In this document: positions 1 through 43,602 of the stretch, piece after piece | How the letters are laid out: the number at the start of each line of letters is the position of its first letter | Numbering within the stretch: the first letter of the stretch is position 1 | IMG/VR virus record: IMGVR_UViG_3300042445_002485 | Span: 1-43,602 of that record | Direction: 5' to 3' (one strand) | Origin: a virus | Length of the DNA: 43,602 nucleotides | Notes under the pieces: generated by a model | Seen by the model: the letters and a program-made list of their open reading frames with translations, nothing else | Databases searched by the model: none | Told to the model about the DNA's origin: nothing | Position numbers and translations under genes: made by a program

Positions 1-52
1 CCGGGCAGCGGGTCGCCGGGCAGCGGGTCGCCGATAGCCGGGCAGCGGGTCG
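1..52. repeat. Short direct repeats, 15-bp unit x3
   Basis: A GC-rich unit, ccgggcagcgggtcg, occurs at 1-15, 16-30 and 38-52; the last copy is separated by a 7-bp spacer (ccgatag). The array touches the window edge, so its full size is unknown. It lies just beyond the terminator of the leftward early operon. No function can be assigned. Confidence 0.8.
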
Positions 53-57
53 CCGAT

Positions 58-101
58 AAAAAAAATGCCCCCTGCCAATTAAGACAGGAGGCGTTTTTTT
101 T
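58..101. terminator. Bidirectional intrinsic terminator
   Basis: An 8-bp stem with one mismatch (67-74 with 85-92) has a 10-nt loop. It is flanked by A8 at 58-65 and T8 at 94-101, so a U-tract follows the hairpin in either direction. It lies directly after the last gene of the leftward early operon and should end that transcript. Confidence 0.85.
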
Positions 102-105
102 CCGA

Positions 106-201
106 TTAAATGGACATTAAAAGCAGATAAGCGACTAGGACGAACGCAATCGCGATTGATTCCATGATCACGTCCAGGGCGTTTTCAGGTTCCTTTTTCA
201 T
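106..201 (-). CDS. 31-aa single-pass membrane peptide
   Basis: This very short gene encodes a charged N-terminus (MKKEPENALD) followed by one hydrophobic segment of about 19 residues (ESIAIAFVLVAYLLLMSI), so it is probably an inner-membrane peptide. Its ATG overlaps the stop of the GP88-like gene in an ATGA arrangement, which is the same coupling seen throughout this phage and the main reason to believe it is real. It is the last gene of the leftward early operon, 5 bp before the terminator. I do not recognise the family. A role in host takeover or in altering the membrane is conceivable, but this is inference only. Confidence 0.6.
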   Translation of the reverse strand: MKKEPENALDVIMESIAIAFVLVAYLLLMSI

Positions 202-881
202 GCGCTCAAAACGACAAAGTTGGTTGTATCCTTTTTCCCTTGGCCTTTCGCTTTCAATCCGACAACAACGCCCTTGCCATCCAAAAAGCGGACGTCCGTA
301 TCGTCTCCATTGACGACCGGACGCCCCAGATACGTCTCCGGGAGTTTATCAAATACCACCGCAACGTTGCCCCCCATGGAAGCGATTACTTCGACGGCGG
401 CCTGATTATTTTCCTTGCGGGAAAACGTCAAATGGTAATTTGCCGGAAGTTTCCCCTGTAGATAAGCGATCATGCGGGGGGTATTTGGCGTATAATCGTA
501 GAACTGGACGTCTGGCCACTTGGCAAGGTTAAGTAATTTGTGCCAGCCTACATCTGAAAGGACGTTAAGACGGACGGCGCAGAGCATGCCCGCCCGTTTA
601 GCTGTCTTTTCCGCAGCGTCAATTTCGCCTTCAAGCTGCGCAATAAACGCCTTTTGATTTTTGACAAAAAACATCGTGCGGTCCATTCTCGCCTTCCGGA
701 CGTTTTTAAAAACGCCCCGCCCGGCAGTTTCCAAGCACGCCCGAATGCAGCCTTCACTTGCAAAGGGGCACAAGTTGATAATTCCGTTTAAGATATTCGG
801 GACAAGTGAAAGCCCGAATGTCATAATGCCGATTTTCTCGCCTTTCAGCGTTTTAGTGTTGTTCTTCGAGAGCAGTTTCAT
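198..881 (-). CDS. GP88-like phage protein
   Basis: A 227-residue protein that I match from memory to the phage GP88 family (Pfam name Gene product 88), whose biochemical role I do not know. The supporting signature is a cysteine cluster, CPFASEGCIRACLETAG, at about residues 38-54, where three cysteines resemble a metal or Fe-S site. It is followed by a conserved-looking core with LNVLSDVGW and a YDYTPN segment. The start at 881 is supported by an A-rich leader (AACTAAAAAAAATACATC) like those of the two upstream genes. It is the largest gene of the leftward early operon, so it may act early in infection. Family assignment is moderately sure; function is unknown. Confidence 0.7.
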   Translation of the reverse strand: MKLLSKNNTKTLKGEKIGIMTFGLSLVPNILNGIINLCPFASEGCIRACLETAGRGVFKNVRKARMDRTMFFVKNQKAFIAQLEGEIDAAEKTAKRAGMLCAVRLNVLSDVGWHKLLNLAKWPDVQFYDYTPNTPRMIAYLQGKLPANYHLTFSRKENNQAAVEVIASMGGNVAVVFDKLPETYLGRPVVNGDDTDVRFLDGKGVVVGLKAKGQGKKDTTNFVVLSA

Positions 882-925
882 GATGTATTTTTTTTAGTTG
901 GGAGTTTAGGGGGGGGGGGAATTAA

Positions 926-1132
926 TTAGGCGACGATTCCGGTTTCTTTCCAGCTTGCGAAAGTGACTGGAATTTCATCCGCCGTTATCGGGCGGGTGAT
1001 CACTTCCCACGACACGCCGTGGTCCCACTCATTTAAAACGTTGACGACGTGAGGGGCGCGGGACGATTCCACCGCGAAAGCGGTGGACCAGTCACGTGAC
1101 TGACCAACAAGACAGAATAGTGGTGTTTTCAT
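926..1132 (-). CDS. Small early protein of unknown function (68 aa)
   Basis: The product is a 68-residue soluble protein with no membrane segment and no domain that I recognise. Its ATG at 1132 follows an A-rich leader (CCAAAAATAAAAAAAATG) about 25 nt downstream of the predicted start site of promoter A, a good fit for a real early gene. A run of 11 G on the + strand (C on the mRNA) at 909-919 separates it from the GP88-like gene. It is the second gene of the leftward early operon. Confidence 0.6.
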   Translation of the reverse strand: MKTPLFCLVGQSRDWSTAFAVESSRAPHVVNVLNEWDHGVSWEVITRPITADEIPVTFASWKETGIVA

Positions 1133-1163
1133 TTTTTTTTATTTTTGGTTGGAGTTGAGCGGT

Positions 1164-1192
1164 ATAATGAGCGCGGAATGGGCAATTGTCAA
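1164..1192 (-). promoter_or_regulatory. Leftward sigma70-like promoter A
   Basis: On the minus strand a perfect -35 TTGACA (1192-1187) and a -10 CATTAT (1169-1164) are separated by 17 bp. Just upstream is an A/T-rich tract inside the 37-bp repeat that could act as an UP element. It is placed to transcribe the 68-aa, GP88-like and 31-aa genes. Confidence 0.75.
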
Positions 1193-1224
1193 ATTACTTT
1201 TTTACTACGCTGGAAACTATTTTC
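1188..1224. repeat. 37-bp direct repeat, copy A
   Basis: This 37-bp segment is exactly repeated at 1402-1438, 214 bp away. It ends on the minus strand with the -35 core of promoter A and includes an A6 tract. A shorter match (gttgagcgg) downstream of both promoters shows that the whole promoter region was duplicated. The repeat also overlaps the last codons of the 44-aa ORF. Confidence 0.9.
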
Positions 1225-1351
1225 TGACGTAATAAAAGCGGGAGGAAAGGCGGGCAATCGGGCGGGATATTACGAGCGGCAAACCCGGCACCATTGCCAG
1301 GCTGAAAAGGATATCGGAAAGACGGCGGAGGGGGTGACGTTTGAATTCCAT
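1217..1351 (-). CDS. 44-aa early basic peptide
   Basis: This small ORF starts at the ATG of a TTAAAAAAAATG leader about 20 nt downstream of the predicted start of promoter B. The leader type matches the next two genes of the operon. The product begins MEFKRHPLRRLSDIL, is basic at both ends and has a short hydrophobic middle (LFSLAMVPGLPLVI). No family is recognised. Longer overlapping frames that begin at 1399 or 1406 would start inside the promoter and are unlikely. The case for this gene rests on context, not homology. Confidence 0.45.
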   Translation of the reverse strand: MEFKRHPLRRLSDILFSLAMVPGLPLVISRPIARLSSRFYYVRK

Positions 1352-1377
1352 TTTTTTTAAGGTATAGGTTGAGCGGC

Positions 1378-1406
1378 ATGATAAGCTTGCAACGTGCATT
1401 AGTCAA
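1378..1406 (-). promoter_or_regulatory. Leftward sigma70-like promoter B
   Basis: On the minus strand a -35 TTGACT (1406-1401) and a -10 TATCAT (1383-1378) are separated by 17 bp. The upstream A/T-rich element is identical to that of promoter A. It should transcribe the 44-aa ORF and read on into promoter A and the rest of the early operon. Confidence 0.75.
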
Positions 1407-1438
1407 ATTACTTTTTTACTACGCTGGAAACTATTTTC
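1402..1438. repeat. 37-bp direct repeat, copy B
   Basis: This is the second exact copy of the segment at 1188-1224. It carries the -35 end and upstream tract of promoter B. Confidence 0.9.
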
Positions 1439-1468
1439 CGGAATTTTCCTTTTGACGGTGTCCACTAT

Positions 1469-1485
1469 ACCGGATTCCTTCCGGT
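1469..1485. promoter_or_regulatory. Inverted repeat abutting a start codon (operator candidate)
   Basis: The sequence accggattccttccggt forms a 6-bp inverted repeat with a 5-nt centre and ends exactly where the ATG at 1486 begins. A TATACC hexamer overlaps its left edge at 1466-1471. It could be an operator for the small protein encoded next to it or a hairpin masking its start. No good -35 is visible. Confidence 0.45.
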
Positions 1486-1689
1486 ATGACAGATGAAATT
1501 CCCCCCGTTAAACGACAGCGCAACCGCCGTTGCAATCCGCTGTCAATTCGTAATAAATGCAAAGCAATTGCAAATGCAATTGGTTGTCATTATATCACGG
1601 CTGAAAAATGGCATTATGAGGGGAAAATGAAACACCGTATTCTCGTTTATTTGTTGGAGCAAAGCGGCATTGAACGGGGGGAAAAATGA
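1486..1689 (+). CDS. Small putative HTH DNA-binding protein (67 aa)
   Basis: This is a short basic protein with an RQRNRR stretch near the N-terminus. A segment that could form a helix-turn-helix, KAIANAIGCHYITAEKWHYEG, is at about residues 26-46, and a C-terminal helix follows (ILVYLLEQSGI). The layout resembles Cro or YdaS-type phage regulators, in which a Trp-containing recognition helix follows a turn; this is a weak, pattern-based call. Its stop overlaps the next start (ATGA). An inverted repeat touches its ATG, as expected for an autoregulated gene. It diverges from the early leftward operon, so it could switch that operon off. Confidence 0.5.
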   Translation: MTDEIPPVKRQRNRRCNPLSIRNKCKAIANAIGCHYITAEKWHYEGKMKHRILVYLLEQSGIERGEK

Positions 1690-2102
1690 GCGTTGCAATT
1701 CACAACTTTTCAAGACTTCGCGCGCTGGCACTAGGTCCGGGGATAATCGATTTCTGCAACAGAACCGCTCCGGACCTTATGAGACGATACGACAAGGCGG
1801 CATCGCAATTCGACACGCTGCAAAGTGAACTAGAAAAGGAGCTGAATGACTTACGAGACGAGTTGCACGAAGGAACGCGGAGTGAAGCGTTGGCAGCTGC
1901 GCTTGTGATGAGCGAAAGACTAATGACGTTATTAGAAAAGCAAATCAGCGCACAACACAAATTAACCGGAGGAGGAGCGGCAGCTGTGTGGGTTGGAATG
2001 GCGAGGCTTCCCTCCGAAAATGGACAGGCTGAAGATACGCTAGAACGGGACGTTACGCCTAGAAGGAGACTAGGGAGCGGCGCGCAAGTAATCGACGCAT
2101 AA
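1686..2102 (+). CDS. Helical protein of unknown function (138 aa)
   Basis: This protein is mostly helical. A coiled-coil-like region spans residues about 30-90 (AASQFDTLQSELEKELNDL and LAAALVMSERLMTLLEKQI), and a glycine/alanine-rich linker and charged C-terminus follow. It is translationally coupled to the upstream 67-aa gene by a 4-nt overlap, so the two products probably work together. One possibility is a small terminase-like or regulatory partner, because small terminases pair an HTH with helical oligomerisation segments. No large terminase is in the window, so this remains speculation. Confidence 0.6.
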   Translation: MSVAIHNFSRLRALALGPGIIDFCNRTAPDLMRRYDKAASQFDTLQSELEKELNDLRDELHEGTRSEALAAALVMSERLMTLLEKQISAQHKLTGGGAAAVWVGMARLPSENGQAEDTLERDVTPRRRLGSGAQVIDA

Positions 2103-2194
2103 TATGTTATACCATAATTACCATAATGCATTTTACATGACGGTCATTGTCAGAAGTTAATGGTGTGCCGTTTCCCCCATGGGAAAGCCTGACG

Positions 2195-2232
2195 CATGGC
2201 AAGCTGGACATGGCAAGCTGGACATGGCAAGG
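2195..2232. repeat. 14-bp tandem repeat
   Basis: The unit catggcaagctgga is present at 2195-2208 and 2209-2222, followed by a partial third copy to 2232. It is non-coding. Confidence 0.85.
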
Positions 2233-2277
2233 CCCCGCCCGGCAACGCATAGGCGAGGGGTAAGTAAAGAGGGGCGG

Positions 2278-2299
2278 GGGGACCTGCATTAGGGTCCCC
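2278..2299 (+). terminator. GC-rich hairpin, possible weak terminator
   Basis: A 7-bp perfect stem (2278-2284 with 2293-2299) encloses an 8-nt loop. It lies downstream of the 1486-2102 gene pair but no clear U-tract follows, so termination would be weak or factor-dependent. Confidence 0.4.
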
Positions 2300-2508
2300 T
2301 ATAGCGTAGCGGTGAAAGACAGCTGGGCTTGAGTTTAGACTGGCCCCCATGATTTATATCCTGATGACCACGCACCCAGATTAATTTTCCAACCCCCAAT
2401 TTCATCTTCCTAACATATCACCTTACTAACATATGCACTGAAACGCCCTCCCCCGTGGTAGTTTTTTACCCGTAATTCCAGACATCCTAACATATGCATC
2501 CAGACACG

Positions 2509-2544
2509 AAAAAACCGCCACCGGGTAGTCCGGAAGCGGCTTTT
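2509..2544. terminator. Bidirectional intrinsic terminator
   Basis: Stems 2515-2518/2536-2539 and 2521-2524/2530-2533 are separated by a 2x2 internal loop. A6 lies on the left and T4 on the right, so leftward transcripts see a U6 tract. It sits 10 bp past the end of the leftward accessory operon. Confidence 0.8.
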
Positions 2545-2553
2545 CAGATCGTC

Positions 2554-2763
2554 CTAACAGATGAATACCAGCAGACCGGTGACTTCGTCCTCGTTGTAAA
2601 GACCCCACGGGTTGCCATTCTCTCCGTGGCGCTCGCGCTGCTCCCGCCCGTCTGCGGAGTGGTGGACGCGCAGGCCGTTGTCCCCGATGAACGCGTTGCA
2701 GCACTGGCAATCTGCGGTGTGCCTGACCGAGTCGCCAAGTGGAATTACGTGGATGATTCTCAT
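2554..2763 (-). CDS. Small conserved phage protein with HVIPLGD and CxC motifs (69 aa)
   Basis: The start at 2763 (MRIIHVIPLGD) is preferred over an upstream ATG because it overlaps the stop of the preceding gene in the usual ATGA coupling. The product resembles a family of small phage and bacterial hypothetical proteins that begin with an H-V-(I/V)-P-x-x-D segment, followed by H, C-x-C and a later HHSxDxRE block. Here these are HVIPLGD, HTADCQC and HHSADGREQRE. The Cys and His residues could bind a metal. No function is known to me. It is the last gene of the leftward accessory operon. Confidence 0.7.
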   Translation of the reverse strand: MRIIHVIPLGDSVRHTADCQCCNAFIGDNGLRVHHSADGREQRERHGENGNPWGLYNEDEVTGLLVFIC

Positions 2764-3017
2764 GGATTTGAATCTCCTTCCAGTTCTGCCAATCTCAAAC
2801 AACGCTCCTGTGAGAGGCTGAATTTAAACTCGCACGCGCAGACTGGGGCTTCCTCCCGGGCTTTCTGGAGGGCGAGCCACTCCTTGGTGCGGCGGATAAA
2901 ACCGATCCCGTCCTCGTTGACGACAGGTGGGCGGTCGTAGAACGAGTTCGGGATGCTGTCATCCCACCCGTCGTAGGGGTCCAAGCCCCAGTGGGGGTCG
3001 TCAAATAATTCATACAT
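2760..3017 (-). CDS. Hypothetical accessory protein (85 aa)
   Basis: An acidic N-terminal half rich in aromatic residues (MYELFDDPHWGLDPYDGWDD) is followed by a basic helical segment (RRTKEWLALQKAREEAP) and a CAC pair near residues 60-62. There is no membrane segment. The stop overlaps the start of the next gene by 4 nt. The gap upstream of its start (3018-3333) is occupied by a gene on the other strand, so transcription from the operon must cross that gene. The family is not recognised. Confidence 0.6.
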   Translation of the reverse strand: MYELFDDPHWGLDPYDGWDDSIPNSFYDRPPVVNEDGIGFIRRTKEWLALQKAREEAPVCACEFKFSLSQERCLRLAELEGDSNP

Positions 3018-3058
3018 AAAAGTTGCGGTTTGGTTAATTTAGATGATTCCTGAAATTC

Positions 3059-3331
3059 ATGGACCACTTCACATTCTCCTGCGAGAGATGCCATCGTGAC
3101 TTCGAGCCGGACCCCTCCATGGTCCTGCCGGTCACATGGACGAAGCTGGAACTTGACGAGGCCGACGACGACATGGAGGACTACCTCACGCCGGAAGAAC
3201 TGGCGGAGGCGTCGGTGGAGGACTTGGCGGGACTGGGGTTGACGATGGCCGACCGGGACGCGCTACTCGCGGGAGTAGAGGTCCAAGTCGGTGCGCGGAT
3301 CGTTTGTAGGAGTTGCCAGTCTGAAATGTGA
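3059..3331 (+). CDS. Zinc-ribbon protein encoded against the operon (90 aa)
   Basis: Two CxxC knuckles bracket the protein: CERC at residues 8-11 and CRSC at about 84-87. This spacing is consistent with a zinc ribbon whose long insertion is acidic (ELDEADDDMEDYLTPEELAEASVEDLAGLG). The gene runs opposite to the leftward operon around it and ends 2 bp before the end of the next leftward gene. I see no promoter for it and no SD sequence. The cysteine pairing makes the reading frame convincing; the partner (DNA, RNA or protein) is unknown. Confidence 0.6.
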   Translation: MDHFTFSCERCHRDFEPDPSMVLPVTWTKLELDEADDDMEDYLTPEELAEASVEDLAGLGLTMADRDALLAGVEVQVGARIVCRSCQSEM

Positions 3332-3333
3332 CG

Positions 3334-3435
3334 CTACCCGTCGTTCACGTCCCAGTAGGTCATGAGCAGGATGCAGGCGACGATGGTGCCGACCATCATG
3401 GAGAGGAGGCAGGTGGCGATGTCGGTCGTAGTCAT
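3334..3435 (-). CDS. 33-aa single-pass membrane peptide
   Basis: A 33-residue ORF encodes a hydrophobic segment from about residue 6 to 26 (IATCLLSMMVGTIVACILLM), flanked by MTTTD and YWDVNDG. One membrane-spanning helix is predicted by eye. Its ATG overlaps the stop of the upstream 109-aa gene (ATGA at 3432-3435), the coupling used by its neighbours. It is the second tiny membrane peptide in this phage. It is too short to call a holin. Confidence 0.5.
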   Translation of the reverse strand: MTTTDIATCLLSMMVGTIVACILLMTYWDVNDG

Positions 3436-3761
3436 GGTTTTGGCTGGTCGGTTTTGCATTTGGCCAAGAAACGATGCAGGAAATTAAAGGAGTTTTCAGC
3501 ACGAGTCCCCCATTCGTCTTCTTTTCCGTTAGCCCAATTCACGCAGTCGTTTATTGCGGCGACGGCTTCGTCCCGCTCGCGCCTCAGAACGCACATGGGC
3601 CTGACGCAGGCATTGTGGCAGCTATGAATGCCGCGTGACCACTGGTTTTGATTGGCCGCGTTAAGCTCGCGCTCAAGCTGGCGGCAGAGGCTGAAAGCCC
3701 ACTCGTCGTGCAAGCCTTCGGACCTTGCCTCACGTTCGTCTGTTCTTGGGGTGTCGCTCAT
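3432..3761 (-). CDS. Conserved phage hypothetical, MSDTPRTDE family (109 aa)
   Basis: The N-terminus MSDTPRTDE followed by CRQLERELNAAN is typical of a widespread phage hypothetical family in which this opening precedes a short coiled coil. A second helical stretch (RRERDEAVAAINDCVNWANGKE) follows. Cysteines at about 48 and 52 (CHNACVRP) are notable. It is coupled on both sides by 4-nt overlaps within the leftward operon. No activity has been proposed for this family that I know of. Confidence 0.75.
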   Translation of the reverse strand: MSDTPRTDEREARSEGLHDEWAFSLCRQLERELNAANQNQWSRGIHSCHNACVRPMCVLRRERDEAVAAINDCVNWANGKEDEWGTRAENSFNFLHRFLAKCKTDQPKP

Positions 3762-3943
3762 GGTTTAGGGCAGTGTCTGGTTTCGTCTTTGGGCCGGATG
3801 TAGAGGTCTTTCCGAGGCACGATGATCGCTACAGGGTCGCCGTCTGGGCGGAATGCCGCGCCGAACGAGTCTGACCAGTGGATGCCGGTCATCCCGTATC
3901 TGATCCACGGGTAGGATTTTCCGACGTAGATGGCGCGTTTCAT
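3758..3943 (-). CDS. Hypothetical accessory protein (61 aa)
   Basis: A small beta-rich protein, MKRAIYVGKSYPWIRYGMTG, is followed by FRPDGDPVAIIVPRKDLYIRP. It resembles small phage proteins with an SH3-like barrel pattern (YVG ... FxPDG ... VxxxDLY), but that reading is tentative. It overlaps both neighbours in ATGA junctions, so it belongs to the leftward accessory operon. Confidence 0.65.
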   Translation of the reverse strand: MKRAIYVGKSYPWIRYGMTGIHWSDSFGAAFRPDGDPVAIIVPRKDLYIRPKDETRHCPKP

Positions 3944-4251
3944 GGATTGCTACCCTCCAGTGTTTCCCGGCAGATGTTGGCCACTACCAGTTCGATGGTG
4001 GTGTCGTCGATCAAGCGCAGAGCGTCCTCAAGGGTTTTGACCCGGTCGCTCAGGTCAGCGGGGACGGGCAGCGCGGAGTACAGGGACTTGGCGGCGTCCT
4101 GCATGACGTGCATCGCCTCGGCAACGCCGGTGCGACCGGGATCGTCCTCGGGCATGTTGCTCAGTTGCGAGCTAAGTTCGGCGATGGTGAACTGGAGGGC
4201 GCAACCGGCAGCAGCAACGGCTTCGCGGGGGATAGACAGGTCGGTGTTCAT
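3940..4251 (-). CDS. Hypothetical helical protein (103 aa)
   Basis: The start at 4251 (MNTDLSIPRE) is chosen over a longer frame because it forms the standard 4-nt overlap with the upstream stop. The protein is helical and mildly acidic, with heptad-like stretches (LQFTIAELSSQLSNM, DLSDRVKTLEDALRLIDD). No family is recognised. It lies in the middle of the leftward accessory operon. Confidence 0.65.
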   Translation of the reverse strand: MNTDLSIPREAVAAAGCALQFTIAELSSQLSNMPEDDPGRTGVAEAMHVMQDAAKSLYSALPVPADLSDRVKTLEDALRLIDDTTIELVVANICRETLEGSNP

Positions 4252-4682
4252 GGTTGGAGGGCTTCTACTTGTTCTCGGGTGAGTCCGGTGAGTTCCAGCA
4301 CTTCCCCCCACTTGGCTCCCGATTTACGCATGGCAAGGGCGAGTCGGAGATCCGACAGAAGTGCGGCAAGGACGGCGAGTTCTGCGGTGGTGGGTTTGGA
4401 GGGGTAGAGGTTCTCGCGGGGTTTGCGTGGGGCCGCTGATGCGGTCCGGGTGACTGGGTTCAGACGGACGACGGCCTTGCGGCTGATGGTGTCGCCAGCG
4501 CTGCATCCGCAGGAGTTGGACCTGCCAGACCGGAGGTTGGCCCCTTTACACAGCTTGACCGTGCCGCAGACGCACTTGACCTCCCAGTAGTTGTTGCCTT
4601 TGACGGAGACTGGGGTGGCGCAGGTCGTGGTGTAAAACCCGAACTGGGTTCCCTTGGGGATCATGACGGGGGCGCAACTCAT
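4248..4682 (-). CDS. Phage protein with CxC-GC zinc-binding module (144 aa)
   Basis: The N-terminal half (residues about 15-62) has a beta-rich module common in phage proteins and next to HNH and AP2 domains: WEVKCVCG, then a leucine-containing NLRSGRS, then SCGC. The four cysteines probably bind zinc and the module is thought to contact DNA. The C-terminal half is helical, ending KWGEVLELTGLTREQVEALQ, which could form an HTH-like unit. Both ends are coupled by ATGA overlaps. A DNA-binding accessory protein is the likely role. Confidence 0.65.
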   Translation of the reverse strand: MSCAPVMIPKGTQFGFYTTTCATPVSVKGNNYWEVKCVCGTVKLCKGANLRSGRSNSCGCSAGDTISRKAVVRLNPVTRTASAAPRKPRENLYPSKPTTAELAVLAALLSDLRLALAMRKSGAKWGEVLELTGLTREQVEALQP

Positions 4683-5215
4683 GGTGTAATGGGTTCTTTA
4701 ACGCGGATGTCGGGGAAGAGCCGTGCGCGGTCGGCATAGAATGCCGGGTGCTGGGTGGGTGCTTCCCAGCAGCGCTGCTCGCGGTCGTAGACCTCGAACG
4801 GCAGGTTCTGCTCGGCGATGTCTGCCAGCCTGCGGAGGCGGTCGGTGGGTGACCAGCAGGAGTTCCTTGCTGCAACGTCGTCGAGGGTGACGGTGCGGGC
4901 GCTCATCCATGCGTCGAAGGTCTCCGGGACGACCGGAGGCGGGACTACCACAGGCTTGGTGGCGAGTTCACCGGCACAGGCGAGGTATCCAGCCCCGTCA
5001 ACGTAGGAGTCGGCGTGAGAGGGGTTGTGCTGAAGGCGGGCGATTTTCATGAGGGCCAGCAGGGTGCCGACCTGCGGACCATCGAGTGGGACTCCGAGGT
5101 AGGTGGACCAGTAGGAGGCGATGACGGAGAAGGAGTCCTCGGGAGGACCATAGGTGTTGTTGCGGTCCTGCGTGACGCAGGCGGATGCAGCGGATAGGAT
5201 GTCAGAACGGGTCAT
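4679..5215 (-). CDS. DUF6378-like phage protein (178 aa)
   Basis: The N-terminal 90 residues match the pattern of the phage DUF6378 family: YGPPEDSFSVIASYWSTYLG at about 22-41, then LLALMKIARLQ and DSYVDGAGYLACAGE. This pattern of a YGxPED motif, an acidic/aromatic helix and a D-x-x-V-D-x-AGY motif somewhat resembles all-alpha NTP pyrophosphohydrolases, so a nucleotide-related role is possible but unproven. The C-terminal half (TFDAWMSARTVTLDD onward) is unlike anything I recognise. It is the first gene of the leftward accessory operon and its ATG lies about 9 nt past a predicted -10 box. Confidence 0.75.
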   Translation of the reverse strand: MTRSDILSAASACVTQDRNNTYGPPEDSFSVIASYWSTYLGVPLDGPQVGTLLALMKIARLQHNPSHADSYVDGAGYLACAGELATKPVVVPPPVVPETFDAWMSARTVTLDDVAARNSCWSPTDRLRRLADIAEQNLPFEVYDREQRCWEAPTQHPAFYADRARLFPDIRVKEPITP

Positions 5216-5224
5216 GAGAAAGTC

Positions 5225-5252
5225 ACTATGAACAGGGTTGTCGAGGTGTCAA
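5225..5252 (-). promoter_or_regulatory. Leftward sigma70-like promoter of the accessory operon
   Basis: On the minus strand TTGACA (5252-5247) and CATAGT (5230-5225) are separated by 16 bp. Initiation about 7 nt further on would begin near 5218, only a few bases before the ATG at 5215, so the first message could be almost leaderless. Confidence 0.55.
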
Positions 5253-5297
5253 GTTGGTTTTGGTGGTTTTTTAAAGAAAGTTAAAATCCAAATGGGC

Positions 5298-5418
5298 GAC
5301 TTAAAACGGTTTTGGATATGTTAAGATGGATTTTAGTGGGACTTAAAATTGGCTCGGCGGACGGTTTTACGGCAGGTGAGGCACAAAATGGACTTAAATT
5401 TAACTTTTGGACTTAAAA
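5298..5418. repeat. Four GACTTAAA repeats (iteron-like)
   Basis: GACTTAAAA occurs at 5298-5306, 5340-5348 and 5410-5418, and GACTTAAAT at 5391-5399, all in the same orientation. The copies usually follow two G residues. Spacing is irregular (42, 51 and 19 bp). They could bind an initiator or regulator. Confidence 0.7.
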
Positions 5419-5459
5419 TCAAATTATGGTAATTAAAATCTATGAGAAATCGCGTCGCC

Positions 5460-5478
5460 AAACATACGAAATATGTTT
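5460..5478. promoter_or_regulatory. Perfect 7-bp inverted repeat, operator candidate
   Basis: AAACATA and TATGTTT are separated by 5 nt (cgaaa). The dyad has the size expected for a dimeric regulator site and lies between two divergent operons. Confidence 0.5.
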
Positions 5479-5828
5479 CTCTCCGGACAGAAATGTGAAA
5501 ATCCGTTCATTTCCACTACTAGGTACTATCGGCGCGTCACCGCCGACCGACAGGGTAACCAAGTTGTAAAATCTGAATTTCCCCGTAGAACGCCAAAAAA
5601 AATCCTAAAATTAAGCTAAAATTACTCAATTACTACTACTACTATATACTCAAATCTATAGGGAAAAATAGAAATTCGTGATTGTAAGTAATGACGAGAA
5701 ATTTTCTATATCCCCGCTGCGTTCAAAAGTACTATGTAGTAGCAGTGTACCTAGTACCTCCCGTAATTTTTAATTTAAAATCCGGCTCCGCGTCGGGGGA
5801 ATGGAGGAGCCTCTCCGGAAAAAACATG

Positions 5829-5857
5829 TTGACGCCCAAACGCTCAGGGGGTAAACA
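5829..5857 (+). promoter_or_regulatory. Possible rightward promoter of the replication operon
   Basis: TTGACG (5829-5834) and TAAACA (5852-5857) are separated by 17 bp. The -10 match is weak (3 of 6). If used, the transcript would start near 5864, so the hairpin at 5862-5894 would form its 5' end. Confidence 0.35.
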
Positions 5858-5861
5858 GAAC

Positions 5862-5894
5862 GCGGGCCAGTCCTCGCGAAAGGATCTGGCCCGC
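5862..5894 (+). other. Strong hairpin upstream of the primase-helicase gene
   Basis: A 9-bp GC stem (5862-5870 with 5886-5894) stacks through one bulged T on a 4-bp inner stem (5871-5874 with 5881-5884), with a CGCGAA loop. There is no U-tract, so it is not a terminator. It ends 22 bp before the ATG at 5917. It could protect the mRNA 5' end or act as a priming or initiation structure. Confidence 0.6.
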
Positions 5895-5916
5895 TGAAGT
5901 CCTGCACACTCTGTTT

Positions 5917-8472
5917 ATGCAAAACTCTGTCGAATCCCCTACCCCACCACCTTCCGCTGGTCAAGTCCGTTATTTTGGCGGACCGGACATCACCTCCGGC
6001 CTTGAGCTTCTGCCGCCCCGCAACTTCGGGGAGCTTTTCCGCTCATACTTCCTCAGTCCCGCCACGCTGAAGATCGACCGGACCGCGTTTCTCCTGCTGA
6101 CCAAACCGGAGCAGGCGCTTCTCAAGCGACAGCGCTACATCGTGGCAGGCACGGCGACGGGACCCGGCCCCCGCACCCAAGACCGGATGCCGTTCTGCTC
6201 CCTCGTGATCGTGGACGTGGACGTGCATGAGGACGCCCGCCACTTCATCGACGAGGAAAGCGCCCTCCCCCGGCTGCTGCCCTACAATTTTATCCTGTAC
6301 CGCACGCTGTCCTCCGCACCCGGAGCAGCGCGGGTCCGGGTCATCATCGACGCGCAGCCCTTCCCCTCCGCCGACTACCCCAAGGCTGTCCGCTACGTCT
6401 GCGCCAGCCTCGGCATCGCCGCCAACCCGGAAAGTCTCCGTTGGGGCCAGCCGATGTTCATCCCCACTGCCTGCAACGACGATCCGAACCCCCTGATCTG
6501 CTACAACCTCGAACGTGGCCCCCTCCCCCACGATGCTTTCCGTGACTACGAGATCCCGGCAAACGTGGCCTCCCCGGAGACGGAGTTCGTCAAGGTCGTC
6601 TCCGAAGAGCCACCCTTGGTGGACATCGAACTGGAAGACATCGAGGAGATGCTCCGCCACATCGACCCGGACACCAGCTACGAGGAGTGGTTCCGCATCC
6701 TGTGCGCCATCCGGCACCAATGCGGGCAGGGAAACAAGGACTACGACGACGCCGGATTTGCCATTTTCAACGATTGGAGCAGCCAAGGGGTGAAATACAC
6801 CTCAGAACAGGACCTACGAGCCAAGTGGCGCTCGTTCAGACCCTCTCCCAAGGCGGGGAGCCCAGTCACCACCCTCCGGACGCTCCTGAGGCTCGCCAAG
6901 GCCGCAGGATGGGGCAAGGCGCACGGCGCTCTCAAGACCTTGACCACGTTTCAGGACGAAATTGCCGCTGAGGAGGACACCGACGCTCTGATCAACCGCT
7001 ATCCCGGCCTGATCGCCGAGGCCAGCCACCTGACCCTGCCCGACACCGAGGTCCTCGTGGTGGCCGTGGCATCCCGCTTGGCCAAGTTGGGGGTCAAACT
7101 GGGCGTCCCCACCGTCCGCAAGGCCGTCGCCGCAGCCAAACGCATCGCTGCGGAGGCGTACGGGAGCGAGGGGGGCACCGTCCCCTCGTGGGCGGCAGGA
7201 TGGACCTTTTTGGCCACCGAGAACAGATTCGTCCACAGCCACAAAGGTACCGTTTACCCGGTGGAGGGATTCACAGGGGCGTTCAAAATGCTGGTCGAAC
7301 CCGACGAGGAGGGCAAACGGGACCGACCGGCGGACCTTGTCCTCTCCATCCCCTCATTTCCACGGGTGGACGGGTTCAGATACCGCCCCGACCGGGGTGA
7401 CGAGCGAATCATCACCGAGGACGGCGACAACTTCATCAACAGCTATCGCGCCACCGGCGCGGACGCGGATAAATCCACCTCCAAGGAAGCCGGAGACCTG
7501 ATTGAATTTCACACGAGGTCCAACTTTTCCGGCGACGAGGTATGCCAGAAGCTGCTCATCAGCTTCCTCGCCCACATCGTGCAGTTCCCCGGCAAGAAGA
7601 TCAAGTGGGCGGTCTTCATGCAAGGAGTGGAGGGGTCTGGGAAGGGCGTTTACATGGACATGATGGAGGCGGTTCTCGGCAGTTCAAACTACGTCGCGGT
7701 AGGGGATGACGCCATCGAAAGCAAGTTCAACGAGTGGGCTGCGGACAAGCAACTGATCTTTTACGACGAGGTAATCCAAGGCAACATGAAGCAGGACCGG
7801 ATGAACAACTTGAAGGCCAAGATCACCAATCCGGGGCTGACCATTGCGCAGAAGAACAAGGACACCCGCACCATTCCAAACACCGCCAACGACTTTTTCG
7901 CATCCAATTCCGCCAGCGGCATTCGGATCGACGACAATGACCGGAGGTACTTCATTCTCCAGTCCATCTTTCAGACCAAAAAGGACATCACCGCGTTCAA
8001 AGCGGCCAACCCCGGTCACTTCACCCAGATGTTCCGGTTGAAGGACGAGTTGGCCGGGGGTGCCAAACATTACCTGCTGAACTACCCCATCCACCCCACG
8101 TTCAACCCCAATGGTGAGGCACCCCTCACCTCCGCCCGAAGCAACGTCGTCAATGCCGGGAGGTCGGACATCGAGTGGACCATCCAAGAAATCATCGACG
8201 AAGGCAACGCATCCATAGTGTTTCCGGACATCATCTCGTCCAGCGCGTTGCAGGCAGAACTCCGGGCGAGGGGAGAGAAGCAGCACAACGTCAGGGCGGT
8301 CTCAATGGCGCTCCGCAAGATGGGGTTCACCAACGTCGGTCAGCACGGAGTTGGCCACAACCGCCACTCTCTGTGGGTTACCGACGACTTGGTGGGTGCC
8401 AGCTACGGGGGGATCATCAAAGAGCGGCAGCTTATCCGCGACCTCCTCGAAGGCGACACCGACCTGCTTTGA
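5917..8472 (+). CDS. Primase-helicase (AEP-like primase, PriCT-2, SF3-type helicase)
   Basis: This 851-residue replication protein should make primers and unwind phage DNA. The N-terminal third has a DxD pair in IVDVDVHED (D100, D102), as in archaeo-eukaryotic primase-type catalytic sites. A PriCT-2-like segment follows at about 240-320 (DIEEMLRHIDPDTSYEEWFR). The C-terminal half is an SF3-type ATPase of the DUF5906 kind, with Walker A GVEGSGKG at 570-577 and a Walker B-like LIFYDE (about 614-619). The protein ends with an extension resembling a winged helix. It opens the rightward operon, directly downstream of the AT-rich region and a hairpin. Length and domain order fit phage primase-helicases; the exact primase subfamily is less certain. 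Confidence 0.9.
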   Translation: MQNSVESPTPPPSAGQVRYFGGPDITSGLELLPPRNFGELFRSYFLSPATLKIDRTAFLLLTKPEQALLKRQRYIVAGTATGPGPRTQDRMPFCSLVIVDVDVHEDARHFIDEESALPRLLPYNFILYRTLSSAPGAARVRVIIDAQPFPSADYPKAVRYVCASLGIAANPESLRWGQPMFIPTACNDDPNPLICYNLERGPLPHDAFRDYEIPANVASPETEFVKVVSEEPPLVDIELEDIEEMLRHIDPDTSYEEWFRILCAIRHQCGQGNKDYDDAGFAIFNDWSSQGVKYTSEQDLRAKWRSFRPSPKAGSPVTTLRTLLRLAKAAGWGKAHGALKTLTTFQDEIAAEEDTDALINRYPGLIAEASHLTLPDTEVLVVAVASRLAKLGVKLGVPTVRKAVAAAKRIAAEAYGSEGGTVPSWAAGWTFLATENRFVHSHKGTVYPVEGFTGAFKMLVEPDEEGKRDRPADLVLSIPSFPRVDGFRYRPDRGDERIITEDGDNFINSYRATGADADKSTSKEAGDLIEFHTRSNFSGDEVCQKLLISFLAHIVQFPGKKIKWAVFMQGVEGSGKGVYMDMMEAVLGSSNYVAVGDDAIESKFNEWAADKQLIFYDEVIQGNMKQDRMNNLKAKITNPGLTIAQKNKDTRTIPNTANDFFASNSASGIRIDDNDRRYFILQSIFQTKKDITAFKAANPGHFTQMFRLKDELAGGAKHYLLNYPIHPTFNPNGEAPLTSARSNVVNAGRSDIEWTIQEIIDEGNASIVFPDIISSSALQAELRARGEKQHNVRAVSMALRKMGFTNVGQHGVGHNRHSLWVTDDLVGASYGGIIKERQLIRDLLEGDTDLL

Positions 8473-8485
8473 CAAGTTTTGCACC

Positions 8486-8514
8486 TTGACAACGCCACAA
8501 CCCCACATTACATC
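8486..8514 (+). promoter_or_regulatory. Weak promoter-like sequence after the primase-helicase gene
   Basis: TTGACA (8486-8491) and TACATC (8509-8514) are spaced by 17 bp. The -10 is poor. A related 22-24 bp block containing CCACAACCCC and TTACA recurs at 9966-9987 upstream of the gene at 10014, which suggests a shared control element. Confidence 0.3.
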
Positions 8515-8522
8515 GCGGAACT

Positions 8523-8894
8523 ATGACAAAAGAAAACGCACATCTCTACCTGCCGCTTATTCAAGCCGTTGTCGATGGCAAAACGATCCAGCATGGAATC
8601 GAGTGTGGACAATCAATAGTCTGGGATGATGTGAAAGACGTAAAATTTATTGAGCGCCCGGAAAACTACCGCATCAAGCCCGAACCAGTAATGGTCCCGC
8701 TGGGGCCGGAGGATGTGCCGCCGGGGAGCGTGATCAGGGGTATCGGATTTTCCGAATGGTGGATGGTAACAAGCGTCGCAAAAATCCAGATTTACTGTGG
8801 GGAAAGAACTTGGTCAACCTACGAGTCTCTTCAGAAAAATTGTGAGATCAAACGCCCCGGCGAGGACTGGATGCCCTGTCACAAACCAGCCTGA
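8523..8894 (+). CDS. Conserved phage hypothetical protein (123 aa)
   Basis: The N-terminal half has the pattern of a common phage accessory family: HLYLPLIQAVVDGKTIQ, then W-x-D, then PENYRIKPE at about residues 45-53. The rest contains VPPGSVIRGIGFSEWWMVTSV, which looks like a small beta domain. There is no catalytic motif. It follows the primase-helicase by 50 bp in the same direction. Function is unknown. Confidence 0.75.
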   Translation: MTKENAHLYLPLIQAVVDGKTIQHGIECGQSIVWDDVKDVKFIERPENYRIKPEPVMVPLGPEDVPPGSVIRGIGFSEWWMVTSVAKIQIYCGERTWSTYESLQKNCEIKRPGEDWMPCHKPA

Positions 8895-8907
8895 ACCGCC
8901 GAAAACC

Positions 8908-9540
8908 ATGCGAAACGTCAACTGTCCCAAGACCAAAATCTTCATCCGTGCCGACGCGTTTGGCGGACCAGCCGACCGTTATGAGCCCGCGTGGCTCGTC
9001 TCCGTCCGCGCCATGCGCAACAGACCCTTCGCTTTTCAGGCGTGGATCGAGAAATATGCCGCGTGTTTCGACAAGATCCCTCCCCAGTGCGTCTACTGGT
9101 ACGAGCCCGAGGACGACCATAAACCGCTGCCGCTGCACAAGGTGCAGATGTGGGAGTGCCTCTCCGGGAGCATTGAGGTCTGGCGCAAGGACCAGCTTAA
9201 CGACGTGCCGGTCATCGTCAACCTTGGCAAGGGAATGCCACCGATTCGCGGCCACTATTGGTTCACCGTTGACTTCATGCCCGAGGGACAGGCACAGGGC
9301 ACCCTCGACGTCGGCGACTCAGAACTGCTGGAGGAGCACAAGGAGGGGAACGTGATCAAACTGGAAAACGGGCAGATTGCGATCTATCCTAACAACAGAA
9401 TCAAATGGCTTCCCGTCTCGCTCACCGGCAAGGACGCCGCCGCCGCCATTCCCGACTGGGACGTCGCCACCAACGCGCAGTGGGACGAGTGGTGGATGGA
9501 CTCCGACGAGATCCTCGGCGACTCGAAATGGGCGTACTGA
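8908..9540 (+). CDS. Hypothetical phage protein, Trp-rich (210 aa)
   Basis: The start at 8908 (MRNVNCPKTKIFIRADAFGG) is preferred; an ATG at 8797 would overlap the previous gene by about 100 bp. The product is acidic and rich in tryptophan, with VYWYEPEDDHKP and a C-terminus WDEWWMDSDEI. No domain is recognised. The gene lies between small unknown genes in the replication operon and is followed by a structured intergenic RNA. Confidence 0.7.
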   Translation: MRNVNCPKTKIFIRADAFGGPADRYEPAWLVSVRAMRNRPFAFQAWIEKYAACFDKIPPQCVYWYEPEDDHKPLPLHKVQMWECLSGSIEVWRKDQLNDVPVIVNLGKGMPPIRGHYWFTVDFMPEGQAQGTLDVGDSELLEEHKEGNVIKLENGQIAIYPNNRIKWLPVSLTGKDAAAAIPDWDVATNAQWDEWWMDSDEILGDSKWAY

Positions 9541-9550
9541 ACCAAACTTT

Positions 9551-9611
9551 GCCGCCAAGGGTGGAACGGATGAGCGAGGCGCAACGTAGCTCGCCCTCTG
9601 CCCTTGGTGGC
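9551..9611 (+). other. Two-part intercistronic RNA hairpin
   Basis: An outer stem of 11 bp with one G-U pair (9551-9561 with 9601-9611) encloses a second stem (9574-9578 with 9590-9594). The structure fills most of the gap between two genes and ends 17 nt before the ATG at 9629. No U-tract follows. Roles in mRNA processing or translation control are possible. Confidence 0.55.
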
Positions 9612-9628
9612 GATCACCAATCACAACC

Positions 9629-10009
9629 ATGAACGCCAAAAACGAACTGCTGGATCACATCAAGGACAGGGAAGTGATATACGTTGAAATCAGCCAAATC
9701 AACTACCTAGCTTTCCCCTTCAGCCAATCGTCCATTCAAGGGACGCTTGCCGAGGTGCTTTCGCTGATGGACTTTGAGTACGACGCAGAGTACGGAGCGC
9801 AAGAACTGTTCGGAACTATTTGGTATTCCGACGGGACGTGGTCCGACCGCGAAGAATACGACGGCTCGGGGAACTGGAAGCACCGGAAGTGCCCCCCATT
9901 GCCGAAAGATGCGTCCATCATGGACAAAAACGCTCTGTTGAATAAATTTAGGAAAATATTCCTTTACAACACCACAACCCCGTTACAAGGTAACCCCATC
10001 ACCAACTAA
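9629..10009 (+). CDS. Hypothetical phage protein with LFGTIWYSDGTW motif (126 aa)
   Basis: The middle of the protein, QELFGTIWYSDGTWSDREEYDGSGNWKH (about residues 58-85, key residues the W, DGTW and EYDGS), is a pattern I associate with short phage hypothetical proteins. An acidic stretch precedes it and a basic tail follows (LLNKFRKIFL). It lies in the replication operon, 4 bp before the next gene. No activity can be assigned. Confidence 0.7.
   Translation: MNAKNELLDHIKDREVIYVEISQINYLAFPFSQSSIQGTLAEVLSLMDFEYDAEYGAQELFGTIWYSDGTWSDREEYDGSGNWKHRKCPPLPKDASIMDKNALLNKFRKIFLYNTTTPLQGNPITN
9966..9987 (+). repeat. Second copy of CCACAACCCC...TTACA element
   Basis: acaacaccacaaccccgtta and the bases after it resemble the block at 8489-8512 (acaacgccacaaccccacat then taca). 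This copy overlaps the 3' end of the upstream gene, 27 bp before the ATG at 10014. A control function is inferred only from the repetition. Confidence 0.35.
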
Positions 10010-10013
10010 AACA

Positions 10014-10661
10014 ATGACTGAACTCGAACAAACACTCGCTGACACGATCCTGATCCAAGCCAACAATCTGTCCCACGACACCAAAGTGGTCCTCCGGATG
10101 ACTCAGGCGTACCAGACCCTTCAGGACGCCGTCGCCACCCGCGTCCGCTCCGTCAACTACCATAACGCATACGTCAAGCTGCAAAGCCAGTCGACGCCAC
10201 TCTGGGGCTGCGGAGACGCCGAGCCGAGCGTCTGCACCACGCCACTCTGGGTTTGCCCGGAAGAAGAGGCACCAGCACCGCCCGAGACGGCGGTGACCGA
10301 CGCCAAACCCAAGCGGACCCGCCGGACCAAGGAGCAGATCGCCGCCGACGAGGCCGCTGCCGCTGCCGCAACCGCCGAGGTTGCCTCGGAGCCCGCCCCC
10401 ACGCCCGAGGAGCCAGTTGACGAGCTTGATTCGCTCGACGACGAGCCAGAACCCGAAGCGCCCACCATCACGCGGGGACAGGTCCAAGAACTGTTCACGC
10501 ACAAGCTCAAGGTCATCGGTGCTGGAGGAGTAGCCCCCGTCAATGCCTTCAAGGGCAAGGTGCGTGAACTCCTCGCCAAGTACGAAGCCCCCGGCGGTGT
10601 CTCCACCGTCCCCGACGCGAACCTCGTGGCGTTCCACGCCGAGTTGGCCAACCTCGCATAA
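10014..10661 (+). CDS. Hypothetical protein with central basic/acidic linker (215 aa)
   Basis: There are three parts. The helical N-terminal region (1-60) starts MTELEQTLADTILIQ. The low-complexity middle (about 85-155) has KPKRTRRTKEQIAADEAAAA followed by Pro/Glu/Asp-rich sequence. The compact C-terminal domain (about 155-215) has ITRGQVQELFTHKLKVIGAG and VRELLAKY, ending DANLVAFHAELANLA. Similar C-terminal units occur at the ends of phage recombination and ssDNA-binding accessory proteins, where they may mediate protein contacts. Placement in the replication operon fits such a role, but I cannot name the family. Confidence 0.65.
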   Translation: MTELEQTLADTILIQANNLSHDTKVVLRMTQAYQTLQDAVATRVRSVNYHNAYVKLQSQSTPLWGCGDAEPSVCTTPLWVCPEEEAPAPPETAVTDAKPKRTRRTKEQIAADEAAAAAATAEVASEPAPTPEEPVDELDSLDDEPEPEAPTITRGQVQELFTHKLKVIGAGGVAPVNAFKGKVRELLAKYEAPGGVSTVPDANLVAFHAELANLA

Positions 10662-10702
10662 ACAATTTCCGGGCTGTCGCTTTCCTTAATAACCAAAACC
10701 TG

Positions 10703-10945
10703 GGCAGGTAGCGGTGGGGACAGCGGCAGTCGCGGATTCAATCTGAATGCGGCGGCGTGGACAGTGACACGCTCAGGAACAGGGCTGATTCCATCGGTTC
10801 AATTCCGAAATTTAGTGGTCTGTGAAGATTCGCCCATAGCCGGTGCAATTCCGGCCCGCATTCAACCATTAGGGGTGGTAGCCAGTGAGCCTCCCGAGTA
10901 GGACTGAACAACCGAAAGCCCAGGACACCCTGCCACCCCCTCCCT
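10703..10945 (+). ncRNA. Structured RNA resembling a cobalamin riboswitch
   Basis: The 290-nt gap between two genes is filled by a complex fold. Its 3' end, AAAGCCCAGGACACCCTGCC at 10914-10933, resembles the B12-box consensus AGCCAGGAGACCTGCC with one-base insertions. The GGCAGGT at 10703-10709 can pair with it as P1. Two hairpins with T-loop-like CAATT loops lie inside: CGG TTCAATT CCG (10796-10808) and GCCGG TGCAATT CCGGC (10839-10855). The second is close to the GGUGcgAAUCC element of cobalamin riboswitches. A 9-bp long-range helix joins 10743-10751 to 10856-10864. A 10-bp helix pairs GGGGTGGTAG (10872-10881) with CTGCCACCCC (10930-10939) and is followed by T5. The next gene starts at 10955. 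The fold is clear; the ligand class is inference. Confidence 0.45.
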
Positions 10946-10954
10946 TTTTCCAAC

Positions 10955-11155
10955 ATGGACATCCAAGCCGCCATTTACGCGTCTATCTGCTACTTAACTG
11001 CTGTTTTCTGCGCCTTCGTTGTCGGTCAAAACTCAGCCCTTAACAAGGCCAACCGCATCCTCGCCCAGCGCCGTGAGAAATGGCTGCGGGTGATGGCGCG
11101 GCAAGACACCGTCCTCGGCGAAGCCGTCATCGACACCACCAAACCAATTTTATAG
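10955..11155 (+). CDS. Small membrane protein downstream of the structured RNA (66 aa)
   Basis: One N-terminal hydrophobic helix (about residues 5-25, AAIYASICYLTAVFCAFVVG) is followed by a basic amphipathic region (KANRILAQRREKWLRVMARQD). This predicts a membrane-anchored protein with a cytoplasmic C-terminal domain. It is the first gene after the riboswitch-like RNA and lies 1 bp before the HNH gene. There is no similarity to known cobalamin transport or utilisation proteins. If the riboswitch is real, this is its nearest target. Confidence 0.65.
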   Translation: MDIQAAIYASICYLTAVFCAFVVGQNSALNKANRILAQRREKWLRVMARQDTVLGEAVIDTTKPIL

Positions 11156-11156
11156 T

Positions 11157-11672
11157 ATGCCACCGACCGCGCCAAAAACCCGCTTACCGATCCCGCTTCG
11201 CGATTTTTCTGAAAATGAAAAGCGCATGCTGCGCTCCCTTATTGACTCTTCCGCTGGACCTGACGCGTGTTGGCCTATGTCCGGCGCGGCAAACGCCGAA
11301 GGCTACGGATACATTTGCCTCGGCGGGGTGCAGTATAGGGCGCACCGAGTTGCTTTACACATCGTCGTCCCTTGTCCTAACGGCAGCCTGATGGCGCTCC
11401 ATTCGTGTGACAGCCCTGGGTGCTGCAACCCATCGCACCTTCGTTGGGGGACAGCGGCGGACAACGCCAGCGACTGCACTTTACGAGGGAGGCATAAATC
11501 ACGGGCTGCGGAGCGGCACCACGGGGCGAAACTTAATTGGGAAAAAGTTAAATTAATTCGTGAAGTTTACGTCCCAAACAAAATTGGTTGTAACGAAATT
11601 GCCAAAAAGCTTGGCGTCAGCCACGCAACCGTTTCCCGCATTGCTAATCACTTAATTTGGAAAATTAAATAA
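11157..11672 (+). CDS. HNH homing endonuclease
   Basis: The central HNH_3-type core is visible: AHRVALHIVV, then the metal/active-site stretch ALHSCDSPGCCNPSHLRWGT (about residues 78-97), then DNASDC. These give the expected His-Asn-His order with extra cysteines. The C-terminus carries an HTH (GCNEIAKKLGVSHATVSRI) for DNA recognition. This is the usual design of free-standing phage homing endonucleases, which nick a cognate site in related phages and spread by repair. Codon use is less GC-biased toward the 3' end (ttaattgggaaaaagttaaattaattc), which supports recent acquisition. It is inserted in the replication operon. Confidence 0.9.
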   Translation: MPPTAPKTRLPIPLRDFSENEKRMLRSLIDSSAGPDACWPMSGAANAEGYGYICLGGVQYRAHRVALHIVVPCPNGSLMALHSCDSPGCCNPSHLRWGTAADNASDCTLRGRHKSRAAERHHGAKLNWEKVKLIREVYVPNKIGCNEIAKKLGVSHATVSRIANHLIWKIK

Positions 11673-11673
11673 C

Positions 11674-12897
11674 ATGCCCCCATCCACCCACTCCAAGCTC
11701 TCTCCCTCTTCCGCATCGACATGGTCAAAATGTACGGCGTCCATCGCGTTCACCGAAGCCTGCCGCCAGTCCCCTGACCCAGCCATCCGCAAGGTGGTGG
11801 CCAACGCCGAGCGTGGCAGCATCTATGCCGACGAGGGTACTCAAGCACACGATTACGCCGAGCAGATTCTCCTCGGCAAGCTGAAGGAGAAGGACTTGCC
11901 CAAGGATTTCGCTCCCGTCCTCGACTACACCCGGCTCTGCCAGACTCTGGCCAACCGCTGGGAGGGTCAAGTCCTCGTGGAGACCAAGGTGCCGCTGTTC
12001 TACTTCCCACAGGACACCGGGACCGTCGATCACGCCATCATCAGCCCCGAGATGATCTGCGTCACCGACCTCAAATACGGCATCGGAGTCCCCGTTGAGG
12101 CCGAGCATAACGAGCAGTTGGCGATCTACGCCTACAGCCTGATCCTCAACCACCCCACTACTTTCCCAGACTCCACCCCCGTGGAGATCCGCATTTGCCA
12201 GCCCCGCTACAGCGGCGGCGAAACCGAAAAACTCTGGCAGCTTACTATCGGCGAGCTTCGCGCCAGCATCAGCCACGTCACCGCCGCTGCCGACGTCATT
12301 CTCAACGGCCCCGAGGCCGCACTTGACTTCGCCCCCGATTTCAAGACCTGCCGGTGGTGTAAAGCCAAGGAAGTCTGCCACGTCAGGGCCGCAGAGCCGC
12401 TGGCCCGGATCGACCCCAAGCTGCTCGACGCTTTCGAGTGCGAATTGGAACTGGTGGATACCATCGACATCCCGGTGCTGGCCACCCTCACGCAGCAGCA
12501 GATCCTCGGCATCCACCAACGGTCCGAGGAGTTGATCGGCCTGATCGAAGGCTGCGCCAAGTACCTCCACCAGCAGGCCATGGAGGGCAATCCCGTCAGA
12601 GGCACCAAGCTCGTGGAAGGCCGTCAAGGCAACCGCGCTTGGGCCGACGAGGAGTCCGCCGTCAAGGCCGTCAAGGGACTGCTTTCCGAGGACCAGCTTT
12701 TCACCCGCAAACTCGTCTCACCAACTCAGGTTGCAAAGTTGCTTAAAGACTGCAAGGTTCCGAAAGAAATCCTTACGGCGGTAGATGCTTTAACAGTTAG
12801 GGCAAACGGAAAGCCAGTTTTGGCCCTTTCCGGAGACAAGCGCCCAGCCATTCCCGCCCCAACCGAAGGATTCACCACCACCGATGATCAAGATTGA
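11674..12897 (+). CDS. DUF2800 family PD-(D/E)XK nuclease-like protein
   Basis: The 407-residue product matches DUF2800 as I know it. It opens with an SxSxASTWSKC segment like the RecB-type nuclease start (C19), then H53 in GTQAHDYAE. A nuclease core has GTVDHAII (D119) and TDLKYGIGVPV (D132, K134), and the QLAIYAYSL helix follows. A later cysteine cluster, CRWCKAKEVC (about 226-235), together with the early cysteine suggests a Fe-S or zinc site as in AddB/Cas4-like nucleases. In phages this gene travels with DUF2815 and a family A polymerase, exactly as here, so it probably acts in DNA replication or recombination. Confidence 0.9.
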   Translation: MPPSTHSKLSPSSASTWSKCTASIAFTEACRQSPDPAIRKVVANAERGSIYADEGTQAHDYAEQILLGKLKEKDLPKDFAPVLDYTRLCQTLANRWEGQVLVETKVPLFYFPQDTGTVDHAIISPEMICVTDLKYGIGVPVEAEHNEQLAIYAYSLILNHPTTFPDSTPVEIRICQPRYSGGETEKLWQLTIGELRASISHVTAAADVILNGPEAALDFAPDFKTCRWCKAKEVCHVRAAEPLARIDPKLLDAFECELELVDTIDIPVLATLTQQQILGIHQRSEELIGLIEGCAKYLHQQAMEGNPVRGTKLVEGRQGNRAWADEESAVKAVKGLLSEDQLFTRKLVSPTQVAKLLKDCKVPKEILTAVDALTVRANGKPVLALSGDKRPAIPAPTEGFTTTDDQD

Positions 12898-13111
12898 ACG
12901 GCAAATAAAACCACCCACCCGCATCCACGTCCGCCGCAAGCTCATGTTTGACGCCCTGCAAATCGGGGAGACCCTGTTTGAACCCGGCGACGGACTGAAC
13001 CTCAAAGCCTACACTTCGCGCTACCAGAAGAACTCCAGTTTCAAAACCTTCATCACTTGGTTGAATGAAGAGGCTGGCGTCAAAGGGCGCTTTGTCCAAC
13101 GGACCACCTAA
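12884..13111 (+). CDS. Small hypothetical protein (75 aa)
   Basis: A basic protein, MIKIERQIKPPTRIHVRRKLMFD, with a likely beta-strand pattern (IGETLFEPGDGLNLKAYTSRY) and a helix with an aromatic core (FKTFITWLNEEAG). It overlaps the end of the DUF2800 gene by 14 nt, so it is probably translated with it. An SH3-like or small DNA-binding fold is possible. No family is recognised. Confidence 0.6.
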   Translation: MIKIERQIKPPTRIHVRRKLMFDALQIGETLFEPGDGLNLKAYTSRYQKNSSFKTFITWLNEEAGVKGRFVQRTT

Positions 13112-13138
13112 ACTTTCCAGCACACGCTGAAAACCTCC

Positions 13139-13162
13139 TGCCGGTGAGGAACCCAACCGGCA
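13139..13162 (+). other. Hairpin upstream of the DUF2815 gene
   Basis: TGCCGGT (13139-13145) pairs perfectly with ACCGGCA (13156-13162), followed by an A-rich stretch up to the ATG at 13179. There is no U-tract. It is one of several hairpins placed 16-25 nt before starts in this operon. Confidence 0.55.
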
Positions 13163-13178
13163 AAAATAAATAACTTAG

Positions 13179-13775
13179 ATGAATACTACACTCACATTGA
13201 AAAACGTCCGTCTCGCCTTCAGCGACAGCTTGACCGAAGCCAAAGCCATCCAAGGGGGCAAACCCCGCTACGGCTGCACCCTCATCATCGAGGATGACGC
13301 CACCCTGAAGGAAGTGGAAGCGGCCATCAAGGCCATCGCCACGGCAGAGTTCAAGGGCAATGTCCCTCCCGGCAAGGACAGCGCCCTGCGCGACGGCAAC
13401 CTGAATACGAACAAGGAAGATGAGGTCTACAAAGGCTTTGAGAACAAGTGGTTCCTCAGCGCCAACCGCGCCGACTCCCTTGGTGCTCCGCTCATCCTCG
13501 ACAACAAGCGTGATCCTTCCACCGGGAAACCGCGTGTCATCACCGACAAGACGGACATCAAGTACCCCGAGGCCGGAGACTACGTCAACGCCCGCATCAA
13601 CCTGTTCTCATTGAACGGGAAAAGTGATAGGAAAGCCAATCCGGCCTACGGCAAGAAGATCTGCTGCGGACTGGAGGTAATTCAGTTTGCCGCCAAGGGC
13701 GAACCCTTTGGTGCCAGCAAGCCTACCGCCGACGGCTTCGACGCCGAGGACGAGGACATGGACGACCTCTCCTAA
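13179..13775 (+). CDS. DUF2815 ssDNA-binding protein
   Basis: This 198-residue protein matches DUF2815, the phage family thought to be ssDNA-binding, OB-fold proteins similar in role to T7 gp2.5. Recognisable parts are TLKNVRLAFSDSLTEAKA at the N-terminus and ALRDGNLNTNKEDEVYKGFENKWFLSANR in the middle (key GN, GF and W residues). The GDYVNARINLF segment is followed by an acidic C-terminal tail ending DAEDEDMDDLS. Such tails recruit polymerase and helicase in SSB-type proteins. It lies between the DUF2800 nuclease and the DNA polymerase. A hairpin precedes its start. Confidence 0.88.
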   Translation: MNTTLTLKNVRLAFSDSLTEAKAIQGGKPRYGCTLIIEDDATLKEVEAAIKAIATAEFKGNVPPGKDSALRDGNLNTNKEDEVYKGFENKWFLSANRADSLGAPLILDNKRDPSTGKPRVITDKTDIKYPEAGDYVNARINLFSLNGKSDRKANPAYGKKICCGLEVIQFAAKGEPFGASKPTADGFDAEDEDMDDLS

Positions 13776-13790
13776 GCATCAGATCCCGGC

Positions 13791-13810
13791 ACCGCAGCGG
13801 TCTCTGCGGT
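13791..13810 (+). terminator. Intercistronic hairpin with short U-rich tail (attenuator candidate)
   Basis: ACCGCAG (13791-13797) pairs perfectly with CTGCGGT (13804-13810) around a 6-nt loop, followed by aatttta. The tail is short, so it would be a weak or partial terminator. It could lower expression of the polymerase relative to the abundant ssDNA-binding protein. Confidence 0.5.
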
Positions 13811-13830
13811 AATTTTAACCAGATAACAAA

Positions 13831-14040
13831 ATGAGCGACAACATTGACTACGCCCTGAGAAACTTGGAGGAGTACTTTGACTCCATCCCAGAAACGACCA
13901 TCTCGATCATCTTCCACGAAGGTGACGAGGAAGAAGAGGACTACTACGTCTTTACCGCCGGGAATCGCCGGTTTTCCAAGTCTCCCACCATGTCCGGGGC
14001 CATCCTCAATGCACACGCAGAACTTTTCACAGCTAACTAA
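13831..14040 (+). CDS. Small acidic protein (69 aa)
   Basis: A very acidic small protein containing IIFHEGDEEEEDYYVFTAGNRRF. The pattern (amphipathic helix, strand-turn-strand, C-terminal helix) suggests a compact alpha/beta fold, and acidic phage proteins of this kind often mimic DNA or bind host proteins. This is inference only. The leader is A-rich (ataacaaaATG) without SD. The next gene starts 4 bp after its stop. Confidence 0.6.
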   Translation: MSDNIDYALRNLEEYFDSIPETTISIIFHEGDEEEEDYYVFTAGNRRFSKSPTMSGAILNAHAELFTAN

Positions 14041-14044
14041 ATAC

Positions 14045-14248
14045 ATGAATCCAGAACAACGACGCAAACGGGCCGCAGAACTCGCGGACGAGATCAATTC
14101 CAATCACCTGCTTCAGGACGACCTCCGGTTCCTGCTGACGGACCTGACGATGGCACGGATGTCCACGGCGGACAACGAGCGGGAGCGCACGATGCGACGC
14201 TCGCACGACATCAACCCGACCACCCCACGCCCCCAGTTCTCCTACTGA
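14045..14248 (+). CDS. Small charged protein (67 aa)
   Basis: The start at 14045 (MNPEQRRKRAAELADEIN) is preferred because it follows the previous stop by 4 bp; longer frames upstream overlap that gene. The product is helical and highly charged (RRKRAAELADEI, DNERERTMRRS). It ends 1 bp before the DNA polymerase start, so the two are translated together. The family is not recognised. Confidence 0.6.
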   Translation: MNPEQRRKRAAELADEINSNHLLQDDLRFLLTDLTMARMSTADNERERTMRRSHDINPTTPRPQFSY

Positions 14249-14249
14249 C

Positions 14250-16409
14250 ATGAGCGTGTTCCATTGCGACTTTGAAACTTTTGGGAGCGAGGACCTCAAG
14301 TCCTACGGCGCGTTCAAATACGCCTCGGGCGAGGACACCGAGATCGTCCTCTGCGCGATCTGCAAGGACAACGGTCCGGTCGAGATCTGGGACCGCTACG
14401 CTAAGGACAACACCGCAGCCCTCATGCTGCTCAGAGAAGCCTGCGTCTCCGGAGGCATTATTGCGTCTCACAATGTGGGTTTTGAAATAGCAATTTCGGC
14501 ATACCAGTGGCAGCGGACTTTCAAATTCAAGCAGCCAGCCTTGACCCAGTGGCGATGCACCGCCGCCATGGCCCGAGTGGCAGGCATCCCCTACTCCTTG
14601 GAGAAAGCCGCCGAGTTCCTCAAACTGGCAGACCAGAAGGACAAGGTGGGCTCCGCGCTGATCAGGATCTTCAGCATCCCCGACAGCAAGACCGGCAAGC
14701 GGCGCTTCCCGACCGACCCCGGCACCGTCACCGTAGCAGGCGAGAAGCTGACCTACCCGCAGGCGTGGGCCAAGTTCAGCGACTACTGCCGCAAGGACGT
14801 GGAGGTTGAGCGCGGCATCCACAGCAAGCTCAAGTCCCTCGAACTGGAGGGATTCCTCCTCGACAGCTTCCAACTGGATTTGCGGATGAACTGCACCGGC
14901 ATCCCGATCAACGTCCCGGCGGTGATCGAAGCGGAGAAGCTGGTGGACGCGTTCAACTTGACCGCTGGGGAGGAGTTCCGGGAGATCACCGGCTACAACT
15001 CCGGCCAGACGGCCAAGGTGCTGGCGTGGCTCAAGGAGCGCGGCTACCCCGGCGACGACATGAGAGCCACCACCGTCAGCCGCATCCTGACCGGCGAGGT
15101 CGAGGACGAAGACGGCGAGTCCACCGGAGAGACCGTGCAGCCCGAGTGGGCCGCGATGACTACCGAGGCCGTCAAGGCGCTCAAGCTGCGAGCCCTCCTC
15201 TCTTTCGCTGCGCTGAAGAAGTTGCCCACTATGCGCGGGGCCGTCTGCCCGGACAACAAAGTCCGGGGGGCGCTCCTCTGGTACGGAGCCTCGCGCACGG
15301 GAAGGCATTCCGGGAAGATCATCCAGATCCAGAACTTCCGCCGCCCGTCCATCGACAACACCCACGAGTGCTACGACCTGATCCGCAGCGGTTGCGCCGA
15401 CCCCGAGTTGCTGGAGTTGGCCTACGGTAGCCCTTTGGAGGCCATCGCCTCCTGCATCCGGCACTTCATCCACCCCGCCGATGGCCAGTTCCTCGACATC
15501 GACTTGGCACAGATCGAAGCGCGGGTGGTGGCGTGGCTCTCTGGCCATGATGAGTTGCTTCAGTCCTTCCGCGACGGCAAGGACCTCTACAAGACCACGG
15601 CGTCGCTGGTATTCGGCGTCCCATACGACAAGGTAGACAAAGAGTTAAGATTTCTCGGGAAGACGTTAGCACTAGCATGTAATTACGCCGGGGGCTACCG
15701 CGCCTTTGCCACCATGGCCAAGAACTTCGGGACCGAGGTGCCCAAGAAGAAGGCCAAAGAGGTGGTTAAGCTTTACCGCTCCGCCAACAAGGCCATCACC
15801 GGCTTCTGGAGCGCCATGCAGGACGCCGCCGTTGCGGCCATCGAGGCCCCCGGAACATGGCAGGTCGTCAACGACAAGATCCGGTTCGGTTGTCACCGCA
15901 AGCTCGGCTACCTGAACATGGTGATGGAGCTTCCCTCCGGTCGCCGGTTGAACTACCCTCTGCCCGAGGTCACCACCGTCTACAAATACGGCAAGAAGGT
16001 CGTGGACGCCGACGGCGAGGAGGACACCGAGTGGATGCCTATCGACAAATGGCGGGCGCTCAACTCAGACGGCACCGTCCGCGAAGGCATCTGGGCGTCC
16101 AGCGAGATCAGCTACCACGGTCCGATTACACAGGCGATGTGGGGCCGAGTCCGGACCTCGGGCGGAGTGTTAGTGGAAAATGTTAGCCAAGCCACTGCTG
16201 CGGATTTCCTCACCCACGGCGTCCTGAACGCTGAGAAACACGGATACGAGCCTTGCTTCGTGGTCCACGATCAGTTGATCTGCAACCACCACCCCGAGCG
16301 CGGCAACACCATGGAGGAACTGACCAGCCTGTTCTGCGCCATACCCTCATGGGCACCCGGATTCCCTCTTGAAGCCGCCGGAGCCATTACCCCATACTAC
16401 ACCAAATGA
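14250..16409 (+). CDS. Family A DNA polymerase with 3'-5' exonuclease domain
   Basis: The 719-residue replicative polymerase has an exonuclease domain and a Pol I-type polymerase domain. Exo I is DFETFG (D7, E9), Exo II lies near HNVGFEIAI and Exo III is YCRKDVEVE (about 186-194). In the polymerase domain, motif A is DLAQIEARVVAWLSG (D418), motif B is the RFLGKTLALACNYAGGY helix (about 469-485) and motif C is VHDQ (H673, D674). The usual motif C is HDE, so the Glu-to-Gln change is worth noting. There is no 5'-3' exonuclease domain, as normal for phage enzymes. It is flanked by replication genes in one operon. Confidence 0.95.
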   Translation: MSVFHCDFETFGSEDLKSYGAFKYASGEDTEIVLCAICKDNGPVEIWDRYAKDNTAALMLLREACVSGGIIASHNVGFEIAISAYQWQRTFKFKQPALTQWRCTAAMARVAGIPYSLEKAAEFLKLADQKDKVGSALIRIFSIPDSKTGKRRFPTDPGTVTVAGEKLTYPQAWAKFSDYCRKDVEVERGIHSKLKSLELEGFLLDSFQLDLRMNCTGIPINVPAVIEAEKLVDAFNLTAGEEFREITGYNSGQTAKVLAWLKERGYPGDDMRATTVSRILTGEVEDEDGESTGETVQPEWAAMTTEAVKALKLRALLSFAALKKLPTMRGAVCPDNKVRGALLWYGASRTGRHSGKIIQIQNFRRPSIDNTHECYDLIRSGCADPELLELAYGSPLEAIASCIRHFIHPADGQFLDIDLAQIEARVVAWLSGHDELLQSFRDGKDLYKTTASLVFGVPYDKVDKELRFLGKTLALACNYAGGYRAFATMAKNFGTEVPKKKAKEVVKLYRSANKAITGFWSAMQDAAVAAIEAPGTWQVVNDKIRFGCHRKLGYLNMVMELPSGRRLNYPLPEVTTVYKYGKKVVDADGEEDTEWMPIDKWRALNSDGTVREGIWASSEISYHGPITQAMWGRVRTSGGVLVENVSQATAADFLTHGVLNAEKHGYEPCFVVHDQLICNHHPERGNTMEELTSLFCAIPSWAPGFPLEAAGAITPYYTK

Positions 16410-16528
16410 CTAAACTGTAAGCCGTGCAGAGCATTGCGGAAGGGGGTCTGCCTGTTGTCCTCCTAGAACTGCGCGTCCGGGGCAGCGCGTCCGCCATCCA
16501 CGGAGCCCCACCCAACTACCTAACAACT
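16410..16528 (+). other. Intercistronic leader with direct repeat
   Basis: This 119-bp gap has a 9-bp direct repeat gcgcgtccg and short possible stems (for example gcag with ctgc), but nothing I can classify. A reading frame open from 16424 runs in phase into the next gene. The CA-rich stretch directly before the ATG at 16529 (aactacctaacaact) fits the non-SD starts used elsewhere. Confidence 0.4.
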
Positions 16529-16942
16529 ATGAACGCATCCGAACTAAACGAACGATCCATCTACCTCCGCCGTCTTGCCGACCAGATCGACAACCTCGCG
16601 CTGGACCAAATTGCCATCGACAACCGACGCAGCGAACTGCTGCAAGACTTGAGCCGGTTTGTGCCGACGACGGTCAACAAGCCAACCGAGAAACTGGAAA
16701 GTACTCCCTACGTAAAACGCAAGAATGTCATAAACTACGCCAACCCAAAATCACGGGTGTGCGTGGCCATCCTAGAACAGTTCAAAGCGGCGTACCCGCT
16801 TCCATTGTACCGGGGCGACATTGTGGCGGACATCGGTACTGAATCCATCAGCTTCTACCTTTCCAGCCTCAAGTACCACGGCCTGATAAATAACCCCACC
16901 CGTGGATTCTGGACGTTGACCGAGAAAGGAATAAAGGCGTGA
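16529..16942 (+). CDS. Winged-helix DNA-binding protein (137 aa)
   Basis: The start at 16529 (MNASELNERSIYLRRLADQ) is preferred over an in-frame ATG at 16424 that would translate the leader. The N-terminal half is a short coiled coil. The C-terminal half (about 72-137) looks like a winged helix: VCVAILEQFKAAYPLPLYRGDIV, then SFYLSSLKYHGLI as the recognition helix, then the wing RGFWTLTEKG. It could be a transcription regulator or a replication accessory factor. It overlaps the VRR-NUC gene by 4 nt. Confidence 0.7.
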   Translation: MNASELNERSIYLRRLADQIDNLALDQIAIDNRRSELLQDLSRFVPTTVNKPTEKLESTPYVKRKNVINYANPKSRVCVAILEQFKAAYPLPLYRGDIVADIGTESISFYLSSLKYHGLINNPTRGFWTLTEKGIKA

Positions 16943-17214
16943 GAGAGGCAACACTGGAAAAAGCTCTCTGCGACTATGCGCGGAAGAAAGAGTATCTGGT
17001 CTACAAATTCGTCAGCCCCCAGCATAAAGGAGTCCCGGACAGGATCTTCATCTCCCCCAGCGGACAAGTAGTTTTCATCGAGGTCAAAGCTCCCGGTAAA
17101 AAACCGACGGAATTGCAGTACCGAGAGATCAAAAAGCTGCTGGCCCAAGGCGTCCCTGCCTACTACTGCGATAGTCTGGCCACCGGGATGATTCTTCTGG
17201 AGGCACACAAATGA
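16939..17214 (+). CDS. VRR-NUC domain nuclease
   Basis: This is a compact 91-residue stand-alone VRR-NUC, a PD-(D/E)XK-type domain. The signature GVPDRIFI at about 31-38 is followed by VVFIEVKAPGKKPTELQ, giving the D...ExK active site (D34, E49, K51). Stand-alone phage VRR-NUC proteins can cleave branched DNA such as Holliday junctions. It sits between a winged-helix gene and a SNF2 helicase with 4-nt overlaps on both sides, a pairing seen in many phages and suggestive of a joint role in recombination or replication-fork processing. Confidence 0.92.
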   Translation: MREATLEKALCDYARKKEYLVYKFVSPQHKGVPDRIFISPSGQVVFIEVKAPGKKPTELQYREIKKLLAQGVPAYYCDSLATGMILLEAHK

Positions 17215-18563
17215 AACTTCCCCCCCTGCCTCAGCAGGTTACGATGACCAAGTTCATCCTCGACCACCACGAGGCCGCGATTGACGCGGGCATGGGTCTC
17301 GGAAAGACGAGGGCTACGCTCGACGCCATTGACTTCCTCATTAACGACTGTGCTATCACGGGAGCGCTTATCGTCAGCCCTCTGTGGGTGTCGATTTTGA
17401 CGTGGCCCGCCGAGATCGCCCGGTGGACGCCCCATCTGCGGTATGTCAGCCTGCGCACCGAGGAGGGCATGAAAGCATGGAGGGAAGGCACTGCGGACAT
17501 CTACCTCATCAACTTTGAGATGTTGCAAACCTTCGAGAAAAACGGGCTTTTAAAACGCAAATCACTTGCGGCAGACATGCTGGTCATCGACGAAATCAGC
17601 AAGTTTCGGGACCCTTCTTCCAAACGAGCCAAAGTAGTGAAGACCCACAGGCACCATTTCCGACGGTGCGTAGGACTCACCGGAACACCGGTCCCCAATT
17701 CTCACCTCGACCTGTGGGGTCAGTACCGCGTCATGGATGGAGGCGTCCGGCTGGGCACGGCGTTCAGCAGGTTTCGCAGCAGGTTCTTTGAGTCGGACTA
17801 TATGGGGTACTCCTTCACGGTACGTCCGGGGGCCAAGGAAATGATCGAGCAATCTATTGCCGACATCACGCTCGTGATGCGCTCCGAGGACTATCTCAAC
17901 ATTCCACCCACCACGATTGTGGACGTGGACGTGGCCATCCCGGACGCCGCCCGCAAAGTCTACAAAACGCTGGAGAAGGAGTTACTGGCCGAGGTCTCCG
18001 ACAAGGAGGTGGTGGCATTGTCCGCCGCCACTCTTGTGACCAAACTTCGACAAGTCACGTCAGGGGCGGTGATTTCCGAGGACGGGGTGGTATGGGTTCA
18101 CGACGCCAAGGTGGATGCACTCAAGAAACTGCACAAGGACCTGAAGCAGCGCCCTCTCCTCGTGGCGACTAACTACATCCACGAGCGCGACCGCATCCTC
18201 GCCGCCATTCCGTGCGCCCAAGAGTTCGACGCCAAACGGCTGGATGACTGGAACGCGGGCAAAATCCCGATGTGGGTGGTCCACGTCAACTCGGTGTCGC
18301 ACGGCCTCCAGATGCAGGGCACCTGCTGCGAGATCGCGTGGTTCAGTTTGAACTACTCCAACGAGATTTTCATGCAACTCAATGCGCGGGTGGCGAGGAC
18401 GGGACAAACCCGGCCAACCACAGTTTACCGCCTGATGGTGCCCGATTCGGTGGACTGGGCCATGGCGGATGTGTTGGAGTCAAAGAATCTCAACGAACAA
18501 GGAATGCTCAAGAATCTCGTCGCCAACGTGAAAATGCTTGCGCAATCACGCGAGTCCGCGTAA
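17211..18563 (+). CDS. SNF2-family DNA helicase/translocase
   Basis: The 450-residue product is the short phage form of SNF2 helicases. Motif I is GMGLGKT (27-33), motif II is DEIS (D127, E128) in VIDEISKFRD, motif III is GLTGTPVPNS (about 155-164) and motif VI is ARVARTGQTRP (about 393-403). All core ATPase motifs are present. It probably remodels DNA or branch-migrates junctions for the VRR-NUC nuclease encoded just upstream, which it overlaps by ATGA. It is the last gene of the replication operon; two terminators follow. Confidence 0.93.
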   Translation: MKLPPLPQQVTMTKFILDHHEAAIDAGMGLGKTRATLDAIDFLINDCAITGALIVSPLWVSILTWPAEIARWTPHLRYVSLRTEEGMKAWREGTADIYLINFEMLQTFEKNGLLKRKSLAADMLVIDEISKFRDPSSKRAKVVKTHRHHFRRCVGLTGTPVPNSHLDLWGQYRVMDGGVRLGTAFSRFRSRFFESDYMGYSFTVRPGAKEMIEQSIADITLVMRSEDYLNIPPTTIVDVDVAIPDAARKVYKTLEKELLAEVSDKEVVALSAATLVTKLRQVTSGAVISEDGVVWVHDAKVDALKKLHKDLKQRPLLVATNYIHERDRILAAIPCAQEFDAKRLDDWNAGKIPMWVVHVNSVSHGLQMQGTCCEIAWFSLNYSNEIFMQLNARVARTGQTRPTTVYRLMVPDSVDWAMADVLESKNLNEQGMLKNLVANVKMLAQSRESA

Positions 18564-18593
18564 ACTGGAAGCTCGGATTGTTGACATAGTTGG

Positions 18594-18625
18594 CCGTCCA
18601 CCGGGTCACTCCGGTGGGCGGTTTT
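18594..18625 (+). terminator. Rightward terminator T1
   Basis: An 11-bp stem with one G-U pair (18594-18604 with 18611-18621) and a 6-nt loop is followed by TTTT. It lies 30 bp past the SNF2 helicase gene and should end the replication operon. Confidence 0.8.
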
Positions 18626-18690
18626 AACGAAAACCAAAGGCCCGTTTGCTACATCGCCCGTTACATTGCCCGCTGCATTGGCTTGATCAG
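18626..18690 (+). other. Segment between terminators with short repeats
   Basis: Three related blocks beginning gcccgt or gcccgc and ending in cat(c/t)g start at 18640, 18656 and 18668. No clear -35/-10 pair is visible. The segment could hold a late promoter or antitermination signals, but nothing in it is diagnostic. Confidence 0.35.
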
Positions 18691-18728
18691 AACGGCTGCT
18701 CGCTTTTCAGGGTCGAGCAGCCGTTTTT
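18691..18728 (+). terminator. Rightward terminator T2
   Basis: A perfect 11-bp stem (18692-18702 with 18714-18724) with an 11-nt loop is followed by a T5 run. It is stronger than T1, yet lies only 44 bp before the first late gene with no room for a promoter after it. Late transcription must therefore start before T2 and pass it, or arise elsewhere. Confidence 0.85.
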
Positions 18729-18745
18729 CGTCATTGCGCCAGCAA

Positions 18746-18764
18746 GGATTCTCCCGTAGAATCC
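18746..18764 (+). other. Hairpin 7 nt before the first late gene
   Basis: GGATTCT (18746-18752) pairs perfectly with AGAATCC (18758-18764) around cccgt. The ATG is at 18772. The position suits an operator or a translational control hairpin. Confidence 0.5.
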
Positions 18765-18771
18765 CCCGGTC

Positions 18772-19959
18772 ATGGCCTGCACTTCCTGCTCCTCCTCTTC
18801 TCCTGTCGTCTCTTACACGTCGTCCGGATGTGGCGCGGCGCTCGGAACCACCGTCTCCTGCGTGATGCCTCGACGGGTCAGCACCCCTTCAGTAACCCCG
18901 GTGGCGTTCACATGGATTCCTTCCATGATTCAAGCCGAATCGGGCAAGGCAGTCATCGCCAACGGTGAAGACTTCAATGTCCTTGACTGCTCCTACGACG
19001 GCCCCGTTGTTTTCGATTCCGCTTCCGGCAAGATCTACGTCGGCACCAGCAGCGCCTCGACCGTGGTGGCCGACAACTTCGCCTGCGAGACGTCCACCCT
19101 CTACGGGTTCCCGGTCTATGCGCTTGACCCCGGTTGCCGCGAAGTCGGAGCCAACCCGGACCGCAACATGGCGGTCGTCCGCCCAGTTGAGAGCACCACC
19201 GGCATCCTTTTCGGTCACCGCCATACCTGCTCCTCCAACACCGCGATGTCCGAGGAGATCAGCCCGGTAGAGATCGTTCCGGGACCCATGCCTGCCACCT
19301 TCCCGGACGACGTGAGTCTGCTCGCCTACCGCGTTGTCCCCTCGACTGACTCTTGCGCCCCGCAAACCGTCGAGTACTTCAACCACGACGGGGTGCCAGT
19401 GGTCGAGGAAGCCGTACTGGCCGACTTGGAGCAGACCAGAGCAGGTCTGGCGGACACCGCCACGGACAACTTCGGGTTTGCCATGTGGGACAAGATCAGC
19501 GGCAAATGGAAGCTCAAGCGCCTGACCAAAGCGTCCTTCCTCGATATGATCACGGAGAACTCCGAGGCTATTCCGACCTTCACGCACCTTCGCCCACGGA
19601 TTACAATGTATTTCCGCGCTAACACTGCGGCACAAGCATTCCCTACGGCTAATACCAACTACAACCTGACGTTGGTAGCAGGATATGACGCCAAATATAG
19701 CTCCGTCTTAATCAGCGTCGAGTTGGCAAGTCTAGGTGGAACGCGCTCAACTTTGTACGAAATCAGGATCGATGGAGAGCAGTTTGCCCTGATTGGTAGT
19801 GGTTCAACGGCAGGCGTGGACCGTGTCACCAACCAAGTGGTGGTGCCTATCCCGTCCAGCAAGCAGATTAACATCCAAGCTACAGAGACTACCCCCAGTG
19901 TTGCAGGAACTTACGGGTCCACCACCATATCGGTAACACTGGACGCGTTCGTCATCTAA
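18772..19959 (+). CDS. Putative virion protein with Cys-rich N-terminus (395 aa)
   Basis: The protein begins MACTSCSSSSPVV and has further cysteines near 20, 30, 67 and 98, an unusual density for a phage structural protein. The rest is rich in Ser, Thr, Val and beta-strand patterns, ending TTISVTLDAFVI, which suggests a beta-structured decoration, fibre or minor head protein. No catalytic motif is seen. It opens the late gene block and is followed 1 bp later by a tail protein, so a virion role is inferred from context. A phage thiol oxidase candidate elsewhere in the window gives the cysteines added interest. Confidence 0.6.
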   Translation: MACTSCSSSSPVVSYTSSGCGAALGTTVSCVMPRRVSTPSVTPVAFTWIPSMIQAESGKAVIANGEDFNVLDCSYDGPVVFDSASGKIYVGTSSASTVVADNFACETSTLYGFPVYALDPGCREVGANPDRNMAVVRPVESTTGILFGHRHTCSSNTAMSEEISPVEIVPGPMPATFPDDVSLLAYRVVPSTDSCAPQTVEYFNHDGVPVVEEAVLADLEQTRAGLADTATDNFGFAMWDKISGKWKLKRLTKASFLDMITENSEAIPTFTHLRPRITMYFRANTAAQAFPTANTNYNLTLVAGYDAKYSSVLISVELASLGGTRSTLYEIRIDGEQFALIGSGSTAGVDRVTNQVVVPIPSSKQINIQATETTPSVAGTYGSTTISVTLDAFVI

Positions 19960-19960
19960 T

Positions 19961-21745
19961 ATGTCTGCTGATCCTCTTTCCATCGCCCTGCCCTCGGTCG
20001 GGGTTTTTATGGATGACTCCATTGCGCTCTTCAGCCAAGAGGCCCGTTCGGCGGGGATCAGCTTTATCTACAGCACGACCAACCTCCACATCAGCGAGCG
20101 CCGGTTCCAGACCCGCTCGACGTGGGTGGAGTACGCCTGCACCAGCGCCCCCGAGGAGTGGTCGGCCACCAACACCCAAGGAGCCATCGCCTACGACCCC
20201 CGGATCGGCAGCACCTCGCAACTGCGTCCGACCGGCGAGACAGGCATCATCGAGTCCGCCGCCGGGAAGCTGTACCGCATCACTCCGGAAGCCAACACCT
20301 TCAAAGTGGAGGACATCTCCGACGGATACCAAGGCCGCGCACCAATGCGGCTGGCGTGGCTTGCCCAAGCGGCCAACTACGTCATCCGCACCGACGGCGT
20401 GAGCAACACGCAGATCTGGGACGGTCTCCAGACACTTACCTCCACCGGCTACAACTCCAATGCCCCGGCGTCCTCACGACTCCCCAATTTTGCGGGGCCG
20501 GTGCTCTACACTGACCGCATCTGGATCGTCAACCGTGGCAACGAACTCATCGCCGGTGACCACATCCACCGGCTGAACTTGACCGGGAACACCGACCTGC
20601 TCCTTACTAGCGACCAATCTTATGATCTGACATCTGTTAGCTTCCCAGCACCGCAGGAGATGGGAGACATCGTCAGCCTGCACATGGTCACCTCCGCCCG
20701 TGGCGGCGGACTGGCATCGCAGGCGGAGATCGTGGCAGGCACCCAAGGCCCCGGCATGTGGGGCGTGCTCGCCGGAACTCCCAGAGCCCAGTGGGCTACC
20801 ACCTCAATGCGTCGCGTCGTCCACGAGAGTGTCGGCCCCACCGGTCCCTACGCCGCGTGGCCGGGGAAGGACGAACTCCTGATGCGGACCGCCGAGGGGA
20901 TCACCTCGCTCAAGTACGTCACCCAAGAGGGTGCCCAACCGGGTAACCCCCACGTCAACCTCGGACAGGAGATCAAGCCGTTGCTCGACCGCGACCCGCA
21001 GGACCTCCTGTTGTTCACCTCGTTGCACGTCGCCTCCCGGCAGCAGCGTCTTGCCTGCACCGTCTACCCGGTCACCGACGGCCCCAACCGCTGGCACCGG
21101 GGCTACGTCACCGCCGCCCTCGCGCCCGGACGCACCCGCTCGCCCGAGGCCATGGTCTGGGAAGGCATCACCACTTTGCCCGCCGCCATGGGGGAGGTCA
21201 TCCAGTTCGTCGAGGTCCGCGACACCGGCACCAAGACCCGCATCTTCGCCATCCTCCGCAAAGCAGACGGCACCAAGGGACTCGCCGAGTGGACCAGCCA
21301 GTGGGGCGACGACATCCTCGCCGACGGCACCCCGGTCCAGATCCCTTGGCAGATCCTGACCCGCCGCCTCTCACGCGGGGGCGAGTATAACCCATCCTCT
21401 TGGGGCGATGTCTATTTGTCCCTCACAGACATCCGCGATAAAGTAGGCGTAGAAATCTATGCACGCTCGAATGGTAAGGACCCGTTCAAGCAAGTCTACA
21501 GCAACACCTTCACCAACACCACTTGGGAGACCAGCGGATACGCCGATGCGGAGCCGCTCACCCTTGGTTCCATCTTCCGGGATTTCAAATCCCCGTGGAT
21601 TCAGATTCTGATCAAAGGCACCGGCAGCGCAGTCGTCGATCTTGCTATCGGCGGACTCGGTAGCGGCAAGTCCGGCACCTCCCCACCCAACTCTTGTCTG
21701 CAAGGGAATCTCCTTTGCCAATACGACCCTTTCATGCGAGCATAA
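19961..21745 (+). CDS. Putative tail nozzle/hub protein (594 aa)
   Basis: A beta-rich protein with repeated strand patterns of the form LYTDRIWIVNRGNELIAGD, ELLMRTAEGITSL and RWHRGYVTAALAPG, compatible with a beta-propeller. Tail nozzle proteins of short-tailed phages (T7 gp12 type) are built this way and lie near the adaptor and cupin-type tail genes, as here. At 594 residues it is shorter than T7 gp12 (about 790). The assignment rests on pattern and context, not on a motif. Confidence 0.5.
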   Translation: MSADPLSIALPSVGVFMDDSIALFSQEARSAGISFIYSTTNLHISERRFQTRSTWVEYACTSAPEEWSATNTQGAIAYDPRIGSTSQLRPTGETGIIESAAGKLYRITPEANTFKVEDISDGYQGRAPMRLAWLAQAANYVIRTDGVSNTQIWDGLQTLTSTGYNSNAPASSRLPNFAGPVLYTDRIWIVNRGNELIAGDHIHRLNLTGNTDLLLTSDQSYDLTSVSFPAPQEMGDIVSLHMVTSARGGGLASQAEIVAGTQGPGMWGVLAGTPRAQWATTSMRRVVHESVGPTGPYAAWPGKDELLMRTAEGITSLKYVTQEGAQPGNPHVNLGQEIKPLLDRDPQDLLLFTSLHVASRQQRLACTVYPVTDGPNRWHRGYVTAALAPGRTRSPEAMVWEGITTLPAAMGEVIQFVEVRDTGTKTRIFAILRKADGTKGLAEWTSQWGDDILADGTPVQIPWQILTRRLSRGGEYNPSSWGDVYLSLTDIRDKVGVEIYARSNGKDPFKQVYSNTFTNTTWETSGYADAEPLTLGSIFRDFKSPWIQILIKGTGSAVVDLAIGGLGSGKSGTSPPNSCLQGNLLCQYDPFMRA

Positions 21746-21749
21746 TCAT

Positions 21750-22277
21750 ATGGCAGTCAATCAGGATTCCGAAACCTCCGGCGTACCGGTGCGTGTTTAC
21801 TTCACGCCCCAGGCTTCGGCCTGTCTGCCACCGTCCTTGATGGATGCGTTCATCCGCGCCAACTGGAGGGTGGACATTCCCACCACGACCACCACGTCGT
21901 CCGGGACCATCCGCGCTTCCACCTTGCAGGACAACATCACCAGCATCGACTCCGAGGGTGCCGTCTACACCCCCGGAATCGTGAAGGTGGAGTTGCAGGA
22001 GCAGTCCATCACGCTGACCACCACTACCGGTCCTGGCGTGCCGGTCGAGGTCGCCTTCGACGCCCCCGGAGTGTCCGACCTCCAGAACGCGCTGCGCAAC
22101 ATCGACTGGACCCTCGAACCGCCCGAGGCCCCGGTCAACATCGGCCCCGCCCGGTTGGTGGGTCAGCAGATCCGCTACAGCATCTACCGCATCGCCACCA
22201 CCGACGCCACCCCCTTTGACGAGATTATCGTCCGTGGCAGCGGTCGTCTCTTCGTCATCCCCTCCCCACCCACATGA
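21750..22277 (+). CDS. Putative structural protein (175 aa)
   Basis: The start at 21750 (MAVNQDSETSGVPVRVYFTPQ) is used; an in-frame ATG at 21642 lies inside the previous gene. The product is beta-rich with Thr repeats (DIPTTTTTSSGTI) and SITLTTTTGPGVPVEVAFD, typical of small virion or tail-attached proteins. It overlaps the next gene by 4 nt. No family is recognised. Confidence 0.6.
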   Translation: MAVNQDSETSGVPVRVYFTPQASACLPPSLMDAFIRANWRVDIPTTTTTSSGTIRASTLQDNITSIDSEGAVYTPGIVKVELQEQSITLTTTTGPGVPVEVAFDAPGVSDLQNALRNIDWTLEPPEAPVNIGPARLVGQQIRYSIYRIATTDATPFDEIIVRGSGRLFVIPSPPT

Positions 22278-23302
22278 CCCCAGCGCCCCTCTCCAAAGTC
22301 ATCCGGGTGGTCGCCAAAGCCACCAGTAAGGACCCCGTTGCCAACCGCGATGAGATCGTGGACCTGATCAACGGGACCCTCGACATGCTCTACCGCACCG
22401 AGTCGTTGGTGTGGCTCTACTTCAAGGCCGACGGCTGCGCGATCACCGAGACGTTCACCGAGAACTGCCGCAACGGGGCTTTCACCTGCTTCACCGCCGT
22501 GGTGATGCCCGCGCAGTTGCAGAACATCCGCGAGCTTCGCGCCGACGCCTACAAGTACGAGATTACCGCCAAGCGGGTGGCCACCGATTTCGCATTGGGG
22601 CGGGACTACCTGACCGGCAGCGACTACCCGCTGGTCCGGGGCTGCGAACTCAAAGCCGAACACCTTCCTCCCCGGTTGCTGTCCCGCGACATCCCGAGCA
22701 ACGACTCGCGGGTGGTCACGTTCCGTTCCGACAGTCAGGAAGACTGCGGCAAGCTGATCGGCGTCAAGTACTACGATTTGAACAACCGCGAGCAGCGGAT
22801 CGACATCGTGCTCGGACCGGGCCGCGTCTCTACCGGGACCTCGGTCGGCGAGTTCGTGGAGATCGTCTTCCCCGAACGCTGCGGGTGGATCACCGTCGAG
22901 ACCGACAACGGCACCGAGTTGGGGCGCTACCATCCCTCCATCCTGACTCCGGTCCACGAGTGGTTCCGGCTCCAAGGCACCTTGCCCGGACGCAAGATCC
23001 ACTACTACGGCCTGCGCGAACCCATGCCGCTGGTGTTCGACACCGACCTCGCGCCGTTCTCCGACAACACCCTGTGGCGTCTGGCGCTCAAAGCCTACGA
23101 GCACGTCGATACCCTCGAACTCACCGCAGGCCAGCAGCAGGGGCTCAACCGGATCTACGCGTCACTGGCCGCTGTCACTGCTGCCGACCAGCGCAACGAC
23201 AACATGAACTTCAACACGCTCCTCATGCCGGAGTCCGGACGGACCATGCTGTCCACCGGGAGGGCCATGATGAGGAGAACCCGCCGCTATGTCCGATACT
23301 GA
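22274..23302 (+). CDS. Putative tail adaptor or tubular protein (342 aa)
   Basis: The N-terminal helical part (VIRVVAKATSKDPVANRDEIVDLINGTLDMLY; key features are the acidic helix and the DLIN segment) is followed by a mostly beta middle and a helical C-terminus ending RTRRYVRY. Helical start and end around a beta core resemble adaptor or gatekeeper proteins of short tails (T7 gp11 type), although the length is greater. It lies between structural genes. It may instead be a different baseplate-like component. Confidence 0.45.
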   Translation: MTPAPLSKVIRVVAKATSKDPVANRDEIVDLINGTLDMLYRTESLVWLYFKADGCAITETFTENCRNGAFTCFTAVVMPAQLQNIRELRADAYKYEITAKRVATDFALGRDYLTGSDYPLVRGCELKAEHLPPRLLSRDIPSNDSRVVTFRSDSQEDCGKLIGVKYYDLNNREQRIDIVLGPGRVSTGTSVGEFVEIVFPERCGWITVETDNGTELGRYHPSILTPVHEWFRLQGTLPGRKIHYYGLREPMPLVFDTDLAPFSDNTLWRLALKAYEHVDTLELTAGQQQGLNRIYASLAAVTAADQRNDNMNFNTLLMPESGRTMLSTGRAMMRRTRRYVRY

Positions 23303-23744
23303 CTTAACCGAGGCCATCGAAGCCTTCGGGGCTTCAGGATTAGACCTCTCCCCACAGGAGTTGGTGGACCATGTCGAGCACCAGATGGTGACCCACTACC
23401 CGTTGACGGAAAACCCGGTCACCCACGCGTTCACGCCGGGGATGTACTGCCGGACCATGTACATGGCGGGAGGGACACTTGCCACGTCCAAGATCCACAA
23501 TCAGGAACACCAGTACGTCATCGTCAGCGGGTCATTATCCGTATGGACAAAGGAGACCGGAGCCGTTACGATTCACGCACCGTTCCACGGCATCACCAAA
23601 CCGGGAACCCGCCGCGTTGTGTACGCCCACACCGACGTGTGCTGGCTCACTTTCCACCCCACTAACGAAACCGACTTGGCCGTTATCGAAGATCAAATTA
23701 TCATGAAGCACACCAACATTTTGCTGGAAGGGAGTCCGTCATGA
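23289..23744 (+). CDS. Cupin-fold phage protein (151 aa)
   Basis: A single cupin barrel is visible: RTMYMAGGTLATSKIHNQEH (about 57-76), then YVIVSGSLSVWTKETG and HAPFHGITKPGTRRVVYAHTD. The first motif keeps the HxxxH metal-ligand pattern and the second carries the GxxxxxPxG turn. Such small cupins are common in phage tail gene clusters, with unproven roles in the virion or in sugar binding. It overlaps both neighbours by 4-14 nt. Confidence 0.8.
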   Translation: MSDTDLTEAIEAFGASGLDLSPQELVDHVEHQMVTHYPLTENPVTHAFTPGMYCRTMYMAGGTLATSKIHNQEHQYVIVSGSLSVWTKETGAVTIHAPFHGITKPGTRRVVYAHTDVCWLTFHPTNETDLAVIEDQIIMKHTNILLEGSPS

Positions 23745-24820
23745 CTTGGGCAAGCGTCGCTGTAAGTGTCGGCGGAGGCATCGCAAGCTCCGCCATTTCT
23801 GCTGGTTCTGCCAACAGGCGTGCCAACGCCGCGTCCAAAGGACTCGACGAAGCCGTGGCCTACGCCCGCGCCAACCCTTCCGCGTTCGGCGAGAAGCTCG
23901 ACTGGTCCGGTGTCGATTACAGTCCGATGTTCAAATCCGATCCCGGATATGGCAACATCGCGGGCAGCACCATTGCCGGGAACCAGCGCAATCTTCCGGC
24001 GAACTTGAACCTGATGCGGGAGACCAATCAGGCCATCACTAGGGACTCGATGGACCGGATCAACACCCTGTATCCGGGGTTTGCTGCCGCAGTGGGCCAG
24101 CAGTCGCAGAACACGCAGAACTTCCTGCGCGGTCAACTCCCCATGGAGGACCAGAACATGATCACCTCCCGGCGCACCGAGGCTCAGTCCCTCGGCGGCG
24201 GCGGTGCCAACGCCCAGCAGGTCGCTGCCGACCTTGGACTCGCCCGCATGGACCTCATGAACCAAGGGCAGGCGGGGATGAACAACCTCGTCAACATGTT
24301 CAACGCGGTCGATCCGGTGAACCGGCGCGTGAACCCGCAGTCCATGTTCGTGGACGTCGGACAGGCCATCAGCAACTCCATTGCGGAGAACCAGTTTGGC
24401 GCACAGTTTGCCCAGTCCGAGCGCAACGCCGAGTTGGCGTTCGGGATGCAGCCCGACCCACAGAAAGCCGGACTGCTGAACCTCATCGCTGGCCGGGGCG
24501 GTCTGCAAGCGGCCAACCAGCCGACCAGTGTCGCCGGTGCCGCCCTCACAGGTGGTATCAATGCAGGCATTGCAGGGTACACACGGCAGGCGGACCAGCA
24601 AGCGCTCCAAAACCTGTTGCAGCCACAAGCGCCCCCAATGGGTTACCAGCAAGCGGTTGCCAGTTTCGGTGCTCCGTCGGCGGCGGTGAATGGATTCCGC
24701 AACCTCTCCGGAGGCTACGACATTACCGGCGGACAGGGGGGCGGTATCGCCGGACAAGGGGCATTGACCAGCAAACTTATGGCACCAACCAACAATAAGC
24801 CTTGGCCGCTAATTTACTAA
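23741..24820 (+). CDS. Putative internal virion/DNA ejection protein (359 aa)
   Basis: The small-residue N-terminal helix (VAVSVGGGIASSAISAGSANRRA) could insert in a membrane, and a long Gln/Asn/Ala-rich helical body follows (NQGQAGMNNLVNMFNAVDP, AENQFGAQFAQSERNAELAFG). The Gly-rich C-terminus includes GGYDITGGQGGGIAGQG. This layout and the position before two larger internal proteins match the ejection-protein sets of podoviruses. No enzyme domain is seen. The next gene starts 4 bp on. Confidence 0.6.
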   Translation: MTWASVAVSVGGGIASSAISAGSANRRANAASKGLDEAVAYARANPSAFGEKLDWSGVDYSPMFKSDPGYGNIAGSTIAGNQRNLPANLNLMRETNQAITRDSMDRINTLYPGFAAAVGQQSQNTQNFLRGQLPMEDQNMITSRRTEAQSLGGGGANAQQVAADLGLARMDLMNQGQAGMNNLVNMFNAVDPVNRRVNPQSMFVDVGQAISNSIAENQFGAQFAQSERNAELAFGMQPDPQKAGLLNLIAGRGGLQAANQPTSVAGAALTGGINAGIAGYTRQADQQALQNLLQPQAPPMGYQQAVASFGAPSAAVNGFRNLSGGYDITGGQGGGIAGQGALTSKLMAPTNNKPWPLIY

Positions 24821-24824
24821 CATC

Positions 24825-27020
24825 ATGGCTGTTACTCCAGATCCCGTCGGCGCATATAACCAGTCTTTCCAAACGGCGGACACCTCCCGCCGCGACTACG
24901 AGCGCCTTGAAATGCAGCGCCAGTTGCAAGCTGAGGCTGCGATCCAGCGTGCCCGCGAGCAGAAGGCGAGCGACTTCAAGATGATGATGGAGGCGATTGG
25001 TCGTCGGGACGACCTGAAGCAGCGGGTTTTCGAGAACGACATCAGAACCAAGCAGCTTGCCAACGACACCGTGACGGCGCAGGCGAACGCCTACCGCGCC
25101 CGCAACCCGATTTCCCGCAGCGGGCAGGGCTTACGCGAATTTTCTCTTTCAGGGGTTCCGCAACCTGCCATTCCGGGAGATGGCACTACGTCATCTACGG
25201 TTCCGCCTATGGGAGACGCAAATACAGGCGGCACGCCGTATGGTGGTGTAGAAGGCGAGCTATCAACAGTACCTGTTGTTGCAGATTTTGGCTTACTTGG
25301 GCCAAATGGACCCAATGTACCGGGTACGCCTGCTGCGCTTCTTCTTCCCGGAGATGAGCTTCCACTTCCACAAACGCAAGCGCCCGCACCCGCCGTGCCG
25401 CCCGCCGTCCCCGCTCCTACCGAGCCGCAGTACGCCGCATTTCCGCAACCCATCGGAGATTTAATCCCTAGCACCGCCCCTGTTGCGCCGTCGCCAACGG
25501 CGACCCCAAGTGCTGCCGTTCCAACGCAGCCAATGCCGCAGATGCCCGCCGCGTCTACCACTGCGCCCGCCGTGTCCGCGCCTGTGCCTCGACGCAACGA
25601 TTTGATGGGGTACATGCTGAATAGAACCGACCCTTACACCGACAGGATTGAAATTCCACGCGTTGCGCAGATGCCGGAAGTCCCGATGTTTGGCCAAGCC
25701 GACATCGCCGCCCAAGGACGTGATCAGTTAAACAAACTGGCCGAGTTTCAAGCGCAGGCACAAGTGGGGGCCACTTTAGCTTCCAGAAATGTCGCTAACG
25801 CAACTCGAGAGCTAATGTCCGGAGAATTAACCCCGAACGGCGTTCAAGAGGCACAGAAATATATTGCACAGCAAACACTCGCCGCCACGCAGGCTTCCCG
25901 CGCAGATGCAAAAGCAGGCCAGCAAATAGCCCAAAACGAGGAAGTTTTAAAAGGGATTGAATTGCGTCAAGGTGCCCTTAACCGCTTGGGTAACCTCAAC
26001 GGCGTGCTGCCAATAGGGGATCGCAGGCAAATCTACCAAGAAGCGTCAGACCCCAGAATGGCGCAGTTGGCAGAGCAGAAAATCGCCGTCCTTACCGAGT
26101 ACGACGCCTTTCGGCAGCTTAATGGGATCACCAATGCCAGCCGTGGATACAGCACGGCAGAGCAAGTGGTGCGGGCAAAACGAGAACTCGATTCGCCCGA
26201 TGCCATTAAGGACCGCAAATTGGTTGAGGACTCCCAAGCATATCAAGCTGCTATCAAAGCACGTCCAGACATGGACGAAAAAGCCAAGGCGGAACTCGAA
26301 CTGGAAATTGGGAAAGCCAATCCCGCGCAAATCCGGCAGAACCGGCTTATTACCCGACTCAACGACGCACTTGAGGCTGACATGCTCAGACCGGAAAAGC
26401 CTAAGGATGTGGTCAAACCGGAAGACATCAAAGTGAACCCTGCTACAGGAACTACCGCTGCTGCCGCGTCCGGAATTGACCGCAGCGGGGGCAGAGACAT
26501 TCTGAGCAATCGGGAGAAAGTTGCTCAAGCCAACCAAGCTGCTGGCAACGAATACTGGGGGGCAAACACCGCCGACGTCGCCCAGCAAGTCCTCATGGAC
26601 GGAGGCAGGGACAAGAATGGCAATATCATCCCACCGTTTAGCGTCGCGCTTTTGAAGAAGATTGCGGAAGGCCAAGCCCCCGTGGAGGGGACTAGCACGG
26701 GCATAGAAGGGGCAAGCATGGGCGCGTCCCGTGTGGGTGCCCCGATTTACGGTGAAAAGTACGTGGACACCATTGTCAAAGAGAATCTCTCCAACTGGAC
26801 GCCGACCCAAGGCGACCCTGTTAAATGGGGGCGTCAAACGCAGCCCACAGCGCAAGACTTCCTCAAGATCGCGGCTAAACAGAGGCTGGACAAAATCAGG
26901 GCGGATGCCGCAAATGCGGCAGTACCAGCGGCCCCAGTGATGCCGCAACAAACTCAAGCCGCCGCAAGTTCTGTTCTTCAAAAATTTGCCCTTCCACTCC
27001 CGCCAGAGTTCGGTAAGTAG
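24825..27020 (+). CDS. Putative internal virion protein, coiled coil and Pro-rich (731 aa)
   Basis: The N-terminal part (residues 20-95) is a charged coiled coil (YERLEMQRQLQAEAAIQRAR). A long Pro/Ala/Thr-rich linker follows at about 100-260 (PQTQAPAPAVPPAVPAPTEP). The rest is helical with repeated charged segments (EKAKAELELEIGKANPAQIR). Such extended proteins in the late cluster usually belong to the ejected core. Base composition falls in parts of 25850-26400, where codons are less GC-biased. No enzymatic domain is found. Confidence 0.6.
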   Translation: MAVTPDPVGAYNQSFQTADTSRRDYERLEMQRQLQAEAAIQRAREQKASDFKMMMEAIGRRDDLKQRVFENDIRTKQLANDTVTAQANAYRARNPISRSGQGLREFSLSGVPQPAIPGDGTTSSTVPPMGDANTGGTPYGGVEGELSTVPVVADFGLLGPNGPNVPGTPAALLLPGDELPLPQTQAPAPAVPPAVPAPTEPQYAAFPQPIGDLIPSTAPVAPSPTATPSAAVPTQPMPQMPAASTTAPAVSAPVPRRNDLMGYMLNRTDPYTDRIEIPRVAQMPEVPMFGQADIAAQGRDQLNKLAEFQAQAQVGATLASRNVANATRELMSGELTPNGVQEAQKYIAQQTLAATQASRADAKAGQQIAQNEEVLKGIELRQGALNRLGNLNGVLPIGDRRQIYQEASDPRMAQLAEQKIAVLTEYDAFRQLNGITNASRGYSTAEQVVRAKRELDSPDAIKDRKLVEDSQAYQAAIKARPDMDEKAKAELELEIGKANPAQIRQNRLITRLNDALEADMLRPEKPKDVVKPEDIKVNPATGTTAAAASGIDRSGGRDILSNREKVAQANQAAGNEYWGANTADVAQQVLMDGGRDKNGNIIPPFSVALLKKIAEGQAPVEGTSTGIEGASMGASRVGAPIYGEKYVDTIVKENLSNWTPTQGDPVKWGRQTQPTAQDFLKIAAKQRLDKIRADAANAAVPAAPVMPQQTQAAASSVLQKFALPLPPEFGK

Positions 27021-27025
27021 TAGTC

Positions 27026-30000
27026 ATGGCAACATGGGAGCAAATTATCGCCGACGAAGAGTTTCAGAGTCTACCCACTTCTGGACAACAGTTGGTCCGG
27101 CAGCAGTGGTATGACGCCACGGTCCTTCCAGAATTAAAAGCCACTGGGATAGACGAGGTTAACCTCAACAATCTCCGCAACCAGCACATAACGGAATACG
27201 ACAACGGCCAAGGGTACATCTCGTCCTTCGCCAGTGCCGCCGGACGCGGCGCGGCCTCCACCTTCACCTCCGCCGTCCAAGGCGTCGGTGCCCTCACCGG
27301 CAGCGAAGCCATTGAGCAAGCTGCCCGCGAGATGGACACGGCGGTCACGGAGAACCTGACGGTCAACCCGTCCATGGAGAAGACCAACTTCACCGGCAAC
27401 GTGCTCGGCAACGTGGCCGGGTTCCTCGCGCCCGGTATGGCAGGGATGAGGATCGGCAGAGCACTGGGTGCCGGGGCCGAGTTGGTAGGCGGAACTGCCG
27501 CCGAGGTCGCCGCCCAAACTGCCGCCCGAGCCGCCAGCGCCCAGTTGGGCGGGCGAATCGCCGCCAACACCACCATGCTTGCCTCGGGCGCGGGCAGCGG
27601 GGCGCAACAGGCCGACCGATACGGCATCGAAGGTCCGGAGCGCATGGGCATGGTCCTCGGTAACGCGGCCACCGAGATGCTTTCCGAGAACATCTTCGGC
27701 CTTGGTTCCGAGTTGAACACGATGAGCAGGCTCGCCGGACTTGGCGGGCTTGGGGCAAACGCGGCAAGAAGGACCGGCGGGTTCCTCGCCGACGTCGGAG
27801 AGAACACGGTGGAAGAAATCGCTGCCAACGTGGGGTCCAACCTCGTCACTTCAACCTTCGCTCCAGAAGGAGTAAAAACCCCTGGAATACTTGAGGGCAA
27901 CCTCGAAGCAGCAGCCGGTGGTGCCATCGGCGGCGCGTTCTTCGGCGGCATCAACCTGATGCGTCCCCTTCCGCCCGTTGCTCCGAGACCTTCCGAGGCC
28001 ATCAGCGCCGGGGTCGCCCAGCAAGCGGCAGCGGCTAACGATCCTGAAGCTGCGGCTGCGCATCCGGGAGCCAAGTTCCAACCTACCCCTGCTCCGCAAA
28101 TTCCGGGGGCTATTACGTTTGATCCTACTGTCCCCAATCTGTTGACACCCGCTGCCGGGGAGCTACCTCCACCACCCGGATTTGCAGAGACAACTCCTGC
28201 GGAGGCATTTCCAGCAGCCTTGCCGCAAGGGTTACCTGCGGCGGCGGCAGTTCCGGGAGCCGTGCCAGAAGCATTTCCTGCGGCGGAAGCGCTACCCGCA
28301 GCGCCTGCTGGGGCACTACCTGCGGCAGAGGCGCTCCCTGAGTTGGACATCTCGCTTCAGGCGGGCGCGTACACGGGGGATCTGCTGCAAGGAAAAGAAG
28401 TCATAGGGGAGGGTTCCGAATCCACAGTTTACAGGGACGGAGACTCGGTCATTAAAGTGTCCGAGCCCTACAACGATAACTCAGAAGAAACATTCCAAGC
28501 GCGGGTGGACCGCGCAATGGACATTGATAATTTGATAGGGGATGGAACCTTGTCAGTCGAAGGATTTTACCGGTCGAAGAACGGCACAAAAAACCCAGTG
28601 TTCCGCCAAACTTTTGCGGAAGGTCGGCCAGCTACCCGTGAGGAGATACAGGCATACATGGAGTCCCGTGGGTTCCAAGTTAAAGAAGCTGGAACTACCA
28701 CGGACACGTTTGTAAAAGTATCCGATGGTGTGGAAATCACCGCATCCGATTTAGACGGAGCCAACGTGGTGGTAGGGACCGACGGCAAATTCCACGTAAT
28801 TGACGCCGACTTGGTTCGGAGACCTGCGCCAACCCAAACTGCGCCCGTGACGCCGCCAACGTCTGCGGTGCCGCCCGTTGGCGAGCCAGTCGTGGCAGGA
28901 CGTTTTACGGGAGTTACCGAAGCCCCTCCCACAGAGCTGTTCCACTCGGGAGAACTTCCTGAAGGGCTGGATAGCATCGACCCAATGCGGACGACCGGAG
29001 CAAAACAAGGCAAACGCGGAAGAGACTTCGGTGGGTTCTACGCAGGGCCAGCCGAAACCGCCGCCAAATACAAAGGACCGAAAAACCGGCTGGCTATTGC
29101 TCCGGGAGCGCGGGCCATGCGGGTCGCAGCCAGAGGAGCCATCGAAAGGCTCAGTCTCAAAGACCGGCAGGATCTCCTTGACCAAGGCGTGGACATTATT
29201 TCAGGCATCGACATCAGGGGTCTCCCTGAGTCCGTGATCCTTAACAAAGACGTGATCCTGTCGGTTGAGTTGGACACGCAAACGGCACCAGCGGCGACAC
29301 CTGTGACAGCACCAGCGGGTGCGGTCCCTCCCATGACGGAGCAGGCACCGCCCGTCACGCCGCAAACGCCTGCGGTGCCGCCAGCAGTTCCAGCCGTGGC
29401 ATCACGGGGAGCCACCCCCAGCGACCTGATCGACCAGACTGGCAGACTGACTGTCGAGGGTGCGCAGAGCATGATCGAGGCGATCCAATCGCTCGGCCTT
29501 ACCACCGCTCCGTTCGTCATCAACAACACCGGAGTGGCTCCCGGCGTCATCGCCCCTCCTGTCGCAGGATCGACCACCCCGGTGGACGGCAAGCCCGTCA
29601 TCTTTTTGAACCAGAGGAGAATGACTCTGGACACGCCGCTCCACGAGACGACTCACCTGCTCACCCCCACTTTGTTTACTGAGCAGCGGGCGCTTTACGA
29701 TGTAGGAGCCGCGCTGCTGGCCGACTCACCTTTGCGTCAGGCTATCGTCAACCGGTATGTCACCGAGGCTGGCATGACCATGAGCCCCGAGCAGATCACT
29801 GAGGAGGCAATGGTGACCGGGTTGGCCAACAACGGGGCCGAGTGGCTCAGAGCCTACGCTGGCAACGCCAAGATGACACGGGCCATCAAGGAGTTCCTCG
29901 CCAAGGTGCGCGAGTGGTTCGACGACTTGATGTACTCCAAGGGGTTTGACCCCAACATGAGTCTTGAGCAGTTTTACAAGAAGGTGAACCGGCAGATTCT

Positions 30001-33000
30001 GGCCGGGAAGCTGCAACAGCGAGCGACGAATGCGCCGGTGCAGGCGTCGTCGCTGGCTCCTACCGCAAAAGGCGGAAATTTTGAAGTAAAATACGTAGCA
30101 GCGGATGAGTACGACGCAGAAGAAGGAGGTGTTGACCCATATGAAGCAGATACTGCGGTAGCAAAAATAGCCAAGGAGACGGGCGTCGGGATTCTGCGCG
30201 GCAAGGAGTTAAAGGCAGTGGCCACCGATAAAAAAGGTGACATCGTCGGCGGACTTTATACCGAAGTGGACGGAGACGAGTTTTCGTTTGACGTCGTCGT
30301 GAGTCCGGCTTCCCAACGTCAGGGTGTAGGAGAAAAACTGGCTCAAGAAGCGTTCAGCCTGTTCCAACAAGAGAGCGACGGGCGCGAGGATCTGGCGTTC
30401 AAGGTAGAGGTGACAAACCCCGGAATGGAGGTCCTCCTTGGTAAATACGGGTTTAAGGTAGAACGGCGCGTCGGAAAGACGGCGATCATGATTCACCCAA
30501 CAAACGCGCCACGGAAGGCAAAGACGCCCTCCGTTTCTGCCGACACCCGCTTCTCCCTCGCCCCCGCCACTCCGCAGGACGTGCTGGACAGAGGTTATCA
30601 AATGACCAAGGAAGAGTACGCGGAAGCCGTCTCCGCCTTTGTTAAAAAGCCAAAAGACGTTTTTTACATAGGAGAAATTGAGGTCGTCCGCAATCCGTCT
30701 AACGCCGACCGCCAGCGGATGAACAGCGAAGTTCGCTCCGAGTACGGCAGAACCTTAATTGGCGATGACCCTACTACGCGTTCAACCAAGGACCAGTTCG
30801 GTAACACTTGGGTGTGGAAGGCCAACGAGGGGATGCACTCGCAGGTCGAACCCGGAATTACGAAAAGAGAAGGGGTCGATGTAAATCAGAATAACAGCGT
30901 CCCAGAACACTGGCAGCTTGTCCGTAAGGCCATCGGAGAAAAAGTGGCCGTACCAGCTAAAGTCCAAGCACAGTACCCTCAATACAAGGAGTTCTTCCAG
31001 AAAACAAAGTTCTCCCTCGCCCCCGCCACTCCGCAGGACAAAGCCTACGTGGCTGCGGTCGAGAGCGGCGACGTGAAAACGCAGCAGAAGCTTGTCGATG
31101 ACGCGGCAGAGGCTGCGGGAGTCCCCTCCGTCGGCGTAAACATCAACGACAGCGACAGCGACTACACAGGGATGATTCTCCGTGGGGAAAAAACGGTCGA
31201 GACGCGGGACACCGAAAATAACGCACTCAAAAAATATGTCGGGAAGCGCGTCGGCATAGTCAGAACCGGGATTAAAAAGGCAAAGGCAGCGGTGGTGGGA
31301 TACGCCACAGTCGGAGAGCCAGTCCGGTACAATTCCGAGGAGGAGTTCGCTGCCGACTTTACAAGGCACCGGGTCACCGGAGGCAAGTTCGCTTTCTCCG
31401 GATTCAAGATCGGCTACCCAATGGTGGATGTAACCCCCATTGACCCCTACGATGCACCGGAAGCGCCCGGACAGACGGTCATCAAGACGCGTCCAATCCA
31501 TGAGCCTGTCGCCTACGACGAGAACGACAAGATCATCCTGCCATCCCAGCGGTTTGACAACTTCACCCGCTACTCCCTCGCCCCTGCTGAACAGAAAGTG
31601 GACGCGGATAGCATCAAGGCCGAGTTCTCCCCGCAGACGCCGGAGGAGCAAACTGCCTACGACAAGGCATCGTCAAACACTGTTACCGCTAGAAACCCAT
31701 ACCTCGCCGTTGCCGCTGTCAGAATGCGCGGCAAGAAGCTGACGGTAGACCGCTACGCCGAGCTTGTTGAAAATCTCGACCCGTTTACCGTCAAAGGGGC
31801 TGAGAAAATTCCGACTGAAGCAAAAATACTGCAATACATCTCAAGTGAAAAGACCGAAAAGGTCATGCAGCCTATTCCAGAAGGAACGCTTACCGAGTTC
31901 AGAATTGATATTCCGACATACAATTCCTCGACGGCTAAGGGAGACACGGTCTACGCAATCACAGGCCACGAACCGGTAGGTGCTACAGCGACGCGAGTTG
32001 GAAAACCCATATCCTACCTCGGTGCGGCTAAAGTTATAAATGCCACGTTCTCAACCAGAGCTATTTCTGGCAAAGGTACTGCGGTACAAATTGCCGAAGG
32101 AGCAGGAAAATTCCCGCTGGCTACGGTAAAAGGCAATTACCAAGCAATCACGTCCCTGCCAGAAAACATTAATGACCCGAAAGTGTGGACGGAGGTCGGC
32201 TACAACCCGATCCGGTCCAGCGGTTTTGTGGACGTCAGATCGAACAAGTACGTGGTGGGGGGCTCCGAGGCGATCATGGTGGGGCCGCGAGTGTTTGTAA
32301 AAGACCCAGTTTTCGAGTCTAGGCCAACAGGATTCATCGGCCCTGACACCCGCTTCTCCCTCGCCCCCGCCGTCACCAAGCCTTCCAACGTGGCTCGCAA
32401 CCAAGCGGGCACGCGGGTGCGCGTGCTGATGGAAAACCAGACCTACGAGGGGCAGACCATGGACGATGCCAGAGACCAAGCGCTCTCGCTTTACAACGAC
32501 AACGTGGACAAGGGTTTTACAGTGGCCCAGCACATGGCGTTCATTCAGGACTTGCGGACCAACGCCGGACGCAAGTACCAAGACATGACCTACGGCGCTT
32601 ACGGCGGCATGTACGTGAGGGATTTGATGGACGAGTCCACCAACCCTGAGACTGACCCAATGTCCCAAGCGTTCGCCAAGCGCGAGGCCGACCGGGTCGC
32701 CGCCATGATGGCAGAAGAAGCCGCCATTGGTGGTCGTCAAGCCAAGGCGTTTGACCTCTACGACCGCATTGCCAACACCCCCGCGATGACGGTGCGGCAG
32801 TACGAGCAACTGCTGCCCTTCGACGGCAAGCAGAACGTCAAGAACGACTTCGACAAAGCCGCCACGACCGTCAGAGAGGAGATGGAGGGTCTAGGCAACG
32901 AGGCGATCAACACCGCCCCCGAGGACGCCATGACGTCCATGCTCGGCCAGCGGGTAGCCGCCGTGGTGAGGGGGGAAGAAACCTCCAACGTCGGCGAGGT

Positions 33001-36000
33001 GGTCCTCGACGAGGTCAAACCTGCCGAGACGATGGAGGATCTCCCGGCGTGGTTTTTGGAGGGGCAAGCTACCCTCGGAGCAGAACTGAGCGCCGACATC
33101 GACGAAATCACTACTTTACTCGCGTTTAAAGCCTACCTGAAACGCAAGGACGGGACTTACTCGCTCACCCCGGAGGAGCGCAGCGCCCAACTTGCGGCCA
33201 TGATCAAACAGATGGAGGACAGCGGTCAGACCGTTGCCGACGCCGTCGCCGCCACCGACAAGCGCCTCGCCGAGTTGACCGGCAAGTTCAAAAAGCCTCA
33301 ACCAAAAGCCAAACCGAAAGCTGCACCGGTCCCAAAAGAGGCTCCTCCCGAGGGGGAAATCCAAGACATCGTCGCCGCCCGGATCAACCGCTTGCTCGAC
33401 AAAATCGTCAAGCCTTCCACCAGTCCCGCCAAAACCCGGACGGACAAAGAGATCCTTGTGGACGCCATCGTCTCCACCATGATGTCCAAGGCTGGGCTCC
33501 CCGCCGACCTCAAGGCTGGCGGCGACAACGTCACCCTCGCCTTCGGCCTCGTGGTGGCCAACCCGCAACTGGCAGCGCAGTCGGTGCAGGCCGTTTACGA
33601 CCTGCTCCAGTCTGATCCTGCCTCTGCCAACATCACCAGTTCCGACAAGATCCGGGGCTTTATGCAGATGCTGACCGGCCAGTCGTTCGCCGACGGCAAA
33701 GCCTACGGCGAGAAGCAACTCAACACGGTGCTGAAGAACGAACTGAAGCGCCTCAAGATCAGCGTCAACGACGTGGCCATGGACGCCGCTCTGACCGGCA
33801 AGACGGTTGAGCAACTGGAAGCCTCGCTGCGTGACCCTAGCCGCGAACTGAGCAAGGTTCTCTCCCCCGACGCCCTCAACAAGGTCGTGGCCGCAGTGAC
33901 CGGGGAGTTCCGCAAGAGCGCTGCCGAACGGGCTGCATACTTGCAGCAGGAAAAAGCCACTAACAGGGTTCGGAGTGACATGGCGGCGGACCGCCGCATG
34001 GAGTTACAGAACGCCAAGGATGAGGAAAAATCCGCCAAAGCCGCAGCCGAGCGAGCTAAAAAAGCCGTGCTGGATACCATGGCTGCGTATAAAAAAGACC
34101 AAGACAACAAGGTGAAGAAGGCATCGGAGTCTGTCAGAAAAGCCATGGCAGAGGAACTCCGCACTCTGAGAAAAACGGCACTGGACACCATGGCTGCGTA
34201 CAAAAAAGCGCAGGACAAACTCGCCGCGCAAGCGCAGCAGGAGGCAACCCAAAGGGTCCGAAGCGACATGGCGGCGGATCGCAAAATGGCTGCACAGTTT
34301 GCTAAGAAGCAAGCGTCCGACGCCAAAGCTGCCGCCGACAGGGCCAAGAAGGCTGTGCTGGACGCCATGGCTGCGTATAAAAAAGATCAGGACAACAAGA
34401 TAAAGAAGGCATTGGAGTCTGTCAGGAAAGCCATGGCAGAGGAACTCCGCATTCTGAGAAAGAAAGCGCTGGATACCATGGCTGCGTATAAAAAAGCGCA
34501 GGACAAACTTGCTGTGGAGGCGCAGCGCGAAGCGCGTGACGCCATGGTCGCGGAAGAGCGTTCCATGCGCAAGGACCGCGAATACCGGCTGGCACTTAAC
34601 CGCAAAGCCCGCAAGGCGATGCGCCGCAAGCTGGCCAAGCGTGGCGGGTTCATGATCCCACTGGACCAATCCGAGGCCGAGGAACTGCTCGACCAGAAGC
34701 CCAAGACCGTTCTGCAATACCTCGCCCGCGAGTATGGATTCAGTCTTGCAGACATCATCGGCATGGCCCGCGATCAGGACCGCCAAGCCACCCTCGAAGC
34801 GAAGGTCGGCAATCTCGCTCAAGCCCTCGGCCTGACTAAAGAGCAGGCCGACAAATTCATGGGGCCGGTCATCGCCGAGGCGATGAAGTACATCTCCGAA
34901 GCCCGTAAAAAAGAGGTGTCCCAGCGCATCAACCGGGTGCTCACGCCGGTCATCGGCAAGAAGAAAACGCAGAAGACCGAGGCCGAGAAGCTCATCAAGC
35001 TGGCAGAGATGGGGGGCCTGACTGCGGACAATGTGGAGAAACTGCTGCTCAACAGCAAGAACGCCAAGGAATTTACCCCGGAGTTCCGGCAGGAGTTGAT
35101 CGACCTGATCGCTCAAGCCAATGACCCTTACCTGACGGAGGAGACCCGGGATAAATTAAAAGGGACGTTCCTCGACAAGATCAAGGCCGCTCGTGGAATT
35201 ACCGTCCTCAGCCTGCTGGGAGAGTGGACCATGTCCAACATCTTCATGAGCATCCTCTCGACGTTCAAGGTGAACTTCGTCTGGGGATTCATCAAAGCCG
35301 CGAGCGACAGCGGTATCTTCATCACAATTTCTGGTCCGGCAGCGGCCCGCGCCGACGCTATCGCCAAGGGAGTGACCCCCGCCCCCAGACTCGCTGTTGC
35401 CAAAGTTCTCTTCCGGCAGTGGCTTCGCGGCTACGCTGTCAACATGCAGCATAACGCAGCGTTCATGTGGTCGGAAGGTTTGGGCAAGGACGAGAGCGAC
35501 ATGACCTCTCAGTTTGCCAACACCGGGATGGAAATTCTGTCGCGTGTCAAAGACGCGCAAATTCAGTGGTCCAATGAAGGCAAAGTGCTGCCGAAGAGCG
35601 CACAGAAGGTCATCAAGGCCATGGCGGCGTTTGGCAAATACACCCGCCGGACCATGGTGGCTTCTGACTTCATTAACCGGACCTCCGCTTTCGAGATGTC
35701 CAAGGTCCTCGAAGCCATCAAGGTCATGCAGGCCAAGGGCGGCGCGGCCAGTACGGCCACCATCCAGCGGGAGATCGACGACGCGCTTTACGGCGGCAAT
35801 TTCAAGGACGCCTTCGCCAAGGCTAACAAACAGGCCGACGACGAGATCGCCGAGAAGAAACTCGGTAAGGCTGAACGAGGCATCCGCGTGGGGCGAATCA
35901 TGGACGAGATGCTGGGCAAAAACCTCGGAATGACCGAAAAGCAAACGCAGGAATACTTGCAGGATTCACGCGAAAACGCCAAACGCTGGTCGCTCGCTAA

Positions 36001-37234
36001 CCAGACCGAGGGTATTTTCGGGGAGATCAGCAACCTGATGCTGGCGGCTACCCGGAAAATTCCCGCCCTGAAATTTGCCTTGCCTGCCATCCGGATGCCT
36101 ATTGCGGCGTTTTCGCAGACGCTTGATTGGATGCCTTACGGGTTCCTCCGTCTCTACGCCATCAACAAAAATAACAACGAGACCGAGAGCTTTACCAATT
36201 ATCTCTTAAACAGTAAGAATGAGTACGGCAACTGGAACAAGCCCGTGGGCGGAGTCCCTGCCTACCGGAAGACCGACCTCATGGCCAAGGCGTCCATTGG
36301 GTCGCTGATTATGCTCGGGCTGTTTATCAAAGCGGCTATTAGCTTTGACGAGGACGAGGACGAGGCCGAGTTTTACATCACGGGGTTGGGTCCGTCCGAT
36401 CCTGCGGAGAACAAGGCATGGCGGGAGAAGGGCAATGCACCGTTTACCTTCCGCTTTAACGGCGGCACCGGCTTCCGCTTCCAAGAGTCCCCGTTCTACG
36501 GGATGCTGGCCCCCATCGCCGCATGGTCCGACGCCAACCGCTACGGCAAACCCGGCGAGGCCGAGTCTGACCGCATAGCCTACGCGATTGGCAAGACAGT
36601 CTCGGGCTTCCAAGAAGCCGTGGTCATGAAGAACCTCTCCGACATTCTGGCGGGTGGGTCGTCCTACTCTGCGGACGGTCAGTTGCGCAACTGGTCCAAA
36701 GCCAGTTCCCGGCTGGCGTCCAACGTCCTGATGCCTCGCCTTGGCGGTGAGATCAACACCATCCTCTACGGACCGCAGGACCAGAAAGCTCTCGGCTGGG
36801 GAGGTCGAGCGCTGGCAAACGTGCCGTTCGTCCCGTCCTTCAATAACAAACCCGCACAGGATTTCCTCGGGCGCGAGATCCACACCAAGCGGGAAGGGAT
36901 GCTCGGGGAGATCTACCCGGCGCTGGCCCACCGGGTTATCGCCCCGTCACTCGACGATCCTATCCTGAACTTCGTCGCCAAGATGAGCCCCAACTTCTTG
37001 GCCACCACCCGGCGCTTCAAGGACGGCACGCGGGTGATGGACAATTACGAGTTCGTCCGCAAGTGGAACGCCGCCGCCGGGGTCAAGATCCGCGAGTACC
37101 TCACCCCTGAGCGGATGGCGTCCTACGAGCGGAAGCTGGCCAAGGACAAGCCAGATGCCCAGACCGAGTTTAACGTCGAGATCAACAAGATCAGGACTGC
37201 GGCGCTTCGGAAGTTTTCCGAGGTGCAGTTTTAG
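27026..37234 (+). CDS. Giant multi-domain polyvalent-type virion protein (3402 aa)
   Basis: At 10.2 kb this is the largest gene. In order I see: an Ala/Gly-rich helical N-terminus (1-300) and a Pro-rich linker (to 450). A kinase-like domain has GEGSESTVY at 461-469, K477 and D593 in HVIDADL. An ADP-ribosyltransferase-like segment has ELFHSGE near 639 and GFYAGPAETAAKY near 671. A metallopeptidase-like HETTH motif is at 873-877. A GNAT acetyltransferase has QRQGVG at 1097-1102. An ASCH-like domain starts near 1383 (ILRGEKTVETRD). Two unrecognised domains lie at about 1180-1325 and 1520-1775. A long helical region carries a duplicated 96-residue coiled coil (2315-2506). A hydrophobic C-terminal part has segments near 2725 and 3089. 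FSLAP or YSLAP linkers separate several domains. Such proteins are thought to be injected with phage DNA to act on the host. Confidence 0.85.
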   Translation: MATWEQIIADEEFQSLPTSGQQLVRQQWYDATVLPELKATGIDEVNLNNLRNQHITEYDNGQGYISSFASAAGRGAASTFTSAVQGVGALTGSEAIEQAAREMDTAVTENLTVNPSMEKTNFTGNVLGNVAGFLAPGMAGMRIGRALGAGAELVGGTAAEVAAQTAARAASAQLGGRIAANTTMLASGAGSGAQQADRYGIEGPERMGMVLGNAATEMLSENIFGLGSELNTMSRLAGLGGLGANAARRTGGFLADVGENTVEEIAANVGSNLVTSTFAPEGVKTPGILEGNLEAAAGGAIGGAFFGGINLMRPLPPVAPRPSEAISAGVAQQAAAANDPEAAAAHPGAKFQPTPAPQIPGAITFDPTVPNLLTPAAGELPPPPGFAETTPAEAFPAALPQGLPAAAAVPGAVPEAFPAAEALPAAPAGALPAAEALPELDISLQAGAYTGDLLQGKEVIGEGSESTVYRDGDSVIKVSEPYNDNSEETFQARVDRAMDIDNLIGDGTLSVEGFYRSKNGTKNPVFRQTFAEGRPATREEIQAYMESRGFQVKEAGTTTDTFVKVSDGVEITASDLDGANVVVGTDGKFHVIDADLVRRPAPTQTAPVTPPTSAVPPVGEPVVAGRFTGVTEAPPTELFHSGELPEGLDSIDPMRTTGAKQGKRGRDFGGFYAGPAETAAKYKGPKNRLAIAPGARAMRVAARGAIERLSLKDRQDLLDQGVDIISGIDIRGLPESVILNKDVILSVELDTQTAPAATPVTAPAGAVPPMTEQAPPVTPQTPAVPPAVPAVASRGATPSDLIDQTGRLTVEGAQSMIEAIQSLGLTTAPFVINNTGVAPGVIAPPVAGSTTPVDGKPVIFLNQRRMTLDTPLHETTHLLTPTLFTEQRALYDVGAALLADSPLRQAIVNRYVTEAGMTMSPEQITEEAMVTGLANNGAEWLRAYAGNAKMTRAIKEFLAKVREWFDDLMYSKGFDPNMSLEQFYKKVNRQILAGKLQQRATNAPVQASSLAPTAKGGNFEVKYVAADEYDAEEGGVDPYEADTAVAKIAKETGVGILRGKELKAVATDKKGDIVGGLYTEVDGDEFSFDVVVSPASQRQGVGEKLAQEAFSLFQQESDGREDLAFKVEVTNPGMEVLLGKYGFKVERRVGKTAIMIHPTNAPRKAKTPSVSADTRFSLAPATPQDVLDRGYQMTKEEYAEAVSAFVKKPKDVFYIGEIEVVRNPSNADRQRMNSEVRSEYGRTLIGDDPTTRSTKDQFGNTWVWKANEGMHSQVEPGITKREGVDVNQNNSVPEHWQLVRKAIGEKVAVPAKVQAQYPQYKEFFQKTKFSLAPATPQDKAYVAAVESGDVKTQQKLVDDAAEAAGVPSVGVNINDSDSDYTGMILRGEKTVETRDTENNALKKYVGKRVGIVRTGIKKAKAAVVGYATVGEPVRYNSEEEFAADFTRHRVTGGKFAFSGFKIGYPMVDVTPIDPYDAPEAPGQTVIKTRPIHEPVAYDENDKIILPSQRFDNFTRYSLAPAEQKVDADSIKAEFSPQTPEEQTAYDKASSNTVTARNPYLAVAAVRMRGKKLTVDRYAELVENLDPFTVKGAEKIPTEAKILQYISSEKTEKVMQPIPEGTLTEFRIDIPTYNSSTAKGDTVYAITGHEPVGATATRVGKPISYLGAAKVINATFSTRAISGKGTAVQIAEGAGKFPLATVKGNYQAITSLPENINDPKVWTEVGYNPIRSSGFVDVRSNKYVVGGSEAIMVGPRVFVKDPVFESRPTGFIGPDTRFSLAPAVTKPSNVARNQAGTRVRVLMENQTYEGQTMDDARDQALSLYNDNVDKGFTVAQHMAFIQDLRTNAGRKYQDMTYGAYGGMYVRDLMDESTNPETDPMSQAFAKREADRVAAMMAEEAAIGGRQAKAFDLYDRIANTPAMTVRQYEQLLPFDGKQNVKNDFDKAATTVREEMEGLGNEAINTAPEDAMTSMLGQRVAAVVRGEETSNVGEVVLDEVKPAETMEDLPAWFLEGQATLGAELSADIDEITTLLAFKAYLKRKDGTYSLTPEERSAQLAAMIKQMEDSGQTVADAVAATDKRLAELTGKFKKPQPKAKPKAAPVPKEAPPEGEIQDIVAARINRLLDKIVKPSTSPAKTRTDKEILVDAIVSTMMSKAGLPADLKAGGDNVTLAFGLVVANPQLAAQSVQAVYDLLQSDPASANITSSDKIRGFMQMLTGQSFADGKAYGEKQLNTVLKNELKRLKISVNDVAMDAALTGKTVEQLEASLRDPSRELSKVLSPDALNKVVAAVTGEFRKSAAERAAYLQQEKATNRVRSDMAADRRMELQNAKDEEKSAKAAAERAKKAVLDTMAAYKKDQDNKVKKASESVRKAMAEELRTLRKTALDTMAAYKKAQDKLAAQAQQEATQRVRSDMAADRKMAAQFAKKQASDAKAAADRAKKAVLDAMAAYKKDQDNKIKKALESVRKAMAEELRILRKKALDTMAAYKKAQDKLAVEAQREARDAMVAEERSMRKDREYRLALNRKARKAMRRKLAKRGGFMIPLDQSEAEELLDQKPKTVLQYLAREYGFSLADIIGMARDQDRQATLEAKVGNLAQALGLTKEQADKFMGPVIAEAMKYISEARKKEVSQRINRVLTPVIGKKKTQKTEAEKLIKLAEMGGLTADNVEKLLLNSKNAKEFTPEFRQELIDLIAQANDPYLTEETRDKLKGTFLDKIKAARGITVLSLLGEWTMSNIFMSILSTFKVNFVWGFIKAASDSGIFITISGPAAARADAIAKGVTPAPRLAVAKVLFRQWLRGYAVNMQHNAAFMWSEGLGKDESDMTSQFANTGMEILSRVKDAQIQWSNEGKVLPKSAQKVIKAMAAFGKYTRRTMVASDFINRTSAFEMSKVLEAIKVMQAKGGAASTATIQREIDDALYGGNFKDAFAKANKQADDEIAEKKLGKAERGIRVGRIMDEMLGKNLGMTEKQTQEYLQDSRENAKRWSLANQTEGIFGEISNLMLAATRKIPALKFALPAIRMPIAAFSQTLDWMPYGFLRLYAINKNNNETESFTNYLLNSKNEYGNWNKPVGGVPAYRKTDLMAKASIGSLIMLGLFIKAAISFDEDEDEAEFYITGLGPSDPAENKAWREKGNAPFTFRFNGGTGFRFQESPFYGMLAPIAAWSDANRYGKPGEAESDRIAYAIGKTVSGFQEAVVMKNLSDILAGGSSYSADGQLRNWSKASSRLASNVLMPRLGGEINTILYGPQDQKALGWGGRALANVPFVPSFNNKPAQDFLGREIHTKREGMLGEIYPALAHRVIAPSLDDPILNFVAKMSPNFLATTRRFKDGTRVMDNYEFVRKWNAAAGVKIREYLTPERMASYERKLAKDKPDAQTEFNVEINKIRTAALRKFSEVQF
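30542..32371 (+). repeat. Four FSLAP linker repeats inside the giant gene
   Basis: Near-identical DNA blocks encode (T/K)(R/K)(F/Y)SLAPA, with the aromatic residue at codons 1176, 1329, 1516 and 1777 (nt 30551, 31010, 31571, 32354). The first two share a longer match that continues into ATPQD. They mark domain boundaries. Confidence 0.85.
33968..34543 (+). repeat. Tandem duplication of a 96-residue coiled-coil unit
   Basis: Two adjacent 288-bp units (33968-34255 and 34256-34543) encode very similar helices beginning VRSDMAADR and containing AVLD(T/A)MAAYKKDQDNK and LDTMAAYKKAQDKLA. Inside each unit the MAAYKK(D/A)QD segment also occurs twice, so the region grew by nested duplication. Confidence 0.85.
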
Positions 37235-37523
37235 GCGGCTTGGCCTTCTTCGGCCCGCGCTTGGTTACCTCTCGCGGCGTGACACGCTCGGCTCCCATCG
37301 CCCACCCGACCACCAGTCCGGCGTCGGTGTGGGAGATGGTGAGCGGGTCGCCGTGGAGGCGTCGCCACCGTGAGACGGCAAACTTGACCTTGGCGAGGTC
37401 ATTTGCTGCGTATGGCGGCTCAATGCACTCGCCCTCCACAAGCATCTCGAACGGGTACTTGCGGTTCCCCCGGTAATTAGCGGGAGGGCAGTAGACGTAT
37501 CCGGGTTTGGTGGTGCGGGTCAT
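37191..37523 (-). CDS. Small basic protein downstream of scaffold (110 aa)
   Basis: The N-terminal part has a Tyr/Pro-rich stretch (PGYVYCPPANYRGNRKYPFE) and the C-terminal tail is Lys/Pro-rich (KRGPKKAKPPKTAPRK). The middle (LAKVKFAVSRWRRLHGDPLTI) may bind nucleic acid. It is coupled to the scaffold gene by ATGA and ends inside the 3' end of the giant gene on the other strand (44-bp convergent overlap). It is the last gene of the leftward head operon. Function is unknown; a DNA-packaging or head accessory role is possible. Confidence 0.65.
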   Translation of the reverse strand: MTRTTKPGYVYCPPANYRGNRKYPFEMLVEGECIEPPYAANDLAKVKFAVSRWRRLHGDPLTISHTDAGLVVGWAMGAERVTPREVTKRGPKKAKPPKTAPRKTSEAPQS

Positions 37524-38893
37524 TGTTTCAGAAGGTGAGCGTATTTACCGTAAGCCCCGAACTCACTGTCCTGACGGACAGGATCGCCGACGCCATCTCC
37601 GGAGCCGACGGCACCCGGTTCGGATTGCATCCGCGTGCGTGAGGCTTCCTCTTCCAGCGCGGCCAGTTTCTTTTTCAGGTCAGCGATCTCGGAGTGCTGT
37701 TTGAGCACCAGCGATTTCAACACGGGTGCCAGCGGAGCGTTGACGGCGCGTTGGCCGATCCGGTGCAAGTGAGCCTGCGCCGTCTTGTTGCGTGACTCCA
37801 GATCAGACTCGACCAAGTCCAACTGCGGACGGTAGTGACCGTTCAGCGCGGCTTCGGCCTCCATGTTGGCGTTGAGTTCTTGGAGGAGTTCGGGGTGGGA
37901 CTCCATCAACTCCATCACCTTGAGGTTCTGGTTCTGCGGAGTCTTGGCCAACGCCGCTTTGAGCGACTCGCCAGTCACGCCGACGCCGGTGTCCTTGAAC
38001 AGCTTGCGGGTGGTCTCGGCGCGGGATTGGACCACCGAGGAGAACGACTCGCGTTTGTTCTCGATGGCCGCAGCCTGCACGCTGCCGACCTGCTGGCGGG
38101 CTGCGATGAAGGGCCGGACCGATGCCTTCAGGTGTTTGTACACCGGATGGCGGGTTGACAAGACTGGGTACTCCACCCCGTCGATCTCCTTCAGGTCGAA
38201 GTTACCGGAAGGGACGCCAAGCTGGCTGGCGATGTTGCTCAAGGCCACATGCTGGATCTCGGCGCGGCGGGCGGCGTTGATGCCGCTGTTGAACTCAGCC
38301 TTCTCCCAATGGTCCAACATGCTGCGGACGACCGAAGACTTCTCGGGTGTCAAAGACGCTGGCTCAAACCGCAGATCCGGCTCGTCGGCGTCCGGGTTGC
38401 TGATGTCCACGGGGAACAGCGCCTGCGTGGCCGACTCAAAGTTAGCCTGCGCGGCCTTTACTTCCGGCAGTTCGTACACCAAGTCCGGGCTGAAGGCGTC
38501 GGCTTCGTTCTTCCACGCCTCCTCCAGTTCCTTGGCGCGTGCCGCCCGCTGCTCGGCGAGGGTGCGGGTCTCCACCAGTTGGTTCTCCAGTTCGGGCAGC
38601 TTGGACTTCAGAGGTTCATGCTCGGCATAAAGCTCCTCGTACTTCTGCTTCCATTCCTTCTCGGCCAAGCGTTTGCGGACGTGCTCCTTGTGCGGAGGTT
38701 CAGCGGCAGGGACGGGCGCTTCGGCCTTGGGAGTTTCTCCCGGCATTGCGGGAGCATCGGCAGGTGGCGGAGTGTCGCCGGAGATGTCCACCCCAAGCTG
38801 CGAAGCCAAGGCAGAGTAGTCACGTTCAACGGGCGGCGGAGAATCTCCGTTGGAGAGTTCCGGTTCAGGGGGGAGTTCGGTATCGAGTGCCAT
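37520..38893 (-). CDS. Putative scaffolding protein (457 aa)
   Basis: The N-terminus is acidic and Pro-rich (residues 1-65), then a long coiled coil at about 70-130 (KEWKQKYEELYAEHEPLKSK, ELENQLVETRTLAEQRA). The body is helical and charged, with a second coiled coil near 400-425 (HSEIADLKKKLAALEEEASR) and a C-terminus ending KYAHLLKQ. Acidic, coiled-coil, non-enzymatic proteins encoded close to the portal are usually scaffolds, which fits this position. It is longer than T7 gp9 (about 310). No protease domain is seen. Confidence 0.6.
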   Translation of the reverse strand: MALDTELPPEPELSNGDSPPPVERDYSALASQLGVDISGDTPPPADAPAMPGETPKAEAPVPAAEPPHKEHVRKRLAEKEWKQKYEELYAEHEPLKSKLPELENQLVETRTLAEQRAARAKELEEAWKNEADAFSPDLVYELPEVKAAQANFESATQALFPVDISNPDADEPDLRFEPASLTPEKSSVVRSMLDHWEKAEFNSGINAARRAEIQHVALSNIASQLGVPSGNFDLKEIDGVEYPVLSTRHPVYKHLKASVRPFIAARQQVGSVQAAAIENKRESFSSVVQSRAETTRKLFKDTGVGVTGESLKAALAKTPQNQNLKVMELMESHPELLQELNANMEAEAALNGHYRPQLDLVESDLESRNKTAQAHLHRIGQRAVNAPLAPVLKSLVLKQHSEIADLKKKLAALEEEASRTRMQSEPGAVGSGDGVGDPVRQDSEFGAYGKYAHLLKQ

Positions 38894-38896
38894 AAA

Positions 38897-39163
38897 TTAG
38901 ACGGGTGCGTAACCTGAGCGGAGTTCAGGCTCCTTGGAAGCTGCCTGAAGCGAGGAGGTAACGATGCCCTCGATTTGCGCCAATGCCTTCAGCATCTCGC
39001 CGTCGGTCGGGTTGTTCAGGCGGAAGTAAGCCGCCAGCCGCAGTGTGTAGACACACAGCGGACGTCGGAATTCCGGTTTGAGGGACAGGAGGAACATCTC
39101 CGGACTCGCCACAAAGGCGTCCTCAGAGATTAGCGGGGGCAAAGGCGGCGTTGTCGGCGTCAT
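38897..39163 (-). CDS. Small protein between portal and scaffold (88 aa)
   Basis: A Pro-rich start (MTPTTPPLPPL) is followed by a helical domain with an aromatic core (PLCVYTLRLAAYFRLNNPTDGEMLKAL). The start at 39163 overlaps the 3' end of the portal gene by 41 bp; an alternative ATG at 39097 (MFLLSLKPEFRRP) has a GGAG just upstream and no overlap. Small genes between portal and scaffold occur in T7-like phages. No family is recognised. Confidence 0.55.
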   Translation of the reverse strand: MTPTTPPLPPLISEDAFVASPEMFLLSLKPEFRRPLCVYTLRLAAYFRLNNPTDGEMLKALAQIEGIVTSSLQAASKEPELRSGYAPV

Positions 39164-41525
39164 TCAGGTCAATTTCCATGTCCTGATACATCTTGGCCCG
39201 CTGCGTCGCAAGCGTTTTCTGTTGCGCATCCATTGCTCGCTCAGTGTTCGCCATGCTGCGCATCTTCATCATATCATCGATCTCTTTGTGCTTCCACTTG
39301 TTCGCTCCGTCTTGTTGCAGGCGTTGCTGATTGGCCATCTTGATCTGCGCATCCATCTTTTCCTTCTCGGTCATGGCACCCTCTTGTTGAGGCTGTTGCA
39401 CCGGCACCGACTGGATGGCTTGACCCATCTGCTGGATCTGCTCCATGGCCGGTTTGGCAAGTTGCTCAGGCAGACGCTGGACGTGGGCGGCGGCGTAGGC
39501 CAGCACCGCCATGACGCCGACGACCTCGGACGGGGAGACGATCCCGGCGGAAGTGGCGGCTTTGATGTGTCCCTGCGCGACTTCCGACGCGATCTTGGAG
39601 TGAAGCATCGGATCGTCCATCGGTTGAGGCGGCAAAGGTTGACCGGTGACGAACGCAGCGGTGACGGCGTACATCGCGTTCTTCTGCTGCGACTGGTCCT
39701 GCTCCTCCTGCGGAGTGGTGAGTTGCTCGGCGACCACGTCGCCCAAGGTTGCCCGCAGAATCTCCTTGGCGAGGAACGGCAGGATGGAAGGCATCACTGG
39801 ACCCACAGTCTGCATCAACCCGGTGTTGACGGCGATGGACTGCTGGCGGGTCAACGACCCTGCCAAGCGCCGCGCCTTGAACTTCCAGCGGTCGGCGTCC
39901 CACTCGTCCTCGTGGATGCCATACTCCATCTTCAGGATCATGCGCAGCCGCGCCGCGTCCTGATAACAAGGGAACTCACGTTTTTGTTTCGGCCAGTGGC
40001 GGCACAGGGTGGTGGCTACCATCTCGATGTACTTGTCGAGTGTCAGCAACCAGTTCAGGCTGCGGCGGGACGAGGTGATCTGCTTGCCCGCCAACTCGGC
40101 CTGCGCCTGCGCGGCGAACTCCTGCTGCGTCCCACCGAACGTCCCGGTGGCGTTGGCCGTGGAGTCGGCGGATACGCTGTTGTCCAGCATCCGGATGGCA
40201 CCCATGGCGGCGTTCATGCCGGTCATGGAGTTGTTCTTCTCCATCGGCCTGATCCCGTCCGGGAACGCTTGACCGCTGCGGAGCCCACCCCGCTGGAGTT
40301 GGTCCATGTACTCCTGCCCGACACCAGGCTTGACCGCCCACGTCACTTGATTGGCGAAGGACAGACCGCCAATCAAGTCGGTCAGCAAACCCTCCATCAC
40401 CGCGAGCTTGGGCATGGCAGTCTTGCCGGTGCCACGGACTTCCCGCAGTTTCTGGTCGCCGCTGATGGCGGCGTCATCGACATGGAGGATCAGACACTCC
40501 TCTACCGAGCGGAACAGTGACGGCATGAAAAAGATCAGGCGCTCGTTGCGGTCGCTGGCTTCTTTCTGCTCGCCTGTCTTGCTGCGGCGCTTGGCCTCGA
40601 AGCGGTCGAGTGCCGTCTCGTTATCGTAGCCGCCGACCCGCAAGGACTTCAGGCGCATGTTGTACTCGATCTTCTCCTCCACGGCCATCTCCCCACCGAA
40701 GCGGCTGACACAGTAGAGGTCAATCTCCTCGTGACCACCGTAACGAGGATCGTTCTTGGTCAGGTTTCCGTTCTTTCTGAAATACCAGTAAACATCTACC
40801 GGCTCGGCAAAGCAATCAGTGGAGGCGTCAATCGCAAGCCACGCGTCGGGATCGTAGTCACTCATCCACTCCTCGGTGTTGCGCTCGCCGTACTTCTCCG
40901 CCTCGGAGGCCATGATCCACAGCTTGAGCTTCTCCAGCCCTTCCTTCTGCCAGCCGTACTTGCCGCTGGAGGCTACCTTGAGCCGCTCCTCAATGTCACG
41001 CAGGCTAATCTTCTCCGCGTACGCCCACTCCCGGAACTCGCCGTCCAACACGTCGATCCCGGCGTCTTTCGGGTGGATCAAGCGGCCCGACTTGGGGAAG
41101 CACTCGTTGGGAGACTTGCGGAACAGATAGGCCCGCCCAGTCACAGTGGAGCGTCCGGCGGCGTTTTGCAAAATCGGCATGACGCGGGACATCACCGCTG
41201 CATTCAATGCGGCGTTGAACTGCGTCTGCACCTGCATGGTGCGGGCAGGCATCTTGACCGCTGGCTGGTTCAGGAAGCAGTGGAAGACGCCGGGCTCCAT
41301 CAGCAGCGGGTCCAGCAGAACTCCCATCTCCTTGCTCATGAATGCCTGCGCGTACCCCAGTGGGACGATGTCGTCTTCACAGGTGTCGTCGTCCGAAGGG
41401 GGAGGACCACCATTGGCGTAGGCTTCGATCTTTCGCTCCAGATCCCACGAGGGGAACAGTTCGCGGCGGAATTTATCTACGGAGGTGACGATCTTGTCCG
41501 CGTCGATCTGCTGGAGTTTTGTCAT
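39123..41525 (-). CDS. Portal (head-tail connector) protein
   Basis: The 800-residue protein is of the size and style of podovirus portals. It forms the DNA gate at one vertex of the head. Features that fit are helical N-terminal segments, the FQ-type central part (PARTMQVQTQFNAALNAAVMS), a SADSTANATGTFGGTQQEFAAQAQAEL clip-like segment and a long C-terminal barrel region rich in Gln/Met (KEKMDAQIKMANQQRLQQDG). The start at 41525 (MTKLQQIDADKIV) is chosen because it makes the 4-nt overlap with the upstream stop. It is followed by the small and scaffold genes, the usual portal-scaffold order, but it runs opposite to the tail genes. Confidence 0.75.
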   Translation of the reverse strand: MTKLQQIDADKIVTSVDKFRRELFPSWDLERKIEAYANGGPPPSDDDTCEDDIVPLGYAQAFMSKEMGVLLDPLLMEPGVFHCFLNQPAVKMPARTMQVQTQFNAALNAAVMSRVMPILQNAAGRSTVTGRAYLFRKSPNECFPKSGRLIHPKDAGIDVLDGEFREWAYAEKISLRDIEERLKVASSGKYGWQKEGLEKLKLWIMASEAEKYGERNTEEWMSDYDPDAWLAIDASTDCFAEPVDVYWYFRKNGNLTKNDPRYGGHEEIDLYCVSRFGGEMAVEEKIEYNMRLKSLRVGGYDNETALDRFEAKRRSKTGEQKEASDRNERLIFFMPSLFRSVEECLILHVDDAAISGDQKLREVRGTGKTAMPKLAVMEGLLTDLIGGLSFANQVTWAVKPGVGQEYMDQLQRGGLRSGQAFPDGIRPMEKNNSMTGMNAAMGAIRMLDNSVSADSTANATGTFGGTQQEFAAQAQAELAGKQITSSRRSLNWLLTLDKYIEMVATTLCRHWPKQKREFPCYQDAARLRMILKMEYGIHEDEWDADRWKFKARRLAGSLTRQQSIAVNTGLMQTVGPVMPSILPFLAKEILRATLGDVVAEQLTTPQEEQDQSQQKNAMYAVTAAFVTGQPLPPQPMDDPMLHSKIASEVAQGHIKAATSAGIVSPSEVVGVMAVLAYAAAHVQRLPEQLAKPAMEQIQQMGQAIQSVPVQQPQQEGAMTEKEKMDAQIKMANQQRLQQDGANKWKHKEIDDMMKMRSMANTERAMDAQQKTLATQRAKMYQDMEIDLNDADNAAFAPANL

Positions 41526-42121
41526 GTGGGGAGTGTCCAATTAAATTTTGCAGCCACAATGGCGAACGGCGTGGGCGATTTGCCCTGCCGCGTCTCGTTG
41601 TGGATGTCCACCAGCCAGTGTCTGGCTTGTTGTAAAGTAAGGGAAGCAGGCAGCGGGCTGTTCATCAAGGCCACTGACCAATGGGACGCGCAGACGATAC
41701 AACCGTCAGGCCCGTTAATCAAGGTTGTCAGGTTGCTTATAATATCGGCCAGTGTCGCTCGTGCATCCACGTCGCTCAAACCGTTATACAGCGCCCGGTT
41801 GGCAGACTCCCACGCCTCGCGTGCCCACGGCAGAATCGCCTTCGGAGCGCCGCTCTGGAAACCTTGGCAAAGACGAGGTTGCGGCGAGCACCATTGCTCG
41901 ATGGAGATCATTTTGATCTCGTCGGTCAACGCGTTGGAAGTCATCCCGTTGGCAGCGAGGAAGTCAATCATCGACTGCCACGCCGCCTTGGCGTTCTTGG
42001 GGCGGTACGGGTGCATCGCCCAAATGCCGGAGAGATGCTGGGCGGACTCTGGCAGGACGAGAATCTTCCACCCTGATTCCGGGGCAGCAAGTACCGCTCC
42101 CCGCAATACGAAGTCGTTCAT
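41522..42121 (-). CDS. Erv/ALR-like thiol oxidase candidate
   Basis: The C-terminal 100 residues have the Erv1/ALR pattern: a Trp/Leu-rich helix, then a CIVC pair (C141, C144) in DGCIVCASHW, then LTLQQARHWLVDIHNETRQGK with the HN pair (H174, N175) that contacts FAD in this family. Erv enzymes use FAD to make disulfide bonds. The shuttle and structural cysteines of cellular members are missing, as in small viral forms. The N-terminal 95 residues (GWKILVLPESAQHL, GIWAMHPYRPKNAK) are unrelated. The start at 42121 is preferred. It overlaps the portal gene by 4 nt, which suggests a late, virion-linked role. Fold assignment is by motif only. Confidence 0.55.
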   Translation of the reverse strand: MNDFVLRGAVLAAPESGWKILVLPESAQHLSGIWAMHPYRPKNAKAAWQSMIDFLAANGMTSNALTDEIKMISIEQWCSPQPRLCQGFQSGAPKAILPWAREAWESANRALYNGLSDVDARATLADIISNLTTLINGPDGCIVCASHWSVALMNSPLPASLTLQQARHWLVDIHNETRQGKSPTPFAIVAAKFNWTLPT

Positions 42122-42147
42122 TTTACACACTGCTAATACGCACATAA

Positions 42148-42705
42148 TTAATTGGGAGCTAAAAGTGCTTTACGGGCCAGAGTTTTTAAACGGACCGTCT
42201 CGCTGCGTTTTGCAATAGCTTCAGGAGACAACTTTCTTCCTAGCTGCGCTTTACGGATGTTTTCGCACGCCTGCGCGGACCGTTTCAACCCTTTTAACGA
42301 CTCTCTGCGCTTTGCGCAGGATTCAGGAGAGTGCTTGCGCCCCGTCTGTCCACGCCGCAAGTTTTTTAAAGTCTCATCCGAAACAACTCTTCCGTTTGAC
42401 AGAGTGTGCAGCGAGGCCCGGTGACCACCTACTTCACGGTTCAGCAGATCGGCTCCCATAAAACGCAGGTAAGAAATTAGAAACTTTTCCTCCTCCTCCC
42501 AGTCTTCGGTTGGGGCCGGACTCAGTACATCAAGAACGGGCAAAAGGCCTTTTGACTTTAGGTTGCCAATCCACGCGTCCTTACCATGAGTGGATTTTTT
42601 ACTGATGTGTTCCCGGAAACGCTGACGAGGGTTGGAGGACGCGCCCACCCACCGAGGGAAACCTGTCTCTGGGTCGTCCAAGATGTATATGGATTTTTTA
42701 GTCAT
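42148..42705 (-). CDS. GIY-YIG homing endonuclease with NUMOD3-like repeats
   Basis: The N-terminal GIY-YIG nuclease has SIYILDDPETGFPRWVGASS (about 4-23), where IYI and WVG stand for the two namesake motifs, then the catalytic Arg in NPRQRFREHI. The C-terminal part carries NUMOD3-like DNA-binding repeats (RRGQTGRKHSPESCAKRRES and RKAQLGRKLSPEAIAKRSET). The start at 42705 (MTKKSIYIL) is preferred over an ATG at 42741. Free-standing enzymes of this kind spread between phages. It sits upstream of the thiol oxidase and portal genes and is probably a mobile insertion. Codons are less GC-rich than in neighbours. Confidence 0.88.
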   Translation of the reverse strand: MTKKSIYILDDPETGFPRWVGASSNPRQRFREHISKKSTHGKDAWIGNLKSKGLLPVLDVLSPAPTEDWEEEEKFLISYLRFMGADLLNREVGGHRASLHTLSNGRVVSDETLKNLRRGQTGRKHSPESCAKRRESLKGLKRSAQACENIRKAQLGRKLSPEAIAKRSETVRLKTLARKALLAPN

Positions 42706-42919
42706 CCAGTTACCAGTACATGAATCTTCTTGACACTGCAAGTGCCGTGCGCGACTTTAGCGCGTCACTGTAACGTCCCAGTCGTGAAGGGATAGCGTAT
42801 TTTATTGCAGGAGTAAAGCGAAACCCTGATCGCAATCGGAAGGCACAATGTGCCCATCCATCTCACCCCCACCCCCCCCACATCCAAGCTCACACGAGCT
42901 TATACCCACTACAAATATT
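42706..42919. other. Divergent intergenic region before the capsid gene
   Basis: This 214-bp gap separates the leftward head operon from a rightward head gene. It contains a near-palindrome around 42748-42766 (GCGCG actttag CGCGT), GGCAC aat GTGCC at 42842-42854, a C-rich tract (42865-42880) and a perfect hairpin AAGCTC acac GAGCTT at 42886-42901. A rightward TTGACA at 42730-42735 has no good -10. A leftward TTTACT-17-TATCCC pair near 42772-42800 is weak. No tRNA is seen. Confidence 0.5.
42886..42901 (+). other. Hairpin upstream of the capsid gene
   Basis: Perfect 6-bp stem with an ACAC tetraloop, ending 18 nt before the ATG at 42920. There is no U-tract. It resembles the other hairpins placed close to start codons in this genome. 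Confidence 0.5.
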
Positions 42920-43602
42920 ATGGCAACCATAAACATCGGTCCAGGAGGCGTCGCTATTTCAGCCGCCGACTCCTGCTCCAGCAATGACCTCCTCGCCTCC
43001 CAAGGCAACCCCCTCGGCGCTCTGATTGAGTCCGTTGAGGTGCAGCAGATCACCGGCATTAAGCGGATGATGTATCCCTCTCTCGCAGAGTCGATTGATC
43101 GTCACATGCCGATGCGTCCTTCCAGTGCCACCCGAATCAACGGTGTCACCGAGTACCACACCGCTGTCGGTTACGACGGTTTGCTCAACCTTGGTGGGTT
43201 GATCGACATCACCCCCGGTTCTGGCGACTACACCAACACGGTGAGCCTGCTCAACTCCGATGGGACCCGCCGCAACAAGGGAATCACCTCCGACGCCAAC
43301 ACCAACGCCGAAGCCTGTAACCCTGCCATTGATGGTGCGGTGCCAAACCTCGGGCGTGAAGGCTACGGTCGTCGTGCTTACACCCGCCGCCTGCCGATCC
43401 CTCCGATCTGTTTCGGCGACTGGACCCACGGCAAAGAAGAGTTCTACGCCCACTTCACCGCCATTCACGACTCCGTGAAGAACGGGTTGATGGCCCAGTT
43501 CGCTGCCGACCAATACCGCTGGCAGATCAGCAAGGCCCGCTTCAACGCAGCCCCGATCCAAGTCGCCCAAGGCAGTGGCAAGGCCAAGCTCCCCGTGAGC
43601 GG
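42920..43602 (+). CDS. Putative major capsid protein, N-terminal part (window edge)
   Basis: An open frame of 227 codons begins MATINIGPGGVAISAADSC and runs out of the window without a stop. It has a helical start, then VQQITGIKRMMYPSLAES, a beta-rich middle (GVTEYHTAVGYDGLLNLGGLI), a DWTHGKEEFYAHFTAIHDS segment and the helix MAQFAADQYRWQISKARFNA. This alternation suits a capsid or capsid-like structural protein. It lies next to the portal-scaffold operon, though divergently. Well-spaced codons with strong GC bias and an A-rich leader (actacaaatattATG) fit a highly expressed late gene. The name is inferred from context. Confidence 0.5.
   Translation, partial: MATINIGPGGVAISAADSCSSNDLLASQGNPLGALIESVEVQQITGIKRMMYPSLAESIDRHMPMRPSSATRINGVTEYHTAVGYDGLLNLGGLIDITPGSGDYTNTVSLLNSDGTRRNKGITSDANTNAEACNPAIDGAVPNLGREGYGRRAYTRRLPIPPICFGDWTHGKEEFYAHFTAIHDSVKNGLMAQFAADQYRWQISKARFNAAPIQVAQGSGKAKLPVS

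Follow-up and report, generated by a model that had tools for sequence, protein, structure and literature searches.

The 43,602-base window analysed here, an IMG/VR virus record, carries one very long gene at 27026..37234 on the plus strand. It had been described preliminarily as a single 3402-residue frame, and those coordinates proved exact: the frame starts with ATG and runs without an internal stop. A 62.8-kb contig, L002, matches the right 26.6 kb of the window at 99.996% and holds the identical, intact 3402-aa frame; the gene therefore did not arise from misassembly of a single record. TRF detected no tandem repeats within the gene, and megablast of the gene region against phages gave no match. 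The genome also encodes a primase, an exonuclease, a DNA polymerase and a helicase. Scans of genome contigs found nothing, whether run with the C-terminal alignment or the linker pattern, so that no host is named, and scans with segments from the C-terminal part, the neighbours, the ART region and the cargo recovered no contigs beyond those already known; these collection scans start from short exact peptides, and distant relatives escape them. Elsewhere in the window, a 227-aa protein (198-881, -) contains the Cys-rich stretch CPFASEGCIRAC, and the genes at 11157-11672 (+) and 42148-42741 (-), read by eye, are likely HNH and GIY-YIG homing endonuclease genes. Both of the latter sit where the window does not align with the related L003 phage. 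The features of the locus are collected in Table 1.

Table 1. Features of the giant gene and its neighbours in the window.
Feature	Residues	Positions	Strand	Basis
Upstream 359-aa Gly/Ala-rich protein, candidate small ejection protein		23741..24820	+	Position, composition
Upstream 731-aa protein, candidate second ejection protein		24825..27020	+	Position
Constant N-terminal part: Gly/Ala-rich, then Pro/Ala-rich linker	1-427	27026..28305	+	
Exchange zone A	about 428-614	28306..28869	+	Comparison with L003/L004
Kinase-PolyVal domain	446-596	28361..28813	+	Pfam PF18762, motif positions
ART-like segment	634-757	28925..29296	+	Motifs; weak similarity to L038
Putative zincin-like metallopeptidase segment		29396..30040	+	Motif only
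Cargo cassette 1, likely GNAT	about 1012-1172	30059..30541	+	Pfam, comparison with L003/L004
Seam 1, CTTCTCCCTCGCCCC (RFSLAPA)		30550..30564	+	
Cargo cassette 2, domain without relatives found	about 1182-1327	30569..31006	+	
Seam 2 (KFSLAPA)		31009..31023	+	
Cargo cassette 3: leader, putative ASCH core, tail	1332-1367, 1368-1478, 1494-1514	31019..31567	+	
Seam 3 (RYSLAPA)		31570..31584	+	
Cargo cassette 4, L5gp82-like domain	1531-1776	31616..32353	+	IMG/VR relatives, AlphaFold, PF25735
Seam 4, boundary with constant C-terminal part		32353..32367	+	
Constant C-terminal part, mostly helical	1774-3402	32345..37231	+	
Coiled-coil arm; another coiled coil takes its place in L003/L004	about 2304-2512	33936..34561	+	
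Portal-like protein, 805 aa		39123..41540	-	Size, position, sequence by eye

Both ends of the protein are constant among close relatives. Over the N-terminal part, DNA identity is about 96% with L004 and, from residue 58 on, with L003, and its residues 63-177 show a weak similarity (E 0.002-0.008) to the N-termini of the giant phage proteins L073 and L077. Outside the coiled coil, the C-terminal part has 87-99% DNA identity with L003 and L004. PDB sequence searches gave no significant match for the N-terminal part or for residues 2514-3402, and tblastn with the C-terminal part gave no match. The coiled coil of the preliminary description is visible in the sequence at about 2300-2540. That description also spoke of membrane-like helices, of which one survives: a single hydrophobic segment, 3085-3107, passes the hydropathy threshold (21-residue mean 1.4), and the rest of the protein stays below it.

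Five enzyme-like modules had been proposed, and they fare unequally; the kinase is solid, the GNAT moderate and the ASCH reached via relatives, while the ART-like and HEXXH modules come down to motifs and weak similarity. The kinase-like segment was confirmed by a match of residues 446-596 to PF18762 Kinase-PolyVal with E 5e-11 and 43.2 bits, above the curated Pfam cut-off of 27, and the kinase motifs GEGSE at 461, VIK at 475 and IDAD at 592 are present. Residues 1065-1144 are likely a GNAT domain, with a Pfam match at E 2e-4 and 22 bits, below the cut-off of 27. The ASCH segment of the window has no direct Pfam match, and a PDB sequence search with it gave nothing significant. Residues 1346-1478 have two IMG/VR homologues, L107 and L108 (E 2e-24 and 7e-16), and PF04266 ASCH is matched by two of the three members of this alignment, with a best E of 1.4e-4; the ASCH motif G-x-K-x-x-E-x-R is present as GEKTVETR at 1387. 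The putative assignment of the cassette 3 core to ASCH is supported through these close relatives matching Pfam. Two further domains had been left unrecognised. For residues about 1182-1327 this stands, as relatives were looked for in Pfam and IMG/VR and none were found, whereas residues 1531-1776 turned out to be a widespread phage domain.

The ART-like and HETTH-containing segments are constant in all three phages (window, L003, L004). The ART-like segment carries the motifs FHSG at 639, FGGFY at 668 and PESVIL at 734, and no match to residues 634-757 was obtained by Pfam, PDB or profile-profile comparison. Its comparison with the ART domain of L038, which matches PF18760 ART-PolyVal at E 1e-9, gave a shuffle p of 3e-4 as the best of nine pairwise comparisons. 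These similarities are suggestive of an ART-like domain at most. HETTH lies at residues 873-877 (29642-29656), followed by TEEA at 925 and EE at 926-927; no significant profile match was found for this segment, and a PDB sequence search was likewise null. Comparison by hhalign with profiles from other loci gave probabilities of 0.6% for the ART segment and 8% for the HEXXH segment. AlphaFold of the combined block, with three near-identical rows as input, returned a mean pLDDT of 34 and no usable fold. The motif by itself weakly hints at a metallopeptidase. A plasmid search with the kinase and ART segments gave no match.

The domain of cassette 4 was found in at least 545 confirmed stretches by IMG/VR alignment search, and most of the relatives kept lie in long frames. 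It occurs with up to 50-70% identity in giant phage proteins, most of which have no other detectable similarity to the window protein, and tblastn against phages placed it in a gene adjoining the portal of MW202701 and of the Roseobacter phages CRP-207 and CRP-9. AlphaFold modelled it from 48 sequences with a pLDDT of 93 and a pTM of 0.89. No solved relative was found by Foldseek, and the PDB sequence search was also without a match; among predicted viral proteins, 16 were hit by Foldseek at E <= 1e-3. Some of these partners are annotated as lysozyme, zeta toxin, PcfJ-like or ART-PolyVal-like, and they also include short proteins of Bacillus, Streptomyces and Mycobacterium phages. Phage_L5_gp82 (PF25735) is matched by 42 of the 48 members at E <= 0.1, with a best value of 9e-10, and by the window copy itself at 13-14 bits, below the curated cut-off of 27. 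The domain thus appears distantly related to Phage_L5_gp82 on the strength of the other members alone. Like that family, it and its relatives match PF25735; unlike it, the domain has an additional helical N-terminal part, and most of its copies sit in giant proteins. Arg100, Asp102 and Lys169 are invariant and His122 is nearly so (numbering of the first sequence of alignment A4), and it is plausible from these residues that the domain is an enzyme.

Comparison with related phages changed the picture of this architecture. Three such contigs were found, L002, which is near-identical to the window, L003 and L004. The flanking DNA of L003 (52 kb) and L004 (40 kb) is about 95% identical to the window, and the giant protein has 3823 residues in L003 and 3192 in L004, with both frames open across all joints. 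Residues 58-1007 are shared with L003, residues 1-427 and 615-1011 with L004, and residues 1774-2304 and 2516-3402 with both; these blocks have about 94-99% DNA identity, except for 87% over residues 1774-2304 with L004. Between them, zone A holds the Kinase-PolyVal domain in the window and L003 and an unrelated segment in L004. The main exchange zone (1008-1773) holds the GNAT, the unassigned domain, the ASCH and the L5gp82-like domain in the window. In L004 it holds a segment bearing LPD23 (Pfam PF18838) with its own HEXXH (HEIQH), the same GNAT and an ART-like core recognised by eye, and in L003 it holds repeats that match DUF4097 together with two ART-like cores, again by eye. The L003 repeats, at about 1430-1820, are long and read LNFPALTTVGGxVxxN, as cargo in a virion-type protein.

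The GNAT cassette is about 97% identical in the DNA of L004, where it stands elsewhere in the order, and is missing from L003. The leader and tail of cassette 3 have 89% and 94% DNA identity to an L004 cassette that encloses an ART-like core and not an ASCH. Against the L003 phage, the non-aligning share amounts to 30% of the giant gene and 10% of the remaining window. A second, unrelated pair, L089 and L090, has 525 residues in one replaced by 367 in the other, with C-termini that are 92% identical. The preliminary description had taken the domain order as a possible new combination. Relatives about 95% identical in DNA carry other cargo in the same frame, and the window order is therefore one of several interchangeable arrangements. 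A fixed new architecture is not supported; judged from these alignments, the protein resembles a carrier into which host-attack enzymes can be plugged.

The joints between cassettes share a short sequence. The inner joints of the main zone and its C-terminal border read [RK][FY]SLAPA, and the N-terminal border reads only S-L-A or A-L-A. With up to two mismatches, CTTCTCCCTCGCCCC occurs at four sites in the whole window, all at the four joints, against 0.24 expected. Codon identity between the window joints is 83%, which none of 20,000 draws reached, compared with 29% expected from codon usage; this test treats the joints as independent draws and cannot tell recombination from recent linker duplication. 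In L089 and L090, the shared C-termini begin at K-F-S-[LF]-R-A-E-E and the joint codons differ, so the motif there is conserved at the protein level. Over 49 long frames, redundancy included, [KR][FY]S[LF] occurs 46 times where 14 would be expected. Immediately behind the L5gp82-like domain it stands in 5 of 47 non-redundant relatives, where about 0.3 were expected and 2000 random draws reached 3 at most. Pattern scans also found a wider form, PDIR[FY]SLA, in other phage giants. A limited literature search turned up nothing published on the joint or on the exchange of cargo among polyvalent proteins.

Putative structural genes surround the giant gene, and its genome contains portal-like, capsid-like and terminase-like genes recognised from their sequences by eye. 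The portal-like protein is identical in the L002 and L003 phages; it matched no family, and tblastn against phages was null. In L002, the frame at 25823-27916 (+), from window 42848, encodes a probable major capsid protein with no family match, whose last 100 or so residues resemble a Calx-beta/Ig-type domain. A probable large terminase with the Walker A motif GSASCGKT lies in L014 (4818-6797, -); neither PHROGs nor Pfam matches it, and the phage has a very divergent structural module. Among the neighbouring structural proteins, no PHROGs or Pfam match was obtained except weak tail-fibre ones. Since these neighbours matched no family, we infer virion delivery from synteny alone: the giant protein probably travels in the virion and enters the bacterium by injection. 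In T7 (gp14-gp15-gp16) and P22, the ejection proteins follow the order small Gly/Ala-rich, medium and giant within the structural genes. The order seen here (359, 731 and 3402 aa) is alike, and no sequence similarity to those proteins was found. Internal stretches of the 731-aa protein (24825-27020) do not align between relatives, and it may be partly exchanged too.

The modular layout also resembles polymorphic toxin systems, in which a constant carrier bears replaceable toxin modules. In contrast to these, several modules are carried at once in mid-chain, and the constant part is also C-terminal. The description of the window protein as polyvalent, as Iyer et al. (2017; PMC5512222) define the term, is supported: at least two disparate domains (Kinase-PolyVal, likely GNAT, ASCH-related, L5gp82-like) lie in one polypeptide, and families specific to the class are present, PF18762 in the window and PF18838 LPD23 in L004. 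In that paper, polyvalent proteins are likewise very long chains with unrelated enzymatic domains, thought to be delivered with DNA, and Kinase-PolyVal, a likely GNAT and an HEXXH-type segment are common to them and the window, as is LPD23 to them and the relative. The paper describes the class, suggests that built-in metallopeptidases free the domains and considers that kinases of Verrucomicrobium may vary by recombination of cassettes; it does not use the word 'linker', and no mention of the joint was seen in the sections consulted. The present case differs from the proteins described there in that actual replacement is seen in near-identical phages, with a common joint sequence. The ejected N4 vRNAP, gp50, runs from an N-terminal part through a low-complexity linker, cargo and an HExxH part to a large C-terminus that is helical (PMC12633501). 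It is likewise a giant single chain of comparable layout with companion ejection proteins, which here are candidates by position, and its C-terminus is without known homologues, like that of the window protein. Unlike gp50, the window protein has no detected RNA polymerase domain, and its cargo consists of exchangeable enzyme-like modules.

These data are best explained by a giant virion ejection protein that works as an exchangeable effector carrier, a reading held to be probable though well short of certain. Packaging into the head and passage through the tail along with the DNA would fall to the constant N- and C-terminal parts, and the kinase, GNAT, ASCH, L5gp82-like, ART and metallopeptidase cargo would then work on targets in the host during early infection. 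By homologous recombination at the repeated seams, phages would trade cargo without breaking the frame, with the shared cassette leaders and tails as possible further recombination sites. Such trading would fit an arms race with host defences. A different role for the joint is conceivable, although its chances are clearly the smaller: [KR][FY]S[LF] may mainly be a protease site, at which a polyprotein is cut by its own constant HETTH metallopeptidase or by a host enzyme, with the recombination seam a by-product of site conservation. This is compatible with an effector carrier, and it agrees with the excess of the motif across unrelated giant phage proteins and behind the L5gp82-like domain, and with the L089/L090 joints being kept as protein and not as codons. 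Processing of polyvalent proteins by MPTase domains is also proposed by Iyer et al. (2017; PMC5512222), yet according to the same paper the N4 vRNAP has an MPTase domain and is packaged uncut. Against cleavage, too, the motif is missing at the L5gp82-like border in 42 of 47 relatives, and AlphaFold gave the HETTH segment no support for a peptidase fold (pLDDT 34). More ambitious, and rather doubtful, is the combined proposal that [KR][FY]S[LF] is a general polyvalent joint, both cassette exchange point and a processing site that frees the enzymes within the host, which would make these proteins phage polyproteins with plug-in effectors, and that the L5gp82-like domain is a major undescribed effector family of new fold.

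The effector-carrier reading has further rivals. Phages in general are mosaic through recombination, further genes differ between these phages, and shuffling of domains has been documented for phage proteins (PMC10684548), so that an ordinary large internal virion protein with neutral or decaying passenger domains, swapped by plain mosaicism, might look similar. It is an unlikely account, since motif residues of the kinase, ASCH and HETTH segments are retained, synonymous exceed non-synonymous codon changes in the constant blocks, and the replaced modules are enzyme-like again and again. Chimeric contigs could likewise mimic cargo differences in L003 and L004, as all sequences are metagenome contigs and short repeats are able to join wrong reads. 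Such an artefact is very improbable given three separate metagenome records with open frames over the joints and collinear flanks, the confirmation of the window by L002 and the alike behaviour of the independent L089/L090 pair. An N4-type virion RNA polymerase with other domains attached, suggested by the similar size (3402 versus about 3500), the HEXXH part and the large helical C-terminus, is hardly credible and was rejected; no single-subunit RNA polymerase domain was found in the whole protein by Pfam, PHROGs or NCBIfam, or in the parts tested against PDB sequences.

With an exchangeable effector carrier, a list of odd domains becomes a testable system of fixed delivery chassis, replaceable cargo and short joint. 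Should this joint be cut, the boundaries of effectors could be predicted from it in many giant phage proteins that lack annotation; if it is a recombination seam only, it shows phages renewing their early arsenal with the delivery machine unchanged. The L5gp82-like domain is widespread and has no solved relative, and it merits work on its structure and activity. It also occurs in stand-alone 266-aa frames, in L061, L064 and L065 5689-6486 (+), with RFSL ahead of it at residue 50.
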